DNA of 64,000 bases from Accumulibacter sp. (GTDB lineage: Bacteria > Pseudomonadota > Gammaproteobacteria > Burkholderiales > Rhodocyclaceae): contig NZ_JAPUVI010000029.1 of assembly GCF_029255285.1 (NCBI RefSeq), forward strand, positions 62,001 through 126,000, read 5' to 3'. Made by a program: the position numbers and the translations under genes. This document shows, piece by piece, positions 1-64,000 of this stretch. The first letter of the stretch is position 1. Each line of letters begins with the position of its first letter. Below the pieces are notes generated by a model. It was given only the letters and a program-made list of their open reading frames with translations, ran no database searches and was not told the origin of the DNA.

Positions 1-1
1 A

Positions 2-1153
2 CGGCTCAGCCCGAAGAGCTGGCTGGCCCTGGGTTCCGGGGACGCAACCCAACAAGCGATGTTCGACTACCCTTCGGCCGTCGATGAGCAGCACCTCGTC
101 GTGATCTACGGTCGGGATGCACTGGTTTTTCGTAATTTGAGCGATGCGGGAACGGCCATTGCACCGATGCTCGACGAGGTCAAATCGATCCGCATGAGCA
201 AGTTGCGGCGCTTGCGCGACATTTTTGGCGGCCCGATCGAAGCCTTGGCGAGAGACGAAGCCTTGGCGTTGATCGAGGCGGTCATTCGCCTGTTGCGTGA
301 TGAGGTCTATCGTCCGCGCGACGACCGTGGCCTGCCGGGTGGTCTGCTGATATTGCCGCCGACAGTGACTCCGATCCTGGTCGCCGACCTGCACGCTCAG
401 GTGGACAATCTCTTGACGGTGTTGAGCCAGAATGCCTTTCTCGAAGCACTGGAAGACGGCAGTGCGGTTCTGGTGATACTGGGCGACGCCGTGCACTCGG
501 AGGTGGATGGGCAACTCAGGGAGATGGTCGGGTCGATGGTGTTGATGGATCTCATTTTCCGACTCAAGTTGCGTTTCCCGGAGCAGGTCTTCTACCTTCG
601 TGGCAACCACGATTCCTTTTCCGAGGACATCGCCAAGGACGGAATTCCGCAGGGCCTCTTGTGGGCCAAGGAACTCAGCGAGCGGCGCGGTACCGCCTAT
701 CTGAAAGCGATGGGGGAATTCTATCGGCTGTTGCCCTATGTCGCGGTTTCGCCGAATTTCCTGGCGAGCCATGCGGCAGCGCCGAAGACCAAGGTCAACC
801 GGGAGATGCTGGTGCAGATTCATCGTCATCCGGACTTGGTTCTGGAGCTGATCAACAACCGCCTGTATCGTGCAAACCGCCCCCAGGGCTACAACCGCCG
901 TGACGTAAAGCGCTTCCGCCGCGCGCTGCAGGTCGATCCGAAGACGCCTTTCATCGTCGGCCATACGCCGATCGACCGCGAAGGGACCCTGTGGTTGAAC
1001 GTCGACGCTATCGCCAATCATCACGTGCTGTTCAGTGCCCATCCCGACCAAGTCGGCGTGTTCACCCTCATCGACGATACCATGGTACCGCTGGTTTACC
1101 CGGTGGATGCTTTGACGCCGATCATCAATGGCCTGGAGGGGAATGCGGGCTGA
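2..1153 (+). CDS. PPP-type metallophosphatase, 5'-partial
   Basis: Calcineurin-like serine/threonine phosphatase family. The metal-binding motifs appear in order as divergent PPP signatures: ADLH (for GDxHG), GDAVHSE (for GDxVDRG), LRGNHDS (for RGNHE), then SHAAA and VGHTP. The reading frame is open to base 2 with GC-rich third positions, and the first ATG (59) has no ribosome binding site, so the gene probably begins outside the window. If the ATG is used the protein is 364 aa. No signal peptide or membrane segment is visible in the part seen. The substrate cannot be told. It lies just before secG, a place often held by tpiA in related bacteria. Confidence 0.75.
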   Translation, partial: RLSPKSWLALGSGDATQQAMFDYPSAVDEQHLVVIYGRDALVFRNLSDAGTAIAPMLDEVKSIRMSKLRRLRDIFGGPIEALARDEALALIEAVIRLLRDEVYRPRDDRGLPGGLLILPPTVTPILVADLHAQVDNLLTVLSQNAFLEALEDGSAVLVILGDAVHSEVDGQLREMVGSMVLMDLIFRLKLRFPEQVFYLRGNHDSFSEDIAKDGIPQGLLWAKELSERRGTAYLKAMGEFYRLLPYVAVSPNFLASHAAAPKTKVNREMLVQIHRHPDLVLELINNRLYRANRPQGYNRRDVKRFRRALQVDPKTPFIVGHTPIDREGTLWLNVDAIANHHVLFSAHPDQVGVFTLIDDTMVPLVYPVDALTPIINGLEGNAG

Positions 1154-1216
1154 TCGCACTCCTCGTTTGGAGCAGTATAGGTCGCGCAGATTACGGGTTC
1201 CGTACCTAGGAGTCGA

Positions 1217-1246
1217 TTGACCAGCTTAGCGCGCAGCCGCTATACT
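1217..1246 (+). promoter_or_regulatory. sigma70-like promoter of secG
   Basis: TTGACC (1217-1222), an 18-bp spacer and TATACT (1241-1246) lie about 120 bp upstream of secG in the 214-bp gap after the phosphatase gene. The expected start of transcription is near 1253. The transcript could run on through tRNA-Leu into nuoA, since no terminator is obvious between them. Confidence 0.6.
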
Positions 1247-1367
1247 TCCAAAGTTTTTTCGGCCGGCAATTGGCCCGTTCGAAAATTCTGCTCGGCGAGC
1301 TTTCGCCGTTGTGCGGGCCAGTATTGTCAGGCTTTCTTGTCAAGCGTCGGGTCGAGTGAGAGGCTAT

Positions 1368-1739
1368 ATGGATTATCTTTTTTCGGTGGTCTTGGTGGTG
1401 CACATCCTGGCGGCGATAGGAGTCATAGGTCTCGTCCTGGTTCAGCACGGCAAAGGCGCCGACATGGGCGCGGCGTTCGGTAGTGGCGCTTCCGGGAGCC
1501 TGTTCGGGGCAACAGGTTCGGCTAATTTCCTGAGTCGCGCCACCGCAGTGCTGGCGACCATCTTCTTCATGACTAGTCTGTCGCTGGCCTATATTGCTTC
1601 AAGCAAGCCAAAAACGGCTGGCAGTGTGATGCAGGATGCAGTAAACTCTTCGCCTGTTCCGGTGAGCCCGGCGAGTGGTGCTGACAAGGCGGCGAGCTCG
1701 GGAGAACCGGATTCGAAAGCAAAGGATATTCCAAAGTAA
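1368..1739 (+). CDS. secG: preprotein translocase subunit SecG
   Basis: Small inner-membrane subunit of the SecYEG channel, 123 aa. It has two hydrophobic segments (about residues 3-22 and 55-77) with the typical intervening [13 protein letters not shown] stretch and a Gly/Ser-rich [13 protein letters not shown] loop, followed by a hydrophilic Ser/Pro/Ala-rich tail. The ATG at 1368 was chosen because GTGAGAGG lies just upstream and the product then starts [12 protein letters not shown] as in the family. Upstream in-frame starts would add an unlikely N-terminus. It is followed by tRNA-Leu and nuoA, the usual proteobacterial order. Confidence 0.95.
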
Positions 1740-1804
1740 TTGGTTTGGCGGGAGGGACGGGAAGTGCAGCAGCCCTCGGTTAACTCGTCCCTCTCTGTGG
1801 CAAT

Positions 1805-1889
1805 GCCGACGTGGTGAAATTGGTATACACGCTATCTTGAGGGGGTAGTGACTTCGGTCGTATGAGTTCGAGTCTCATCGTCGGCACCA
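1805..1889 (+). tRNA. tRNA-Leu (anticodon GAG)
   Basis: The 85-nt cloverleaf has acceptor arms GCCGACG/CGTCGGC, an anticodon stem CTATC/GGTAG around the loop TTGAGGG (anticodon GAG), a long variable arm as expected of a class II tRNA, a GTTCGAGTC T-arm, and an encoded CCA (1886-1889 is ACCA). It reads CUC/CUU leucine codons. It sits between secG and nuoA. Confidence 0.97.
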
Positions 1890-1948
1890 GGAGATGTCAT
1901 CCGCTGCGGGTGGCTGCAGTCTGAATCGAAGTGCTTGTGGGGCGAATG

Positions 1949-2323
1949 ATGCTGGAAAGTTATTTCCCGGTATTTGTCTTCATCCTGGTTGGCGTCGCTT
2001 TTGGTTTTGCGCCCGTTCTGACGGGACTCATCGTGGCGCCGCATCGCCCCGACAGCGAAAAGCTTTCTCCCTACGAATGCGGTTTCGAGGCCTTCGAAGA
2101 CGCGCGCATGAAGTTCGACGTGCGCTATTATCTCATCGCCATTATTTTTATCCTGTTCGATCTCGAAGTGGCGTTCCTTTTGCCATGGGCAACGATCTTT
2201 AGGGAAATCGTGCAGACCGAGTCAGTGAGATGGTTCGGTTTCATCGAAATGCTGGTTTTTATCGCCATTTTGGTCGTCGGATATATTTATGCCTGGGCCA
2301 AGGGTGCGCTGGATTGGGAGTGA
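1949..2323 (+). CDS. nuoA: NADH-quinone oxidoreductase subunit A
   Basis: Membrane subunit of respiratory complex I, 124 aa from the ATG at 1949 (MLESYFPV). This start leaves 6 nt after the GTGGGG ribosome binding site. An ATG one codon upstream and a GTG at 1931 are alternatives. Three membrane helices are visible (about residues 5-27, 60-85 and 92-115), with the conserved acidic [12 protein letters not shown] loop between the first and second. It is the first gene of the 14-gene nuo operon and is followed after 3 nt by nuoB. Confidence 0.95.
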
Positions 2324-2326
2324 GTA

Positions 2327-2803
2327 ATGGGCATTGAAGGTATTCTTCAAGAAGGCTTCGTTACCACTACGGCCGACAAGCTGATCAACTATGTGCGCAC
2401 CGGCTCGCTTTGGCCTATGAGCTTCGGGCTCGCTTGCTGCGCGATCGAGATGATTCACGCCGGATGTTCGCGGTACGACCTCGACCGTTTCGGCATCGTC
2501 TTTCGCCCGAGTCCTCGGCAGTCGGACGTCATGGTGGTCGCCGGAACGCTGACCAACAAGATGGCTCCAGCGATGCGCAAGGTCTATGATCAGATGGCCG
2601 AACCGCGCTGGGTGATTTCGATGGGTTCCTGTGCCAATGGCGGTGGTTACTACCACTACTCATACTCGGTGGTTCGCGGCTGCGACCGGATCGTTCCGGT
2701 CGACATCTATGTGCCGGGTTGTCCGCCGACGGCCGAAGCGCTGATCTATGGGCTGATTCAGCTACAGAACAAAGTTCGTCGTACCAATACCATTGCCCGT
2801 TGA
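2327..2803 (+). CDS. nuoB: NADH-quinone oxidoreductase subunit B
   Basis: Peripheral-arm subunit carrying the terminal [4Fe-4S] cluster N2 that passes electrons to quinone; 158 aa. The cluster ligands are visible as the adjacent pair Cys37-Cys38 (LACCAIEM), Cys102 (GSCANGGG) and Cys132 (VPGCPPT). Length and motifs are normal for the family. It begins 3 nt after nuoA, with GGGAGTGAG as ribosome binding site. Confidence 0.97.
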
Positions 2804-2825
2804 AAACCCTCATCGAGAGTGAGCC

Positions 2826-3434
2826 ATGTCGTCTGTCACGCTGGAAGCGCTGAGTCAGGGTCTGCAAAAGCACCTCGGAGATCGGATTAAGTCCCTGCAG
2901 ATAGCCTTCGGCGAAGTGACCATCGAAGTCGATGCCGCCGACTATCTTGCCGTGATGCAGACGCTTCGCGACGAGCCTGAGTTGTCTTTCGAGGAGTTGA
3001 TCGATCTCTGCGGCGTCGATTATTCGGCCTACGCCAGTGTGCGGCGCGACGGCAAACGTTTCGCCGTAGTCAGCCACCTGATCTCCATTTCCCGAAACCG
3101 GCGGCTACGCGTTCGGTGTTTTGCGCCCGACGACGACTTCCCTTCGGTACCGTCGGTGACGGCAGTCTGGAATGTTGCCGACTGGTTTGAGCGCGAAGCT
3201 TTTGATCTCTTTGGCATCGTTTTCCCGGGGCATCACGATTTGCGTCGGATACTCACCGACTATGGTTTTATCGGCCATCCGTTCCGCAAAGATTTTCCGA
3301 TTTCTGGCTATGTCGAAATGCGCTACGACCCCGAACAGCAACGGGTGATTTACCAACCGGTGACCATCGAGCCGCGTGAGATCACGCCGCGGATCGTTCG
3401 CGAAGCGACCTACGGGAAAGCCGAAAATGCCTGA
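2826..3434 (+). CDS. nuoC: NADH-quinone oxidoreductase subunit C
   Basis: 30-kDa subunit of the hydrophilic arm of complex I, 202 aa. It has the family signature near residues 119-141 ([17 protein letters not shown]), followed by [20 protein letters not shown]. It is separate from nuoD, as in most Betaproteobacteria and unlike the fused NuoCD of enterics. Its end overlaps the start of nuoD by 8 nt, which suggests translational coupling. A GAGAGTGAG sequence precedes the ATG. Confidence 0.97.
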
Positions 3435-4680
3435 ACTTCGTAACTTCACCCTGAACTTCGGACCGCAGCACCCGGCGGCGCATGGCGTCCTGCGGATGGT
3501 GCTCGAACTCGACGGCGAGGTGGTGATGCGCGCCGATCCCCATATCGGTCTGCTGCATCGGGCAACCGAGAAACTGGCCGAAACCAAGACCTGGATCCAG
3601 TCGGTGCCGTACATGGATCGTCTGGATTACATGTCGATGATGTGCAATGAGCATGCATATTGCATGGCTATCGAGCGCCTGTTGCAGATCGAAGTACCGC
3701 TTCGGGCTCAGTATATCCGGGTAATGTTCGACGAGATCACGCGCATCCTGAATCACTTGTTGTGGGTTGGCTGTCATGGCCTCGATGTCGGGGCAATGAC
3801 GATGGTGCTTTATGCCTTCCGTGAGCGCGAGGATCTGGTCGACGCCTATGAGGCGGTGTCCGGTGCGCGGATGCATGCCGCCTATTACCGGCCGGGTGGC
3901 GTTTACCGCGACCTGCCTGATCGTCTGGCGCAGTACAAGGAATCAAAGTGGAAGAGCGCGGCCCAGATCAAGCCGTTCAACGAGGCGCGCAGCGGTTCGC
4001 TGCTGGATTTCCTGGACGATTTTGCGAGCCGCTTCCCGAAGCTGCTCGACGAGTACGAAACGCTGCTCACCGACAACCGGATCTGGAAGCAGCGACTGGT
4101 CGATGTCGGAATCGTCTCACCGGAGCGTGCCTTGCAGCGCGGTTTCACGGGACCGATGCTGCGCGGCTCAGGAATCGCCTGGGATCTTCGCAAGAAACAG
4201 CCCTACGAGGTTTACGATCGTCTAGATTTCGACATTCCGGTTGGTAAAACCGGCGATTCTTATGATCGCTACCTCGTTCGCATGGAAGAGATGCGGCAAT
4301 CGAATCGCATTCTCAAGCAATGTATCGACTGGCTGCGGCGGAATCCAGGTCCGGTGATGTCGGACAACCACAAGGTTTCCCCGCCTAGCCGCGAAGCCAT
4401 GAAGTCGAATATGGAGGAACTGATTCACCACTTCAAGCTGTGCACGGAAGGTATGCACGTGCCCGAGGGTGAAGTTTATTCGGCGGTGGAACATCCCAAG
4501 GGAGAGTTCGGTATCTACGTCATTTCCGACGGTGCGAATAAGCCTTATCGCCTGAAGATACGACCGCCGGGGTATGTCCACCTGTCGGCGATGGATGAAA
4601 TGGTTTGCGGTCACATGCTGGCCGATGTGGTGACGATTATTGGTTCGCAGGACGTAGTTTTTGGCGAGATTGACCGCTGA
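3427..4680 (+). CDS. nuoD: NADH-quinone oxidoreductase subunit D
   Basis: 49-kDa subunit of complex I, 417 aa, which with NuoB forms the quinone-reduction site. The start at 3427 gives [20 protein letters not shown], the conserved N-terminus containing the quinone-site histidines. The internal [18 protein letters not shown] motif and the C-terminal DVVFGEIDR (the remnant of the hydrogenase-like end) are normal. An upstream in-frame start would run 17 codons back into nuoC and was rejected. The stop codon overlaps the nuoE start (TGATG). Confidence 0.97.
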
Positions 4681-5153
4681 TGCTGACTTCAGAATCCCTC
4701 AAAAGAATCGACCGCGAGATTGCCAAGTACCCGGCCGACCAGAAACAATCGGCGGTGATGGCGGCGCTCGCCATCGCCCAGCAGGAACGGGGCTGGCTTT
4801 CGAGTGAAGCTATCGAGTTTGTCGCCGCTTATCTCGGTATGGCGCCTATCGCAGCGTACGAGGTGGCCACCTTTTACAACATGTACGACCTCGAGCCGGT
4901 TGGCAAGTACAAGCTTTCGGTCTGTACCAATCTGCCGTGCATGCTCACCGGGGGTGTCGACGCCGGCGAGTACCTCAAGCGGAAACTCGGAATCGGTTAC
5001 AACGAAACTACTCCGGACGGGCTGATTACCCTCAAGGAAGGCGAGTGCATGGGGGCCTGTGGCGATGCGCCGGTGATGATCGTCAACAATCGCCGCATGT
5101 GTAGCTGGATGAATCCCGAGCAAATCGACAAGTTGCTGGCGGAGCTCAAGTAA
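4680..5153 (+). CDS. nuoE: NADH-quinone oxidoreductase subunit E
   Basis: 24-kDa thioredoxin-fold subunit of the NADH-oxidising tip of complex I, 157 aa. The ligands of the [2Fe-2S] cluster N1a are seen as Cys82 and Cys87 (CTNLPCML) and Cys123 and Cys127 ([11 protein letters not shown]). It overlaps nuoD and nuoF by one base on each side, so the three are probably translated together. Confidence 0.97.
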
Positions 5154-6484
5154 TGGCGATTCTCGGTGCGATCAATCCGATGCTCAGCGTCGGTCTCGAG
5201 GGCGGTGACAAGGCGTGGCGTCTCGCCGACTACGTCAGGCGGGGTGGTTACGCTGCCTTGCGACGAATTCTCGAAGAGAAGTTGCCGCAAGAGTACGTGA
5301 TCAACGAGGTCAAGAAATCGGTCCTTCGGGGTCGTGGAGGTGCGGGTTTTCCGACCGGACTGAAGTGGAGTTTCATGCCCCGCTCGTTTCCGGGTGACAA
5401 GTATGTGGTGTGTAATTCTGATGAAGGTGAGCCGGGTACGTTCAAGGACCGTGATCTTCTGCGTTACGACCCGCACTCGGTGATCGAGGGAATGGCCATC
5501 GCCGCCTTTGCGATGGGTGCGACGCGTGGCTACAACTATATCCACGGGGAGATCTGGGAGATCTACGAACGCTTTGAGGAAGCGCTCGACGAAGCGAGGG
5601 CCGCCGGTTTTCTCGGCAAGGACATTCTCGGTTCGGGTTTCAGTTTTGAGCTTTTCGCGCACCACGGGTACGGGGCCTACATCTGCGGCGAGGAAACGGC
5701 GTTGCTCGAGTCGATCGAGGGCAAGAAGGGTCAGCCACGCTTCAAGCCACCATTCCCCGCTTCCTTCGGTCTGTACGGCAAGCCGACGACGATCAACAAT
5801 ACCGAAACCTTTGCTTCGATCCCCTACATCCTCAATCTGGGCGGCGAGCACTTTTTGGAGGTGGGCAAGGCAAATAACGGTGGCACCAAACTGTTTTCCG
5901 TTTCGGGCCACGTCAATCGGCCGGGGAACTACGAGGTTCCGCTTGGCACGCCGTTCGTCACTCTGCTCGAGATGGCCGGGGGCATGCGCGGCGGCCGGAA
6001 ACTGAAAGCCTGCATTCCTGGTGGTTCATCGTCACCGGTGGTCCCCGCGGCGACGATGATGGAGTGCACTATGGACTACGACTCGATCAGCAAGGCTGGC
6101 TCGATGCTGGGATCGGGGGCCGTCATCGTCATGGATGAAACGACCTGTATGGTCAAGGCGCTCGAGCGCCTTTCCTTCTTTTACTACGAAGAGTCTTGCG
6201 GGCAGTGTACGCCCTGTCGCGAAGGAACCAACTGGCTGTACAAGGTGGTGCATCGGATCGAGCATGGCCAGGGGCGCGGCGATGACCTCGACTTGCTGGC
6301 CAGCATTACCACCAACATCATGGGCCGCACGATTTGCGCGCTTGGCGATGCGGCATCGATGCCGGTCCAGAGCTTCGTCAAGCACTACGGTGACGAGTTC
6401 GCCTATCACATCGAACACAAGAAGTGCCTGGTGCCCGTTGATGTCCAGCGTGCTGGCAGTGGCTTCTTCACGGCAACGGTTTAG
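5153..6484 (+). CDS. nuoF: NADH-quinone oxidoreductase subunit F
   Basis: 51-kDa NADH- and FMN-binding subunit, 443 aa, the entry point of electrons into complex I. The glycine-rich [13 protein letters not shown] nucleotide-binding loop is at residues 60-72. The [4Fe-4S] cluster N3 ligands are Cys349, Cys352 and Cys355 (CGQCTPC) with Cys395 (TICALGD). The intermediate [17 protein letters not shown] region is normal. It starts on the TAATG overlap with nuoE. Confidence 0.97.
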
Positions 6485-6495
6485 GGTCCGACACG

Positions 6496-8823
6496 ATGGA
6501 AATCGAAATCGACGGCAAGGTAGCGCATGTGCCGGATGGCAGCACCATTATGGACGCCGCGCAGCAGATTGGCGCCTATATCCCGCATTTCTGCTACCAC
6601 AAGAAGCTCTCGATCGCTGCGAACTGTCGCATGTGTTTGGTCCAGGTCGAGAAAGCGCCCAAGCCATTGCCGGCCTGCGCAACGCCGGTGACCAACGGCA
6701 TGAAGGTGTTCACGCATTCTGATCTGGCTATCAAGGCGCAGAAGGGCGTGATGGAGTTCCTGCTGATCAATCATCCGCTCGACTGTCCAATCTGCGACCA
6801 AGGCGGTGAGTGCCAGTTGCAGGATTTGGCGGTCGGCTATGGCGGCGGCGCCTCACGTTTTCAGGAAGCGAAGCGAGTCGTCTTTCACAAGGATGTCGGT
6901 CCGCTGATATCAATGCAGGAAATGGCGCGCTGCATTCATTGCACGCGGTGCGTTCGCTTCGGGCAGGAAGTTGCTGGGGTCATGGAACTCGGCATGGCCA
7001 ATCGCAACATGCATTCGGAGATCATGACCTTCGTCGGACGGTCGGTCGACTCGGAGCTTTCGGGTAACATGATCGATCTGTGCCCGGTCGGCGCCCTCAC
7101 TTCCAGGCCGTTTCGTTATGCAGCGCGCAGTTGGGAACTGGCGCGTCGCAAATCGATCAGCCCGCATGACAGCCTTGGTGCCAATCTTTCGGTGCAGGTG
7201 AAGAACAACGTCGTCATGCGTGTTCTGCCGCGCGAGAACGAAGACGTGAACGAGTGCTGGATAGCGGACAGGGAGCGCTTTTCCTACGAAGCCTTGGGTT
7301 CTCCGGCGCGGCTAACGAAACCGATGATTCGTGTCGATGGTTCGCTGCGCGAAGTCGACTGGAACATTGCGCTCGATTACGTCACGCACGCGCTCAAGGA
7401 CATCGTCGGCAGTAGCGGCGGCCAGGCCCTGGCCGGGCTGGCCTCACCGCACGCGACGCTCGAAGAAATCTACTTGCTGCAGAAGTTGGTCCGCGCGCTA
7501 GGTTCGGGCAACATCGATTTCCGCCCGCGCCGCCGCGATTTCTCGAGCGACGGCAAGCTTGGCGGAGTCCCTTGGCTTGGTCTCCGTTTGTCGGAAATCA
7601 AGGATCTCGATGCGGCGCTGGTGGTCGGCAGCTTCCTGCGCAAGGACCACCCATTGTTCGCCCAGCGTCTGCGTCAGCTCGCCAAGAAGTGGGGCAAGGT
7701 AAGCCTGTTGAGCTTGGGGGCCGATGATCCACTGATCAAGCTGCACGCGCAACTCAGCGTGTCCCCCGCTGAGTTGCCGCGGGCTTTGGCGGCTGTCGTG
7801 AAGGCGGCGGCTCAACTGAAGGGTGAGACGGTTGCCGCGGGGCTCGAATCCATTGATCCCTGCGCAGTCAGCCAGGCGATAGCCAGGAGCTTGTTGGACG
7901 GCGAAAAGCGTGCCATCTTCCTGGGAAACGCTGCCGAGCAGCATCCGCAGGCGGCACAGTTGCATGCTCTGGCCGTCGAGTTGGCGAGGATCACCGGCGC
8001 GAGCTGCGGCTTCATCGGCGAAGCAGCCAACAGTGTCGGTGGCTACGTCGCGAAGGCCTTGCCGACGGCGCTCAACGCGTATGAAATGTTCGCCCAGCCG
8101 CGTCAGGCTTATGTCTTGCTGGGCGTCGAACCGGAACTTGATTGCCATGATCCGCAGCAGGCCCTGTCTGCGCTTCGTGAGGCGAGGCTGGTGGTCTCGT
8201 TGACGCCTTTCAAGGACGGCACGGTGCGCGACTATGCGGACGTCCTCCTGCCGACGGCGCCTTTTACCGAGACCTCGGGCTCCTTCGTTAATGCCGAAGG
8301 TCGCTTGCAGAGCTTCAAGGGTGTCGTCCGACCTCTGGGCGATGCTCGGCCTGGCTGGAAGGTGCTGCGTGTGCTGGGTAACTTGCTCGACCTGCCTGGC
8401 TTCGACTACGAATCGAGCGAGCAGGTGCGCGACGAGGTGGCTCCGGCTGGCGAGGGTTTCGTCAGCGGTCTGGGTAACGGCCTCAATGGCGTAGCCTTGG
8501 TCTTGCCGGCCACCGGTGCGGCTTTGCAACGCATCGCCGATGTGCCGATTTACCAGTCCGATCCGCTGGTCCGGCGAGCGGCGGCGCTGCAGAGGACGAC
8601 TGACGCGGCGCTGCCGACAGCGCGCATGAACGCGGAAACGCTGGCGACCGTGGGCGCCAGCGACGGCGCTTCGGTACGTGTCAAGCAGTGCTCCGGCGAG
8701 GCTGTTCTCGTCGCACGGCTGGACGAGACCGTGCCGGTCGGCTGTGTTCGGGTCGCCGCCGCGCATCGTGCGACCGCGGCACTGGGTGAAATGTTCGGTG
8801 CGATCAACGTGGAGCGTGCGTGA
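6496..8823 (+). CDS. nuoG: NADH-quinone oxidoreductase subunit G
   Basis: 75-kDa subunit carrying several Fe-S clusters that pass electrons from NuoF to NuoI; 775 aa. The N-terminal ferredoxin-like domain has Cys34, Cys45 and Cys48 (CYHKK...CRMCLVQ) with Cys62 (PACATP). Next come a [14 protein letters not shown] cluster region and [10 protein letters not shown]. The remainder is a molybdopterin-oxidoreductase-like domain that has lost its cofactor role in this family. It starts 11 nt after nuoF, and its TGA overlaps the nuoH ATG. Confidence 0.95.
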
Positions 8824-9872
8824 TGGTGGATGCGCTGCAAGGGCTGCTGCAGGGTCTGTTTGGATCCTTGTTCCCGCTGGTCTGGGTGCTTCTCAAGATC
8901 GTCTTGATCATCGCGCCACTACTCCTCGCGGTTGCCTACCTGACTTTCTGGGAACGCAAGGTCATCGGCTGGATGCAAGTGCGCATCGGCCCGAATCGCG
9001 TCGGCCCCTGGGGACTGATCCAGCCGATCGCCGACGGCTTGAAACTCTTGCTCAAGGAAGTCGTCATTCCGACCGGTGCCAACAAGGGCGTCTTTCTGAT
9101 TGCGCCTATGTTCGCTTTTGCTCCGGCCCTTGCCGCCTGGGCGGTCGTTCCTTTCAACGATACGCTGGTGCTGGCGAATGTGAACGCCAGCCTCCTTTAC
9201 ATCATGTCGATTACTTCGATCGGCGTCTATGGAATTATCCTGTCGGGGTGGGCCTCGAACTCCAAGTATGCCTTCCTTGGGGGAATGCGTTCGGCGGCGC
9301 AGATGATCTCCTACGAAGTCGCCATGGGTCTGGCGCTGGTGGTGGTTTTGATGGTTTCCAACAGTCTCAACCTGGGCGACATCGTCAATAGTCAGGGGAA
9401 AGGTTATTTTGCGGAGAAGGGGCTCGGTTTTCTGTCGTGGAACTGGTTGCCGCTGTTGCCGATGTTCGTCGTCTATCTGGTGTCTATCGTCGCTGAAACC
9501 AACCGCGCGCCGTTCGACATGGCGGAGGGCGAATCGGAAATCGTCGGCTTCCATGTCGAGTACTCGGGAATGGCTTTCGCGGTTTTCTTTCTTGCCGAAT
9601 ACGCGAACATGATCCTGGTGTCGACGCTGGCCTCGACACTCTTCCTGGGGGGCTGGCTATCTCCGGTGGGTTTCCTGCCCGACGGCATCCTGTGGCTGTT
9701 CCTCAAGATATCTGCCGTCCTTTTTTTCTTCCTCTGGATTCGCGCTACTTTCCCGCGTTATCGCTACGACCAGATCATGCGTCTCGGCTGGAAAGTGTTC
9801 ATACCCTTGTGTCTGATCTGGCTGGTCGTCGTCGGCTGCTGGATGATGTCGCCGATGAACATCTGGAAGTGA
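8823..9872 (+). CDS. nuoH: NADH-quinone oxidoreductase subunit H
   Basis: Membrane subunit at the junction of the two arms, 349 aa with eight or nine hydrophobic helices, contributing to the quinone cavity. The conserved loops [20 protein letters not shown] (about residues 42-61) and [20 protein letters not shown] are present. The ATG at 8823 shares a base with the nuoG stop. A GTG at 8820 in the same frame would add only one residue. Confidence 0.96.
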
Positions 9873-9882
9873 GAGGCTAGCC

Positions 9883-10371
9883 ATGGGTTCGATGAAGGAA
9901 GTATTCAACAGCCTGTTGCTCAGGGAACTGTTCAAGGGAATGTCAGTGACCGGGCGTTACATGTTTGCGCGCAAGATTACCGTTCAGTACCCGGAAGAGA
10001 AAACTCCGCAGAGTTTCCGCTTCCGCGGATTGCACGCCCTGCGACGGTATCCGAACGGCGAGGAACGCTGTATCGCGTGCAAGCTGTGCGAGGCCGTTTG
10101 TCCGGCGATGGCGATTACGATCGAGTCCGACCAGCGTGACGACGGGTCGCGCCGGACGACGCGCTACGACATTGATCTGACGAAATGTATCTTTTGCGGT
10201 TTCTGCGAGGAAGCTTGTCCGGTCGATGCGATCGTCGAAACCCGGGTTTACGAGTACCACGGGGAAACACGTGGCGACCTCTATTACACCAAGCCGATGC
10301 TGTTGGCCAATGGTGACCGCTACGAAGCGCAGATCGCTGCCGACCGCGAACTCGACTCGAAATACCGCTGA
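9883..10371 (+). CDS. nuoI: NADH-quinone oxidoreductase subunit I
   Basis: Eight-iron ferredoxin-type subunit of complex I, 162 aa. Two [4Fe-4S] motifs are plain: [12 protein letters not shown] and [12 protein letters not shown], which bind clusters N6a and N6b that lead to N2 in NuoB. The N-terminus is amphipathic and lies on the membrane in this family. It begins 10 nt after nuoH behind a GTGAGAGG ribosome binding site. Confidence 0.97.
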
Positions 10372-10383
10372 CAGGCCGACGCG

Positions 10384-10986
10384 ATGGAATTCAAGACCTT
10401 CGTTTTCTATTTTCTCTCGGCGATCCTGGTGTTTGCGGGGTTGCGTGTGATCACTGCGCGCAATCCGGTGCACGCCGCGCTATTCCTGGTTCTTGCCTTC
10501 TTTACAGCGAGTGGCGTGTGGGTTCTTCTGCAGGCCGAGTTCCTGGCCATGGCGCTCGTCCTGGTCTACGTCGGTGCGGTTATGGTCCTCTTCCTGTTCG
10601 TAGTAATGATGCTGGACATCAACCTCGATCGTTTGCGCGAAGGATTTTGGAGTTACCTGCCGTTGGGTTCGATCATCGCGTTGCTGATGGTGGCCGAGAT
10701 GGGTATGGTGCTCGGCGGCAACTACCTGGGTTTCCTGGAGAGCGGCGTTCGCCAGACGGCGGCCGACGAAAGCAACGTTCAGGCCGTCGGGCGCCTGATG
10801 TTCACGGAGTATGTTTACCCCTTCGAACTCGCTTCAGTGATCCTTCTCGTCGGGATTGTTGCCGCCGTCGCCCTGACTCAGCGCGGCAGGAGAAAGAACA
10901 AGGCGGTCAACCCGTCGCAGCAAGTCTTCGTCAAGGCCAGGGATCGAGTCCGCGTGCTTCAGATGCCCGCCGAGAAGAGGGACTGA
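10384..10986 (+). CDS. nuoJ: NADH-quinone oxidoreductase subunit J
   Basis: Membrane subunit of complex I, 200 aa with five hydrophobic segments. The conserved third helix reads LVYVGAVMVLFLFVVMMLD, which contains the pi-bulge region of the family. The C-terminal 35 residues are hydrophilic and basic. It is followed by an 87-nt gap before nuoK, the longest gap inside the operon. I see no structure in that gap other than the nuoK ribosome binding site. Confidence 0.95.
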   Translation: MEFKTFVFYFLSAILVFAGLRVITARNPVHAALFLVLAFFTASGVWVLLQAEFLAMALVLVYVGAVMVLFLFVVMMLDINLDRLREGFWSYLPLGSIIALLMVAEMGMVLGGNYLGFLESGVRQTAADESNVQAVGRLMFTEYVYPFELASVILLVGIVAAVALTQRGRRKNKAVNPSQQVFVKARDRVRVLQMPAEKRD

Positions 10987-11073
10987 GCGCACTTCAGGCG
11001 GCACACCAAGAACGAGAATAAGACGGCGCGGCCAAGCCTGGCCGCTCAATGCAGAAGGAATCAGGGAGGCACC

Positions 11074-11379
11074 TTGCTTACACTGTCCCACTTTTTGATC
11101 CTGGGCGCGATCCTTTTCGCAATCAGCGTCGTTGGCATTTTCCTCAACCGGAAGAATCTGATCATCATCCTGATGTCGATCGAGCTGATGCTGCTGGCGG
11201 TGAACATGAACTTCATTGCCTTTTCCCACTACATGCAGGATCTCGCCGGGCAGGTCTTCGTTTTCTTTATCCTGACCGTCGCGGCTGCCGAGTCGGCAAT
11301 CGGGCTGGCGATTCTGGTGGTGCTGTTCCGTAACCTGAAAACCATCCATGTGGATGATCTGGACAGCCTGAAGGGTTGA
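11074..11379 (+). CDS. nuoK: NADH-quinone oxidoreductase subunit K (TTG start)
   Basis: Small antiporter-like membrane subunit, 101 aa with three helices and the conserved glutamates in [16 protein letters not shown] and [12 protein letters not shown]. The start is a TTG at 11074, supported by a GGGAGG ribosome binding site 5-10 nt upstream and by the family N-terminus [11 protein letters not shown]. No ATG or GTG lies in a suitable place. The stop overlaps the region just before the nuoL start. Confidence 0.93.
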
Positions 11380-11381
11380 AC

Positions 11382-13472
11382 ATGGAAATGCAAAAGCTCT
11401 ACCTGATGGTCCCTCTGGCGCCGCTTGTCGGCGCGATCATCGCCGGCCTTTTCTGCCGGGTGATTCCGCGCTGGATGGCGCATACCGTAACGATCGCCGG
11501 CGTTGCCGTGGCGTGCTTCGTCTCGTTCGTCATCTTTCAGGACGTGATGGCGGGCAATACTTACAATGGGCCGGTCTACCAGTGGCTAACGTCGGGAGAG
11601 TATCGTTTCGAGGTTGGTTTTCTGATCGATCAACTGACGGTGACCATGATGTTGGTCGTCACCTCGGTTTCGCTGATGGTTCACATCTACACCATCGGTT
11701 ACATGCAGGACGATCCTGGCTACAACCGTTTTTTCAGTTACATCTCGCTGTTTACCTTTTCGATGTTGATGCTCGTCATGAGCAACAACTTCATGCAGCT
11801 CTTCTTCGGCTGGGAGGCGGTTGGCCTGGTTTCGTATTTGCTGATCGGTTTCTGGTACACCCGGCCGACGGCGATTTTCGCCAATCTGAAAGCCTTCCTG
11901 GTCAACCGCGTCGGCGACTTCGGTTTTATTCTCGGTATCGGTCTCGTCCTCACCTATTTTGGAACGCTCGATTACACCGCCGTTTTCGCCAAAGCGCCAT
12001 CGCTCGCCAGCGAGACAAGCATCGCGTTGTTCGGCGAGGGCCGCGTCGCACTGATGACTGCCATCTGCATCCTGTTGTTCATTGGCGCGATGGGCAAGTC
12101 GGCGCAGGTCCCTCTGCATGTTTGGTTGCCGGACTCGATGGAAGGTCCGACACCGATCTCCGCGCTGATCCACGCGGCGACGATGGTCACGGCCGGCATC
12201 TTTATGGTTGCCCGCATGTCGCCACTCTTCGAGCTGTCTGATACGGCGCTCTCGTTCGTTGTCGTGATCGGTTCGATAACGGCGCTGTTCATGGGCTTTC
12301 TCGGCGTCATCCAGAACGACATCAAGCGTGTGGTGGCCTATTCGACACTGTCGCAGCTTGGCTACATGACTGTTGCCTTGGGTGTTTCCGCGTATTCGGT
12401 GGCCATCTTCCACCTGATGACACATGCTTTCTTCAAGGCGCTGCTGTTCCTCGGCGCCGGCTCGGTGATCATCGGCATGCACCACGACCAGGACATACGC
12501 AATATGGGCGGTCTGCGCAAGTACATGCCGATCACCTGGATTACCTCCCTGATCGGCTCGCTGGCGCTGATTGGGACACCGTTCTTCGCCGGGTTCTATT
12601 CGAAGGATTCGATTATCGAGGCCGTGGCTCTGTCGCACTTGCCGGGTTCCGGCTTTGCCTATTTCGCTGTGATGGCTGGCGTTTTCGTCACTGCCTTCTA
12701 TTCTTTCCGGATGTACTTTCTGGTATTTCACGGTGAGGAACGTTTTGGCAAGGTGCCACATCATGCCGAAACGGTGGCCACTGCCAAGGCCGGTCACGCC
12801 TCGGCCCACGACGACCATTCGGCGCACGACGATGCACATCATGCCAGCGATGACCATGATGCCGGACACCATCATGGGCTCGCGCCGGGCCAGAAGCCAC
12901 ACGAGACGCCCTGGGTGGTGACCTTGCCCCTCGTCATGCTGGCGATACCTTCGGTGGTCATCGGCTATATCGGAATTGAACCGATGCTGTTCGGCGATTT
13001 CTTCAAGCAGTCGATTTTCGTCGATTCGGGCGCGCATCCGGTAATGAAGGAACTTGCCCATCATTTCCACGGCGCTTTTGCCATGGCAACGCACGCCGTG
13101 ACCACGGCCGTGTTCTGGCTGGCTTTCCTGGGCGTCGCGTTGTCGTGGTTTCTATATATGAAACGCCCGGACATTCCGGCCGCCATCAAGAGCCGTTTTG
13201 GCGCGCTGTACACCCTGCTCGACAACAAGTACTACTTCGATAAGTTCAACGATGTCGTCTTTGCCGGCGGTGCACGTCTGCTTGGACGGGGATTGTGGAA
13301 AGGCGGCGACACCGGCCTGATCGACGGTGTCATCGTCAGCGGTGCGGTGCACCTTGTCGGCTGGCTATCCGCCGTGGCTCGCCTGTTCCAGACCGGTCAC
13401 ATTTACCACTACGCTTTTACGATGATCATCGGCGTGTTCGTCTTGATGACCCTTTGGGTCACGCGCGCCTGA
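11382..13472 (+). CDS. nuoL: NADH-quinone oxidoreductase subunit L
   Basis: Distal proton-pumping antiporter-like subunit, 696 aa, with the long lateral helix expected at the C-terminus. The conserved core FFGWEAVGLVSYLLIGFWY and the lysine-bearing MGKSAQVPLHVWLPDSMEGP are present. The ATG at 11382 has AAGGG 6 nt upstream, while an overlapping TTG at 11376 is poorer. A histidine- and aspartate-rich cytoplasmic or periplasmic loop of about 45 residues (roughly 461-507) interrupts the region before the last helices. Confidence 0.96.
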   Translation: MEMQKLYLMVPLAPLVGAIIAGLFCRVIPRWMAHTVTIAGVAVACFVSFVIFQDVMAGNTYNGPVYQWLTSGEYRFEVGFLIDQLTVTMMLVVTSVSLMVHIYTIGYMQDDPGYNRFFSYISLFTFSMLMLVMSNNFMQLFFGWEAVGLVSYLLIGFWYTRPTAIFANLKAFLVNRVGDFGFILGIGLVLTYFGTLDYTAVFAKAPSLASETSIALFGEGRVALMTAICILLFIGAMGKSAQVPLHVWLPDSMEGPTPISALIHAATMVTAGIFMVARMSPLFELSDTALSFVVVIGSITALFMGFLGVIQNDIKRVVAYSTLSQLGYMTVALGVSAYSVAIFHLMTHAFFKALLFLGAGSVIIGMHHDQDIRNMGGLRKYMPITWITSLIGSLALIGTPFFAGFYSKDSIIEAVALSHLPGSGFAYFAVMAGVFVTAFYSFRMYFLVFHGEERFGKVPHHAETVATAKAGHASAHDDHSAHDDAHHASDDHDAGHHHGLAPGQKPHETPWVVTLPLVMLAIPSVVIGYIGIEPMLFGDFFKQSIFVDSGAHPVMKELAHHFHGAFAMATHAVTTAVFWLAFLGVALSWFLYMKRPDIPAAIKSRFGALYTLLDNKYYFDKFNDVVFAGGARLLGRGLWKGGDTGLIDGVIVSGAVHLVGWLSAVARLFQTGHIYHYAFTMIIGVFVLMTLWVTRA

Positions 13473-13495
13473 GCTAGAGAAAGACTGGGAACGAT

Positions 13496-14980
13496 ATGTC
13501 AGGCACGCCGCTTCTCTCTCTTGCCATCTGGGTTCCGATTCTTGCCGGGCTACTGGTTCTGGCAACGGGATCGGATCGTAACGCACCGCTGGCAAGAATG
13601 CTGTCGCTATTGGGTGCCGTCGCCGGCCTGCTGGTGACGATACCGCTGTATACCGGTTTCGACATGCATACGCCGGCCATGCAGTTCGTTGAGCTGAAGA
13701 GTTGGATTCCCAGCTTCAACGTCAACTATCATCTCGGCGTCGATGGCATCTCGATGCTGTTCGTCATTCTCAACAGCTTCATCACGGTGACGGTCGTACT
13801 TGCCGGCTGGCAGGTCATCGACAGCAAGGTGGCGCAGTACAATGCCGGTTTCCTGATCATGTCGGGCTTGTTGAACGGCATATTTTCGGCGCTCGACGGT
13901 CTGCTGTTCTATGTTTTCTTCGAAGCGTCGTTGATCCCCCTGTACCTGATTATCGGTATCTGGGGTGGTCCGAACCGCGTTTACGCGGCCTTCAAGTTTT
14001 TCCTTTTTACGCTTCTGGGGTCTCTGCTGTTCCTGTTGGCGCTGATCTACATGTACCTGAAATCGGGCGGCAGCTTCTCTATTCTTGACTGGCACCAAAT
14101 GCCTCTCGGGATGGCGCCGCAGACCTGGTTGTTCCTCGCCTTCCTGGTTGCTTTCGCAGTCAAGGTACCGATGTGGCCGGTGCATACCTGGCTGCCAGAC
14201 GCCCACGTCGAAGCACCGACCGGTGGATCGATCGTCCTCGCGGCGATCGCTCTGAAGCTCGGTGCCTACGGCTTCCTGCGCTTTTCCCTGCCGATCGCGC
14301 CGGATGCCTCGCACCAACTGGCCGGCCTGGTGATCGCACTGTCGTTGATCGCCATCATCTACATCGGCTTCGTCGCCCTGGCCCAGGAGGACATGAAGAA
14401 ACTCGTCGCCTACTCGTCGATTGCGCACATGGGTTTCGTGACTCTCGGTTTCTTCATTTTCAGCGCCATGGGTATCGAGGGTGCGCTCGTACAGATGATT
14501 TCTCACGGCTTTGTTTCCGGTGCGATGTTCTTCTCGATCGGCGTCATGTACGATCGGGCGCACTCGCGGCAGATCGCCGACTACGGCGGTGTGGTCAACA
14601 AGATGCCGAAATTTGCCGCATTCTTCATGCTTTTTGCGATGGCCAACGCCGGTCTGCCGGCCACCTCCGGATTCGTCGGCGAGTTCATGGTCATCCTCGC
14701 CGCCGTCGGCTACAACTTCTGGATAGCCTTTGCGGCAGCGACGACGATGGTCGTCGGTGCGGCCTATACTCTGTGGATGTACAAGCGAGTGGTGTTCGGT
14801 GCCGTGGCCAACCACCATGTCGCGGAACTCGCCGACATCAACGCCCGGGAGTTTTTCATTTTTGTACTGTTCGCGCTTGGTGCGCTGGGCATGGGTCTCT
14901 ATCCGCAGCCCTTTACTGAAGTCATGCACAGCTCTGTAAACGAGTTGTTGCGTCACGTCGCCCTCAGCAAGATCCAATAA
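13496..14980 (+). CDS. nuoM: NADH-quinone oxidoreductase subunit M
   Basis: Proton-pumping antiporter-like membrane subunit, 494 aa, about fourteen helices. The family motifs FFEASLIPLYLIIGIWG and AVKVPMWPVHTWLPDAHVEA (the key lysine and the discontinuous helix) are present. A GGGA sequence precedes the ATG at 13496. It lies 23 nt after nuoL and 12 nt before nuoN. Confidence 0.96.
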   Translation: MSGTPLLSLAIWVPILAGLLVLATGSDRNAPLARMLSLLGAVAGLLVTIPLYTGFDMHTPAMQFVELKSWIPSFNVNYHLGVDGISMLFVILNSFITVTVVLAGWQVIDSKVAQYNAGFLIMSGLLNGIFSALDGLLFYVFFEASLIPLYLIIGIWGGPNRVYAAFKFFLFTLLGSLLFLLALIYMYLKSGGSFSILDWHQMPLGMAPQTWLFLAFLVAFAVKVPMWPVHTWLPDAHVEAPTGGSIVLAAIALKLGAYGFLRFSLPIAPDASHQLAGLVIALSLIAIIYIGFVALAQEDMKKLVAYSSIAHMGFVTLGFFIFSAMGIEGALVQMISHGFVSGAMFFSIGVMYDRAHSRQIADYGGVVNKMPKFAAFFMLFAMANAGLPATSGFVGEFMVILAAVGYNFWIAFAAATTMVVGAAYTLWMYKRVVFGAVANHHVAELADINAREFFIFVLFALGALGMGLYPQPFTEVMHSSVNELLRHVALSKIQ

Positions 14981-14992
14981 TTGGTAGCCGCT

Positions 14993-16483
14993 ATGACTCT
15001 TGCCGACATGCAGTTCCAGACGCCTGATCTTCGACTCGCTAGTGCGGAGATCTTCATGCTGGCGATGGCTTGCCTGATCCTTTTGCTCGATCTCTTTGTC
15101 AAAGACAAGAAGCGGACGCTGACATTCGTCGCCACGCAGCTTACCCTGGTCGCGACAGCGGTCCTTACCTTTGCGATGACTTCCGCGGACGTCGGCTATA
15201 CCTTTAGCAATATGTACGTTGGCGATCTCCTGAGCGACTTGCTGAAACTGCTGCTTTACCTGACGGTGCTCGTCGTGCTGTTCTACTCGCGCGGCTACAT
15301 CCTCGAACGCGAACAGATGGCCAGGGGCGAATATTACGTCCTCGTGCTTTTCGCCACACTGGGCATGATGGTGATGATTTCAGCGAATCACTTCCTGACC
15401 GTCTATCTCGGGCTTGAACTGCTTTCGCTGTCGCTCTACGCGATGGTCGCCATGAATCGCGATTCGGTACCGGCAACTGAGGCGGCGATGAAGTACTTCG
15501 TGCTGGGTGCGCTGGCGTCAGGTCTTCTCCTGTACGGCATGTCGATGATCTACGGTGCCACCGGTACGCTCGAGATCAGGGCGGTCGCCGAGCGCTTGGA
15601 CACCGGCCAGGTCGACCGGACGATTCTCGTATTTGGTGTGGTCTTCCTGGTTTCAGGGATAGCTTTCAAGCTGGGAGTCGTTCCGTTTCACATGTGGATT
15701 CCGGACGTCTATCATGGCGCGCCGACGGCTGTCACGCTATTTATCGCCACCGCACCGAAACTAGCCGCCTTCGCGATCGTCATCCGCATGCTGGTCAGCG
15801 GCCTGATCGTTGTGTCTTCGGATTGGCAGTCGATGTTGATCCTGCTCGCCGTATTGTCCATGGCCATCGGCAACGTTGCTGCCATCGCGCAGACTAATCT
15901 GAAGCGCATGCTGGCGTATTCGGCGATCTCCCACATGGGCTTCATGCTGCTCGGCTTGGTCACCGGCGTCGTCGGCGGCGATGCGCCCTTCGTCTCTATC
16001 AGTGCCTACAGCGCGTCGATGTTCTACGTCGTGACCTATGTCCTGACCAGCGCGGGCACATTCGGCATGATTCTTTTGCTGGCCAGGAACGGCGTCGAAT
16101 CGGATGATCTCGATGACCTCAAGGGCCTCAACAAGCGCAGCCCCTGGTTCGCCGCACTGATGATGATGATGATGTTTTCGATGGCGGGAGTACCGTTCTT
16201 CGTCGGTTTCTTTGCCAAATTCTCCGTATTGCAGTCGGTCGTCGCGGCTGGTCAGCTCTGGTTGGCGATCGTCGCGGTACTCTTTTCGCTGATTGGCTGC
16301 TTCTATTATCTGCGCGTCGTCAAGATCATGTATTTCGATCAGCCCATCGATGCCACACCCATCGAGGCACCGATGGACATGAAGGTTTTGATCTCAGCCA
16401 ACGGTCTGGCGGTGGCCTTGCTGGGGATTTTTCCGCAAGCCTTGATGTCGCTTTGCGCCGTCGCGCTTCTGCGCTCACTCTGA
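14993..16483 (+). CDS. nuoN: NADH-quinone oxidoreductase subunit N
   Basis: Third antiporter-like proton-pumping subunit and the last gene of the operon, 496 aa. The conserved [17 protein letters not shown] and [20 protein letters not shown] motifs are visible. The ATG at 14993 gives [13 protein letters not shown]. An in-frame TTG at 14981 directly after the nuoM stop is an alternative adding four residues. It is followed by a strong intrinsic terminator. Confidence 0.95.
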
Positions 16484-16505
16484 GCGCTGCTCGGTCGATC
16501 GCCCA

Positions 16506-16528
16506 CGCCCCGCCAGGCGGGGCGTTTT
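16506..16528 (+). terminator. intrinsic terminator after nuoN
   Basis: Perfect 9-bp inverted repeat CGCCCCGCC-A-GGCGGGGCG (16506-16524) followed by TTTT (16525-16528). It lies 22 nt after the nuoN stop and 16 nt before the NUDIX gene, so it marks the end of the nuo operon. The NUDIX gene would need readthrough or its own promoter. Confidence 0.85.
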
Positions 16529-16544
16529 CATTGGGAGTCTCAGA

Positions 16545-17105
16545 ATGGACGACGAATACCGACACCTGAGCGAGGAGCCACTCGACAGCACGCAGGTTTT
16601 TCGCGGCAAACTGCTCGACGTGCGCTGTGATCGCGTGCGCCTGCCGGACGGCGCGGAAAGGCTGCGCGAATACGTGAAACACCAGGGCGCGGTGGTGGTC
16701 ATCGGCTTGTCCGACGATGGCCGTATGCTCTTCGTGCGACAGCACCGCTATCCGCTGCACCGCAGCTTCCTCGAGCTGCCGGCCGGCAAGATCGATCCGG
16801 GCGAGGAAGTTCTCCAAACCGCTATCCGGGAGCTGCGCGAGGAAACCGGTCACGTGGCAGGTGATTGGCGCCATCTCGGAACAATGCATCCCTGTGTAGG
16901 CTACTCGGACGAGCGAATCGAGATATTTCTCGCCCGTTCCGTATCCCGCGCATCCGCGCCCAAACCCGACCAAGGAGAGTTTCTCGACCTCTTGAGTCTG
17001 TCGCTTGAAGATGCGCTGGCGGCCGTGAGGAGCGGCGTTATCACTGATGCGAAAACGGTTACCGCGCTATTCTGGGCGGAGAAAGTCATCCTCGCCGGTT
17101 GGTGA
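16545..17105 (+). CDS. NUDIX hydrolase, ADP-ribose pyrophosphatase-like
   Basis: 186-aa NUDIX enzyme. The full Nudix box is present (GKIDPGEEVLQTAIRELREE then TGH), preceded by LELPA, a pattern typical of ADP-ribose and nucleoside-diphosphate-sugar pyrophosphatases. The domain covers about residues 45-180. The ATG at 16545 follows GGGAGTCTC. The gene stands alone between the nuo terminator and the convergent yceH gene. The exact substrate is inferred from the motif style only. Confidence 0.88.
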   Translation: MDDEYRHLSEEPLDSTQVFRGKLLDVRCDRVRLPDGAERLREYVKHQGAVVVIGLSDDGRMLFVRQHRYPLHRSFLELPAGKIDPGEEVLQTAIRELREETGHVAGDWRHLGTMHPCVGYSDERIEIFLARSVSRASAPKPDQGEFLDLLSLSLEDALAAVRSGVITDAKTVTALFWAEKVILAGW

Positions 17106-17161
17106 TCGATGCGGCGGCGACAGGCAAATCGCCGCTTGCGTTCGGCTACCGAGGTTGGGCG

Positions 17162-17797
17162 CTAGCGCGTGATTCCCGCTATCGTCGCCCGCAGTTCAGC
17201 CAGATCCATCTCCAGGCGAGCCACACGCTCTTCCAGGGCGGCGGTTGCCCGGGTCGTTTCCTGCGGCGCAGCGTCGGGGCCTAGCGTGGCCGGACCACAC
17301 AGCAGGTGTGCCCAGCGATGCTCGCGCGCGCCGGCCTGCTTCGGCAGCCGGCTGACGAGCGGGCCGCCGCCGCGCGCCGCCAGTTCTTGCAGATAAGCTT
17401 CCACCGAGGAGCTGTCGTCGAAGTGGTACAGGCGTTCGCTGTTGGCGCGCAGTTCGCTGACGGTTTGCGCGCCGCGCAGTACCATTATGGCCAGCAGAGT
17501 GACGCTCGCCGTCGGTAGGCCATAGGCGCGGCCGAAGTTGTGCGCGTAGCGCAGTACGCGTCCAGACGCGCCGTAGGTTTCGAGCACCAGAACGCGGCTA
17601 CGCAAATTCTCCAGTGCTGATTGCACTTCGTTGTCGCTGACATTCGTCACCGGATCGCGCGCGGACTTCTGATTGCAGCCCGCGGTCAGGCTGTTCAGCG
17701 TCAGCGGATAGGTGTCGGGAGTAGTCTTTTCCTTTTCGACCAACACGCCGAGAATGCGTGCTTCGAGAAAACTCAGGGCAGGCAGGCTGTCTGGCAT
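17162..17797 (-). CDS. yceH: DUF480 / YceH family protein
   Basis: 211-aa member of the YceH (UPF0502/DUF480) family, recognised by LSFLEARILGVLVEKEKTTP and YPLTLNSLTAGCNQKSARDP at the N-terminus. The fold is two winged-helix domains (about residues 8-90 and 95-170). A short coiled coil (ALEERVARLEMDLAELRATI) closes the protein. The biochemical function is unknown. It lies 37 nt upstream of prfC on the same strand. Confidence 0.9.
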   Translation of the reverse strand: MPDSLPALSFLEARILGVLVEKEKTTPDTYPLTLNSLTAGCNQKSARDPVTNVSDNEVQSALENLRSRVLVLETYGASGRVLRYAHNFGRAYGLPTASVTLLAIMVLRGAQTVSELRANSERLYHFDDSSSVEAYLQELAARGGGPLVSRLPKQAGAREHRWAHLLCGPATLGPDAAPQETTRATAALEERVARLEMDLAELRATIAGITR

Positions 17798-17834
17798 CGG
17801 TCGTCTTTCTCTGGAAAGTGCGCTTGGTGGGGCG

Positions 17835-19457
17835 TCAAGCGAGTAGCTGTCCGTGTTCCCGCGAGTCGAGGAAGCCGACGCGCGGCCATTTCTCGCTCGT
17901 CACTTCCAGGTTGTAACGCGTGCTGGCCAGGTAAACCGGGTTGCCGTCGACGTCCTTCGCCATTCGGTGGAGTTGCTCACGCTCGAAATTGCGGCGTGTC
18001 GCGTCGTCCGGAAAGCTCAACCAGCGCGCCGTGTAGATGTCGGCCGGTTCGAATATCGCGTCGACTTTGTACTCGGTTTGCAGGCGCTGCGCGACGACTT
18101 CGAACTGCAGGTAGCCGACAGCACCGAGCAGCAGTGCGCCGCTGGCGAGATTCTCGAAAACCTGAATCGCTCCCTCCTCGCCGAGTTCCTGCAGACCTTT
18201 CAACAGTTGCTTGCTCTTCAGTGGGTCGCGCAAGCGCGCGACGCGAAAAAGCTCGGGCGAAAAGTAGGGAATTCCTTTGAAGCTTAGCGCCTCTCCCTCG
18301 CTCAAGGTATCGCCGATGTGAAGATTGCCGTGATTGTGAATGCCGATGATGTCCCCGGCGACCGCATCCTCCATCAGCAGACGCTCGTTGGCCATGAAAG
18401 TCAGCACGTTGGCCAGTTTCATGTCGCGTTCCAGGCGTAGGTGCCTGACCTTCATGCCCGGCGTGTAGCGGCCCGAACAGACGCGGAAGAACGCGATCCG
18501 ATCACGATGCTTGGGATCCATGTTGGCCTGAATCTTGAACACGAAGCCGGTGAAGGTCGCCTCGCCGGGTTGCACTCGGCGTGTGCCGCCGTCGCGCTCT
18601 TGCGGTGGGGGGGCCCAATCCAGCAGCGCCTGGAGAATCTCCTGGACACCGAAGTTGTTGATCGCTGACCCGAAAAAAACGGGCGACTGGCGCCCGGCGA
18701 GAAAACCCACCAGATCGAAAGGGCTGCTGGCGCTCTGAATCAGGTCCACGTCTTCGCGCAGCTTTCCCACCTCGGCGGGAAACTGCGCGTCGAGCAGAGG
18801 GTTGGCGAGACCGTCTAAAGGCTCCGACTCGCTGCGTCGTTCCTGGCCAGCGGCGAAGTGAAGCAGACGATCGTTCAACAGGTGGTAGACGCCCCGAAAA
18901 GTTTTGCCCATGCCAATCGGCCAGGTGACCGGCGCGCATTCGATGCCGAGGACGGACTCGATTTCTTCGAGCAGGTCAAAAGGCTCGCGTACCTCGCGGT
19001 CGAACTTGTTAACGAAAGTAATGATTGGCGTGTTACGCATGCGGCAGACGTTTAGCAGTTTGATGGTCTGCGCTTCGACACCTTTGGCGGCGTCGATGAC
19101 CATCACTGCCGCATCGACGGCGGTCAGCACACGGTAGGTGTCCTCGGAAAAATCCTCGTGGCCCGGCGTGTCGAGGAGATTGATCGTGTGGTCGCGATAG
19201 TCGAACTGCATCACCGAACTGGTTACCGAGATGCCGCGCTGCTTTTCCACTTCCATCCAGTCGGAAGTCGCATGGCGAGCGCTCTTGCGCCCCTTGACGG
19301 TCCCGGCGAGCTGTATCGCGCCGCCGAACAGCAACAGTTTTTCCGTCAGCGTCGTCTTGCCCGCGTCCGGGTGGGAAATGATGGCGAAGGTTCGTCGTCG
19401 CGCGATGTCGCGCAGGATCTCGGGCGGAAAGTGGAGATGGCTCGGGGTGATGCTCAT
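17835..19457 (-). CDS. prfC: peptide chain release factor 3
   Basis: Translational GTPase RF3, 540 aa, which removes RF1/RF2 from the ribosome after termination. GTP-binding motifs are clear: SHPDAGKTT (G1), the [14 protein letters not shown]3 loop, and FVNKFDRE (G4). The RF3-specific C-terminal region follows. The ATG at 19457 ([24 protein letters not shown]) matches the family start. A further in-frame start upstream gives an unlikely 38-residue extension. Confidence 0.96.
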
Positions 19458-19548
19458 CGCGAAAACCTTCGGCGGCAGCAAAACAAAAGCCGCCGGCGGA
19501 AGGTGAAAGCTGACCCGCTGGCGGTGCGCAGCGCGAACTATAGCAAGT

Positions 19549-20823
19549 CTAGACCGACGCGGGAACTGCACCGGTCGAACGTCCTAGCCACGCCAGCGCA
19601 CCCAGACCAGCCGCACGGCCGCTGGCCAGGCAGGCGGTGAGCAGATAGCCGCCGGTGGGCGCTTCCCAGTCCAGCATTTCGCCGGCACAAAAAACTCCCG
19701 GCCAATTGAGGAGCATCAATCGTTCGTCGAGCGCTTCGAAGCGCACGCCTCCGGCACTGCTGATCGCCTCGTCGAGTGGTCGCGCGGCGATCAAGCGCAG
19801 GGGCAGCGACTTGATCGCCGTGCCGAGGCGTGCGGGGTCGGAAACATCGTCCGCCGGGACACATTCACGTAGTAACGCGACCTTGGCACCTCTGAGCCGC
19901 AGGCGGCTTTGCAGGTGGCCAGCGAGCGACCGGGTGCCGCGTGGTCTCGACAACTCACTGATCACGCTGGCCAGTTCTCGCCCGGGCAACAGATCGAGTT
20001 GCAGGGTCGCCGAACCGATGGCCGCGATTCGGTCGCGCAACGGGGCCGACAAGGCATAGATCAAACTACCTTCGACACCATTGGCGGTGAGAACGAACTC
20101 TCCCTGCCGTTGTTGCCAGTGCCCCTCCGAGTCCTGAAACGAAGCGACAACCGACTTGATCGGCTGACCAGCGAAGCGCTCGCGCAGGTGAGCGCTCCAG
20201 TCACAGTCGAAGCCGCAGTTGGCCGGACGCAAGGGCTCCAAAGCTATGCCGGCCTTTTCAAACAGCGCGTACCAGTGCCCGTCCGAGCCGAGTCTGCTCC
20301 AACTGCCGCCACCCAGGGCCAGGACTACGGCCTTGGCCTCGTGCTGCCGATCTCCGTCAGGGGTCGAGAACAAGAGCTTCGTTCTTTCCCCCGCCTCCGT
20401 TCTGCTCCAGCCTTGCCAACGGTGCCGTACGTGGAAGTGCACCCCAGAATCACGCAAGCGATGCAGCCAGGCGCGCAGAAGCGGCGCCGCTTTCATCCCG
20501 CTCGGAAAGACGCGGCCCGAACTGCCAATGAAGGTATCGATGCCCAGGCCATGGGCCCACTCGCGAACGGCTGCGGGTCCGAAAGCGGCGAGCAGCGGAG
20601 CGATTTGAGCCTGGCGCTGGCCATAGCGGCTGCAGAACAGGGGCGCGGCTTCAGAGTGAGTAATGTTGAGACCTCCCCGGCCGGCGATCAGAAGCTTGCG
20701 CCCGAACGACGGCATGGCGTCGTAGAGGTCAACTCCGACTCCGGCGCGGCTCAGTGTCTCGGCCGCCATGAGCCCGGCTGGTCCACCGCCGACGACCACA
20801 ACAGCGTGCGGCAATGCGGCCAC
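19549..20823 (-). CDS. FAD/NAD(P)-binding flavoprotein, HI0933/YhiN type
   Basis: 424-aa flavoprotein. The N-terminal Rossmann motif is [14 protein letters not shown] (residues 8-21), followed by the family signature [18 protein letters not shown] (about residues 41-58). The C-terminal FAD contact is [20 protein letters not shown]. This matches the HI0933-like group, specifically the subgroup annotated in pseudomonads as TIGR03862. The substrate is unknown. It begins 4 nt after the murI stop, so the two are probably co-transcribed. Confidence 0.88.
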
Positions 20824-20827
20824 GGGG

Positions 20828-21613
20828 TCAGGCGACGACCAGACGCGCCGAGTCCTTGAGGCGATGCGTCAACCACGAGAGGCCGAGTGCGGGCAGGGCG
20901 GCATGCAGTCGCTCTGGCTGGGCGGTGGCGAGCAAGGTCAACTGGCCGCGGCCGAGCGCCGAGGCGCCGGCAAGGCGAACGCACTGGCGGGCCACGGCGT
21001 CGGCGACGTCAACCAGTGTTGCCTGGTGGGCGACGATGGGCTCCAAGGTTGGGCAGAGAAAGGCGTAATGGGTACAGCCAAGGACAATCTGATCGACGCC
21101 GTCGGCGAGCAATGGCGCCAAATGCCGACGCGCCTCGTCGACGAAATCGGGATCCTCGAGGTGCAGGGCTTCGACACGCGTCGCCCAGCCGGGGCAGGGC
21201 TCGACGGCCACGCGTACGGAACCCGCGTGTTGTCGGATAAGCTGTGCCAAGCGTGGGCTACGCGCCGTGGAGGTGGTGGCCAATACGGCGATCCGGCCGC
21301 TGCGTGAGGCGGCAGCTGCCGGCTTGACACCGGGCTCGACACCGACCACCGGTAGTCTCGGAAAGGCTTCACGAAAAGCGGTCACGGCGGCGACGGTGGC
21401 CGTGTTGCAGGCGACGACGATCACGCCACAACCTGCCTCGACGAGGTGACCGCCGATCCTCAGGACACGATCGCGGATGAAGGAGTCGTCCTTGTCGCCG
21501 TAGGGAAGGTGTGCCGTGTCCGCCAGGTAGACCAGGTCGGCCGAGGGGAGCTCGCGAGCGATCGCGGCAAGCACCGAAAGGCCTCCGAGACCGCTGTCGA
21601 AAACACCGATCAT
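20828..21613 (-). CDS. murI: glutamate racemase
   Basis: Makes D-glutamate for peptidoglycan; 261 aa. The two catalytic cysteines are Cys69 in VVACNTATVAA and Cys180 in VLGCTHYAFL. The N-terminal IGVFDSGLGGLSVL motif and ADTAHLPYGDK are typical. It lies 15 nt after the RidA-family gene and 4 nt before the flavoprotein gene. The start ATG at 21613 is the only reasonable one. Confidence 0.96.
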   Translation of the reverse strand: MIGVFDSGLGGLSVLAAIARELPSADLVYLADTAHLPYGDKDDSFIRDRVLRIGGHLVEAGCGVIVVACNTATVAAVTAFREAFPRLPVVGVEPGVKPAAAASRSGRIAVLATTSTARSPRLAQLIRQHAGSVRVAVEPCPGWATRVEALHLEDPDFVDEARRHLAPLLADGVDQIVLGCTHYAFLCPTLEPIVAHQATLVDVADAVARQCVRLAGASALGRGQLTLLATAQPERLHAALPALGLSWLTHRLKDSARLVVA

Positions 21614-21628
21614 GCGTCCGACAACAGA

Positions 21629-21973
21629 TTAGCGCGCCGCGATGACCGCTACCTCGAGCAAGAAGTCGTGGTGCGTCAGTTTCGCTTCGATGCAGATCCT
21701 CGCCGGCGCCGTCCCGCGCGGAACCCAGCGATCCCAGACGGCATTTACTGCGATAGCGTCACTGATATCCCGCAGGTAGATGGTGACCATCAGGAGTCGC
21801 GATTTGTCACTGCCGGCCTGTTCGAGCAGTTTTTCGACACCGGCCAACACTTCGCGCGTTTGCGTTGCGACGTTGGCGTCCAGCGTCTGCGGCGTTTCGA
21901 CGAGATAGATCGAATTGCCGTAGGCGCAAATGTCGGAATACCGCTGTGTCGTTCCGTGCCGCTCTATCGCCAT
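21629..21973 (-). CDS. RidA family protein
   Basis: 114-aa member of the RidA/YjgF/YER057c family of enamine/imine deaminases. The signature APARICIEAKLTHHDFLLEV carries an arginine and a glutamate in the positions used by RidA for substrate binding. The remainder of the sequence is rather divergent from canonical RidA, so it could be a paralogue with another role. GGAGG lies 5 nt upstream of the ATG. It sits between fumarase and murI. Confidence 0.85.
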   Translation of the reverse strand: MAIERHGTTQRYSDICAYGNSIYLVETPQTLDANVATQTREVLAGVEKLLEQAGSDKSRLLMVTIYLRDISDAIAVNAVWDRWVPRGTAPARICIEAKLTHHDFLLEVAVIAAR

Positions 21974-22028
21974 GTCTTTCCTCCAACACCAACCGGCCGC
22001 TCGGCCATCGCGCTTTTGCTCAGGGGGT

Positions 22029-23549
22029 TTAGGCGAGGGTTACAGGAATCTTGCCGATCCTCGCCTGCCATTCCTTCGGGCCCGTGTCATGCACCGACGT
22101 ACCGGTCGAATCGACTGCTACGGTGACGGGCATGTCCTTCACCTCGAACTCGTAAATCGCCTCCATCCCGAGGTCGGCGAAACCGACCACTTTGGCTGTC
22201 CGGATCGCCTTGGCCACCAGATAGGCGGCGCCGCCAACGGCCATCAGATAGGCTGATCGGTGCTTGCGTATCGCGGCGATCGCCGCCGGTCCGCGTTCCG
22301 CCTTGCCGACCATCGAGATCAGCCCTGTCTGGGCGAGCATCATCTCGGTGAATTTGTCCATCCGTGTCGCGGTTGTCGGCCCGGCGGGGCCAACGGCTTC
22401 GTCGCGCACGGGGTCCACCGGACCGACGTAATAGATGACGCGGTTGCTGAAGTCCACCGGCAGCTTTTCTCCCCGGGCCAGCATGTCCTGTATGCGCTGG
22501 TGCGCCGCATCGCGGCCGGTCAGCATTCGTCCGTTGAGCAGAAGCGTTTGCCCCGGCTTCCAGGCGGCGACCTCAGCCGGCGTCAGCGTGTCGAGGTTGA
22601 CGCGCGTGGACGTTTGTGTATTCGGCATCCAGTTGACCTTGGGCCACTGCTCGAGGTCGGGTGGGGTCAGGACGGCCGGTCCGGACCCGTCGAGATGGAA
22701 GTGTACGTGGCGAGTTGCGGCACAGTTCGGGATCATCGCGACCGGCAGGCTGGCCGCATGCGTTGGGTAATCGAGAATCTTGACGTCGAGAACGGTGGTC
22801 AGGCCCCCGAGCCCCTGCGCACCAATGCCGAGCGCGTTGACCTTGTCGTACAGTTCGAGCCGCAACTCCTCGACCCGATTGCTTGCGCCGCGGGCCATCA
22901 GTTCATGGATATCGACCGGCGCCATTAGCGATTCCTTGGCCAGAAGCATGGCTTTTTCCGGCGTGCCGCCGATACCGATGCCGAGAATTCCTGGCGGACA
23001 CCAGCCCGCGCCCATCGTCGGGACGGTTTTCAACACCCAGTCGACAATCGAGTCAGAGGGATTGAGCGCATAGAACTTGGACTTGTTCTCCGAGCCACCC
23101 CCCTTGGCCGCGCATATGACTTCTAAATGGTGGCCGGGTACCAACTCGTAATGAACGACCGCCGGCGTGTTGTCGCGCGAGTTCTTTCGCGCACCCGCCG
23201 GATCGAGCAACACCGAGGCACGCAGCTTGTTGTCGGGGTCGTTGTAAGCGCGGCGCACGCCTTCGTCGCACATTTCCTGCACCGATAGCGTGGCATCCCA
23301 GCGGACGTCCATACCGATCTTGAGAAAGAGGACAGCGATTCCCGTATCCTGACAGATTGGCCGCCGACCTTCCGCACACAGGCGGCTGTTGGTCAGAATC
23401 TGGGCGATGGCGTCTCTCGCCGCCGGACTCTGCTCACGTTCATAGGCGGCACCGAGCGCTTTGATGTAATCGAGCGGGTGATAGTAGCTGATGTACTGGA
23501 ATGCGTCGGCAATGCTCTGAATGAAATCTTCTTGCTTGATGGTGGTCAT
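22029..23549 (-). CDS. fumA: fumarate hydratase, class I (Fe-S)
   Basis: Iron-sulfur fumarase of the TCA cycle (fumarate + water to malate), 506 aa. Motifs include RPICQDTGIAVLFLKIG, VCAAKGGGSENKSKF and PPGILGIGIGG in the N-terminal cluster-binding domain, and GPTTATRMDKFTEMML with AVDSTGTSVH in the C-terminal (Fum beta) domain. It is a single-chain type. The ATG at 23549 (MTTIKQEDFIQSI) follows GAGGGCTGAA. A start 12 codons earlier is less likely. Confidence 0.95.
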   Translation of the reverse strand: MTTIKQEDFIQSIADAFQYISYYHPLDYIKALGAAYEREQSPAARDAIAQILTNSRLCAEGRRPICQDTGIAVLFLKIGMDVRWDATLSVQEMCDEGVRRAYNDPDNKLRASVLLDPAGARKNSRDNTPAVVHYELVPGHHLEVICAAKGGGSENKSKFYALNPSDSIVDWVLKTVPTMGAGWCPPGILGIGIGGTPEKAMLLAKESLMAPVDIHELMARGASNRVEELRLELYDKVNALGIGAQGLGGLTTVLDVKILDYPTHAASLPVAMIPNCAATRHVHFHLDGSGPAVLTPPDLEQWPKVNWMPNTQTSTRVNLDTLTPAEVAAWKPGQTLLLNGRMLTGRDAAHQRIQDMLARGEKLPVDFSNRVIYYVGPVDPVRDEAVGPAGPTTATRMDKFTEMMLAQTGLISMVGKAERGPAAIAAIRKHRSAYLMAVGGAAYLVAKAIRTAKVVGFADLGMEAIYEFEVKDMPVTVAVDSTGTSVHDTGPKEWQARIGKIPVTLA

Positions 23550-23595
23550 TTCAGCCCTCTTCGGTGGGTCGGGGAATCCCCGCATGAATCGTCCG

Positions 23596-24153
23596 TCAGT
23601 GTTGCGCTCCGTGCGTGGTCTTACTCAGCGCCAGCGTCTGGGTCATTACTCGATCGACCCAGACCATCGACAGCGCCGAGAGGAGGAAGACCGCATGGAT
23701 GACGACTTGCCACTTGATCGTGTGTTCGTTCATGTTTCCGGCATTGATGAAGGTCTTCAGCAGATGTATCGAGGAAATGCCGATGATCGCCGTCGACAGT
23801 TTGATCTTGAGCACGCCGGCATTGACGTGTGACAGCCATTCCGGCTGGTCCGGATGTCCTTCGAGGTCGAGTCGCGAAACAAAGGTCTCGTAGCCGCCAA
23901 TGATGACCATGATCAGGAGGTTGGCGATCATCACGACATCGATCAGCCCGAGCACGACAAGCATGACCTCGGTTTCGCTGATGCGCGTGTTGCTGAAGAA
24001 CAGATTGTGGATAAGATGCCACAACTCGCCCATGAACAGATAGACATAGACGCCCTGGGCAATGATCAGACCGAGATAGAGTGGTGCCTGCAACCAGCGG
24101 CTCCAAAAGATGAACATTTCGAGCCGGTCGACCGTGGGTTTCAGGGATGCCAT
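23596..24153 (-). CDS. yqhA: YqhA / UPF0114 family membrane protein
   Basis: 185-aa integral membrane protein with about four helices (residues 16-40, 60-85, 110-130, 145-165). It belongs to the TIGR00645/UPF0114 family, recognised by [15 protein letters not shown] near the N-terminus and HLLKTFINA near residue 130. The function is unknown. It lies 46 nt upstream of fumA on the same strand and is divergent from acs across a 262-bp gap. Confidence 0.88.
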
Positions 24154-24415
24154 TCGTTTTTCAGCTTTAGTGGTGGTTGGATGACGGATTTTAGCATCAA
24201 TGAAAGCGCGCTTCCGTGCTTGCCCGGGCAGAGTGGCGTAAGTGGTGTGTAAGATTGGCGGCGTTTAATCCCACACAGTTGGCGTGACACGAAATGGTAG
24301 CCTAAGGGCTTGCATGCCCGCTGCCGGGTGGGAGTCGCGAACAATCGCTTCTTGTCGCCGCTTGCTGCATCGACGTCTTGAAACCTCTATCAAAACACTG
24401 CACAGGAGATCGAAC

Positions 24416-26380
24416 ATGTCACTGAACGAGGCCGTAACCTTCTTCAAGCCCTCCGACGAGTTTGTCAAACAGGCCACGATTTCCGGGATGGATGCCTACA
24501 AGGCACTGTGTGACGAGGCCACCAGGGATTACACGGGCTATTGGGGCCGCCTCGCCCGTGAGCACGTTTCCTGGAAGCAGCCCTTCACGCAAGTGCTCGA
24601 CGAATCCAATGCGCCGTTTTTCAAGTGGTTTGCCGACGGCACGCTGAACGCTTCGTACAACTGCCTGGACCGCAACATCGAAGCGGGTCTCGGCGACAAG
24701 GTGGCGATCGTTTTCGAAGCCGATGACGGAGCGGTGTCCCGAATCACCTACAAGGAACTGCTGGCGCGTGTCAGCCAGTTCGCCAACGGCCTGCGCGCGC
24801 GCGGTATCAAGAAGGGTGACCGGGTCGTCATCTATATGTCGATGGGTATCGAGGGCATTGTCGCCATGCAGGCCTGCGCGCGTATCGGCGCAATCCACTC
24901 GGTCGTTTTCGGTGGTTTCTCTGCCCAGTCGGTGCGCGACCGGATCAACGACGCCGGCGCCGTGGCGGTGATCACCGCCGACGAGCAATGCCGCGGCGGA
25001 AAGCGGCTGCCGCTCAAACCAGCCGTTGACGAGGGGATTGCCCTCGGCGGTTGCGAGTCGGTCAAAAACGTCATCGTTTTCCAGCGCACCGGTGGGGCAT
25101 GCCACATGGTCGCCGGACGCGACGTGTGGTGGCACGATGTGATCGCCGGTCAGTCCGACGTTTGCGAGCCCGAATGGGTCGAGGCCGAGCATCCGCTGTT
25201 CCTGCTCTACACTTCGGGTTCGACGGGCAAGCCCAAGGGGGTACAGCATTCGACCGGCGGTTACCTGTTGCACGCCATCGTTACCATGAAGTGGACTTTC
25301 GACCTCAAGCCGAACGATCTCTTCTGGTGCACGGCGGACATCGGCTGGGTGACCGGCCACACCTACATCACCTATGGACCCCTCGCCTGCGGCGGTACGG
25401 AAGTGGTCTTCGAGGGCATCCCGACCTACCCGGATGCCGGTCGTTTCTGGAAAATGATTCAGGACCACAAGGTCAACATCTTCTACACGGCACCCACCGC
25501 AATCCGCTCGCTGGTCAAGGCGGCCGATACCAATCCGGCGGTGGGGCCGACACAGTACGATCTGTCGTCGCTGCGTCTGCTCGGCACGGTTGGCGAGCCG
25601 ATCAACCCGGCGGCCTGGCAGTGGTACTACGACAGCGTCGGCGGTGGCCGCTGCCCGATCGTCGACACGTTCTGGCAGACCGAGACCGGCGGTCACATGA
25701 TTACCCCGCTGCCGGGCGTCACGCCGCTGGTCCCCGGCTCCTGCACGCTGCCTTTCCCGGGTATCCAGGCGGCGGTCGTCGACGAGACCGGTACTGAACT
25801 CGACTGGGGCAAGGGCGGCCTGCTGGTCGTCAAGAGGCCATGGCCGGCGATGATCCGCAACATCTGGGGGGACCCCGAGCGTTTCAAGAAGTCCTACTAC
25901 CCCGACGACTTCAATGGCAAACTCTATCTTGCCGGTGACGGTTCGATACGTGATGTCAATACTGGTTACTTCACCATTACCGGTCGGATCGACGACGTCT
26001 TGAATGTCTCGGGGCACCGGATGGGGACGATGGAAATCGAGTCCGCACTGGTATCGCACCCGATGGTGGCAGAAGCCGCGGTCGTTGGTCGGCCGGACGA
26101 TCTGACGGGTGAGGCGATCTGTGCCTTTGTCGTCCTCAAGGGGCCGCGGCCGACCGGCGAGGCGGCGAAGAAGATGATCAAGGAGTTGCAGGACCATGTC
26201 GGCCGGGAAATCGGCCCGATCGCCAAGCCCAAGGATCTTCGTTTCGGCGAAAACCTGCCCAAGACGCGTTCAGGCAAGATCATGCGCCGCCTGCTGCGCT
26301 CGCTGGCCAAGGGGGAAACCGTCGCGCAAGATGTGTCGACGCTCGAGAATCCGGCCATTCTCGAGCAACTGCGTGGCTAA
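24416..26380 (+). CDS. acs: acetyl-CoA synthetase
   Basis: AMP-forming acetate-CoA ligase, 654 aa, the high-affinity route from acetate to acetyl-CoA. Motifs include [20 protein letters not shown] (A3, AMP binding), [31 protein letters not shown], and the C-terminal [14 protein letters not shown] with the lysine that is acetylated in regulated homologues. AGGAGA lies 7 nt before the ATG at 24416. The next genes (DUF294 regulator, symporter) support a role in acetate scavenging. Confidence 0.95.
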
Positions 26381-26530
26381 TCCGGCGGCCGTCAGCGGTT
26401 CGCCTGGCGACGTGGCACTTGCCTGGTCGGGCGAATCATTTCCGGCAACGTGACACGCGAACGCCCGGCGCTTCCGCTCGCAGGAAGGGCTGGGCGAGCG
26501 AACATCCCCAGGAGCAGGAATTGCCTGTCG

Positions 26531-26547
26531 GGCCGGCGCCGCCGGCC
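26531..26547 (+). terminator. candidate hairpin between acs and the DUF294 gene
   Basis: Perfect 7-bp inverted repeat GGCCGGC-GCC-GCCGGCC followed by a weak T-rich tail (TCTTCGTTT). It could attenuate readthrough from acs or be a chance GC-rich palindrome. It lies 30 nt before the start of the next gene. Confidence 0.35.
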
Positions 26548-26576
26548 TCTTCGTTTGTACCGATCGAGGAGCAGGG

Positions 26577-28484
26577 ATGAGCAATAGTGCGACGGCAATG
26601 CTGGTTTCCGCCGCCATCGACTTCCTTCGGGCCTATCCGCCATTCGACCGCATGGAGGCGGAGGCTTTGCGTTTCCTGGCCGAGCACGTCAAGCTCGCGC
26701 ACTATCCAAAGGGCGCGCGGATTCTGGCCAGCGAGATGGGCGTTGCGCGCACCCTGCATGTGCTGCAGCGCGGGAAAGTACGAAGCAAACCCGGCGGTAG
26801 TGCCAGCGTCGAGCACTCGGCGGTCACGCTGGGCCCCGGTCAGTGTTTTTCGATTTCCGCGCTGATGGCTCAGCAACCGTCGTCCACTGTCTATGTCGCA
26901 CGTGACGACGTGTTTTGCTACGACTTGCCGGCTGACGACTTTTTTAGTCTGACCCAAAAAAGTACGGTCTTCAACCTCTTCTGTACGCAGCATATCGCGG
27001 GCTTGCTCAACCAGTCGCAGCAACAGTTGCAGCTTCAACTTGCCCAGCGAGCCGGCGAGCAGAAGACGATGAATTCCCCACTTGGCGCGATCATCAAGCG
27101 CCAGCCGGTAGCGGTGGGGCCGGAAACCTCGATTCGCCAAGTGGTCGAGCTGATGGCCGCACGTCACCTCGGTTCGATGATCGTCGTCGATGCCGGACAA
27201 CAGCCGATCGGTATTTTTACCCTGTCCGATGTCCTGAAGCGCATCGTGTTACCGGGGGCTTCGCTCGATCAACCGATTGCCAGCGTGATGTCGCCGGCGC
27301 CGCTGACCCTGCCGCTCGCCGCCAACGCACACGACGCGGCGTTGGCCATGGCCATGCACGCGGTCCGGCATGTGTTGGCGGTAGACGAGGGTGGCTGCCT
27401 GCAGGGAGTGGTTTCGGAGCGTGATCTGTTCAAGCTTCAGGGTGCCGGTCTGCGCCAGATCCGGCACGCGATCGACTCGGCGGCGAGCATCGAAGTCCTG
27501 CAGCACGCGCGTAACGACGTCCGCCAGCTGTCACTGACGATGCTTGCCGAAGGCGTCGGCGGACAAGAGATGACACAGTTCATTTCCACACTCAACGATA
27601 CGGTGACTCGTCGCGTCATCGAACTCAATCTCGACCGCCACGACCTTTACGGCATCGACTGGGCCTGGCTGTCCTTCGGTTCGGAAGGGCGCGATGAGCA
27701 GACCTTCACCACCGATCAGGATAACGGAATCGTTTACCTGTTGACCGACATCATGGATCGCGAGCAAACGCAGTTGCGTTTTCTCGAGTTTGCCAGAGAT
27801 GTCAACGATGATCTGGACAAGTGTGGTTTCCCGCTGTGTAAGGGAAACATCATGGCCAGCAACCCGGAGCTCTGCCTGACGCTTGAAGAGTGGGATGAAC
27901 GCTTTGCGTGTTGGGTACGCGAGCCGGAGCCACAGGCCTTGTTGAACGCGACCATATTTTTCGATTTTCGGCCGCTTTACGGCAAGTTCAACTTGGCTCA
28001 TCGCTTGCGTTTGTCGCTCTTCAGGCAGGCGCAGGGGAATCCGCTTTTTTTACGCATGCTGGCCCAGAATGCACTCAGTGTGGCGCCGCCGCTTGGCAGG
28101 ATCCGGGACTTCGTGACCGATGCCGACCCCGAGCACCCGGGAACGATCGATCTCAAGAAGTACGGCGTCCGCCTGTTTACCGACGCCGCACGGGTTTTCG
28201 CCCTGGCACGCCAGGTCGAGGCTACCAACACGGTTTCCCGTCTCAAGCGAGCCGGTGGTTTGATGCATATCCGTCCGGATGATCTTGCAGCGAGCATCGA
28301 GGGCTTCAATTTCCTCCAGCTCCTGCGCCTGCGGCACCAGCATTTCGAGCAGGAGCATGGCAGACCGGGGGACAACCTCGTCAAGCCGGACGAACTGAAC
28401 GAGATCGAGCGGCGCGTTCTCAAAGAAGCCTTCCGACAGGCGCGCAAGCTGCAGGCGCGCCTGAAACTCGACTATCAGCTCTGA
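26577..28484 (+). CDS. cNMP-binding / CBS / DUF294 nucleotidyltransferase-like protein
   Basis: 635-aa multidomain signalling protein. In order: a cyclic-nucleotide-binding-like domain (about residues 18-135), two CBS domains (about 170-225 and 235-290), a nucleotidyltransferase-like DUF294 domain with GSEGRDEQTFTTDQDNG near residues 367-383, and a DUF294 C-terminal helical domain (about 480-625). GSEGR...DQD matches the GlnD-type nucleotidyltransferase core. Such proteins are commonly found beside acs, DEDD exonuclease and acetate-type symporter genes. A regulatory role in carbon uptake is inferred, not shown. GAGGAGCAGGG precedes the ATG. Confidence 0.87.
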   Translation: MSNSATAMLVSAAIDFLRAYPPFDRMEAEALRFLAEHVKLAHYPKGARILASEMGVARTLHVLQRGKVRSKPGGSASVEHSAVTLGPGQCFSISALMAQQPSSTVYVARDDVFCYDLPADDFFSLTQKSTVFNLFCTQHIAGLLNQSQQQLQLQLAQRAGEQKTMNSPLGAIIKRQPVAVGPETSIRQVVELMAARHLGSMIVVDAGQQPIGIFTLSDVLKRIVLPGASLDQPIASVMSPAPLTLPLAANAHDAALAMAMHAVRHVLAVDEGGCLQGVVSERDLFKLQGAGLRQIRHAIDSAASIEVLQHARNDVRQLSLTMLAEGVGGQEMTQFISTLNDTVTRRVIELNLDRHDLYGIDWAWLSFGSEGRDEQTFTTDQDNGIVYLLTDIMDREQTQLRFLEFARDVNDDLDKCGFPLCKGNIMASNPELCLTLEEWDERFACWVREPEPQALLNATIFFDFRPLYGKFNLAHRLRLSLFRQAQGNPLFLRMLAQNALSVAPPLGRIRDFVTDADPEHPGTIDLKKYGVRLFTDAARVFALARQVEATNTVSRLKRAGGLMHIRPDDLAASIEGFNFLQLLRLRHQHFEQEHGRPGDNLVKPDELNEIERRVLKEAFRQARKLQARLKLDYQL

Positions 28485-28486
28485 TC

Positions 28487-29194
28487 ATGGCGTGGTATTC
28501 CAGACTGTTGGCTGGCCAGGAGCGCTTCATCGGGGAACTGAGTTCCAGCCAGCAGCGTTTGCTTGCGGACTGGAACGAGTTGCCGCCGGCGGACTTGAAG
28601 CGTTCGCACTATCGATCTCGCTACGTGGTCGTGGATGTCGAGACGACGGCGGTCAACGCAAAGGCCGATCGCTTGGTCTCGATCGGCGCGTTGGCGGTGG
28701 TCGATGGGCTCATAGACTTCAAGGACGCTTTTTACGTATCGCTGGCGAACGACCGGGTGAATGCCGCTGCGTCGCCCTTCTTTGTTGACCGCCCCGAGGC
28801 GAGCCTGGCGCCGGCTGACGCGATGCTGGCCTTTCTTCGTTTTTCCGGCAAGTCGCCTTGGGTGGCCTACCACGCTTTGTTTGCCGGAAAGATCGTCGCC
28901 GGGACGATGGCGAAGGATCTTGGCATCGAGTTGCGGCAGCCATGGATTGATCTGGCATGGGTGATGTCCGACCTGTTTCGCGATATCAGCGACGACGCGC
29001 AGTGGTGCCTGGACGCCTGGCTGGACCACTTCGCGATCGAAAGCATCCAGCGGCATCATGTCGTGTCGGACGCCTTTGTCACCGCCAAGCTCCTCCAGAT
29101 CACCATCGCCCGGGCCACCCGTAAGGGCTTCGAAACCCCCAACAGTTTTCTGGAACTCGCGAAAGCGCGCCGCCACATGCATCAGAGCGGCTAG
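28487..29194 (+). CDS. DEDD-family 3'-5' exonuclease
   Basis: 235-aa protein with a DnaQ-like exonuclease fold beginning at YVVVDVETTAVNAKADRLVSIGALAV (metal ligands Asp and Glu in DVETT). Later motifs are FSGKSPWVAYHALFAGKI and HHVVSDAFVTAKLL, which supply the remaining histidine and aspartate. It starts 2 nt after the DUF294 gene, so they are coupled. In many proteobacteria the same pair precedes the sodium:solute symporter. Its link to acetate metabolism is unexplained. Confidence 0.85.
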   Translation: MAWYSRLLAGQERFIGELSSSQQRLLADWNELPPADLKRSHYRSRYVVVDVETTAVNAKADRLVSIGALAVVDGLIDFKDAFYVSLANDRVNAAASPFFVDRPEASLAPADAMLAFLRFSGKSPWVAYHALFAGKIVAGTMAKDLGIELRQPWIDLAWVMSDLFRDISDDAQWCLDAWLDHFAIESIQRHHVVSDAFVTAKLLQITIARATRKGFETPNSFLELAKARRHMHQSG

Positions 29195-29204
29195 GCGACA
29201 AGCG

Positions 29205-31244
29205 ATGGCCGCTTTTTCCGCTCCACTGCGCCGCTACTACGCTTTTTATACCACCGGCTTTTTCATCGTCATCGTCGTGCTGGCGATCCTCGAGCGCTAC
29301 GGCATGCCGCCACGCTGGATCGGCTATTCGTTCCTGTTTCTTACCATCTTCCTCTACGCCACGATCGGTGTGTTGGCGCGCACGGCGAGCATTTCGGAGT
29401 ACTACGTTGCCGGCCGGCGAATCCCGGCGGTGTTCAATGGAATGGCGACCGGTGCCGACTGGATGAGTTCCGCTTCCTTCATGGGGCTTGCCGGTACACT
29501 CTATCTGTCGGGCTATCAGGGGCTGGCGTACGTCATGGGCTGGACTGGCGGCTATGTTCTCGTTGCGCTGTTGCTGGCGCCCTATCTTCGTCGTTTCGGG
29601 CAATACACCATCCCCGACTTTCTCGCCGCCCGCTACGGCGGTAAGCCGGCACGTCTGGTCGGCGTTTTCGCCACGGTTCTCGCATCGTTTGTCTATGTTG
29701 TGGCTCAGATATACGGTGTCGGGCTGATTACCAGTCGCTTCGTCGGGCTGCAGTTCGAGATCGGGGTATTCGTCGGCCTGGCTGGAATCCTGGTGTGTTC
29801 CTTCCTCGGAGGCATGCGGGCCGTTACCTGGACACAGGTCGCGCAATACATGATCCTGATCGTCGCCTATCTCGTGCCGGTGACCATTCTTTCCTACCAA
29901 GTGACGGGTATTCCGCTGCCCCAACTGACCTATGGCCAGGTGCTGCAACAGGTGCAAGCACTGGAGGAGAAAATTTTCGACGACCCCGCCGAGATCGATT
30001 CGCGCCACCTCTTTCGCCAGCGTGCCGACGAGTATTACGAGCGGATCCTGACGCTTCCGGACTCCCTCGAAGAAGAGAGGGAGCGGCTATCGGCCCGCAT
30101 CAACGAGCTGAAGAGCAGCAATGCGCAAATGCGAGATGTCGTCGCCATCGAGCGTCAGCGCCGCGAGTTGCCCCATACCAGCGACGCAGCCCGCGATTAC
30201 TGGGAGCATCTGATGCGCCAAGCGGCGCAGCGGGGCGCAGAGCCCGAGCATCACGTGACGGTTTATCCGGGAGATGGGGACGGCGTGAATGAGACGGCGC
30301 GCCTGAATTTCCTGACCCTCGTATTCTGTTTGATGGTCGGCACGGCCGCGCTGCCGCATGTGCTGATGCGCTATTACACGACACCGAGCGTGCGTGAGGC
30401 GCGTACTTCGGTGTTCTGGTCATTGCTCTTCATTCTGGTGCTTTATCTGACGGCACCGGCGTACGCCGTGTTCGCCAAGTACGAGATCTACTCGACTCTG
30501 ATCGGTTCGTCGATGGCCCAGTTGCCTGTCTGGGTGAGCGCCTGGGGCAAGATCGGCTTGGTCTCGATCGAGGATGTCAATGGCGACGGGATTCTGCAAC
30601 TCGCCGAACTGTCGCTCAACCCAGACGTGATTCTGCTGGCCACTCCGGAAATCGCCGGGCTGCCATATGTCATTTCCGGGTTGGTTGCGGCCGGAGCGCT
30701 CGCGGCCGCGCTGTCCACGGCTGACGGGTTGCTGTTGACGATCGCCAGTGCCTTGTCGCACGACGTGTATTACAAGGTCTTCCGGCCGAACGCCACAACA
30801 CAGTGGCGGCTGGTGGTTTCCAAGTCGCTGCTCCTGGTGGTCGCCGTGCTGGCGGCGACGGTGGCTTCCCAGAAACCAGCAACCATCCTGTTCATGGTGG
30901 CTTGGGCGTTCTCGCTGGCCGGCTCGGCGCTTTTCCCGGCCCTGATTCTCGGAGTATTCTGGAAGCGGGCAACTCCCGCTGGTGCGGTCAGCGGCATGAC
31001 GATCGGGCTGCTGGTCACCATCTATTACATGGTGCGAGTCCAGTTCGACGCCATTCCGTGGCTGGGTATCGACGGCATCGGCATGGAGCCCTGGCTCGGA
31101 ATCCAGTCGACTTCGGCTGGGGTCTGGGGCGTCGCTGCCGGCTTCCTGACGATCATCGTCGTCAGTCTATGCGGCAAGCCACCAGATAAGGAGACGCAGG
31201 ACTTCGTCGAAAGCGTGCGCTATCCGGAAGCCGATCGTTCGTGA
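29205..31244 (+). CDS. sodium:solute symporter family protein (VC_2705-like)
   Basis: 679-aa SSS-family transporter with about 13 helices, related to the acetate permease ActP. Core motifs include GRRIPAVFNGMATGADWMSS and a sodium-site-like region LAAALSTADGLLLTIASALS. Two unusual parts are visible. One is a hydrophilic, Glu/Arg-rich helical insert at about residues 250-355 between membrane segments. The other is an EF-hand-like loop DVNGDGILQLAE at residues 457-468. The ATG at 29205 comes 10 nt after the exonuclease gene. Acetate or another short organic acid is the likely substrate, from neighbours. Confidence 0.88.
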   Translation: MAAFSAPLRRYYAFYTTGFFIVIVVLAILERYGMPPRWIGYSFLFLTIFLYATIGVLARTASISEYYVAGRRIPAVFNGMATGADWMSSASFMGLAGTLYLSGYQGLAYVMGWTGGYVLVALLLAPYLRRFGQYTIPDFLAARYGGKPARLVGVFATVLASFVYVVAQIYGVGLITSRFVGLQFEIGVFVGLAGILVCSFLGGMRAVTWTQVAQYMILIVAYLVPVTILSYQVTGIPLPQLTYGQVLQQVQALEEKIFDDPAEIDSRHLFRQRADEYYERILTLPDSLEEERERLSARINELKSSNAQMRDVVAIERQRRELPHTSDAARDYWEHLMRQAAQRGAEPEHHVTVYPGDGDGVNETARLNFLTLVFCLMVGTAALPHVLMRYYTTPSVREARTSVFWSLLFILVLYLTAPAYAVFAKYEIYSTLIGSSMAQLPVWVSAWGKIGLVSIEDVNGDGILQLAELSLNPDVILLATPEIAGLPYVISGLVAAGALAAALSTADGLLLTIASALSHDVYYKVFRPNATTQWRLVVSKSLLLVVAVLAATVASQKPATILFMVAWAFSLAGSALFPALILGVFWKRATPAGAVSGMTIGLLVTIYYMVRVQFDAIPWLGIDGIGMEPWLGIQSTSAGVWGVAAGFLTIIVVSLCGKPPDKETQDFVESVRYPEADRS

Positions 31245-31314
31245 TCATCGCCTGTACCGCTCCGGCCGAAACGAGTTGCGCTCGCAAGCTTTCGCCAGTG
31301 GCGAGGAGGGCGGG

Positions 31315-31599
31315 GTGAAACTTACCCAGAAGCATCAGGACTACTGGCGGCGCAACCTCAGGATTACCGCCTTGCTGCTCGCGATCTGGTTCGTCGTCAC
31401 CTTTGTGGTCAGTTACTTCGCACGCGATCTCGCCAGGTTCACCCTGTTGGGTTTTCCGCTAGGTTTCTATATGGGCGCGCAAGGTTCGCCGCTGATCTAC
31501 GTCATCATCATCTGGTGCTACGCTCGCTACATGAACGATCTCGACCGCGAATATGGCGTCAACGAGGTCGAGCACGAGGCCGACGACCAGCGCCCCTGA
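31315..31599 (+). CDS. DUF4212 small membrane subunit of the symporter (GTG start)
   Basis: 94-aa protein with two membrane helices (about residues 19-41 and 53-75), of the DUF4212 family that accompanies VC_2705-type symporters. The GTG at 31315 follows a strong GAGGAGGG site, while the longer open frame from 31276 has none. It carries the typical N-terminal WRRNLRITALLLAIWF and the RYMNDLDREYGV end. Here it is downstream of the large subunit, whereas it usually precedes it. Confidence 0.87.
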   Translation: MKLTQKHQDYWRRNLRITALLLAIWFVVTFVVSYFARDLARFTLLGFPLGFYMGAQGSPLIYVIIIWCYARYMNDLDREYGVNEVEHEADDQRP

Positions 31600-31639
31600 T
31601 CAAGCAAGAACCCCACAAAGTCGTAGCCACTCGCCGACG

Positions 31640-33007
31640 TCACGAGGAGACGGCCTCCCGTACGGCACCGGCGAGCGTCTCGGCTGCCCGGGAAACGACT
31701 ACCGGATCCTGACCCTCCACCATGACGCGCAGCAGAGGTTCCGTACCCGAGGCGCGCAACAATACCCGGCCGCAGCCATTCAACTCACTCTCCACCTGAC
31801 GATGAACGGCGGCGATCAAGGGATTTTTCTGCCACGGAAAGCCCTTGCTCAAGGCCACATTGATCAACTTTTGTGGATAGAGCATGAGGTCTCCGAGCAA
31901 CTGCCGCAGGTCTCCCTCGCTTTCACGTAGTGCTGACAGCACCTGCAGTGCCGAGACTATGCCGTCGCCGGTGGTGTGCCGGTCGAGGCACAAAATGTGT
32001 CCCGAGTTCTCGCCGCCATACAGCCAGCCGTTTTGTCGTAGCGCCTCCATCACGTAGCGGTCGCCGACCGCCGCGCGGACGAAAGGTACCTTGAGCGCGG
32101 CAAGCGCGTGTTCGAGAGCCAGATTGCTCATCAGCGTGCCGACCACACCCGCTACCGGGCCTTGCCGAAGGCGGCTACGGACAATGGCAAACAGCAGTTG
32201 ATCTCCGTCGTATAGGTTACCCTCCGAATCAACCATCATCACTCGATCCGCGTCGCCATCCAGGGCAATGCCGAGGTCGGCGCCGTGGGCCAGAACGGCT
32301 TCACGCAGTGCCGCGGGTGCCGTCGCGCCAACATCCTGATTGATGTTCAGGCCGTTGGGTTCGCTGCCGATGCTGCTGACGTCAGCGCCCAGTTCGTGAA
32401 AGACGTGAGGAGCGATGTGATAGGCGGCGCCGTGGGCGCAATCGACGACGATCTTGAGTCCCCGCAAGTCGAGCTCGAAAGGTACCGTGCTCTTGCAGAA
32501 TTCGATGTAACGTCCATCGGCGTCGTCGATCCGGCGGGCACGGCCGAGGCCGGCCGACGGAACGCAGCTCAGCGGTTCGTCGAGTGCTGCTTCGATTTCC
32601 AACTCGAGTTCATCCGGCAGTTTGGTGCCGCGCGCCGAGAAGAACTTGATTCCGTTATCGTAGTATGGATTGTGCGAGGCGGAGATGACGATTCCCGCCT
32701 GCAAGCGCAAGGCGCGCGTGAGATAGGCGATGGCTGGGGTCGGCATCGGCCCGACCAGGCAGACGTCGACGCCGGCCGCCGAAAAACCCGCTTCGAGCGC
32801 CGCTTCGAGCATGTAGCCTGAGATACGGGTGTCCTTGCCGATGAGCACCGCCGGACGTTCGCCGGCCTTGACATGGCTACGCGCCGCTTCGCGTGCCGCC
32901 AGTACGCGTCCCGTCGCATGGCCGAGGCGCATCACGAAATCCGGTGTGATCGGGTTGTCTCCGACACGCCCGCGCACGCCGTCGGTACCAAAATACTTTC
33001 TCGTCAC
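31640..33007 (-). CDS. glmM: phosphoglucosamine mutase
   Basis: Converts glucosamine-6-phosphate to glucosamine-1-phosphate for UDP-GlcNAc; 455 aa. The start [16 protein letters not shown] is canonical. The active-site phosphoserine is Ser111 in [17 protein letters not shown]. The metal-binding loop [11 protein letters not shown] and the sugar-binding GGENSGHI are present, and the phosphate-binding [15 protein letters not shown] is at the C-terminus. It is the last gene of the ftsH-folP-glmM series and is convergent with the DUF4212 gene. Confidence 0.97.
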
Positions 33008-33107
33008 GTTTCTTCACTCCCCAGAGTTGTAGACCGGTGGCCGTCCGCCGATGTTGTTCATTCTACGCAAACCGGCGCCAGGGCGCCGAGAACAAACGCA
33101 CAGGCCC

Positions 33108-33971
33108 TCAATCGATGTCCACCGCGGCGAGGATCGCCAGCGCATCGCGTGTCTCGGCGACATCATGAACGCGGACCACTTGGGCGCCACGTTGTATCGC
33201 CAACAGGGCGGCCGCGAGGCTGGCGGCCAGTCGGTGGTCGACCGGACGGGAGGTGATCGCACCGAGCATCGACTTGCGCGACATGCCGGCCAGCATCGGC
33301 AGGCCGGCAAAAGGCAACTCCGCGAAACGGCGCAGAAGCTCGAGATTGTGTGCCAGCGTCTTGCCGAAGCCGAAACCGGGATCGAGTAGCAGGCGATCAG
33401 CTCCGATTCCTGCTGCCGTCGCGATGGCTACACGAGCTTGGAGGAAGGAGCGGACCTCGTCGACGACATCGGTGTACACCGGGTTGTCCTGCATGTTCGA
33501 GGGGTCACCCCGCATGTGCATCAGGCAGACCGCGCAATCGCTGTCGGCCACCGCGGTGATCGCGCCGGGTATGCGCAGTGCGCGGATATCGTTGATCATC
33601 GAAGCTCCGCGTGCCAGCACCGCACGCATGACTTCCGGCTTGTAGGTATCAACCGAAACCGGCACGCCGCAGCCAGCAAGCGCGTCGAGTACCGGAAGGA
33701 TGCGTCGCAGTTCCTCGTCGACCGGCGTCGGAGCAGCACCCGGCCGGGACGATTCGGCGCCGAGGTCGATCAGATCGGCGCCGGCCTCGATCTGCTTGCG
33801 CGCGTACGCGACAGCCTGTCGGACGCTTGCCGCCAGACCGTCGCCGGAAAAGGAATCCGGCGTCAGATTGACAATGCCCATGATCAGCGGGCGCTTCAGG
33901 GTGAGCTCAAACGCTCCGCAACGCAAGCTCCGGCCGGCCTCTCCTGCCGCGCCGGGACTGATGTCGGACAC
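33108..33971 (-). CDS. folP: dihydropteroate synthase
   Basis: Joins p-aminobenzoate to the pterin in folate synthesis; 287 aa. Signature sequences are IMGIVNLTPDSFSGDG (residues 30-45), DLGAESSRPGA, SVDTYKPEVMRA, LLLDPGFGFGKT and the C-terminal VVRVHDVAETRDA. The first twenty residues are probably a poorly conserved extension. It lies 30 nt after ftsH and 100 nt before glmM, the order found in many Proteobacteria. Confidence 0.96.
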   Translation of the reverse strand: MSDISPGAAGEAGRSLRCGAFELTLKRPLIMGIVNLTPDSFSGDGLAASVRQAVAYARKQIEAGADLIDLGAESSRPGAAPTPVDEELRRILPVLDALAGCGVPVSVDTYKPEVMRAVLARGASMINDIRALRIPGAITAVADSDCAVCLMHMRGDPSNMQDNPVYTDVVDEVRSFLQARVAIATAAGIGADRLLLDPGFGFGKTLAHNLELLRRFAELPFAGLPMLAGMSRKSMLGAITSRPVDHRLAASLAAALLAIQRGAQVVRVHDVAETRDALAILAAVDID

Positions 33972-34001
33972 CTCGCCGCGCGCTGCTCGAAAGGGTCTAG
34001 C

Positions 34002-35885
34002 TCAGGCCGGAGCCGTTGCGCTCGGCGCCGCATCCGGCGTGTTGTTGTCGGTTCTGCTCGACGGTTTCGACGGCGTCTGCTTGGGTGGCCGCGGGGGCTT
34101 GCCGGCCATGATGTCGTCGATCTGGTCGCTGTCTATCGTTTCCAATTCAAGCAGTGCGGCAGCCATCGCCTCGACCCTGTCGCGGTTCTCTTCGAGCAGT
34201 CGGCGCGCCAGCGCGTACTGTTCGTCGATGATCCGGCGGATCTCTGCGTCCACCTTCTCCATCGTCGCTTCAGACATGTTCTTGTGCGTTGTCACCGAGC
34301 GGCCAAGGAAAACCTCTCCCTCGTTTTCGCCATACACCATCGGGCCGAGAGCGTCGGACATGCCGTAGCGGGTGACCATGTCACGCGCCATTTGCGTGGC
34401 GCGCTCGAAGTCGTTCGACGCGCCGGTCGTCATCTGATTCATGAACAATTCTTCGGCGATACGACCGCCAAAGAGCACAGCAATCCGACTCATCAGATAG
34501 ACACGATCGTACGCATACCTATCCTCTTCGGGCAACTGCATCGTCAGTCCAAGCGCCCGGCCGCGCGGAATGATCGTTACCTTGTGCACCGGATCGGATT
34601 TCGGCATCAGCTTGGCAACCACCGCATGCCCCGACTCGTGGTAAGCCGTATTCCGACGTTCGTCCTCGTTCATGACCATGCTGCGCCGCTCGGCACCCAT
34701 CATGATCTTGTCCTTGGCTTTCTCGAAATCCTCCATGTCCACCAGGCGTTTGTTACCCCGGGCGGCAAACAGTGCGGCCTCGTTGACCAGGTTGGCGAGG
34801 TCGGCGCCCGAAAAACCTGGTGTGCCGCGCGCGATGATGTCTGCCTTGACGTCAGGTGACAGCGGTACCTTGCGCATGTGGACAGCGAGAATCTGCTCGC
34901 GGCCACGGATGTCGGGTAGCGGCACGACGACCTGGCGGTCGAAACGGCCGGGGCGCATGAGCGCCGGGTCGAGTACGTCGGGACGGTTGGTGGCGGCGAT
35001 GACGATGACGCCGACGCTGCCTTCAAAGCCATCCATTTCGACCAGCATCTGGTTCAGCGTCTGCTCACGTTCATCGTTGCCGCCGCCAAGACCCGCCCCA
35101 CGCTGACGACCGACGGCGTCGAGTTCGTCGATGAAGATGATGCAGGGCGCGTGTTTCTTCGCGTTCTCGAACATGTCGCGCACGCGTGCGGCGCCAACCC
35201 CGACGAACATTTCGACGAAGTCCGACCCGGAGATCGAAAAGAAAGGCACTTTGGCTTCGCCAGCGATGGCCTTGGCAAGCAGCGTCTTGCCGGTTCCCGG
35301 ATTGCCGACGAGCAGGACGCCTTTCGGGATGCGTCCCCCCAGCTTCTGGAACTTGGAGGGATCGCGCAGAAAATCGACCAGTTCGGAAACTTCTTCCTTC
35401 GCCTCGTCGCAACCGGCAACATCGGCAAAGGTGATCGTATTGGTCGACTCGTCAAGCAGACGCGCCTTGCTCTTGCCGAAGGAGAAAGCGCCGCCGCGGC
35501 CGCCGCCCTGCATCTGGCGCATGAAAAAAACCCACACGCCGATCAGCAACAGCATCGGGAACCAACTGACGAAGATGCTCATCAGGAACGATTGCTCTTC
35601 TTCCGGCTTGGCCTCGATCTTGACGCCGTGCTTCAGCAGATCGGACACCATCCACAGGTCAGGAGGCGCGTAGCTGGTCAGCTTGCGGCCGTCGGTCGTC
35701 GTGGCTTTGAGCACGCGCCCTTCGATCACGACCTTGGCAATCGTTCCCTTGCTCACTTCTTCGATGAATTGCGAGTACTCCATCGAAGACTGGGCGACCT
35801 GGCGCGTATTGAACTGGTTGAAAACGGTCATCAGGACGAGGCCGATAACCAGCCAAACGGCCAGATTCTTGAACATGTTATTCAA
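34002..35885 (-). CDS. ftsH: ATP-dependent zinc metalloprotease FtsH (probable TTG start)
   Basis: Membrane-anchored AAA+ protease, 627 aa. It has two N-terminal membrane helices (about residues 6-24 and 99-118) flanking a periplasmic domain. The Walker A motif GNPGTGKT is at 194-201, followed by [13 protein letters not shown], and the zinc motif HESGH is at 416-420. A TTG at 35885 is preferred as start because AGAGG lies 7 nt upstream and gives the family N-terminus [13 protein letters not shown]. The ATG three codons on is too far from that site. It follows rlmE on the same strand. Confidence 0.95.
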
Positions 35886-35985
35886 TGCCTTACCTCTTCT
35901 TCCACGTTGTCCGGCGCGGGCAGCTAGCGTTAGCCTGACCGTCTTCCAAGAATTTACCATTCTAAACCGATTTTCGCCTGCCGAA

Positions 35986-36630
35986 TCAAACAGGATGCCG
36001 ATTGGCGGATCGGGTTTTCAAGGCCTTGGCGAGCAAATAGACCTCAGGGCTGCGGTCGCGTGATGCCGCCGGCTTGCGCAAGACTACGGACTTGAAGCTC
36101 GTTCGCATCGCTTCGAGAAATCCTTCGAACCCATGTCCCTGAAACAATTTGACCAGGAACGCACCGTCCGGTTTCAGCCAGTTGCAGGCGAACTCCAGAC
36201 CCAACTCCGCCAGATGCACGGCCCGCGCCTGGTCGCTGACCGAGATGCCAGAGATATTGGGTGACATGTCGGAAAGAACAAGCCCTACCTCGGCACCGGC
36301 CAGCAGGTTTTCCAGGTGGAGCAGGAAGGACTGCTCACGAAAATCTCCTTGCAGGAAGCTGACGCCCGGCAGGGGCTCCATGGCCAGCCGGTCGACGGCG
36401 ATGACGTGTCCACGGCCCTGCAGTCGCTTGGCGACCACCTGCGACCATCCGCCAGGGCTCGCGCCGAGGTCGACGACGATGTCGCCGGCACGGATCAGGC
36501 GATCCTTGTCGTCGATCTCCATCAGCTTGTACGCGGCGCGTGAGCGATAGCCTTCGCTGCGGGCACGTTGCACGTAAGCGTCGTTGACATGCTCGCGCAA
36601 CCAGGCTGGGCTCGTTCGGCTTCGTTTCAT
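35986..36630 (-). CDS. rlmE: 23S rRNA 2'-O-methyltransferase RlmE (FtsJ)
   Basis: Methylates the 2'-OH of U2552 in 23S rRNA; 214 aa. The SAM-binding motif is [15 protein letters not shown] (about residues 52-66), followed by GHVIAVD, the catalytic [10 protein letters not shown] (Asp), and [15 protein letters not shown] (Lys). The start [23 protein letters not shown] is typical. It is divergent from yhbY across 48 bp and upstream of ftsH, the normal arrangement. Confidence 0.96.
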
Positions 36631-36678
36631 CCGGGTGAACCCGCTAGAATGCGTTCTTCAAGAAAAAGGGTGCTTTGC

Positions 36679-37038
36679 ATGCTCTCTCTCAGTTCCGACC
36701 AGCGCCGCGTTCTGCGCGCCCGTGCCCACGCCCTGCAACCCGTCGCTTCGATCAGTTTCGGTGGCCTTTCCGAATCGGTGGTCAAGGAGATCGACAGCCG
36801 CCTGTTGTGTCACCAGTTGATCAAGATCCGTATCCATCACGGCGACCGGCAGCTCCGCGAGCAGTTTCTCGGCACGCTCTGTGAGCGCCTGCAAGCGGCG
36901 CCGGTTCAGCATATCGGCCGCTTGCTGGTGATTTGGCGCCCGCTGCCCGAGGGCCAGGAAAAAGCCGCCAAACCTCGGGTCAGGCAGGTTGAGCCGCGGC
37001 GTGGCAAACGTCGGTTCCAGGGCGAGGCCGCCTACTGA
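36679..37038 (+). CDS. yhbY: YhbY-type CRM-domain RNA-binding protein
   Basis: 119-aa ribosome-associated RNA-binding protein with a CRM domain covering about residues 5-95 (LSSDQRRVLRARAHALQPVASI, then GDRQLREQF and IGRLLVIWRP). A basic tail of about 20 residues follows. It associates with pre-50S particles in E. coli. The ATG at 36679 gives the family start; AAAAAGGG is about 7 nt upstream. It is divergent from rlmE, as in most Beta- and Gammaproteobacteria. Confidence 0.93.
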   Translation: MLSLSSDQRRVLRARAHALQPVASISFGGLSESVVKEIDSRLLCHQLIKIRIHHGDRQLREQFLGTLCERLQAAPVQHIGRLLVIWRPLPEGQEKAAKPRVRQVEPRRGKRRFQGEAAY

Positions 37039-37089
37039 AACCTCTGTCGCAAGTCGTCCGGCGCGCTTTGAACCAGGAAGGAGGCGCAC

Positions 37090-37554
37090 CTACTTGCCGC
37101 CCCGCCGCTGGCCGACGACCAGCAGCAGGCCGAGCAGGCTCTGGACGAGGTAGAGAATGCTCGATACGCCGTGCCAGGTGGCAAAGCGGTTGCGCAGCAC
37201 ACTCTCCATCACTTCGCGTGGCAGGGCGTCGGACTTCAGCTGCGCCAGCAGCGGCTGAATGCCGAACAGGCTGACGGCGCCGAGCAGCAGCATCAGCAGA
37301 ACCAGCCAGAAGTTCCAGCGGCGTAGGGCAGCCGTGCCGGCGCGCAGGATCATGAACAACAGCAGGTAGGTTCCGCATCCCAGTCCGAGCCAGCCGATCA
37401 GATCGAACAACTGCCCGGCGAGCGCGCCAGCCAGCGAACGATCGCTGCCCAGCGCGACGAACAGCTTTGGCGCAACGAGATAGCCGATGGTCCACAACCC
37501 CCCGACCCACAGCGTCAGCGCCACATCGTACAGTGCGTCAGCGAAGCGCCGCAT
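37090..37554 (-). CDS. DUF4149 domain membrane protein
   Basis: 154-aa protein with four hydrophobic helices (about residues 8-32, 44-72, 80-100, 125-147), matching the DUF4149 family by its LWVGGLWTIGYLVAPKLF N-terminus. The function is unknown. It begins 2 nt after the greA stop, and the same pairing between greA and yhbY recurs in Betaproteobacteria. Confidence 0.85.
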   Translation of the reverse strand: MRRFADALYDVALTLWVGGLWTIGYLVAPKLFVALGSDRSLAGALAGQLFDLIGWLGLGCGTYLLLFMILRAGTAALRRWNFWLVLLMLLLGAVSLFGIQPLLAQLKSDALPREVMESVLRNRFATWHGVSSILYLVQSLLGLLLVVGQRRGGK

Positions 37555-37556
37555 GG

Positions 37557-38033
37557 CTACTCGTAACGTACGTCAAGTACTTCGTATTCGCGTAAGCCGC
37601 CCGGCGCCTGGACTTCGGCGACGTCACCGGCGAATTTGCCGATCAGTGCGCGGGCGATCGGCGAATTGATCGAGATCTTTCCGGCCTTGATGTCGGCTTC
37701 GTCCTCGCCGACGATCTGATAGCTGACTCGGGTACCGGATTCCTGATCCTCGAGATCAAGCGTAGCTCCGAAAACGCAGCGCCCATCGGCGTCCAGCAGT
37801 CTCGGATCGATGATCTGAGCATTGGCCAGCTTGCTTTCGACTTCCTTGATGCGGCCTTCGATAAAGCCCTGCCTTTCCTTGGCGGCATCGTACTCGGCGT
37901 TCTCCGAGAGGTCGCCGTGCGAACGCGCTTCGGCGATAGCCGCGATCGCACGCGGGCGCTCGACGGTCTTCAAGTGATGCAGTTCGGCGCGGAGTTTTTC
38001 CGCCCCTTTGACGGTCAGAGGTGTCTTGCTCAT
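37557..38033 (-). CDS. greA: transcription elongation factor GreA
   Basis: Rescues backtracked RNA polymerase by stimulating transcript cleavage; 158 aa. The N-terminal coiled coil runs through about residue 75, with the acidic tip [18 protein letters not shown], and a C-terminal FKBP-like domain follows. The ATG at 38033 ([18 protein letters not shown]) fits the family length; no strong ribosome binding site is visible. A hairpin (CGTCGCC/GGCGACG, 38057-38082) without a clear T-tract lies between it and carB and may tune readthrough. Confidence 0.95.
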
Positions 38034-38099
38034 AACATTCGCGGCCAGCAAGGAAGCGTCGCCCCGGCGGGAAGCGGCGACGGTCTTGGGTTAGGTTAG

Positions 38100-41000
38100 T
38101 CAGTGCAGTTGCGCGTGCAAGTCCTGCAGCGGATAGACAACGAGTTCGCCACGGTTCCGGATCCCGGCCGTCGCGGCTTCGGCGCCCCAGATCGTCGTGT
38201 AGATGGTCACCCGCGCCGCCAGTCCGGAGGTGCGGATGGAGCGGGAATCGCTGATTGCCTTGCGCTTCTCATCAACTGTGTTGACGATCAGGACGATCTC
38301 GTGGTTCTTGATCATATCGACGACGTGCGGCCGGCCTTCGGTTACTTTGTTTACCACAGTCACCGCAACACCGGCCGCGGCGATCGCCGCGGCCGTGCCC
38401 CTGGTCGCGAGCAGCGTGAAGCCGGCGGCTCGCAGATCTCGGGCGATCGACACGGCTTTCGGCTTGTCCGATTCCTTGACGCTGATGAAGACCTGACCGG
38501 AAGTGGGCAAGCGTACGCTGGCCGCCATCTGGCTCTTGACGAAGGCCTCGGAGAAACTGAGTCCGATACCCATTACCTCGCCGGTCGATTTCATTTCCGG
38601 GCCGAGGATGGTATCGACGCCGCGGAACTTGGCGAAGGGAAAAACGGCTTCCTTGACCGAGAAATAGTGCGGAATCACTTCCCTGGCGAAGCCCTGATTG
38701 GCGAGCGATTTGCCGACCATGCAGCGGGCAGCGATCTTCGCCAGTGGCAAACCGGTGGCCTTCGAGACGAAGGGAACAGTGCGCGACGCCCGCGGGTTCA
38801 CTTCCAGGACGAAAACCACGCCGCCCTGGATGGCAAACTGCACGTTCATCAAGCCGCAAACCTGCAATCCTCTGGCCATCAGCCGGGTCTGCCGGCGCAG
38901 TTCGTCCTGCAGTTCAGCCGACAGCGAGTAGGGTGGCAACGAGCACGCCGAATCGCCCGAATGTACTCCGGCCTGCTCGATGTGTTCCATGACGCCGCCG
39001 ATCAGTACGTCTTCGCCGTCGCAGAGCGCATCGACGTCCACCTCGATCGCGTCGTTCAGAAAACGGTCGAGCAGGACCGGCGAATCGTTCGAGACCTTGA
39101 CCGCCTCACGCATATAGCGTTCGAGGTCGCGCGGGTCATGAACGATCTCCATGGCCCGACCGCCGAGGACGTACGATGGTCGAACGACCAGCGGATAGCC
39201 GATTTCGGCCGCCAGGCGAAGTGCCTCGGCTTCGTTGCGTGCCGTCCGGTTGGCTGGTTGCCTGAGACCCAGATCACGCAGCAGCTTCTGAAATCGCTCG
39301 CGGTCCTCCGCGGCGTCGATCATGTCCGGGCTGGTTCCGATGATCGCTACCCCGTTGGCTTCGAGGTCGCGCGCCAGCTTGAGCGGGGTCTGGCCGCCGT
39401 ACTGGACGATGACGCCGAGTGGTTTCTCGACGGCGACGATCTCGAGAACGTCCTCGAGCGTCAGCGGTTCGAAGTACAGGCGGTCCGAGGTGTCGTAATC
39501 CGTGGATACCGTCTCCGGATTGCAGTTGACCATGATGGTTTCGTAGCCGTCTTCGCGCATCGCCAAGGCCGCATGCACGCAGCAGTAGTCGAACTCGATG
39601 CCTTGGCCGATCCGGTTCGGGCCGCCACCGAGCACCATGATCTTCTGCCGGTCACTCGGCTTTGCCTCGCACTCGTCCTCGTAGGTCGAGTACAGATAGG
39701 CGGTATCGGTCGCGAACTCGGCGGCGCAGGTGTCGACGCGCTTGTAGACCGGTCGCACGCCCAACTCGTGACGACGCTCGCGGACCGCCGTCTGCGTCGT
39801 TCGCATCAGCGTCGCCAGTCGCCTGTCGGAGAAGCCGGCGCGCTTCAGGTGCCGTATCTCGTCGCGCGACAGCGAGGCGAGTGGCCGGCTGCGGATGCGC
39901 TCGGCTTTCGTGTAGAGGTCTTCGATTTGTGCCAGGAACCACGGGTCGATCCCGGTCAGGCGCTGAATTTCGTCTAGGTGCAGGCCGATGCGGAAGGCGT
40001 CGGCGATGTACCAGATTCGTTCCGGACGCGCCTCGCTGAGTGCCGTCTCGATCTCTTCACGGTCGACGCTACGCTCGTCGAAGCCATCGACACCGACCTC
40101 CAGGCCGCGCAAAGCTTTCTGCAGCGATTCCTGGAAAGTCCGCCCGATGGCCATCACCTCGCCCACGGATTTCATCTGCGTGGTCAGCCGGGAATCGGCC
40201 TCGGGAAACTTCTCGAAGGCGAAACGTGGCACTTTGGTGACGACGTAGTCGATCGACGGTTCGAACGACGCGGGCGTCTTGCCGCCAGTGATTTCGTTGG
40301 CCAGTTCGTCGAGCGTATAGCCGACGGCCAGTTTCGCCGCCACTTTGGCAATTGGGAAACCGGTCGCTTTCGAAGCCAGTGCCGACGAGCGTGAAACGCG
40401 CGGGTTCATCTCGATGACGATCATCCGTCCGTCGGTCGGGCAAATCGCGAACTGCACGTTCGACCCGCCGGTATCGACACCGATCTCGCGCAAGACCGCG
40501 ACAGCGGCATTGCGCATGAGCTGGTATTCCTTGTCCGTCAAGGTCTGGGCCGGGGCGACGGTGATCGAGTCACCGGTATGGACGCCCATCGGGTCGAGGT
40601 TTTCGATCGAACAGACGATGATGCAGTTATCGTTCCGGTCCCGTACCACCTCCATCTCGAATTCTTTCCAGCCAATCAGCGATTCTTCGATCAGCAGTTC
40701 TCGGGTTGGGCTGGCTTCGAGCCCCCGCTTGCAGATGTCGACGAACTCTTCCTGATTGTAGGCAATGCCACCACCCGAACCGCCCATCGTGAATGAGGGC
40801 CGAATGATCGCCGGATAGCCGATCATCGCCTGCACCTGCAGCGCTTCCTCCATCGAGTGCGCGACAGCCGAGCGCGCCGACGCCAAGCCGATGCTGGTCA
40901 TTGCGGTCTTGAACTTTTCGCGGTCTTCGGCCTTGTCGATCGCCTGCCGGGTGGCGCCGATCATCTCGACGCCGAAACGCTCCAGGACGCCATGCCGCGC

Positions 41001-41306
41001 CAGGTCGAGCGCGCAGTTGAGCGCAGTTTGTCCGCCCATGGTTGGCAGCAGGGCGTCGGGACGTTCCCGGTCGATGATTTTCTCGACGACTCGCCAGGTG
41101 ATCGGCTCGATGTAGGTCACGTCCGCCATCTCTGGATCGGTCATGATCGTTGCCGGATTGGAGTTCACCAAGATGACCCGGAAACCCTCCTCGCGCAGCG
41201 CTTTACAGGCCTGCGCTCCCGAGTAGTCGAATTCGCAGGCCTGGCCGATGACGATCGGTCCAGCGCCGATGATGAGGATGCTCTTGATGTCTGCGCGCTT
41301 AGGCAT
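38100..41306 (-). CDS. carB: carbamoyl-phosphate synthase large subunit
   Basis: Makes carbamoyl phosphate for pyrimidines and arginine; 1068 aa. Both ATP-grasp halves are visible: N-terminal [18 protein letters not shown] and the C-terminal half beginning [17 protein letters not shown] near residue 555. The MGS-like allosteric domain occupies the last 140 residues. The start [20 protein letters not shown] overlaps the end of carA by 8 nt, which indicates translational coupling. Confidence 0.97.
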
Positions 41307-42447
41307 GGTGTGGCTTCTTGTCCTGCATCATCCTGATGAAACGATCGAACAGATAGGCGATGTCGTGCGGGCCCGGGCTGGCTTCCGGGTGGCCCTGAAA
41401 CGAGAAGGCAGGCACGTCGCGGCGAGCGATACCCTGTAGAGAGCCGTCGAACAGCGAAATGTGTGTTGCCAGCAGTTCGTCGGGCAAGGTGCTGCTGTCG
41501 ACCGCAAAGCCGTGGTTCTGGCTGGTGATCAGAACCTGGCCGGTGTGCAGATCCTTGACCGGGTGATTGGCGCCGTGGTGGCCGAACTTCATCTTCAGCG
41601 TGCGGGCGCCGGATGCCAGCGCCAGGAGTTGGTGCCCCAGGCAGATGCCGAAGGTGGGGATCCCGGCGGCCAGGATCTCGCGTATCGCCGCGATGGCGTA
41701 ATCACAGGGTTCAGGATCACCGGGACCATTCGACAAAAAGACGCCATCGGGATTAAGCTGGATGACCTCGGCGGCGCTGGTCTGCGCCGCAACGACGGTG
41801 ATCCTGCAGCCGCGCGACGCCAGCAGGCGCAGGATGTTGTGCTTGACACCGAAATCGTAGGCCACGACATGCCATTGAATGGCGGGGGGTGCCAGATCGC
41901 CGTTCGGCGACCACTGGCCCGCCGTCCACTGGTAGGGTGCGCCGATGCTGACGACTTTGGCCAAATCCATGCCGGCGAGACCGGGAAAGGCGCGCGCTTC
42001 GGCGATTGCCTGCTCGTCATCGACCTCACCCGCCATCAGGCACCCGGCCTGGGCTCCCTTTTCCCGGAGGATTCGCGTCAGTTGGCGCGTGTCGATACCG
42101 GCGATAGCCACGATGCCGTGTTTTTTGAGGTAGCTGGCGAGGGTCTCCTGCAAACGCCAGTTGGCCGCGCGAACTGGCAGATCGCGGATCACCAGACCGG
42201 CGGCAAAGTTGCCACGGGATTCGAAATCCTCTGAGTTGCAGCCCACGTTGCCGATGTGCGGGCAGGTCAGCGTGACGATCTGGCGGCAATACGAGGGATC
42301 GGTGAGGATCTCCTGGTAGCCCGTCATCGCCGTATTGAAAACGACTTCGCCGCTGCTGCTCCCTTCGGCGCCTATCGTCTGGCCACGAAAAACCGTACCG
42401 TCGGCCAGGGCGAGGATGGCGGGCGGAAGAGTGGGTAACAAGGACAC
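41299..42447 (-). CDS. carA: carbamoyl-phosphate synthase small subunit
   Basis: Glutaminase subunit that hands ammonia to CarB; 382 aa. The class I amidotransferase domain has the catalytic cysteine in [14 protein letters not shown] and the His/Glu pair in [11 protein letters not shown]. The N-terminal part [17 protein letters not shown] is typical. Upstream of the ATG at 42447 lies the long gene-poor stretch described separately. No attenuator or operator is recognisable before it. Confidence 0.97.
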
Positions 42448-43698
42448 GAAAAACTCCTGTTGGTGCGGCTGGCGAATGCGCCGCCGTCCGGGCCTCAGAT
42501 GCGCAAAAGCGGGACGGACATGAGGCCCTCCCGCTTGGCTACTGGCAAGCGGCGGGATTATACCGGAGCACGCCTCTTGGTGGGCGATTTGGCATGTTGG
42601 AGGAACTCTCTGCTCAGTCGGACTGCGTTGTCGCCGGCTGACGAGCGACAGTCCAACGAACAGTTTTCAGCACATCGCCGGCTGGCGGCCGGGACCGCCC
42701 CTGGCTCCGAGAAGCTCGACGGAACGCGCGCGCCGATATCCTTTCGGCAGTACACGCCGCGGGACGCGCTACGGAAAACCCGCGCCGGACACGGTCCGCC
42801 ATTCCATCCTCGCCTTCCTGGCATGCGATGGGGCTAGCCGATCGGCCGTCATGACAGGCGGCGATGTCGCTCTCCCGAATGGCGTTTTGCGCGACAAGTG
42901 GCACCCGAGATGGATGAGGGCCGGTTCGCCACGGTCCACCGATTGGCGCTCCACCTGCGTCGTCGGATAGCCACCGGGAGGCCGCCGCCCGGATCCTCGC
43001 CCGGAAGACCCTGGCCAAGGCATTGCGGTGGGACAGCTCACCGCCCCTGATTTGGCCAGTCGTTTGCTCCGCCATCGCTGGTGCGGGTCGCTAGCATGAC
43101 AAGAGTCCTGCGCTCTTGACCTGCCTCTTGAGGCTGATCGGCACTCGGCACGGCTTGATCGCCGCCAGCGCGCACTAGCGCTCGGGCGCGACCCGGTGGC
43201 GGTAGTGCGCCAGGAAATCCGCCTCAAAGCTTTCCTTGCTGCCAGGCGGTGCCTTCGACCTGCCCCCAGGTGAAAGCGGCGCCATCCAACAGGCCGTCGA
43301 TTCATGCCAGCACGTGATGCTTGGTCGGCTCCGTCAGGGTGGGTAGGGTGGGGGCGCCCAGTCGATGGGTGGCTGTTCGCCTGCTGCCGTTTGCCTGTTT
43401 TCCGGACTGAAGGCCGATGATCGGCGAGTGCCTTCCAACCTACACGGCAAGGTAGGGCGTGCCATTGCTTCGCGGTTTTCGTGTGTGGTGTTCTACCGCG
43501 TCGAGCCGAAGCGCCTAGCGCTTCTTCGCGTGGGAGCCCCAAGCTCTGGCCTCAACCCAGGAGGGCTGCTCCAGCGGGACGCGCCGCAAGCGACGCACCC
43601 CTGAACTTGAACATGTACGTCGGGCATGGCGCGTTACTTCGTCGCTGGAAGTCCGATAGCCTGGTTGTGCGGAGCCGAATTGCACTCGTGATCGTGCT
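42448..43698. other. 1.25-kb stretch without a recognisable gene
   Basis: Open frames exist on both strands here but none has a recognisable motif, a good ribosome binding site or family-like length, and stops interrupt each one. The composition is still GC-rich. A minus-strand segment around 43110-43250 reads FLAHYRHRVAPER, a stop, then CALAAIKPCRVP. It could be a decayed gene but cannot be named. The stretch separates the conserved car operon from accessory genes and is probably a scar of insertion and decay. Confidence 0.5.
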
Positions 43699-44523
43699 CT
43701 ACTGCTCTTTCAGGGCAAAAACTACCGTCCACGGGGTGAATACGTGCCCAGCAAAGCGTAGCGGCGGTATCGCCCGCAGCGCGCCGATGGCGAACCGTTG
43801 CAGCGCCCCAATCGTCGAGGTGTCGACGAGATCGAAGCGGTCCAGGCAGCGAAAGCCGCGGCGTTTCAGATAGGCGGCGAGGGAATAGAAGGTGAACCAG
43901 TTCACCGCTGGGTACTTCGCGTGGTTGGCCAGTTCGGGGCGTGTGCTCATGGCGAGGCGCTCGAATCTTCGCTTCAACAAGCCGGGGTACCAACTATACA
44001 AGGGCAACTGGAACTCCTCTTGGATCGGACATAGCCAGTTGGTGGTGCTAAGGTAGAGCAGGCCGCCCGGTCTCAGAATTCGTATCGCTTCGTTCAGGCA
44101 GCTTTGCCAGTCGGCGACGTGCTCAAGCAGTTCGGGCAGCAGGCAGACATCTGCCGATTCGCCTGCGTACGGCAGCTCAGTGGCTGACCCGACATCGAAC
44201 TGGACATCGAGTTGTTCCGCCTTTGCCCTTTGGCGGGCCAGTTCAATCAAGGGGGCACTCACATCCAGTCCACGTACCCGGTGTCCTTGCCGAGCCCATA
44301 GCCGACATTGCGTGCCCGAGCCACACCCGATGTCCACCACATCGAGTTGCTCCGTGCACCCGTGTCCGGCACCGAGAAGCGCAATAGCCTTGTCGCGGAC
44401 CAGCGTAAAGCGTGCGATTTTTTCGCTGGACAGGCTCTGTCGTTCGTAGTAATCGATGAACCTGTCGTCGCTGGAGTGATTCCATGACCCGGGCAACGGA
44501 GTTTTCGGTACAACGCCCGTCAT
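43699..44523 (-). CDS. class I SAM-dependent methyltransferase
   Basis: 274-aa methyltransferase of the Methyltransf_11/UbiG-like fold. The SAM motif is VVDIGCGSGTQCRLWARQGH (about residues 62-81), then GLDVS and a late HVADWQSCLNEAIRILRPGG. The C-terminal third (WYPGLLKRRFERLAMSTR, YSLAAYLKRRGFRCLDRFDL) resembles methyltransferases of surface polysaccharide clusters, but no such cluster is nearby. A GGAGG-type site (AGGAGGTG) precedes the ATG. It looks like an isolated accessory gene between a decayed stretch and an intron relic. Confidence 0.8.
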   Translation of the reverse strand: MTGVVPKTPLPGSWNHSSDDRFIDYYERQSLSSEKIARFTLVRDKAIALLGAGHGCTEQLDVVDIGCGSGTQCRLWARQGHRVRGLDVSAPLIELARQRAKAEQLDVQFDVGSATELPYAGESADVCLLPELLEHVADWQSCLNEAIRILRPGGLLYLSTTNWLCPIQEEFQLPLYSWYPGLLKRRFERLAMSTRPELANHAKYPAVNWFTFYSLAAYLKRRGFRCLDRFDLVDTSTIGALQRFAIGALRAIPPLRFAGHVFTPWTVVFALKEQ

Positions 44524-44861
44524 CTTTTCACCTCCTACGGAACAGCCAATTCTGCCTACCGTGACGGTGTCTGCGAAAAGCGAAGCGCTGACCGCACCAC
44601 CGCCATAATCACAATATCATCATATCACAGGCTCGTTCACTTTACTCTGTAGGCCGCCTCGGCTTCAGGGCAATCACATGAATCTTATACAAAACCGAGC
44701 AGTTCCGCCGGGGCCGGCTCGACGACGTGCGACGCGCCTTGCCCGAACGCTTACCACACAACTCACCGGCATCCTCAACGACTTCGAAGCCGGCAAGCTG
44801 TGGTGAAAAAAATTGAATCAGCACTTTCCGTGCGCCGTGTCAAGGCGCTGTCTTCCAGCGG
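44524..44861. other. intergenic region before the group II intron relic
   Basis: Contains an AT-richer patch (about 44605-44640) and a short open tail ending at 44805, but nothing I can name. It is the presumed 5' exon side of the intron. No promoter or terminator stands out. Confidence 0.4.
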
Positions 44862-45872
44862 GTGCGAAACTCGCCCGGCAACTTTCGCTCCGGCCGGTAG
44901 CAACTGGAGCAGTCGTGGAGGCAACGAAGCGGCTGAAGCCTCTGGTGTAGAGGGTTCTGTAAGGAACTTGGCGACCATGCAGGCCGTAATGTGAATGAAT
45001 ATCGAGCAGGCCTCGAAAGTGATAATGCGGAAGCCGACTCGCCGGGAAGCGGGGAAGGCCGTTGTTACAGGCGAATGCGAGCGAAATGCCGTCTGTGGTT
45101 CCGCCGGGGTAATGGTGACGGCATGTGTGGAAGAGGAAGGCAGACGCAACACGGGAAGCCCCATCCCGTGGTCAAGCGCAAGACCAACCGGAGGCCCGCG
45201 AGGGACAGGCCGGGCGAGGTGGGGTGGCGGAGAGGCCCGTAGTATCGGTGAAGCCGGGTAATGCCGATGGAGGAAAGGGGCCTTGGTTCAAGACCAACAA
45301 TACCGCAAGAGCGGTTTGACTTCCTGGGTTACACCTTCGGGCGGTGCTACAACCAGAAGAATGGGCGCGCCTATATCAGCGCCCGGCCCTCGCGGAAGAG
45401 CATCAAACGCATGGTGGACAGCATCATCCAGGAAACCGACCGCCGCCGAATATTGCTGGACGCCGAGTATGTCGTGGGACGCTTGAACCGGAAACTAACT
45501 GGCTGGGCGAATTACTTCAACATGGGTCCAGTCAGCCCGGCCTATCGAGCGATCAACGCCCATGTGCTCACACGGCTCCGCCGGTGGTTGTGTGCGAAAC
45601 ACAAGGTTCTGGGCAAGGGGGAACGATGCTACCCCGACCGGTATTTCTACGAAAAGTTGAAGCTGGTCAATTTGCCGAAAAGAACGCACGACCTTCCGTG
45701 GGCGAAAGCGTGACGTCTTGTCCGAGAGGCGGATGCGGAAAATCCGCACGTCCGGTTCGATGAGCGGGATGTGGAAACGGGGCTATGACCAAGCTACTTG
45801 GGCACCGTCAGACGAAAGGGACGGAAACAGACAAGCTGAGCCTACCGCCAGCGCGCCACATCTCGACTCTAC
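44862..45872 (+). mobile_element. group II intron relic, internally deleted
   Basis: A GTGCG 5' boundary at 44862 fits the GUGYG consensus. Domain I-like sequence follows to about 45290 (AUCGAGCAGGCCUCGAAAGUGAU region). The element then jumps straight into the last third of the reverse transcriptase. After the maturase end comes a domain V-like hairpin (about 45725-45757, GGATGCGG-AAAA-TCCGCAC core) and about 110 nt of 3' sequence. The fourth base of the domain V helix appears to be G rather than C (GAGGCGG), which would break the catalytic AGC triad. The 3' end is approximate. The orientation is opposite to the lipid operon, and it lies immediately beyond its last gene. Confidence 0.75.
45303..45713 (+). 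pseudogene. ltrA: group II intron reverse transcriptase/maturase, C-terminal fragment
   Basis: About 136 residues remain, beginning at ERFDFLGYTFGRCYNQKNGR (end of the RT thumb) and including the maturase (GIIM/X) signature LNRKLTGWANYFNMGP and the ending [13 protein letters not shown]. Intact proteins of this family are roughly 400-450 aa, so fingers and palm with the YADD catalytic box are gone. A 150-codon frame from 45261 fuses the fragment with intron leader sequence and is not a functional protein. Confidence 0.85.
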
Positions 45873-45888
45873 TAAGTTCGATAGGCGG

Positions 45889-46320
45889 CTAACCCGCGTT
45901 GCCGCTGCCCAGTGCCTTGCTCAGGCTTCGCATCAGCAGGCCGATGCCAGGAAGCTTCGTGTACAGCTCTTCGGCGGTATCCCAGTAGTCGCGATGGTAG
46001 TTGACCTTGCCATCGGGGTCGAATTTCAGATGCGAGACGCCGCGTATAACCAGTGGCTCGCTGCACCACGGTCGGAGGCCGAAATGAAAGGTCCACACCA
46101 GCATCGCGCCGTGCTTGTCGACGATCCGCTCGCCTATGACGAAAAACGGGTTGCTGACCTGGCGGAACATGTGGCCGAAAATGCTCTGGATGGCATGCAC
46201 ACCGCTCACTTCGTTGAACGGATCCTTGAACCAGGCATTTTCGGCGTAGAACTCAGGAAAGCGAGCGACATCCGCCGGACTCAGGGTTTCGTAGAAACGG
46301 ACCAGAGCGTCGATGCTCAT
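45889..46320 (-). CDS. NTF2/SnoaL-like protein, last gene of the lipid operon
   Basis: 143-aa protein with an NTF2-like fold, recognised by [33 protein letters not shown] at the N-terminus and [13 protein letters not shown] near residue 110. Such folds are small enzymes or binding proteins. A homologue recurs in light- and sigma-factor-controlled cfa/DUF1365 operons. It starts 1 nt after the stop of the dehydrogenase gene. The intron relic begins about 15 nt beyond its end. Confidence 0.82.
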
Positions 46321-46321
46321 G

Positions 46322-47077
46322 TCAGCCTCCGGTCAAGCGGCGGATGAGTGGGAAATACCAGCCATAGGGTAGCCATGCCAACAGTTTCATCAGGCAGGTG
46401 AAGCGCTTCGGGAAATGGATTTCGAAGTTTGCCGATCTGAAGCCATCGACTATAGCCGTTGCCGCCTGTTCGGGCGTCAGCAGGCACGGCATGGCGAAAT
46501 CGTTTTGGGCGGTGAGCGGCGTGGCGACGAAGCCGGGGTTGATCACCCAGACGCCGATTCCCTTCGGTGCGAGATCGAGGTGCAGGACCTCGGCAAAGTG
46601 GATCAGTGCCGCCTTGCCTGGGCCGTAGCACAATGCCTTGGGCAGGCCGCGATAGCCGGCGACGCTGGCCACGAAAGCGATGCCGCCGCCCGGCTTCAGG
46701 TCGGGCAGGACGGCGGCGGCGACGCGCAGGGCTGCCGTGAAGTTTACCTTGATGACCCGCTCGGCGACGGCCAGATCGAAATTGGCGACGCGCATCGGAA
46801 CGTAGTCTCCGGCCAGGTAGACCACGAGGTCGATGCCGCCCCAGGTCGCCAGCACGGTCGCGTGGGCAGCGGCCAGGCTGTCCGTGTCGGTCACGTCGCA
46901 GCGCATCGGCAGGGCACCGGCGGGCGCCTGCTCCTGCAGCTTTGCCGCGTTGCGCGCCGAGAGCACCAGTCGTGCGCCACGTCTGGCCAGTTCGCTGGCC
47001 AGCGCTGCGCCTATGCCGCTCGAGGCGCCGATCAGCCAGACGCGCTTTCCCGTCCAGTCGGTGAAGGTCGGGTTCAT
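46322..47077 (-). CDS. short-chain dehydrogenase/reductase
   Basis: 251-aa SDR with the cofactor motif [21 protein letters not shown] (about residues 12-32), a VVYLAGDY segment in place of NNAG, and catalytic Ser and YGPGKAAL (Tyr-x3-Lys). The C-terminal region after [19 protein letters not shown] may touch the membrane. The start at 47077 overlaps the DUF3833 stop (ATGA). A redox role in lipid modification is inferred from the operon. Confidence 0.88.
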
Positions 47078-47595
47078 CGCTTGACGAAGGTCAGCGTGAC
47101 TTCGCCCAAATGAAAGCCCCATTTGGACATGGCGGATCGGTTCATCATCACCTTGTCGTCCATCAGGAACATCCAGTCGTCGAAATCGACGTGATAGACC
47201 TTGCCATTGACCGGCAAGGCGAGTACGTAGCGCCAACGCAAGGCGTTGCCCGAGACTTCGCCGACGGCCTCGCCGACCACATCGTCGGCCTTGCCGCGAA
47301 AGCTGCCGTCGGCCTGCCGGGTCAACGTCCATACCCGGCGCGACGTGCTGCCGTCAGACCATCGGAAATGCTCGTCGAGGGTGCCTGTGTCGCCTTCCCA
47401 GCGCGCATCGATGAGCACGTGGAAGCGCTTCGTCACTTCGCCCGAGCGACTCTGGAACATGCCCCAGGCGTCGAGCGTGCCGTTCATATACGCTTTCAGG
47501 TCGAGCGCCGGTTGTTCCGATCGGTATCGATCGACCTCGATGGCGGCACAACCAGCAATGCCCAGTGCGAAAGCGGCGGCGAACAAGAGTTTCAT
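47074..47595 (-). CDS. DUF3833 lipoprotein
   Basis: 173-aa protein with a lipoprotein signal peptide: MKLLFAAAFALGIAGC, lipobox AGC with the cysteine at residue 16. The DUF3833 domain fills the remainder (YMNGTLDAWGMFQSRSGEVT, then VYHVDFDDWMFLMDDKVMMN), which suggests a lipocalin-like beta fold in the periplasm. It overlaps its neighbours by ATGA on both sides. Found with cfa/SDR/DUF1365 genes in other bacteria; the function is unknown. Confidence 0.87.
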   Translation of the reverse strand: MKLLFAAAFALGIAGCAAIEVDRYRSEQPALDLKAYMNGTLDAWGMFQSRSGEVTKRFHVLIDARWEGDTGTLDEHFRWSDGSTSRRVWTLTRQADGSFRGKADDVVGEAVGEVSGNALRWRYVLALPVNGKVYHVDFDDWMFLMDDKVMMNRSAMSKWGFHLGEVTLTFVKR

Positions 47596-48818
47596 CGCAG
47601 GATCTCCAGGGAATGGCGCCAGCGCCAGAGCAACAGGCCGGCCAGCGACTTGAAAGCGAGCGGCAGAAGGGCATAAGCGACGGTCAGCGCCAGCAGCCCA
47701 TGGCCGCTGCCGGGGACGTAGCCGAGGCTGCCGAGCAAGGGCAGGGAAAGCCCTGCGGCCAGCGCCAGGTTGAGTTTGGCGACAAAGTTCCAAACGCCGA
47801 AGCAGGCGCCCGCCTGCCCCTGCCGCTCGCCGAGGTCAGCCGCGATGGCCGCCGGTAGCGCAAGATCGGCGCCGAGTGCAACACCGGAGGCGAGGCAGAT
47901 GGCCGCGAAGGGTCCGAGGTCGCCGGGGCCGAGCAGGCTGGCGCCGGCAAAGGCGACGATCGACAAGCCCATCGCCCCGAGCCAGGCGGCGACCCGGCCG
48001 TAGCGCGTCGCACAATGGACCCAGAGCGGCAACGAGGCGGCGCCGGCGACGAAATAGAGGGCCAGCAGGGCACCGCTTGCCTCGCTCAAGCGCAGCACAT
48101 CGGCCACGAAAAACAGGAACAGCGTGGCCGGCAGGGCAGCGGCAATGCCGTTTGCCACGAAGACCAGAAGGAGGCGGCGGAAGGCCGGGTCGGCGAAAAC
48201 GCGACGCAGGCTTGGCAGCAGCGGTTGGCTGACAGGTTGCGCGAGGGGAGTACCGGCGGCGACCCAGGAAAAGGTGGTCGCCGCGGAGATCAGCAGCAAG
48301 GGCGGCAGTACCCAGCTCAGGCGGGCGATGCCGTCGTCGAGGCGGCTGGCCAGCAAACCTGGCAGGGCGGCGGCAAGTACCACGCCGAGCAGGCCGAAGC
48401 CCTCGCGGGCGGCTGTCAACCGGGTGCGCTGACCGACGTCGCGTCCGATGTCGGCGCCCCACGCCTGATAGGCGACGGTGGCGGCGGAAAAGCCGAAGTA
48501 GGTCAAGGCCAGAGAGCCTAGCAGCCAGGGAGCCGGATAGTCGGCCGGCGGGTTGAGCAGAGCAATGAAGCCGATGCCAAACGGCAGCAGCGCGATCGCC
48601 ACCATGCGCGGCCGCGAGACGCGATCCGCCAGCCAGCCGAGCCAGGGGTCGATGCCGGCATCGAGCAGGCGGGCGGCGAGCAGGATGAAGCCGAGCAGTG
48701 CCAAAGGCAGGCCGGCGGTTTCGGCATAGAAGCGTGGCACATGGACGTACAGAGGTAGCGCGGCGAAGGCCAGCGGCAGGCCGAGCAGGCCGTAAGCGAG
48801 AACCTTGCCGGTGTGCAT
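47592..48818 (-). CDS. MFS transporter, GPH/MelB-like
   Basis: 408-aa transporter with about eleven or twelve helices. The loop DAGIDPWLGWLADRVSRPR (about residues 50-68) is the sugar/cation symporter (GPH) version of the MFS motif. It may move a lipid precursor or product, but the substrate is unknown. The start at 48818 (MHTGKVLAYGLLGLPLAFAA) lies 1 nt after the preceding stop and its stop overlaps the next gene by ATGA. Confidence 0.85.
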   Translation of the reverse strand: MHTGKVLAYGLLGLPLAFAALPLYVHVPRFYAETAGLPLALLGFILLAARLLDAGIDPWLGWLADRVSRPRMVAIALLPFGIGFIALLNPPADYPAPWLLGSLALTYFGFSAATVAYQAWGADIGRDVGQRTRLTAAREGFGLLGVVLAAALPGLLASRLDDGIARLSWVLPPLLLISAATTFSWVAAGTPLAQPVSQPLLPSLRRVFADPAFRRLLLVFVANGIAAALPATLFLFFVADVLRLSEASGALLALYFVAGAASLPLWVHCATRYGRVAAWLGAMGLSIVAFAGASLLGPGDLGPFAAICLASGVALGADLALPAAIAADLGERQGQAGACFGVWNFVAKLNLALAAGLSLPLLGSLGYVPGSGHGLLALTVAYALLPLAFKSLAGLLLWRWRHSLEILR

Positions 48819-48819
48819 G

Positions 48820-49431
48820 TCAGCCCGCCTGGCGCTTGAGCAGCGCGGCACGCAATTCGGGGGCGCTGGTCTTCGGGTCAAGCCAGATCGCGAAGAAAGC
48901 GCGGGCGAAAGCCGCGTCTTCGATGCTGCCGAGCCGCCGGTCGTTGAAATAGAAGACGGCCGCTTCGGGCGCGAAATAGCCGAGGATATGGTCGCCCGGC
49001 ATGACGTTGGGGAACAGGCGGGTCATCTGCTGTCCCCAGCGCTGCAGCGTGGTTTCGTCGCTGAAGCCCAGATGGCGCATCTCCTTGACGCTTGCATCGA
49101 CGATGGCCTGCGCGGCGATGCTGCGCCGGTAGGTAAGCTTCAGCGCCAATGGCGGGCGTTGCGGGTCGTCCGCAGCCCACAGGGTGGCCTCGTAGACGAG
49201 CAAGCCAAAGCGCCGGAACTCGCCGCTGCCCCAGCGCGAAAGACCGGCGGTCGGGTCGGTGCGCGCGAAGACGGCGAACGGCAACGCTGCCAGGGCAAGA
49301 AGTATCCGACGACGCGCGGCGCAAGCCGGCGGGTTTTTTCCGCCGATTTCCAGCGGCCGAGCGTAGCCTTCGTGCTCAGGCTGGCCTGGTGCCAGCCGCT
49401 CAACGATGAGCAAGTTCGAATTGGACGACAT
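48820..49431 (-). CDS. chalcone-isomerase-like exported protein
   Basis: Up to 203 aa. The chalcone isomerase-like domain covers about residues 60-200 (YEATLWAADD, TYRRSIAAQAIVDASVKEM, NVMPGDHILGYF, FARAFFAIWLDPKTS). A signal peptide-like RRILLALAALPFAVFA lies at residues 41-56, so the product is probably periplasmic. The start is uncertain: ATG at 49431 overlaps cfa by 32 nt, while a TTG at 49413 overlaps by 14 nt. Plant-type chalcone chemistry is unlikely; bacterial members of this fold bind fatty acids. Confidence 0.8.
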   Translation of the reverse strand: MSSNSNLLIVERLAPGQPEHEGYARPLEIGGKNPPACAARRRILLALAALPFAVFARTDPTAGLSRWGSGEFRRFGLLVYEATLWAADDPQRPPLALKLTYRRSIAAQAIVDASVKEMRHLGFSDETTLQRWGQQMTRLFPNVMPGDHILGYFAPEAAVFYFNDRRLGSIEDAAFARAFFAIWLDPKTSAPELRAALLKRQAG

Positions 49432-50590
49432 CGACGTTTCCGGCCCGAAAGCCGGCCTCACAATAGCAAAGGTACATCCGCCAGAGGCGGCGGAAGGTTT
49501 CGTCGAAGCCTTGGAGGGCAATGGCCGGCCAGTTCGCTTCGAAGGTGTGGCGCCATTCGGCCAAGGTGCGTGCGTAGTCGAGTCCGAAAGCGTATTCGTC
49601 GCGCACCGCCAGCCCCTGCCTGGCCGCGGCGGCACGGAAAGCGCTGCGCGAGGGCAGCATGCCGCCTGGGAAGATGTACTGCTGAATGAAGTCGGTGCCC
49701 TTGCGGTAGCTGGAAAACAGGTCGTCGCGGATGGTAATGCTCTGGATCACCGCCCGGCCACCCGGTTTCAGCGCGCTGGCCACGGCTTTGAAGTAGCCTG
49801 GCCAGAAGCGTTCGCCGACCGCTTCGAACATCTCGACGGAAACGACGTGGTCGAAACTTTCCATGATGTTGATGTCACGGTAGTCCTGCAGGCGCAGGTC
49901 CGCGTTCGGCACGTGTTTCTTCGCCCAGTCGAGCTGCGCCGGCGAAAGCGTCACACCGGTCACCGCGAGGCCCTGGGCGACGGCGAGTTCGGCAAAGCCG
50001 CCCCAGCCGCAGCCAATTTCGAGCACGCGCTCGCCCGGGCGGGCGGCCAGGCGCTGCAGGATGCGGTGATACTTGGCGCGCTGGGCCGCCGCCAGCGTAC
50101 CGTCATCGACCTCGCGATAGATGGCGGCGGAGTAGCTCATGCTCGGGTCGAGCCAGAGTCGGTAGAAGTCGTTGCCGAGATCGTAGTGAGCCATGATGTT
50201 ACGCCGGCTGCCGGCGCGACTGTTGCGGTTGAGGCGGTGCCGCAGGCGCGCCGCCAGCAGACGGGGCCAGGAACCATAGACCGCCCTGCCGATCGCCTCG
50301 CGGTTACGGGCCAACAAGGTCAGCAGGCCGGTGACGTCGTGGGAGTCCCAAAGGCCGTCGAGATAAGCTTCGGCCAGCCCGATGTCGCCGCGCGCCAGGA
50401 CCATGCCGAACAGGGATTCGTCGCGCACATGCAGCGTGACGCCGTGCTCACCGTCACCGAACAGGGCGCCAGAGCCGTCGGGGAGACGAATTTCGAGCAG
50501 GCCGCCGCGGAGTTTTTCCAGCAACTCGAAGGTCAGGCGGGTGTCGCGGGCCAGGCGTTCGCCGCCGCGAAGTATCATGGTGTCGTTCAT
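49400..50590 (-). CDS. cfa: cyclopropane-fatty-acyl-phospholipid synthase family methyltransferase
   Basis: 396-aa SAM-dependent methyltransferase acting on unsaturated phospholipid acyl chains. Key motifs are MAHYDLGNDFYRLWLDPSMS (about residues 135-155), VLEIGCGWGGFAELAV (SAM site), SVEMFEAVG, and FIQQYIFPGGMLPS. It could make cyclopropane rings or add a methyl branch; the family alone does not decide. The start overlaps the DUF1365 stop by ATGA. Confidence 0.9.
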   Translation of the reverse strand: MNDTMILRGGERLARDTRLTFELLEKLRGGLLEIRLPDGSGALFGDGEHGVTLHVRDESLFGMVLARGDIGLAEAYLDGLWDSHDVTGLLTLLARNREAIGRAVYGSWPRLLAARLRHRLNRNSRAGSRRNIMAHYDLGNDFYRLWLDPSMSYSAAIYREVDDGTLAAAQRAKYHRILQRLAARPGERVLEIGCGWGGFAELAVAQGLAVTGVTLSPAQLDWAKKHVPNADLRLQDYRDINIMESFDHVVSVEMFEAVGERFWPGYFKAVASALKPGGRAVIQSITIRDDLFSSYRKGTDFIQQYIFPGGMLPSRSAFRAAAARQGLAVRDEYAFGLDYARTLAEWRHTFEANWPAIALQGFDETFRRLWRMYLCYCEAGFRAGNVDVVQFELAHR

Positions 50591-51351
50591 TTGCTTGATT
50601 CCTGGAGAGCTTGGGGGGCACGGGCACCACGGAAAGGCACCCCTTTTAGCCAGAGTTTCAGGGCCTGCCAGTGGATGCGGACGATCACGCCGGCGGTCAG
50701 GAACGGCATGCGCAGGAAGGCGCCGAGCAGCGCCGCGGCACCCCAGGTCCGCGGCTTGCCGGAAATGGAAGTAAGCAGCAGTTCGCCCTCGGCGTCGTCG
50801 TAATCGATGCGGGCCAAGGGTACTGGCCGGTCGAGGTAAAAGCGGAAGCGGTAGCCACCGGTGATCTCGTTGAACGGCGAAACGTGAAATTCCTTGTCCG
50901 CCCACAGTTCCTGCCCATCACGCAGCGGGGTGCCGTCAGGCTCGTGCAGTAGGTAGGCATGTGTCGCGCCGAAGGTGTTATTGACCTCGGCGAGCACGGC
51001 GATCAGTGCGCCGGCGTGGTCATGGCAGAACCAGAAGCTGACCGGGTTGAAGACGTAGCCGAACAAGCGTGGAAAAGTCTGCAGGATGATCTCGCCATCG
51101 TCCGGCAGACCACGTGCGCGCAGTTGGGCGCTAATCCAGGGCAGCAGTGGGCTGCCGTCGCGCGGACCGTGGTCTTCTTGCCGGAAGCTGAGCAGACTGC
51201 TCCGGTCGACCCCGAAGAACAGGCAATTTCCGGCCGCCAGATCGCGCACCGGTAACTGGATGTAGAAGACGGGGTAGACGAAGGCATGGACCACCGGCCG
51301 CAGTCGGCGGTGCATCACATGACCGAGGAAGAGTCGCGGCGAGGGAGTCAT
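50587..51351 (-). CDS. DUF1365 protein
   Basis: 254-aa protein of the DUF1365 family, with FLGHVMHRRLRPVVHAFVYPVFY at the N-terminus and FGYVFNPVSFWFCHD around residue 103. It is nearly always beside cfa-type genes. As I recall, its Rhodobacter sphaeroides counterpart (UfaO) takes part in furan fatty acid formation, probably at the oxygen-insertion step. The ATG at 51351 comes 7 nt after the flavoprotein stop; an overlapping TTG at 51366 is possible. Confidence 0.88.
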   Translation of the reverse strand: MTPSPRLFLGHVMHRRLRPVVHAFVYPVFYIQLPVRDLAAGNCLFFGVDRSSLLSFRQEDHGPRDGSPLLPWISAQLRARGLPDDGEIILQTFPRLFGYVFNPVSFWFCHDHAGALIAVLAEVNNTFGATHAYLLHEPDGTPLRDGQELWADKEFHVSPFNEITGGYRFRFYLDRPVPLARIDYDDAEGELLLTSISGKPRTWGAAALLGAFLRMPFLTAGVIVRIHWQALKLWLKGVPFRGARAPQALQESSK

Positions 51352-51358
51352 GGCACGC

Positions 51359-52693
51359 TCAGGCAAAGGCGGCGGCGCGCCGCATCGGAGCGGGCAAGGG
51401 CTGCCACGGCGCGTTCAGCCCCATGCCGTTGGCGACGCGCAGGGCCGACTTCAGGCCGTCTTCGTGGAAACCGTAACGGCCCCAGGCACCGGCCAGCCAG
51501 ATGCCGCCATCGCCCTGGATAGCGCTGGCCGGATCGCGGAGCTTCTGTTGGGCGGCGATGGCCGGACTGTCGAAGATCGGGTGAGCGTAGTCGAATTCAG
51601 CCAGTATCTTGGCGGGATCAGGCTGGCGTGCCGGATTGAGGGTAACGACGACCGGCGCTTCGAAAGGCAGCGGCTGCAGCTTGTTGATCAGATAGGAAAC
51701 CCCGACCGGCTGTTCACCCGGCTGGCCCGCCGCGGCAAAGTAGTTCCAGGCCGACCACAACTTGCGGTTGCGCGGCAGCAGCTTCGGGTCGGTGTGCAAT
51801 ACGGCGCGGTTGGGCTGATAGCGGACGGCCGACAGCACCTGGCGCTGGGCATCGCTGGCCGTGCCACCGAGGATGGCCAGCGACTGGTCGCTGTGGCAGG
51901 CCATGACCACTTGGTCGAAATGCTCGCTGCCGAAGCGATGGGAGACGCGCAGGCGGCCGCCTTCGCGTGTCACGGCGCAGACTGCGCACGCCAGACGGCA
52001 TTGCGAACCGTTGTCCTTGATCCTGGCGGCCAGGCGGCGGACGTATTCGCGGCCACCGCCTTCGACGGTGCGCCACATGGGACGGTCGAAGACCTGCAGC
52101 AGGCCATGGTTTCGGCAAAATCGGATGAAGGTGGCGAGCGGCATATCGAGCATCTGGGCGGTCGGGCAGGACCAGATCGCGGCCGCCATCGGCAGCAGAT
52201 ACCAGTCGGCAAAGGCCGCCGAATAGCGTCTTTCCGTCAGGAAATCGCGCAGGCATTGCCGGTTGTCGGGGTAGGCGAGCAGCCAGTCGCCGGTTTCGCG
52301 GTTGAAACGCAGGATGTCGGCCAGCATGCCCCAGAATTCGCGGCGCACGAGATTGCGCTTCTGGCCGAACAGGGTCGCGAGGTCGCTGCCAGCCCATTCG
52401 AGCCGCGGGTTTTCCAGGCTGACGGCGAAAGACATTTGGCTCGTGACGCTGTCGACGCCGAGGTGTTCGAAGAGCGCGATCAGGTTGGGGTAGGTCCTCT
52501 CGTTGAAGACGAGGAAGCCGGTATCTACCGGGTGCGTCCGGCCTTCGAGCGTCACATCGATGGTATTGGTGTGGCCGCCGAGATAGGTGCCGGCCTCATA
52601 CAGGGTGACATCGTTTCGCTGGCTGAGCAGCCAGGCGCTGGCCAGCCCCGAAATGCCGGCGCCGACGACAGCGATGCGTTTTCTGGTAGGCAT
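51359..52693 (-). CDS. FAD-dependent amine-oxidase-like oxidoreductase
   Basis: 444-aa flavoprotein. The Rossmann FAD motif is IAVVGAGISGLASAWLL (residues 6-22) with YEAGTYLGGHTNT and PVDTGFLVFNERTYPNL, typical of the cfa-linked flavin oxidoreductases. The FAD-contact end GIWLAGAWGRYGFHEDGLKS is present. In R. sphaeroides a protein of this type (UfaD, as I recall) desaturates a methylated acyl chain. AAGGAGAA lies 6 nt upstream of the ATG at 52693, immediately after the small orf. Confidence 0.88.
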   Translation of the reverse strand: MPTRKRIAVVGAGISGLASAWLLSQRNDVTLYEAGTYLGGHTNTIDVTLEGRTHPVDTGFLVFNERTYPNLIALFEHLGVDSVTSQMSFAVSLENPRLEWAGSDLATLFGQKRNLVRREFWGMLADILRFNRETGDWLLAYPDNRQCLRDFLTERRYSAAFADWYLLPMAAAIWSCPTAQMLDMPLATFIRFCRNHGLLQVFDRPMWRTVEGGGREYVRRLAARIKDNGSQCRLACAVCAVTREGGRLRVSHRFGSEHFDQVVMACHSDQSLAILGGTASDAQRQVLSAVRYQPNRAVLHTDPKLLPRNRKLWSAWNYFAAAGQPGEQPVGVSYLINKLQPLPFEAPVVVTLNPARQPDPAKILAEFDYAHPIFDSPAIAAQQKLRDPASAIQGDGGIWLAGAWGRYGFHEDGLKSALRVANGMGLNAPWQPLPAPMRRAAAFA

Positions 52694-52703
52694 GCTTTTC
52701 TCC

Positions 52704-52940
52704 TTATTCGGCCAGGCAGCGGTCGACGGTCGCCAGTCGTTTGCCGTCGTCCAGCTTGGAGAGGCCGTTGCCGGCAACGATCTTGGTGGCGTACTGGCGA
52801 AACGGCATGGGCTTGGCCACCAATAGGCTGGCGAACTGACTTCCGAGCGCCGCCGGACAGGGTCCGGTACTAGCCAGCGTCACAAGGCGGGCGGGAATCA
52901 GGCTCGCCAGCCGGGGGATGGGGTTGACATTGATCATCAT
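52704..52940 (-). CDS. small protein of unknown function, first gene of the lipid operon
   Basis: 78-aa protein (or 77 from the second ATG) with no recognised domain. It has a proline-containing hydrophobic stretch and one CP pair, and ends RLATVDRCLAE. Third codon positions are strongly GC-rich, like its neighbours, and the frame fills exactly the space between the leader and the flavoprotein gene. The ribosome binding site is weak. It is more likely coding than not, but could be a leader peptide. Confidence 0.6.
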   Translation of the reverse strand: MMINVNPIPRLASLIPARLVTLASTGPCPAALGSQFASLLVAKPMPFRQYATKIVAGNGLSKLDDGKRLATVDRCLAE

Positions 52941-52962
52941 GTTTTTTACTTGCGCCCTTTTC

Positions 52963-52975
52963 TTGTCCTAGACAA
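52963..52975. promoter_or_regulatory. palindromic candidate operator TTGTC-CTA-GACAA
   Basis: Perfect 5-bp arms with a 3-bp spacer. It covers the -35 hexamer of the regulator promoter and lies in the leader of the divergent lipid operon. The half-site TTGTC is the same as in the 11-bp repeats at 53015-53047, which suggests one protein binds both. Confidence 0.6.
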
Positions 52976-52997
52976 AAATTGTTGTTGTTCGTAAGAT
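52969..52997 (+). promoter_or_regulatory. candidate promoter of the CarH/LitR-type regulator
   Basis: TAGACA (52969-52974), 17-bp spacer, TAAGAT (52992-52997). Its -10 overlaps the -10 of the divergent operon promoter, so polymerases would compete. Confidence 0.55.
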
Positions 52998-53021
52998 AAC
53001 GACCAGAAAGCCTCTTGTCAA
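52993..53021 (-). promoter_or_regulatory. sigma70-like promoter of the lipid-modification operon
   Basis: On the minus strand, TTGACA (53021 to 53016), a 17-bp spacer and TATCTT (52998 to 52993). The -35 coincides with the first TTGTC repeat of the operator, so bound regulator would block it. Confidence 0.7.
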
Positions 53022-53047
53022 CGGTTTGTCTAATAATTGTCCAGGAC
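53015..53047. promoter_or_regulatory. three 11-bp direct repeats, candidate CarH/LitR operator
   Basis: TTGTC begins at 53015, 53026 and 53037, exactly 11 bp apart. Oligomeric CarH photoreceptors bind direct repeats of this spacing. The first repeat covers the -35 of the operon and the third runs to the ribosome binding site of the regulator gene (AGGA, 53043-53046), so both directions would be repressed. Confidence 0.7.
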
Positions 53048-53051
53048 ATAT

Positions 53052-53957
53052 ATGGGTGCTATCCGTTTCAATATCGCGGCTGTCGAGCGCGACACCGGTT
53101 TGTCAAAGGACGTTCTGCGCATGTGGGAACGCCGCTACGGTTTTCCGGTACCGGATCGTGGCGCCAACGGCGAGCGCGGCTATCCACCCGATCAGGTTGA
53201 GCGGCTGCGCCTGATCAAGCGCCTGATGGACGCTGGGCATCGCCCTGGGAAGCTGATGGCGACCCCGCTGGCCGAGCTGGCGACGCTAGCTCCGCGCCGG
53301 AAGGGAATTCCTGAGCCTGCCGGTCGGCCTGCCGCCGGAGAGCTCGACGAGTTGTTGCGGCTGATCAAGCAGCACGATGTCGCCGGCTACCAGCAGGCCA
53401 TGCAGCAGCGTCTGGCACGTCAGGGATTGCAACGGTTTGTCCAGGACACTGTGGCGCCGCTGACGAGTCGGGTCGGTGAAGACTGGGAGCGGGGTGCTTT
53501 CGAGGTGTTCGAGGAACATCTCTTTACCGAGCTGACCAAACGCCTGCTCCGTCAAGCCGTCGCTGCGCTGCCCACGGGGCCGCGCGCGCCGCGCATCCTG
53601 CTGACCAGCGCGCCGGACGAGCCGCATGTGCTGGGTCTGTTGATGGCCGAGGCAATGTTTGCTCTGGAAGGAGCGGAGTGCATTCCACTGGGCACGCAGA
53701 TGCCGCTACGCGACATCAGCCGCGCTGCCTTGGCACATCGGGCTGACATCGTGGCGCTCTCGTTTTCGACGGCTTTTCCCCAGCGGCAGATTCCTGCGCT
53801 ACTGCGGCCACTGCGTGCCGCGCTGCCGGAGGAGGTGGCGCTCTGGGTCGGCGGCGGCGGCATCCGGTGGGTGGCGGACGTGCCCGGCGTCAAGCGGCTG
53901 CTCACCCTTGAAGAGGCGACATCGGCCTTGCTGGAATGGCAAGCCGTGTCGCGCTGA
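53052..53957 (+). CDS. MerR-family B12-dependent photoreceptor regulator (CarH/LitR type)
   Basis: 301-aa regulator. A MerR helix-turn-helix occupies about residues 5-72 (RFNIAAVERDTGLSKDVLRMW...RRYGFP). A four-helix cobalamin-binding cap domain has Trp145 followed by nine residues and Glu155-His156, the W-x9-EH signature of adenosylcobalamin photosensors. The Rossmann B12 domain has Glu190-x-His192-x2-Gly195 (lower axial ligand) and WVGGGGIRW near the C-terminus. The ATG at 53052 has AGGA 5 nt upstream. In the dark with B12 such proteins tetramerise and repress; light destroys the tetramer. It is divergent from the lipid operon. Confidence 0.9.
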   Translation: MGAIRFNIAAVERDTGLSKDVLRMWERRYGFPVPDRGANGERGYPPDQVERLRLIKRLMDAGHRPGKLMATPLAELATLAPRRKGIPEPAGRPAAGELDELLRLIKQHDVAGYQQAMQQRLARQGLQRFVQDTVAPLTSRVGEDWERGAFEVFEEHLFTELTKRLLRQAVAALPTGPRAPRILLTSAPDEPHVLGLLMAEAMFALEGAECIPLGTQMPLRDISRAALAHRADIVALSFSTAFPQRQIPALLRPLRAALPEEVALWVGGGGIRWVADVPGVKRLLTLEEATSALLEWQAVSR

Positions 53958-53961
53958 AGCG

Positions 53962-54000
53962 ATCCAGGGGCGACGTCAAATGCTGCCGTCGGCCCTGGAT
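53962..54000. terminator. candidate bidirectional terminator hairpin
   Basis: A stem of 14 bp with one mismatch (ATCCAGGGGCGACG / CGTCGGCCCTGGAT) lies directly after the regulator gene in the 134-bp gap between the convergent regulator and psiE genes. The T-tract is weak, so intrinsic termination is uncertain. Confidence 0.45.
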
Positions 54001-54091
54001 TTGAGGCCGAAGTCAGGTCAGCGTCGACAGCCTCGCGCCTCGCGACCGCGAGGCAGCTTCCCCGCTACAGCGCCCACTGTCAGCGCCGCGC

Positions 54092-54574
54092 TCAATGGTC
54101 ATGCGGCGTCAGTTGCGCACGCTGCAGCGACCGCGTTAACCAGTAGCCAATCGACAGTGCCAGAGCGAGTGCCGCCGTGGCATAGACGTAGTCCGGACTG
54201 ATTTCCTTGTAATCGAGGATGACGATCTTGCGGAGGACGGCCATGTAGGCGGTCGCCAGAACGATGTCGAGGTGCAATCCGTCTTCCTGCAGGTAGCTGA
54301 CAATGTTGACGAAGACTTCGATGGCGATCAGCACCGCCATGAAGGCGCCGAAAGTGGCGAGGATGTCGCTGATTTCGAGCAAGTAATAGGGGTGCACGCT
54401 GACCCGGCTGTAGAGCACGTAGACCACGTCGGCGACGCCCCACCAAATCACCAGGACCATGAGCACGGCCAGTACGCGCGCCGCATGGCGGATGCTGGCG
54501 CGCAGGTGGCCGATCAGCGGCTCGTCGGGATAGGGTTCCAGTGGCGGTTCAGTATCTGTTTCCTGGCCTTTCAT
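54092..54574 (-). CDS. psiE: phosphate-starvation-inducible PsiE family protein
   Basis: 160-aa inner-membrane protein with four helices (about residues 34-58, 66-88, 100-118, 130-148). The PsiE-family core IEVFVNIVSYLQEDGLHLDIVL and the YMAVLRKIVILDYKEISP loop are visible. The ATG at 54574 has GGGAGG 6 nt upstream. The function is unknown; E. coli PsiE is induced by phosphate starvation. It lies 98 nt beyond the P-type ATPase on the same strand. Confidence 0.87.
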   Translation of the reverse strand: MKGQETDTEPPLEPYPDEPLIGHLRASIRHAARVLAVLMVLVIWWGVADVVYVLYSRVSVHPYYLLEISDILATFGAFMAVLIAIEVFVNIVSYLQEDGLHLDIVLATAYMAVLRKIVILDYKEISPDYVYATAALALALSIGYWLTRSLQRAQLTPHDH

Positions 54575-54671
54575 TGCTGCCTCCCATGATTTGAGAAAAC
54601 GTCCGCGCCGGCGAGCGTCGGGGTGGCCGACCCGTTGTTCTTCGGCTCGCCGCGGGCATTCGTAGCTCCCA

Positions 54672-57347
54672 TTATCGTCCACTGTCGCGAGCGCGGAAGC
54701 GTTTTCCCAGGACCTTGCACGCTTCATCGAGCCACAGGACGGTCGCCGCCACCGCCACGGCCAGGCCCCAGTCGCGCAAGCTCAGATCGACGGTATCGAA
54801 GATCGCCTGCGCTGGCCCCCAATGCACCACCACCACCTGCAGCGCGAGCACGCCGGCGAGCGCCTGCCAGAGCTTGCCATTGGCAAAGAACGTGGCGTTG
54901 AAGGTGCTACCCTGCTCGGCACGGGCGTTGAAGACATTGAAGAACTGGAACAGCACAAAAGTGGTGAAGGCGAGCGTCATGGCGTACCGCGGCTGGTCGT
55001 GCGCGGCCAGCCCGTGGTGGAACATGAACAGGGTGCCGACCATCATCGTCAGTCCATAGAGCGCCAGGCGCAGCAGGCGGCGACCGTCGAGGATCTGCGC
55101 CGTTTGCGATCGTGGTGGGCTGCGCATCAGGCCGGGGCGCGCGGGTTCGACGCCCAAGGTCATGGCCGGCGGACCGTCCATGATGATGTTGATCCACAAC
55201 AGGTGGATGGCCGTGAAAGGCGTCGGCCAGCCGAGCAGCGTGGCGGTGAGCACGGTCAGGATGGCGCCGATGTTGGTCGATAGCTGGAAGCGTACGAACT
55301 TGACGATGTTGTCGTAGATCACGCGCCCTTCCTCGACTGCCCGCACGATCGTCGCGAAGTTGTCGTCGGTGAGGACGAGCGTCGCGGCCTCGCGGGTCAC
55401 CGCCGTACCGGTGATACCCATGGCCACGCCGATATCGGCTGCCTTGAGTGCCGGCGCATCATTCACGCCGTCGCCGGTCATCGCCACCACATGCCCGACG
55501 GCTTTCAGGGCACGCACGATGCGCACCTTGTGGGTCGGCGAGACGCGCGCGAAAACAGCGATGTCGTTGATGCGCGCGGCCAGTGCCACGTCGTCGAGCG
55601 CATCGAGTTCGGCGCCGCTGACCACATTGCCGGCCAGCCCCAGTTCGCGGGCGATCGCGGCGGCGGTCGCTTGATGGTCGCCGGTGATCATCCTGACCTG
55701 AACGCCGGCCTGGTGGCAGAGCGCGATCGCCGCCTTGGCCTCCGGCCGCGGTGGGTCCATCAGGCCGGCCAGGCCGAGGAAGGTCCACTCGCTGGCCCAG
55801 GCCATCGGGTCGCCTGTCGGGTCGAACTCGCGGGCCGGAATACGGCGCCGTGCTACCGCCAGAACGCGCAGCGCCTGGGCGGCCAGATCTTTGTTGCTGT
55901 TCTCGATCAGGCGACGGGAGGACGGATCGAGCGCCTGCTCGCCGTTCGCGCTCAGCCAGTGGGAGGCGCGCGCGAGCAGTACGTCCGGTGCGCCCTTGAC
56001 CAGCATCTCGACCATTTCCCCGGCGGCGTGAAAGGTGGCCATGAACTTGTGCGCCGAGTCGAACGGAATCTCCGCAAGGCGCGGCCGCTCCTGCTGTTCG
56101 GCCTCTGGCGAGAGACCGCCTTTCTGTGCGAGAACCCACAAGGCTCCTTCGGTCGGGTCGCCGATCAATTGGCCGTCACGGACGCGCGAGTCGGTGCACA
56201 AGGCCATGGGCAGCAGCAATGGGCGCAGATCGAGTCCGGAGGGTGCCTGCAGGCCGCCTTGCGCAAGATAAGCTTCGCCACTGGCCGAAAAAAAGTTCCC
56301 GGCGAACCAGCCGGCCCGCGCGGTCATCTGATTCAGCGTGAGGGTGCCGGTCTTGTCAGAACAGATCACCGTCGTCGAGCCCAGCGTTTCGACGGCGGAA
56401 AGCTTCTTGAGAATGGCTCGGTTGCGCGCCATGCGCCACATGCCGATGGCCAGCGTGACCGTCACCACGGCCGGCAGACCTTCGGGAATGGCGGCGACGG
56501 CCAGGGCGACGGCGGTCATCGCCGCCTCGGTCCACGGTTGGCCACGCAGGAAGTCGACGAGAAAGATGATCGTCACGACGCCGCCGGCGATGGCCGCCAG
56601 CTTCTTGCCCAGAGTGTCGAGCTGACGCTGCAGCGGCGTTTCGCCCTCGGGCGCGTCGGCGATCATGCTGGCCAGCTTGCCCATCTCGCTGCGCATGCCG
56701 GTCTCGGTGATCAAGAGCTCGGCGCGACCACGGGTGAGAACCGTATTCATGAAGAGCAGGTTCACACGGTCGCCCAGCGGCAGGTCTTCACTCGCCAGCG
56801 CGGCGACGTGCTTGCCGACGGCCTGCGACTCGCCGGTCAGCGCAGCTTCCTCCGCCTCCAGGTTGTGCGCCGCCAGCAGCCGGCCATCGGCCGGCACGCG
56901 GTCGCCCGCCTCGAGCAGGACGATGTCGCCGGGCACCAGTTGACTGGCATCGATGTCGGATACCCGCCCGTCGCGGCGTACCCGGGCGCGCGCCGCGAGC
57001 ATCTGCTTGAGGGCGGCCAGGGTGCGCTCGGCACGGTGCTCCTGCCAGAATCCCAAGCCGGCATTGAGCAGCACGACAATGAGGATCACCATCGCATCCT
57101 TGACGTCGCCGATCGCCCAGGCCAGCGCCGCCGCGAATACCAGGACGATGACCAGAAAGTTGCCGAACTGGCCGAGGAACTTCAGCCAGAGCGGGCGCGG
57201 GCGTGCCTCGCTGAGCCTGTTCTCGCCGTGCCGGGCGAGCCGCTCGGCGACATCGGTCCGGCTCAAGCCGGCGGCCGGATCGACAGCCAGCGCATTGGCG
57301 ACTTCTGATGCCGACAGGGTGTGCCAGGGGCGACTTCTCGAGTTCAT
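54672..57347 (-). CDS. P-type cation-transporting ATPase, type II, under a manganese riboswitch
   Basis: 891-aa pump. In order: an N-terminal cation-ATPase domain, the actuator loop with LTGES, helix M4 with PEGLPAVVTVTLAIGM, the phosphorylated Asp331 in CSDKTGTLT, the nucleotide-binding domain with KGAPD, the hinge TGDGVNDAPALK, then M5-M6 with LLWINIIMDGPPAM and four further helices. M4 is calcium-pump-like, while M6 has Asn and Asp ligands but Met where SERCA has Thr. The upstream yybP-ykoY riboswitch points to manganese export, with calcium as the alternative. Confidence 0.88.
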   Translation of the reverse strand: MNSRSRPWHTLSASEVANALAVDPAAGLSRTDVAERLARHGENRLSEARPRPLWLKFLGQFGNFLVIVLVFAAALAWAIGDVKDAMVILIVVLLNAGLGFWQEHRAERTLAALKQMLAARARVRRDGRVSDIDASQLVPGDIVLLEAGDRVPADGRLLAAHNLEAEEAALTGESQAVGKHVAALASEDLPLGDRVNLLFMNTVLTRGRAELLITETGMRSEMGKLASMIADAPEGETPLQRQLDTLGKKLAAIAGGVVTIIFLVDFLRGQPWTEAAMTAVALAVAAIPEGLPAVVTVTLAIGMWRMARNRAILKKLSAVETLGSTTVICSDKTGTLTLNQMTARAGWFAGNFFSASGEAYLAQGGLQAPSGLDLRPLLLPMALCTDSRVRDGQLIGDPTEGALWVLAQKGGLSPEAEQQERPRLAEIPFDSAHKFMATFHAAGEMVEMLVKGAPDVLLARASHWLSANGEQALDPSSRRLIENSNKDLAAQALRVLAVARRRIPAREFDPTGDPMAWASEWTFLGLAGLMDPPRPEAKAAIALCHQAGVQVRMITGDHQATAAAIARELGLAGNVVSGAELDALDDVALAARINDIAVFARVSPTHKVRIVRALKAVGHVVAMTGDGVNDAPALKAADIGVAMGITGTAVTREAATLVLTDDNFATIVRAVEEGRVIYDNIVKFVRFQLSTNIGAILTVLTATLLGWPTPFTAIHLLWINIIMDGPPAMTLGVEPARPGLMRSPPRSQTAQILDGRRLLRLALYGLTMMVGTLFMFHHGLAAHDQPRYAMTLAFTTFVLFQFFNVFNARAEQGSTFNATFFANGKLWQALAGVLALQVVVVHWGPAQAIFDTVDLSLRDWGLAVAVAATVLWLDEACKVLGKRFRARDSGR

Positions 57348-57540
57348 GATTGCCTCGCCAGGGGATTGGATTTCGGGTGGTGTCCGGTACTACGGATGGC
57401 GAGCGTCCGTCCGCTTACGCCGGCAGAGTTCCGGGCGGCCCGCATGCGCAAGAAAGCCGCTCCGATCCATGCGCTACCAATGCTTTGCATCAAGTGTTTC
57501 TCCCGTCAGAAGTTGTCTTCCGTTCTTCTGCCGCGCCTGC

Positions 57541-57582
57541 GCAAAACAGAACGGCCCTTGTCCAGCGAGGACGAAGGGCCGT
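57541..57582 (-). terminator. terminator in the leader of the P-type ATPase gene
   Basis: On the minus strand ACGGCCCTT and AAGGGCCGT form a perfect 9-bp stem, extended by GTCC/GGAC, followed by TCTGTTTT. It lies between the riboswitch aptamer and the gene, so it is the probable expression platform: termination without ligand, readthrough with manganese bound. The 193 nt from here to the start codon contain nothing else I recognise. Confidence 0.7.
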
Positions 57583-57602
57583 GATTCCGACAAGGGAGAC
57601 GA

Positions 57603-57731
57603 TTCGCCAGCGCGGCAAAGGTCTTGCTCGTGGTCACCTCGTGGTGGCCACCCGCGGCGCCGGGAGCCCTCGTACGGCAAGGCATTCCGTCCTGACGACG
57701 CCGCGGCGGAGAGCTACTCCCCCTTGGGACA
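57603..57731 (-). ncRNA. yybP-ykoY manganese riboswitch
   Basis: The minus-strand leader contains the two conserved blocks of this class: CAAGGGGGAGTAGC at the 5' side (about 57727-57713) and GCAAGACCTTTGCC at the 3' side (about 57628-57613), whose ends pair to close P1. Between them lie GTCGTCAGGAC and GGTGGCCACC helices typical of proteobacterial members. Transcription from the promoter just upstream would begin at about its first base. The class senses Mn2+ and commonly controls P-type ATPases, MntP and TerC-like proteins. Confidence 0.88.
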
Positions 57732-57736
57732 ACACG

Positions 57737-57765
57737 AATCTACTTAAGCTGGCAACCATAGTCAA
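57737..57765 (-). promoter_or_regulatory. promoter of the riboswitch-P-type ATPase unit
   Basis: On the minus strand TTGACT (57765 to 57760), a 17-bp spacer and TAGATT (57742 to 57737). Predicted start near 57730, the 5' end of the riboswitch. The remaining 225 bp up to the lysozyme gene show only a TATACT box at 57941 that might serve that gene. Confidence 0.65.
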
Positions 57766-57990
57766 GTATTCAAGCGTAGCGAGCGACCGGGAATCCTGCC
57801 GAAGGAAAACGGGCGCCTGCCGCAGTTGCTCTCGCGCGCAGCGGTCGCGCGCCTGATGGATCCGGCGAGAAAGGTAGCCCGCGTTCAGGTGCCGGAAGCG
57901 TTTGCCTTGGGATGGCCTACGCGGCGCATCGAGACGCCGTTATACTTGCGCCGATATGCGCCAACGCTAGGCGCCGAAAGGGGAAGAGGG

Positions 57991-59334
57991 ATGAGCAACA
58001 CCATCGGTCGCCGGTTGTCTGCCGGTAGCATCATCGCGTCGCTGGCGCTCGCGCTGGAAGCTGGCGCGGCGCCTGAGCTTCCGGCTGGGCCGGCGGCGGC
58101 GCCCGTTCCGGTGGCGACGTCCAGCAAGTCGTTCTGGCGTGCCACCGAAGAGGCGGCTACCTTGGCCGGAGGTTTGCCCGTGCGCCTGAACAGGACCTTG
58201 CTGCGCGACGGCGAGTTGCGCGTGGTGACGGTCGACGTGCCGCACGAGGGTTACCTGAACGTCGTCAGCGTCGGACCGGACGATGTGGCGACCGTCCTTT
58301 TCCCCAATCAGCAGCAGCCTGACAATCGCGTTCCGATGGGGAAGTTTACGATCCCCGGCGAGATGCCGAAGTTCGAACTGAAGGCGGCGCCGCCCTATGG
58401 CAGGACGCTGATTGCCGCTTTCCTGAGCAAGGACGAGCTCAATTTCTACAGCAGCGGGATCGGCGAACGAGACGAGCAGGGCGCCATGCGGCAGCCGTTT
58501 GCCAGGCTGTCTGGCGAGAGCCGCGTGCAGTTCGGGAAGCTGGCGGCCAAGAGCTTCGTCACGGCGGCGGCGGCGCCGCTGCTCGCCGGCCTGACCTATG
58601 GGCTGGTCTGCTCGCCGACCGGTCCCTGCGACTTGGCGAGCGCGGCGACGATGAGCGGCGTCGGCGCCGAGGAAAGTCTGGCTCCCGGCGTGCTGCTCGA
58701 ATCCGAGATCGAGTTGGCCTTGCCGAAAGGGGTGCGCTTACGCGCGCTGACCGACAAGGGTCTTCGCCTGGCCAAGCTCTCGGAGGGCTTCGTGCCGCGC
58801 CTGTACGACAATGCCGCGCGGCAGTGCAGCATCGCTTACGGTCACCTCGTCAAGAAGGCGCCCTGCGACGGTAGTGAACCGATTGTCTTTCGCCGCGGCG
58901 TCAGCGAGGTGCAGGGCGAAATGTTGCTCGTCGAAGACTTGCGGCGCGCTCAACGGGCTGTCATGGGCCTGGTCAAGACCGATCTCTCCGACCAGCAGTT
59001 CGCCGCGCTAGCTGATTTCACGTTCAACGTCGGGGCCGGCATGCTGCAGAAGTCGACCTTGCTCGAGGCAGTCAACGCTGGTCAGCACGAACGCGTGCCG
59101 GCCCAGTTGCGGCGCTGGACCCTGGTCGATGGCAAGGAATCGCGCCGCTTGAAAGTACGGCGCGAACGTGAGATTGCGTTGTATTTCGAGGGCGGGCGGA
59201 TACCGAAAGCGTCGCTCGACGGCGAGGATCTGGCGCCGATCGATATCCGCGTCGGCGAGCCACCCCGACCATTGGCGTCTCCGGCCGGCAAGCCCGGTGC
59301 GCCTGACGGACCGCCGTCGGTGTCGGCCGACTGA
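57991..59334 (+). CDS. exported DUF4384-lysozyme (GH24) fusion
   Basis: 447-aa protein with a signal peptide-like start (IIASLALALEAGAAP, about residues 14-28). The middle region (about 55-170: RVVTVDVPHEGYLNVVSVGP, ATVLFPNQQQPDN) matches DUF4384-type domains. The C-terminal part (about 260-410) is a T4-type lysozyme: LSEGFVPRLYDN supplies catalytic Glu and Asp, followed by SIAYGHLV and ALADFTFNVGAG. GGGAAGAGGG precedes the ATG. No holin, endopeptidase or phage gene is near, so it is a chromosomal wall-active enzyme of unknown target. Confidence 0.82.
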   Translation: MSNTIGRRLSAGSIIASLALALEAGAAPELPAGPAAAPVPVATSSKSFWRATEEAATLAGGLPVRLNRTLLRDGELRVVTVDVPHEGYLNVVSVGPDDVATVLFPNQQQPDNRVPMGKFTIPGEMPKFELKAAPPYGRTLIAAFLSKDELNFYSSGIGERDEQGAMRQPFARLSGESRVQFGKLAAKSFVTAAAAPLLAGLTYGLVCSPTGPCDLASAATMSGVGAEESLAPGVLLESEIELALPKGVRLRALTDKGLRLAKLSEGFVPRLYDNAARQCSIAYGHLVKKAPCDGSEPIVFRRGVSEVQGEMLLVEDLRRAQRAVMGLVKTDLSDQQFAALADFTFNVGAGMLQKSTLLEAVNAGQHERVPAQLRRWTLVDGKESRRLKVRREREIALYFEGGRIPKASLDGEDLAPIDIRVGEPPRPLASPAGKPGAPDGPPSVSAD

Positions 59335-59393
59335 AACTCCCGATGGCCGCCGTTTCTTGATCGGCCGCAAAGTCGTCGCCCCGCGTCGCTGGG

Positions 59394-59399
59394 TATAAT
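59394..59399 (+). promoter_or_regulatory. candidate -10 element of the menEFD operon
   Basis: A perfect TATAAT lies 35 bp before the menE start. No good -35 hexamer is seen at 16-18 bp, so an activator or extended contact may be needed. Confidence 0.45.
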
Positions 59400-59434
59400 C
59401 CGGGGACCATGTTCCCGCGCCCGCCTGAACGGCG

Positions 59435-60814
59435 GTGAGCCTTCTCGCCAACTGGCTGGACGAAGGCGCCTGCCACTTCCCTTCGACTACCGCCTTGCTG
59501 ACGCCGCGTGGCGAGTGGTCTTACGCGGATCTGGCCGCGTTGGCCGGACGCGGCGCCGGCGCGCTGCGCGCGCGCGGTGTGCAGGCTGGCGACATCGCCG
59601 TTTTTGCGGCGGGTGGCAGCGATTTGGCGTTGGCGGCGCTGGCCTGTTCGGCCGCCGGTGCGGTGCTCTGGCCGCTCGATCCGCAGTCCGTCGACCTGGC
59701 CTGGCCGAAGATGCAGGCGCTCGGCGATGGCCGCCTGAAACGGCTGGCCACGCTGCCGCCGCACTGGCCGGCCGGTGGAGTGGAGCGGACGGCAGCGCCC
59801 GACGACCTGGCGCTGGTCGTCGCGACGAGTGGCAGCTCGGGCGAGCCGAAAGCGGTGATGCTGAGTAACGCCAACCTCGATGCCGCGGCCAGGGCGGCGA
59901 ATCAGCGGCTGTCGCTGGCCGCCGGAGACCTGTGGCTAGGCTGTCTGCCGCTCCATCACATCGGCGGTCTTTCGCTACTGTACCGCTGTCTGCGTGCGGG
60001 AGCCTCGTTGCTTTTGCACGAGGGGTTTTCGGCCGCCGCCGTCTGGCGCGATCTGAACGCACGTCCGGTCAGCCACTTGTCGATGGTGCCGGCCATGTTG
60101 GCACGGCTGCTCGACGTTGCCGGCACGGCACCGGCACCGAGCAGCCTGCGGCATGTGCTGATCGGTGGCGCGGCCCTGTCGCAGTCACTGGGCGAGCGCG
60201 CGCTGGCCAGCGGCTGGCCGATCTGTCCGAGCTGGGGAATGAGCGAAACCGCGGCTCAGGCGGCGACGCTGCTCCGACCTGGCAAGGACTGGCGGGGCGG
60301 GCAGGTGGGTCCGCTGTTGTCGGGTTTGCAGGCCCGTGTCGGCGGCGATGGGCGCCTCCACTTGCGCGGCGCGCAGGTGATGGTCGGCTATCTGAATCCG
60401 GAGCGGTGCCCGGGCGTCGGACTTGACGACGGCTGGTTGGCGACGGCCGATCTTGGTCGGATCGACGCCGCCGGTTGGCTCACCGTCCTTGGCCGAGCCG
60501 ACGAGTTGCTGATCAGCGGCGGGGTGAAGGTTCACCCATCGGTAGTCGAGGCGTGTCTGGCTGCTTGCCCTGGCGTCAGCGATGTGGCGGTCACGGCGGT
60601 GCCGGACGCCGTGTGGGGCGATGCGCTCGTCGCGCTGGTCGTCGGCCAAACCGACAACGCCGCGCTCGACACCTGGATGCGCCAGCACCTGATCGGCGCC
60701 CATCGTCCACGGCGCGTCCTGCGGCTGGATCGCCTGCCTCGCAATGCGATGGGCAAACTGGAGAGGCAGCAGTTGCGGGCGCTCCTAGACTCGCCGCTCG
60801 CGACGTCGCGATGA
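59435..60814 (+). CDS. menE: o-succinylbenzoate-CoA ligase (MenE)
   Basis: 459-aa AMP-forming ligase of menaquinone synthesis that activates o-succinylbenzoate with CoA. Motifs: LVVATSGSSGEPKAVMLSNA (A3), LPLHHIGGLSLLYRC, CPSWGMSETAAQ (A5), DLGRIDAAGWLTVLGRADE (A7/A8) and the C-terminal lysine in LPRNAMGKLERQQ. The start is a GTG at 59435 without a good ribosome binding site; no ATG fits. Assignment as menE rather than another acyl ligase rests mainly on the coupled menF and menD. Confidence 0.88.
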   Translation: MSLLANWLDEGACHFPSTTALLTPRGEWSYADLAALAGRGAGALRARGVQAGDIAVFAAGGSDLALAALACSAAGAVLWPLDPQSVDLAWPKMQALGDGRLKRLATLPPHWPAGGVERTAAPDDLALVVATSGSSGEPKAVMLSNANLDAAARAANQRLSLAAGDLWLGCLPLHHIGGLSLLYRCLRAGASLLLHEGFSAAAVWRDLNARPVSHLSMVPAMLARLLDVAGTAPAPSSLRHVLIGGAALSQSLGERALASGWPICPSWGMSETAAQAATLLRPGKDWRGGQVGPLLSGLQARVGGDGRLHLRGAQVMVGYLNPERCPGVGLDDGWLATADLGRIDAAGWLTVLGRADELLISGGVKVHPSVVEACLAACPGVSDVAVTAVPDAVWGDALVALVVGQTDNAALDTWMRQHLIGAHRPRRVLRLDRLPRNAMGKLERQQLRALLDSPLATSR

Positions 60815-62241
60815 ATTCCGCCGGGCTGCTCGGCGGTGCTTGCCTGGCCCGCCTGCACCGCCGATTGCAGGTCGGGCTGGCGAGGGCGCCGGCCAACGGT
60901 TTGCTGAGTATCACGCTTGACCTCGGGGCTGGCGACGCCGACTGGCTGGCGGTCGATCCGGCGCGAGACTACGTCAGCTGGTGGGCGCCGCCGGCCGCCG
61001 GCCAAGCGGGCGACCGCCGTTTGGCGCTTGGTCGGGCAGTGGCTTTTTCGACTGCCGGTGGCGGACGCTTCGCTGCCTTGCAGGCGGCTTTTTGCGGGTT
61101 GCAGACGCGCTGGCAGCACGACGACGAGCAAAACAGCGGTGTCGAACCGGCAGCGCACATCGGATTCGCCTTCGACGAAGAAGACGAAGACGCCGCCGCA
61201 ACGACGGCCGCGTTGCCGAATGCGCGTCTTCTCGTGCCGGCGATTCTATTGCGCCATCACGCCGGGCGCCGCACGGCCACTTTCAGTTGCCCGGTAGGCG
61301 CCGGCGAAAGGGCGATGGCCCACTGGCTGGCCGAGCTGCAGTCGGTCTACCGGGGGAACGGGGCACAGCCGCTGGCGCCGGTATGGCGGCGCCAGCCCTC
61401 GCCGCTCGTCGATCGGGCGTTCTTGGCACGCGCGCGCGCGGCGCTGGCCGAGATTGCGCGCGGCAAGCTCGCCAAACTGGTCCTGACACGGCGTGTCCGT
61501 TTCGCCGGCGAGCAGCCGGCGGCGATCGCCCCGATGCTCGCCGCACTTGCCCACCGTCAGCCGCGGTGCACGCTTTACGCGGTCGGCCAGGCGGGCCAGA
61601 GTTTCGTCGGCGCGACTCCGGAGCGTCTGGTGAAGCTGCAGGCCGGCACCGTGTACGCCGACGCGCTGGCCGGGACCGCTTGGCTGAGTGCCTCCGACAG
61701 TCGACCGGCGTCGCGTGGCCTGCTCGACGACAAGAACCGTCGCGAGCACCAGTTGGTCGTCGACGCGATTCGCGCGGCTCTCGATCCGCTCTGCACTTCG
61801 CTGGTCGTGCCGCCAGCGGCGACGGTATTGCACCTCAGCGAACTGCAACACCTGCAGACGCGAGTCGTCGGCCGCCTGCGCCCCGGAGCAGCGCTGTTCG
61901 ACCTGCTGGCCGGGCTGCATCCGACCCCAGCCGTCGGCGGCGCGCCCGGCGCGGCGGCTCGTCAGTGGTTGAGGCATCACGGTGAGCGGCGCGTCGCGTG
62001 GTACACCGGCGGCATCGGCTGGGTGGAACGAAACGGCGACGGCGAAGTCGTCGTCGCGCTGCGTTGCGCACGCCTGCGCGGTGGCGAAGCCGAGCTCTTT
62101 GCCGGTGCCGGAATCGTTGCTGGCTCGGAGCCGGAGCAGGAACTCGCCGAGACCGAGGTCAAGCTGGCGGTCATGGCCGACGCCCTGCAGCAGTCGGGCG
62201 GCGTCGACGGCTGCCGCTCGAGCAGGAACGGCACGCGATGA
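60811..62241 (+). CDS. menF: isochorismate synthase (MenF)
   Basis: 476-aa chorismate-binding enzyme that makes isochorismate, the first step of menaquinone synthesis. Conserved regions: KLAKLVLTRRVRF, FVGATPERLVKL, ALAGTAWLSASD, LHPTPAVGGAPG (with the catalytic Glu/His region RREHQLVVDAIR) and WYTGGIGWV with AGAGIVAGSEPEQELAETEVK. The ATG overlaps the menE stop by ATGA and its own stop overlaps menD in the same way. Confidence 0.93.
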   Translation: MNSAGLLGGACLARLHRRLQVGLARAPANGLLSITLDLGAGDADWLAVDPARDYVSWWAPPAAGQAGDRRLALGRAVAFSTAGGGRFAALQAAFCGLQTRWQHDDEQNSGVEPAAHIGFAFDEEDEDAAATTAALPNARLLVPAILLRHHAGRRTATFSCPVGAGERAMAHWLAELQSVYRGNGAQPLAPVWRRQPSPLVDRAFLARARAALAEIARGKLAKLVLTRRVRFAGEQPAAIAPMLAALAHRQPRCTLYAVGQAGQSFVGATPERLVKLQAGTVYADALAGTAWLSASDSRPASRGLLDDKNRREHQLVVDAIRAALDPLCTSLVVPPAATVLHLSELQHLQTRVVGRLRPGAALFDLLAGLHPTPAVGGAPGAAARQWLRHHGERRVAWYTGGIGWVERNGDGEVVVALRCARLRGGEAELFAGAGIVAGSEPEQELAETEVKLAVMADALQQSGGVDGCRSSRNGTR

Positions 62242-63974
62242 AGGACGCAGGCGATGTGGGATGGCTGAATTGGCGCTGGTCGCAGGCCCTGGTCGACGGG
62301 CTGGCCGCCGCCGGCCTGCGCGATCTGGTGCTCTCGCCAGGCTCGCGCTCGAGCCCTCTGGCGCTCGCTTTCCTGCGCCAGCGAGAGATCCGCTGCCACG
62401 TCATCGTCGACGAGCGCAGCGCCGGCTTCGTCGCGCTTGGTATCGCCAGTGCCGGGGGTCGGCCGGCAGGCTTGCTCTGCACTTCGGGTTCGGCGGTCGC
62501 CAACTGGTTTCCGGCCGTCATCGAAGCCGATCTTGCGGCTGTTCCGCTGTTGCTGCTCTCGGCCGATCGCCCGGCCGAACTGGTCGGCTGGGGTGCCAAC
62601 CAGACGATCGATCAGCAAGGTCTGTTCGGCTCGCATGTGCGTGCTGCCCACTCGCCGGGTGTGCCGATGGCCGACTTTGTGCCGCGCTACGCCTATCGTC
62701 TGGCCGCGCGCATGATCGCCGAGAGTCGTTGGCCGTTGCCTGGGCCGGTGCACCTCAATCTGGCTTTTCGCGAACCGCTGCTGCCGGTGGGCGACTGGCC
62801 CGAGCCAGGTGCGGTGTTCCCGCGCCCGGCCATCGTTCCGCTCGCTCGCCCGCGCCTGCTGCCCGATGCGCGTGCGATCGCGCACAGCGCGGCGGCGATC
62901 AGCGGTCGGCCCGGTGTCATCGTCTGCGGCGGCGCCGATTGCCCGCCAGGCTTCGCCGACGCCGTGACGGCGCTGGCCGCGCAGCTCGACTGCCCGCTGT
63001 TCGCCGAACCTCTGTCGAACCTGCGCTTCGGTAGCCACGACCGTAGCCGTCTGAGTGTCTGCTACGATGCCTTTCTGCGCCAACCGTTCTGGTCGACGAG
63101 CGCTCGCCCCGAATGGGTCCTGCGCTTCGGCGCTTTTCCGGTGACGCGAACGTTGCAGGAATGGGTGGCCGGTGCGGCGCCGGCACGGCAGATCGTCGTC
63201 ACTCCCGACAGCCGCTGGTCAGACCCGCCGCATGCCGCCGGGACGCTGATCGCGGCGGACCCGACGGCCGCCTGCCAGGCTTTGCTGGCCTGCGACCTGC
63301 AGCCCGCGCCGGTCGGCTGGCGGGCCGTCTTCGTTCGGGCCGAGGCGCGGGCCGCGGCGCTGATACGCCGTTGCCGCGCACAGGAAAATTTCGAGGGTGC
63401 CTTGATTCCGGCGCTGCTGCACGCCTTGCCGCCCGGCTATCGGCTGTTTTGCGGCAACTCGCTGGCCATTCGCGCGCTCGACGCCTTTTCGGGGAGCAGC
63501 GCCAAACCGCTGCATTTGTTCGGCAATCGCGGTGCCAGTGGGATCGACGGCAATCTGTCGACCGCCCTGGGGATCGCGACCCACGGTCCCTGTGCGGCGC
63601 TCGTCGGTGACCTGAGCACACAGCACGATCTGACGGCGCTGGCCGCCGCCGCCGGGCGCGAGATCGTTTTCATCGTGGTCAATAATGGCGGCGGAGGCAT
63701 ATTCGGTTATCTGCCGGTGGCCGGCTTGCCCGAGTTCGAGCGCGGCTGGCTGACGCCCCAGGCGGTAGACCTCGTCGCCGCGGCACGCAGCTTCGGCGTT
63801 TCCGCCGAGCGCTGCTCGTCCCTCGCCGCGTTTTCTGCGGCGCTCGAGCGTGCCCTGCAACGGGGCAGTGCGAGCCTGCTCGAAGTGATTGTCGACCGCC
63901 GTGTCAGCCAAGAGCAGCACGGGGATTTCTGGCGGGCGATCGTCGCGGCGACCGGCGATCCCCGGTCTGTCTGA
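62238..63974 (+). CDS. menD: SEPHCHC synthase (MenD)
   Basis: Thiamine-diphosphate enzyme, 578 aa, that joins 2-oxoglutarate-derived succinic semialdehyde to isochorismate. The N-terminal SPGSRSSPLALAF and GLLCTSGSAVANW are diagnostic. The ThDP-binding region reads LVGDLSTQHDLTALA and FIVVNNGGGGIFGYLPVA. The ATG at 62238 overlaps menF (ATGA). The gene ends 26 nt before the right edge, so the following gene, perhaps menH or menB, lies outside the window. Confidence 0.95.
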   Translation: MKDAGDVGWLNWRWSQALVDGLAAAGLRDLVLSPGSRSSPLALAFLRQREIRCHVIVDERSAGFVALGIASAGGRPAGLLCTSGSAVANWFPAVIEADLAAVPLLLLSADRPAELVGWGANQTIDQQGLFGSHVRAAHSPGVPMADFVPRYAYRLAARMIAESRWPLPGPVHLNLAFREPLLPVGDWPEPGAVFPRPAIVPLARPRLLPDARAIAHSAAAISGRPGVIVCGGADCPPGFADAVTALAAQLDCPLFAEPLSNLRFGSHDRSRLSVCYDAFLRQPFWSTSARPEWVLRFGAFPVTRTLQEWVAGAAPARQIVVTPDSRWSDPPHAAGTLIAADPTAACQALLACDLQPAPVGWRAVFVRAEARAAALIRRCRAQENFEGALIPALLHALPPGYRLFCGNSLAIRALDAFSGSSAKPLHLFGNRGASGIDGNLSTALGIATHGPCAALVGDLSTQHDLTALAAAAGREIVFIVVNNGGGGIFGYLPVAGLPEFERGWLTPQAVDLVAAARSFGVSAERCSSLAAFSAALERALQRGSASLLEVIVDRRVSQEQHGDFWRAIVAATGDPRSV

Positions 63975-64000
63975 ACGGCTTGGGTATCACGGCGGATAAG

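Follow-up and report, generated by a model that had tools for sequence, protein, structure and literature searches.

The window analyzed here, a stretch of 64,000 nucleotides from Accumulibacter sp., contains a MerR-type regulator gene and, across a shared promoter region, a divergent operon of lipid-modifying and oxidoreductase genes named from their domains (Table 1).

Table 1. Genes, promoters and candidate operator elements at the regulator–operon locus (positions within the window)
Feature	Position	Strand	Remarks
Regulator gene, 301 aa	53052–53957	+	MerR HTH, four-helix B12-binding_2 and Rossmann B12-binding domains
Regulator promoter, TAGACA-17-TAAGAT	52969–52997	+	Sigma-70 scan
Operon promoter, TTGACA-17-TATCTT	52993–53021	−	Sigma-70 scan; overlaps the regulator promoter
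Operator O1 (predicted), palindrome TTGTCCTAGACAA (TTGTC-CTA-GACAA)	52963–52975		Over the regulator −35 box
Operator O2a (predicted), 11-bp direct repeats TGGACA/TAGACA/TTGACA (TnnACA)	53016–53043	−	Third repeat is the operon −35 box
Operator O2b (predicted), palindrome-like TTGTCCAGGACAT	53037–53049		Overlaps the first 11-bp repeat and the regulator ribosome-binding region
Operator O3 (proposed), intragenic TTTGTCCAGGACA	53436–53448	+	Codons 129–133 (F-V-Q-D-T) in the regulator reading frame
Glutathione peroxidase gene relic, 78 codons, internal deletion	52704–52940	−	3′-end DNA identity to L015–L017
FAD-dependent amine-oxidase-like oxidoreductase	51359–52693	−	Pfam Amino_oxidase, NAD_binding_8
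DUF1365 protein	50587–51351	−	Pfam
Cyclopropane-fatty-acid-synthase-like methyltransferase (CMAS; Cfa/UfaM-like)	49400–50590	−	Pfam CMAS, E 9.8e-79
Chalcone-isomerase-like, MFS_2 transporter, DUF3833, SDR and SnoaL-like proteins	45889–49431	−	Pfam

The order of the operon genes is kept in relatives wherever the genes are present. The best NCBIfam model for the CMAS protein is cyclopropane fatty acyl phospholipid synthase, with a score below the cut-off. In the seven relatives whose operon head was read, an intact glutathione peroxidase gene (185–206 aa) was present in six and folE2 in three, while folE2 is missing from the operon in the window. The peroxidase relic retains an N-terminal likeness by eye and returned no Pfam match; the corresponding gene of the relative L018 matched Pfam GSHPx. 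The operon seems to be decaying in some same-genus genomes, with the FAD oxidoreductase only partially matched in L151, not matched in L153, and several genes not found in L156, the regulator staying in place. Past the operon end, an ORF on the forward strand (45261–45713) resembles the C-terminal region of group II intron maturases.

The regulator starts at an ATG at 53052, in agreement with the residue numbering of a preliminary description of the locus, which had recognized a CarH/LitR-type B12 photoreceptor. Pfam identified MerR_1, B12-binding_2 and B12-binding domains, a PDB sequence search placed the protein nearest to Thermus CarH (E 2.5e-27), and a Foldseek comparison of its AlphaFold2 model (pLDDT 87.5, pTM 0.67) ranked the Thermus CarH structures 5c8f, 5c8d and 5c8e first (E 1.9e-19 to about 1e-18). 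These comparisons support the CarH/LitR-type assignment with both B12-binding domains. The RxWERRY recognition helix of the MerR head, a criterion for adenosylcobalamin (AdoCbl)-dependent LitR/CarH proteins (PMC9304148), is present as RMWERRY. The NCBIfam CarH equivalog NF052513 was the best-scoring model for the regulator, at 121.8 bits against a cut-off of 400. With Thermus thermophilus CarH (~35% identity), the regulator shares domain order, fold and the Wx9EH and ExHx2G motifs, and the loci share divergent genes and a triple of TnnACA repeats in 11-bp phase that includes a −35 box. The Thermus locus, however, comprises phytoene synthase and photolyase genes, whereas the present locus has a lipid/oxidoreductase operon and, in addition, palindromes of 15 bp and a copy within the regulator gene. 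We also considered CarA, the B12-independent paralogue of CarH marked by loss of the Wx9EH Trp (PMC9304148), and rejected it given that this Trp is retained in all 111 aligned homologues. A CobA/CobO/BtuR family adenosyltransferase is encoded in the same genome (4.19 Mb, 113 contigs).

The comparisons below draw on several samples. Aligned homologues were split by identity into 88 close sequences and a mixed set of 23 more distant ones, and the best 80 of 156 relatives from a search of genome contigs were kept as loci. As L095–L104 partly repeat the genomes of L015–L094, counts of distinct (61 promoters, 81 coding sequences) and clustered (40) sequences are also given. At E 1e-30, the regulator was found in 59 of 121 relative genomes in a wider search and in 14 of 369 genomes of a class-wide sample, the latter indicating that it is uncommon outside the order.

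The B12-contact residues of the regulator (W145, E155-H156 and E190-x-H192-x2-G195) read exactly as first described, and the equivalents of Thermus Trp131, Glu141, His142 and His177 show no variation in any of the 111 aligned sequences. The published CarH B12 motif rule, D/ExHx2G/P-x41-SxT/V-x22-27-GG (PMC9304148), was found at residues 190–268 (E190, H192, G195, S237 and G267-G268, with spacings of 41 and 27), the single deviation being Ser239 at the T/V place. The preliminary description presented these residues as those that bind and sense AdoCbl; the Trp, the Glu-His pair and the cobalt-binding His are indeed kept, but it omitted Thermus His132, which is replaced by Glu146, directly after Trp145. 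Glu occupies this position in 87 of the 88 close homologues (Val in the other), while the 23 more distant sequences have Met (16), Ala (3), Thr (2), Gly (1) or Val (1), and 20 wider homologues, Thermus included, have Ala (9), His (3), Glu (3), Arg (2), Leu (2) or Gln (1). His132 occurs in "many" CarH proteins and lies outside the published CarH criterion (PMC9304148).

In Thermus CarH, His132 becomes the upper cobalt ligand after illumination, and the light state is completed via O2-driven ligand changes (PMC10442372). The H132A variant binds AdoCbl and is still mostly tetrameric in light, although an earlier study had seen it disassemble, as related in the same source (PMC10442372). Glu at this position precludes a bis-His light state like that of Thermus CarH. 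Given the invariant B12 residues, the absence of His132 and the conflicting H132A reports, AdoCbl binding by the regulator is well supported by sequence, and its light-state behavior less so. The SignatureFinder cobalamin photoreceptors CtMerR, SasPcob and AbDPcob likewise lack His at 132 (Arg, Gln and Tyr, respectively; PMC11796333), but have other heads or output domains, and the residues given there do not include Glu. The Glu branch could serve as a natural test of whether His132 ligation is required for a B12 light switch; if its regulator responds to light, oligomer release has another route.

A sigma-70 scan of 52650–54200 returned two promoter-like sites and none further (shuffle mean 0.3), which are the two promoters named in the preliminary description. 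Their −10 boxes, reported there as overlapping, share 5 bp, and the −35 boxes lie outside, an arrangement in which the two polymerases would exclude one another. The regulator promoter has the same spacing in the consensus derived from 61 distinct sequences (given below). On the forward strand, TTGTC starts at 53015, 53026 and 53037, and direct reading thus confirmed the three repeats in 11-bp phase on the operon −35 box that had been described. Read on the operon strand, a TnnACA triple at exactly 11 bp was present in 66 of the 88 close homologues (window included) and absent from 22; no triple at any other period from 6 to 23 occurred in these 88 sequences, the mean over mononucleotide shuffles was 0.0, and none of the 23 more distant sequences carried the 11-bp triple. 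The published CarH operator consists of tandem 11-bp repeats (nnnnTnnACAn), of which Thermus has three, one on the −35 box (PMC9304148), and in the Thermus carH intergenic region we noted TGTACA, TTGACA and TATACA spaced 11 bp apart. The comparison speaks against a chance origin of the repeats in the window and supports their match to the CarH rule in spacing, core and −35 overlap.

The palindrome described on the regulator −35 box (O1) was found as reported. The statement that both operator and promoters were mapped covers O1, the triple and the promoters, but a second palindrome (O2b), half of which is the TTGTC at 53037, and an intragenic copy (O3) had been missed. A 15-bp palindrome with the consensus TTTGTYCNRGACAAA lies at the regulator −35 box and again over the regulator ribosome site. 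The 15-mers in the window carry one (O1), two (O2b) and two (O3) mismatches to this consensus, so the window is not its cleanest example. Across 61 distinct triple-bearing promoters, the consensus TTTGTCCTaGACAAA-N7-TTTGTTCGTAAgATAG..A.CAAA-N7-tTGTCAACggTTTGTCTAAc.TTTGTTCAGGACAAAtATG places two copies of the 15-bp palindrome on either side of the promoter pair. Among the best 80 of 156 relatives, the 13-mer was found at the −35 site in 76 loci and at the ribosome-site copy in 52, and the palindrome TTGTYCNRRACAA occurred at least once in 83 of the 88 close homologues and twice in 57. Within 900,332 bp around the 80 homologues (best 80 of 156), the 13-mer TTTGTYCNRGACA gave 220 strand-wise matches and the reversed pattern none: 152 at the regulator promoter, 66 at the intragenic place and two elsewhere, both of them from a single palindrome in L074 that matches on each strand. 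An 11-mer form of O1 stands at the matching place, corresponding to ~90 bp upstream of the start in close homologues, in 18 of 20 more distant stretches (L130–L149, all except L145 and L146). Given that none of the 23 more distant sequences has the triple, the O1 palindrome is the more widely kept element. Work in Cystobacter suggests that CarA and CarH recognize direct rather than inverted repeats (PMC9304148). Among the open PMC papers listed for the palindrome motif, none was relevant.

The exact 15-mer, counted with sites at the regulator's own promoter included, was present in 33 of 121 relative genomes, comprising 30 of the 59 with the regulator and 3 of the 62 without it (Fisher 6.3e-9); a control pattern gave five matches in four genomes. 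It was absent from 29 of the 59 regulator-bearing genomes, and the three with the 15-mer and no regulator at E 1e-30 were G071, G080 and G106. The neighbors of 22 palindrome sites in 20 stretches of relatives were inspected, with Pfam covering proteins of L207, L208, L209, L213, L216 and L217 and the remaining names given by likeness. A photolyase gene (L216), a glutathione peroxidase gene (L217) and a fasciclin gene (L209) each have a single site upstream, at 54, 80 and 54 bp, respectively; other sites precede SDR genes (L203, L205, L212 and L213), involve FAD oxidoreductases (L213 and L219), or belong to the home locus or its operon (L215 and L218). Sites with no sensible neighbor (e.g., L202, L204, L210, L211, L214, L220 and L221) may be due to chance. 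In two same-genus genomes, P-type cation ATPase genes are preceded by the palindrome at distances of 5 bp (L206) and 86 bp (L207); a P-type-ATPase-like ORF named by eye in the window, located past the regulator (54672–57347, reverse strand), has no site at ≤2 mismatches.

Within the Accumulibacter genome itself, TTGTYCNRRACAA at ≤1 mismatch gave 60 matches against 70 for the control, and so no regulon can be claimed from the palindrome; the one exact match is O1. A genome-wide search for 11-bp TTGTC repeats, proposed in the preliminary description, was informative in part: a mismatch-free TnnACA triple occurs solely at this promoter, with five further places at one mismatch (one control match), but the pair TTGTC-N6-TTGTC was rejected as a genome-wide marker, with nine matches against seven for its reversed control. 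The sole photolyase gene found in the genome (contig C24) has no site at ≤2 mismatches in the 14-kb stretch surrounding it, the best having three. With the peroxidase gene reduced, folE2 missing, the photolyase gene siteless and no other exact triple or palindrome in the genome, the local regulon probably comprises the regulator and this one operon, with a reservation for the five one-mismatch triple places. Proteins with Cupin_7, the ChrR-type domain, are present on contigs C22 and C67 of the genome, and a ChrR-like input may exist.

From the sequence comparisons, we consider it likely that the regulator is a CarH-like, AdoCbl-binding light repressor of its own gene and of the divergent photo-oxidative-stress and lipid-modification operon, in a betaproteobacterial branch of the family. 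In the dark, AdoCbl-loaded oligomers would occupy O1 at the regulator −35 box and O2, the repeats and palindrome at the operon −35 box and the regulator ribosome site, which would shut both overlapping promoters; O3 would add occupancy, either through looping of the DNA or by acting as a roadblock. Light would cleave the Co–C bond, the oligomer would loosen, and regulator and operon would be expressed, so that the regulator is probably the switch for a protective set of lipid-modifying genes. It is in this conditional form that we infer the complete light switch put forward in the preliminary description.

O3 lies ~400 bp from O2b in the window, and the intragenic 13-mer was found in 66 of the 80 loci (best 80 of 156) and in 65 of 81 distinct close-homologue coding sequences. 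Codons 128–132 form the five-codon stretch of strongest synonymous constraint in the gene (z 3.3 among close homologues), followed by codons 182–186 (z 2.9) and 161–165 (z 2.8). We think it unlikely that O3 is a by-product of protein and codon conservation with no regulatory role. Phe-Val-Gln-Asp is conserved in close homologues, with GTC, CAG and GAC being common codons there, the 13-mer is absent from this place in 16 of the 81 coding sequences, and the distance from O3 to the start shifts by 3-bp steps (372–393), leaving the helical phase not fixed, all of which would suit such an origin. Yet Phe129 is encoded by TTT in 79 of 81 sequences, compared to 207 of 629 other Phe codons (Fisher 5.7e-32, on non-independent sequences), and codon 128 ends in T in 58 of 81, across nine different residues, where T makes up 11.6% of third positions overall. 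The bias persists after clustering at 80% identity (TTT in 39 and the 13-mer in 29 of 40 sequences), and of 111 sequences, 64 of which were matched without type labels, the 17 with TTC at the Phe129 place all lack the 13-mer. Among the open PMC papers listed, none reported an intragenic operator copy in CarH control, and O3, whose conservation at synonymous sites extends to many relatives in the Rhodocyclales, would add a new element to such control.

The nature of the signal allows two further readings. One follows the class II LitR proteins of Pseudomonas, in which an operator-binding, B12-independent repressor is relieved by a partner, a short LOV protein. PplR of P. putida and PmlR2 of P. 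mendocina govern a similar, light-induced gene set (FAD oxidoreductase, SDR, UfaM, FolE and photolyase), and illuminated PmSB-LOV relieves PmlR2 (PMC9758184); the lack of His132 in the regulator would also fit B12 independence. We nevertheless find this reading quite improbable, given that class II proteins keep the four-helix B12 domain only (PMC9758184), whereas the regulator has both B12 domains and all four AdoCbl-contact residues are invariant. In addition, the Pseudomonas operator TGTACA-N12-TGTACA (PMC9758184) is absent from the intergenic sequence as read, and inspection by eye of the ORFs at 45000–64000 showed no LOV-like gene; a GRNCRF-type DNA pattern for LOV proteins gave two one-mismatch sites on other contigs of the genome and no control matches. 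Alternatively, the regulator may sense cobalamin supply or oxidants in place of light, with the Co–C bond or cobalt redox state reporting the B12 level or reactive oxygen. The peroxidase and oxidoreductase genes adjoining palindrome sites in relatives, the part played by O2 in the Thermus CarH light state (PMC10442372) and a reactive-oxygen response under blue light proposed for a Vibrio MerR-type regulator (PMC5241685) point this way, but the Trp and Glu-His with which Thermus CarH holds the adenosyl group are unchanged throughout the 111 sequences, and the photolyase gene in one relative and folE2 in three of seven operon heads suit light, leaving this reading decidedly unlikely too. The AdoCbl-dependent light repressor accordingly remains our preferred interpretation.

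The genes at the operon and at palindrome sites in relatives overlap with the Rhodobacter RpoE/ChrR regulon, which includes an SDR, a GPH-family symporter and two putative cyclopropane-synthesis proteins (RSP_1087–1091), as well as phrA, a fasciclin gene and folE2, and in R. capsulatus a glutathione peroxidase gene adjoins rpoE-chrR (PMC7074977). In Rhodobacter, a sigma/anti-sigma pair senses singlet oxygen, whereas a B12-type repressor stands at the operon here. The annotations suggest one photo-oxidative gene set under different sensors, such that similar sets in different lineages would answer to a sigma/anti-sigma pair, a LOV protein with LitR, or a B12 repressor. A broader proposal is possible, although we consider it less likely than not: B12 photoreceptors with Glu in place of the second His ligand may form a betaproteobacterial branch of their own that took over a singlet-oxygen-type defence set and represses it through a three-part operator, one part of it inside the repressor coding sequence, where it would let an oligomer close a ~400-bp repression loop.

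A second regulator, 54% identical to the first, is encoded elsewhere in the genome (L013:8591–9544, contig C73), after genes that by likeness encode a periplasmic nitrate reductase, and has no palindrome in the ~420 bp upstream. Regulators of this second type lie near their own divergent operon copy in most of the other same-genus genomes read; no second relative of the FAD oxidoreductase was found in the present genome at E 1e-20. The regulator in the window is 82–85% identical to those of three MAG loci (L015–L017, one named Azonexus) and 66–73% identical to same-genus close homologues, and the CMAS protein is 82–87% identical to its counterparts in L015–L017 compared to 72–76% within the genus. 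This pattern suggests lateral exchange of the regulator–operon cassette (45889–53957).
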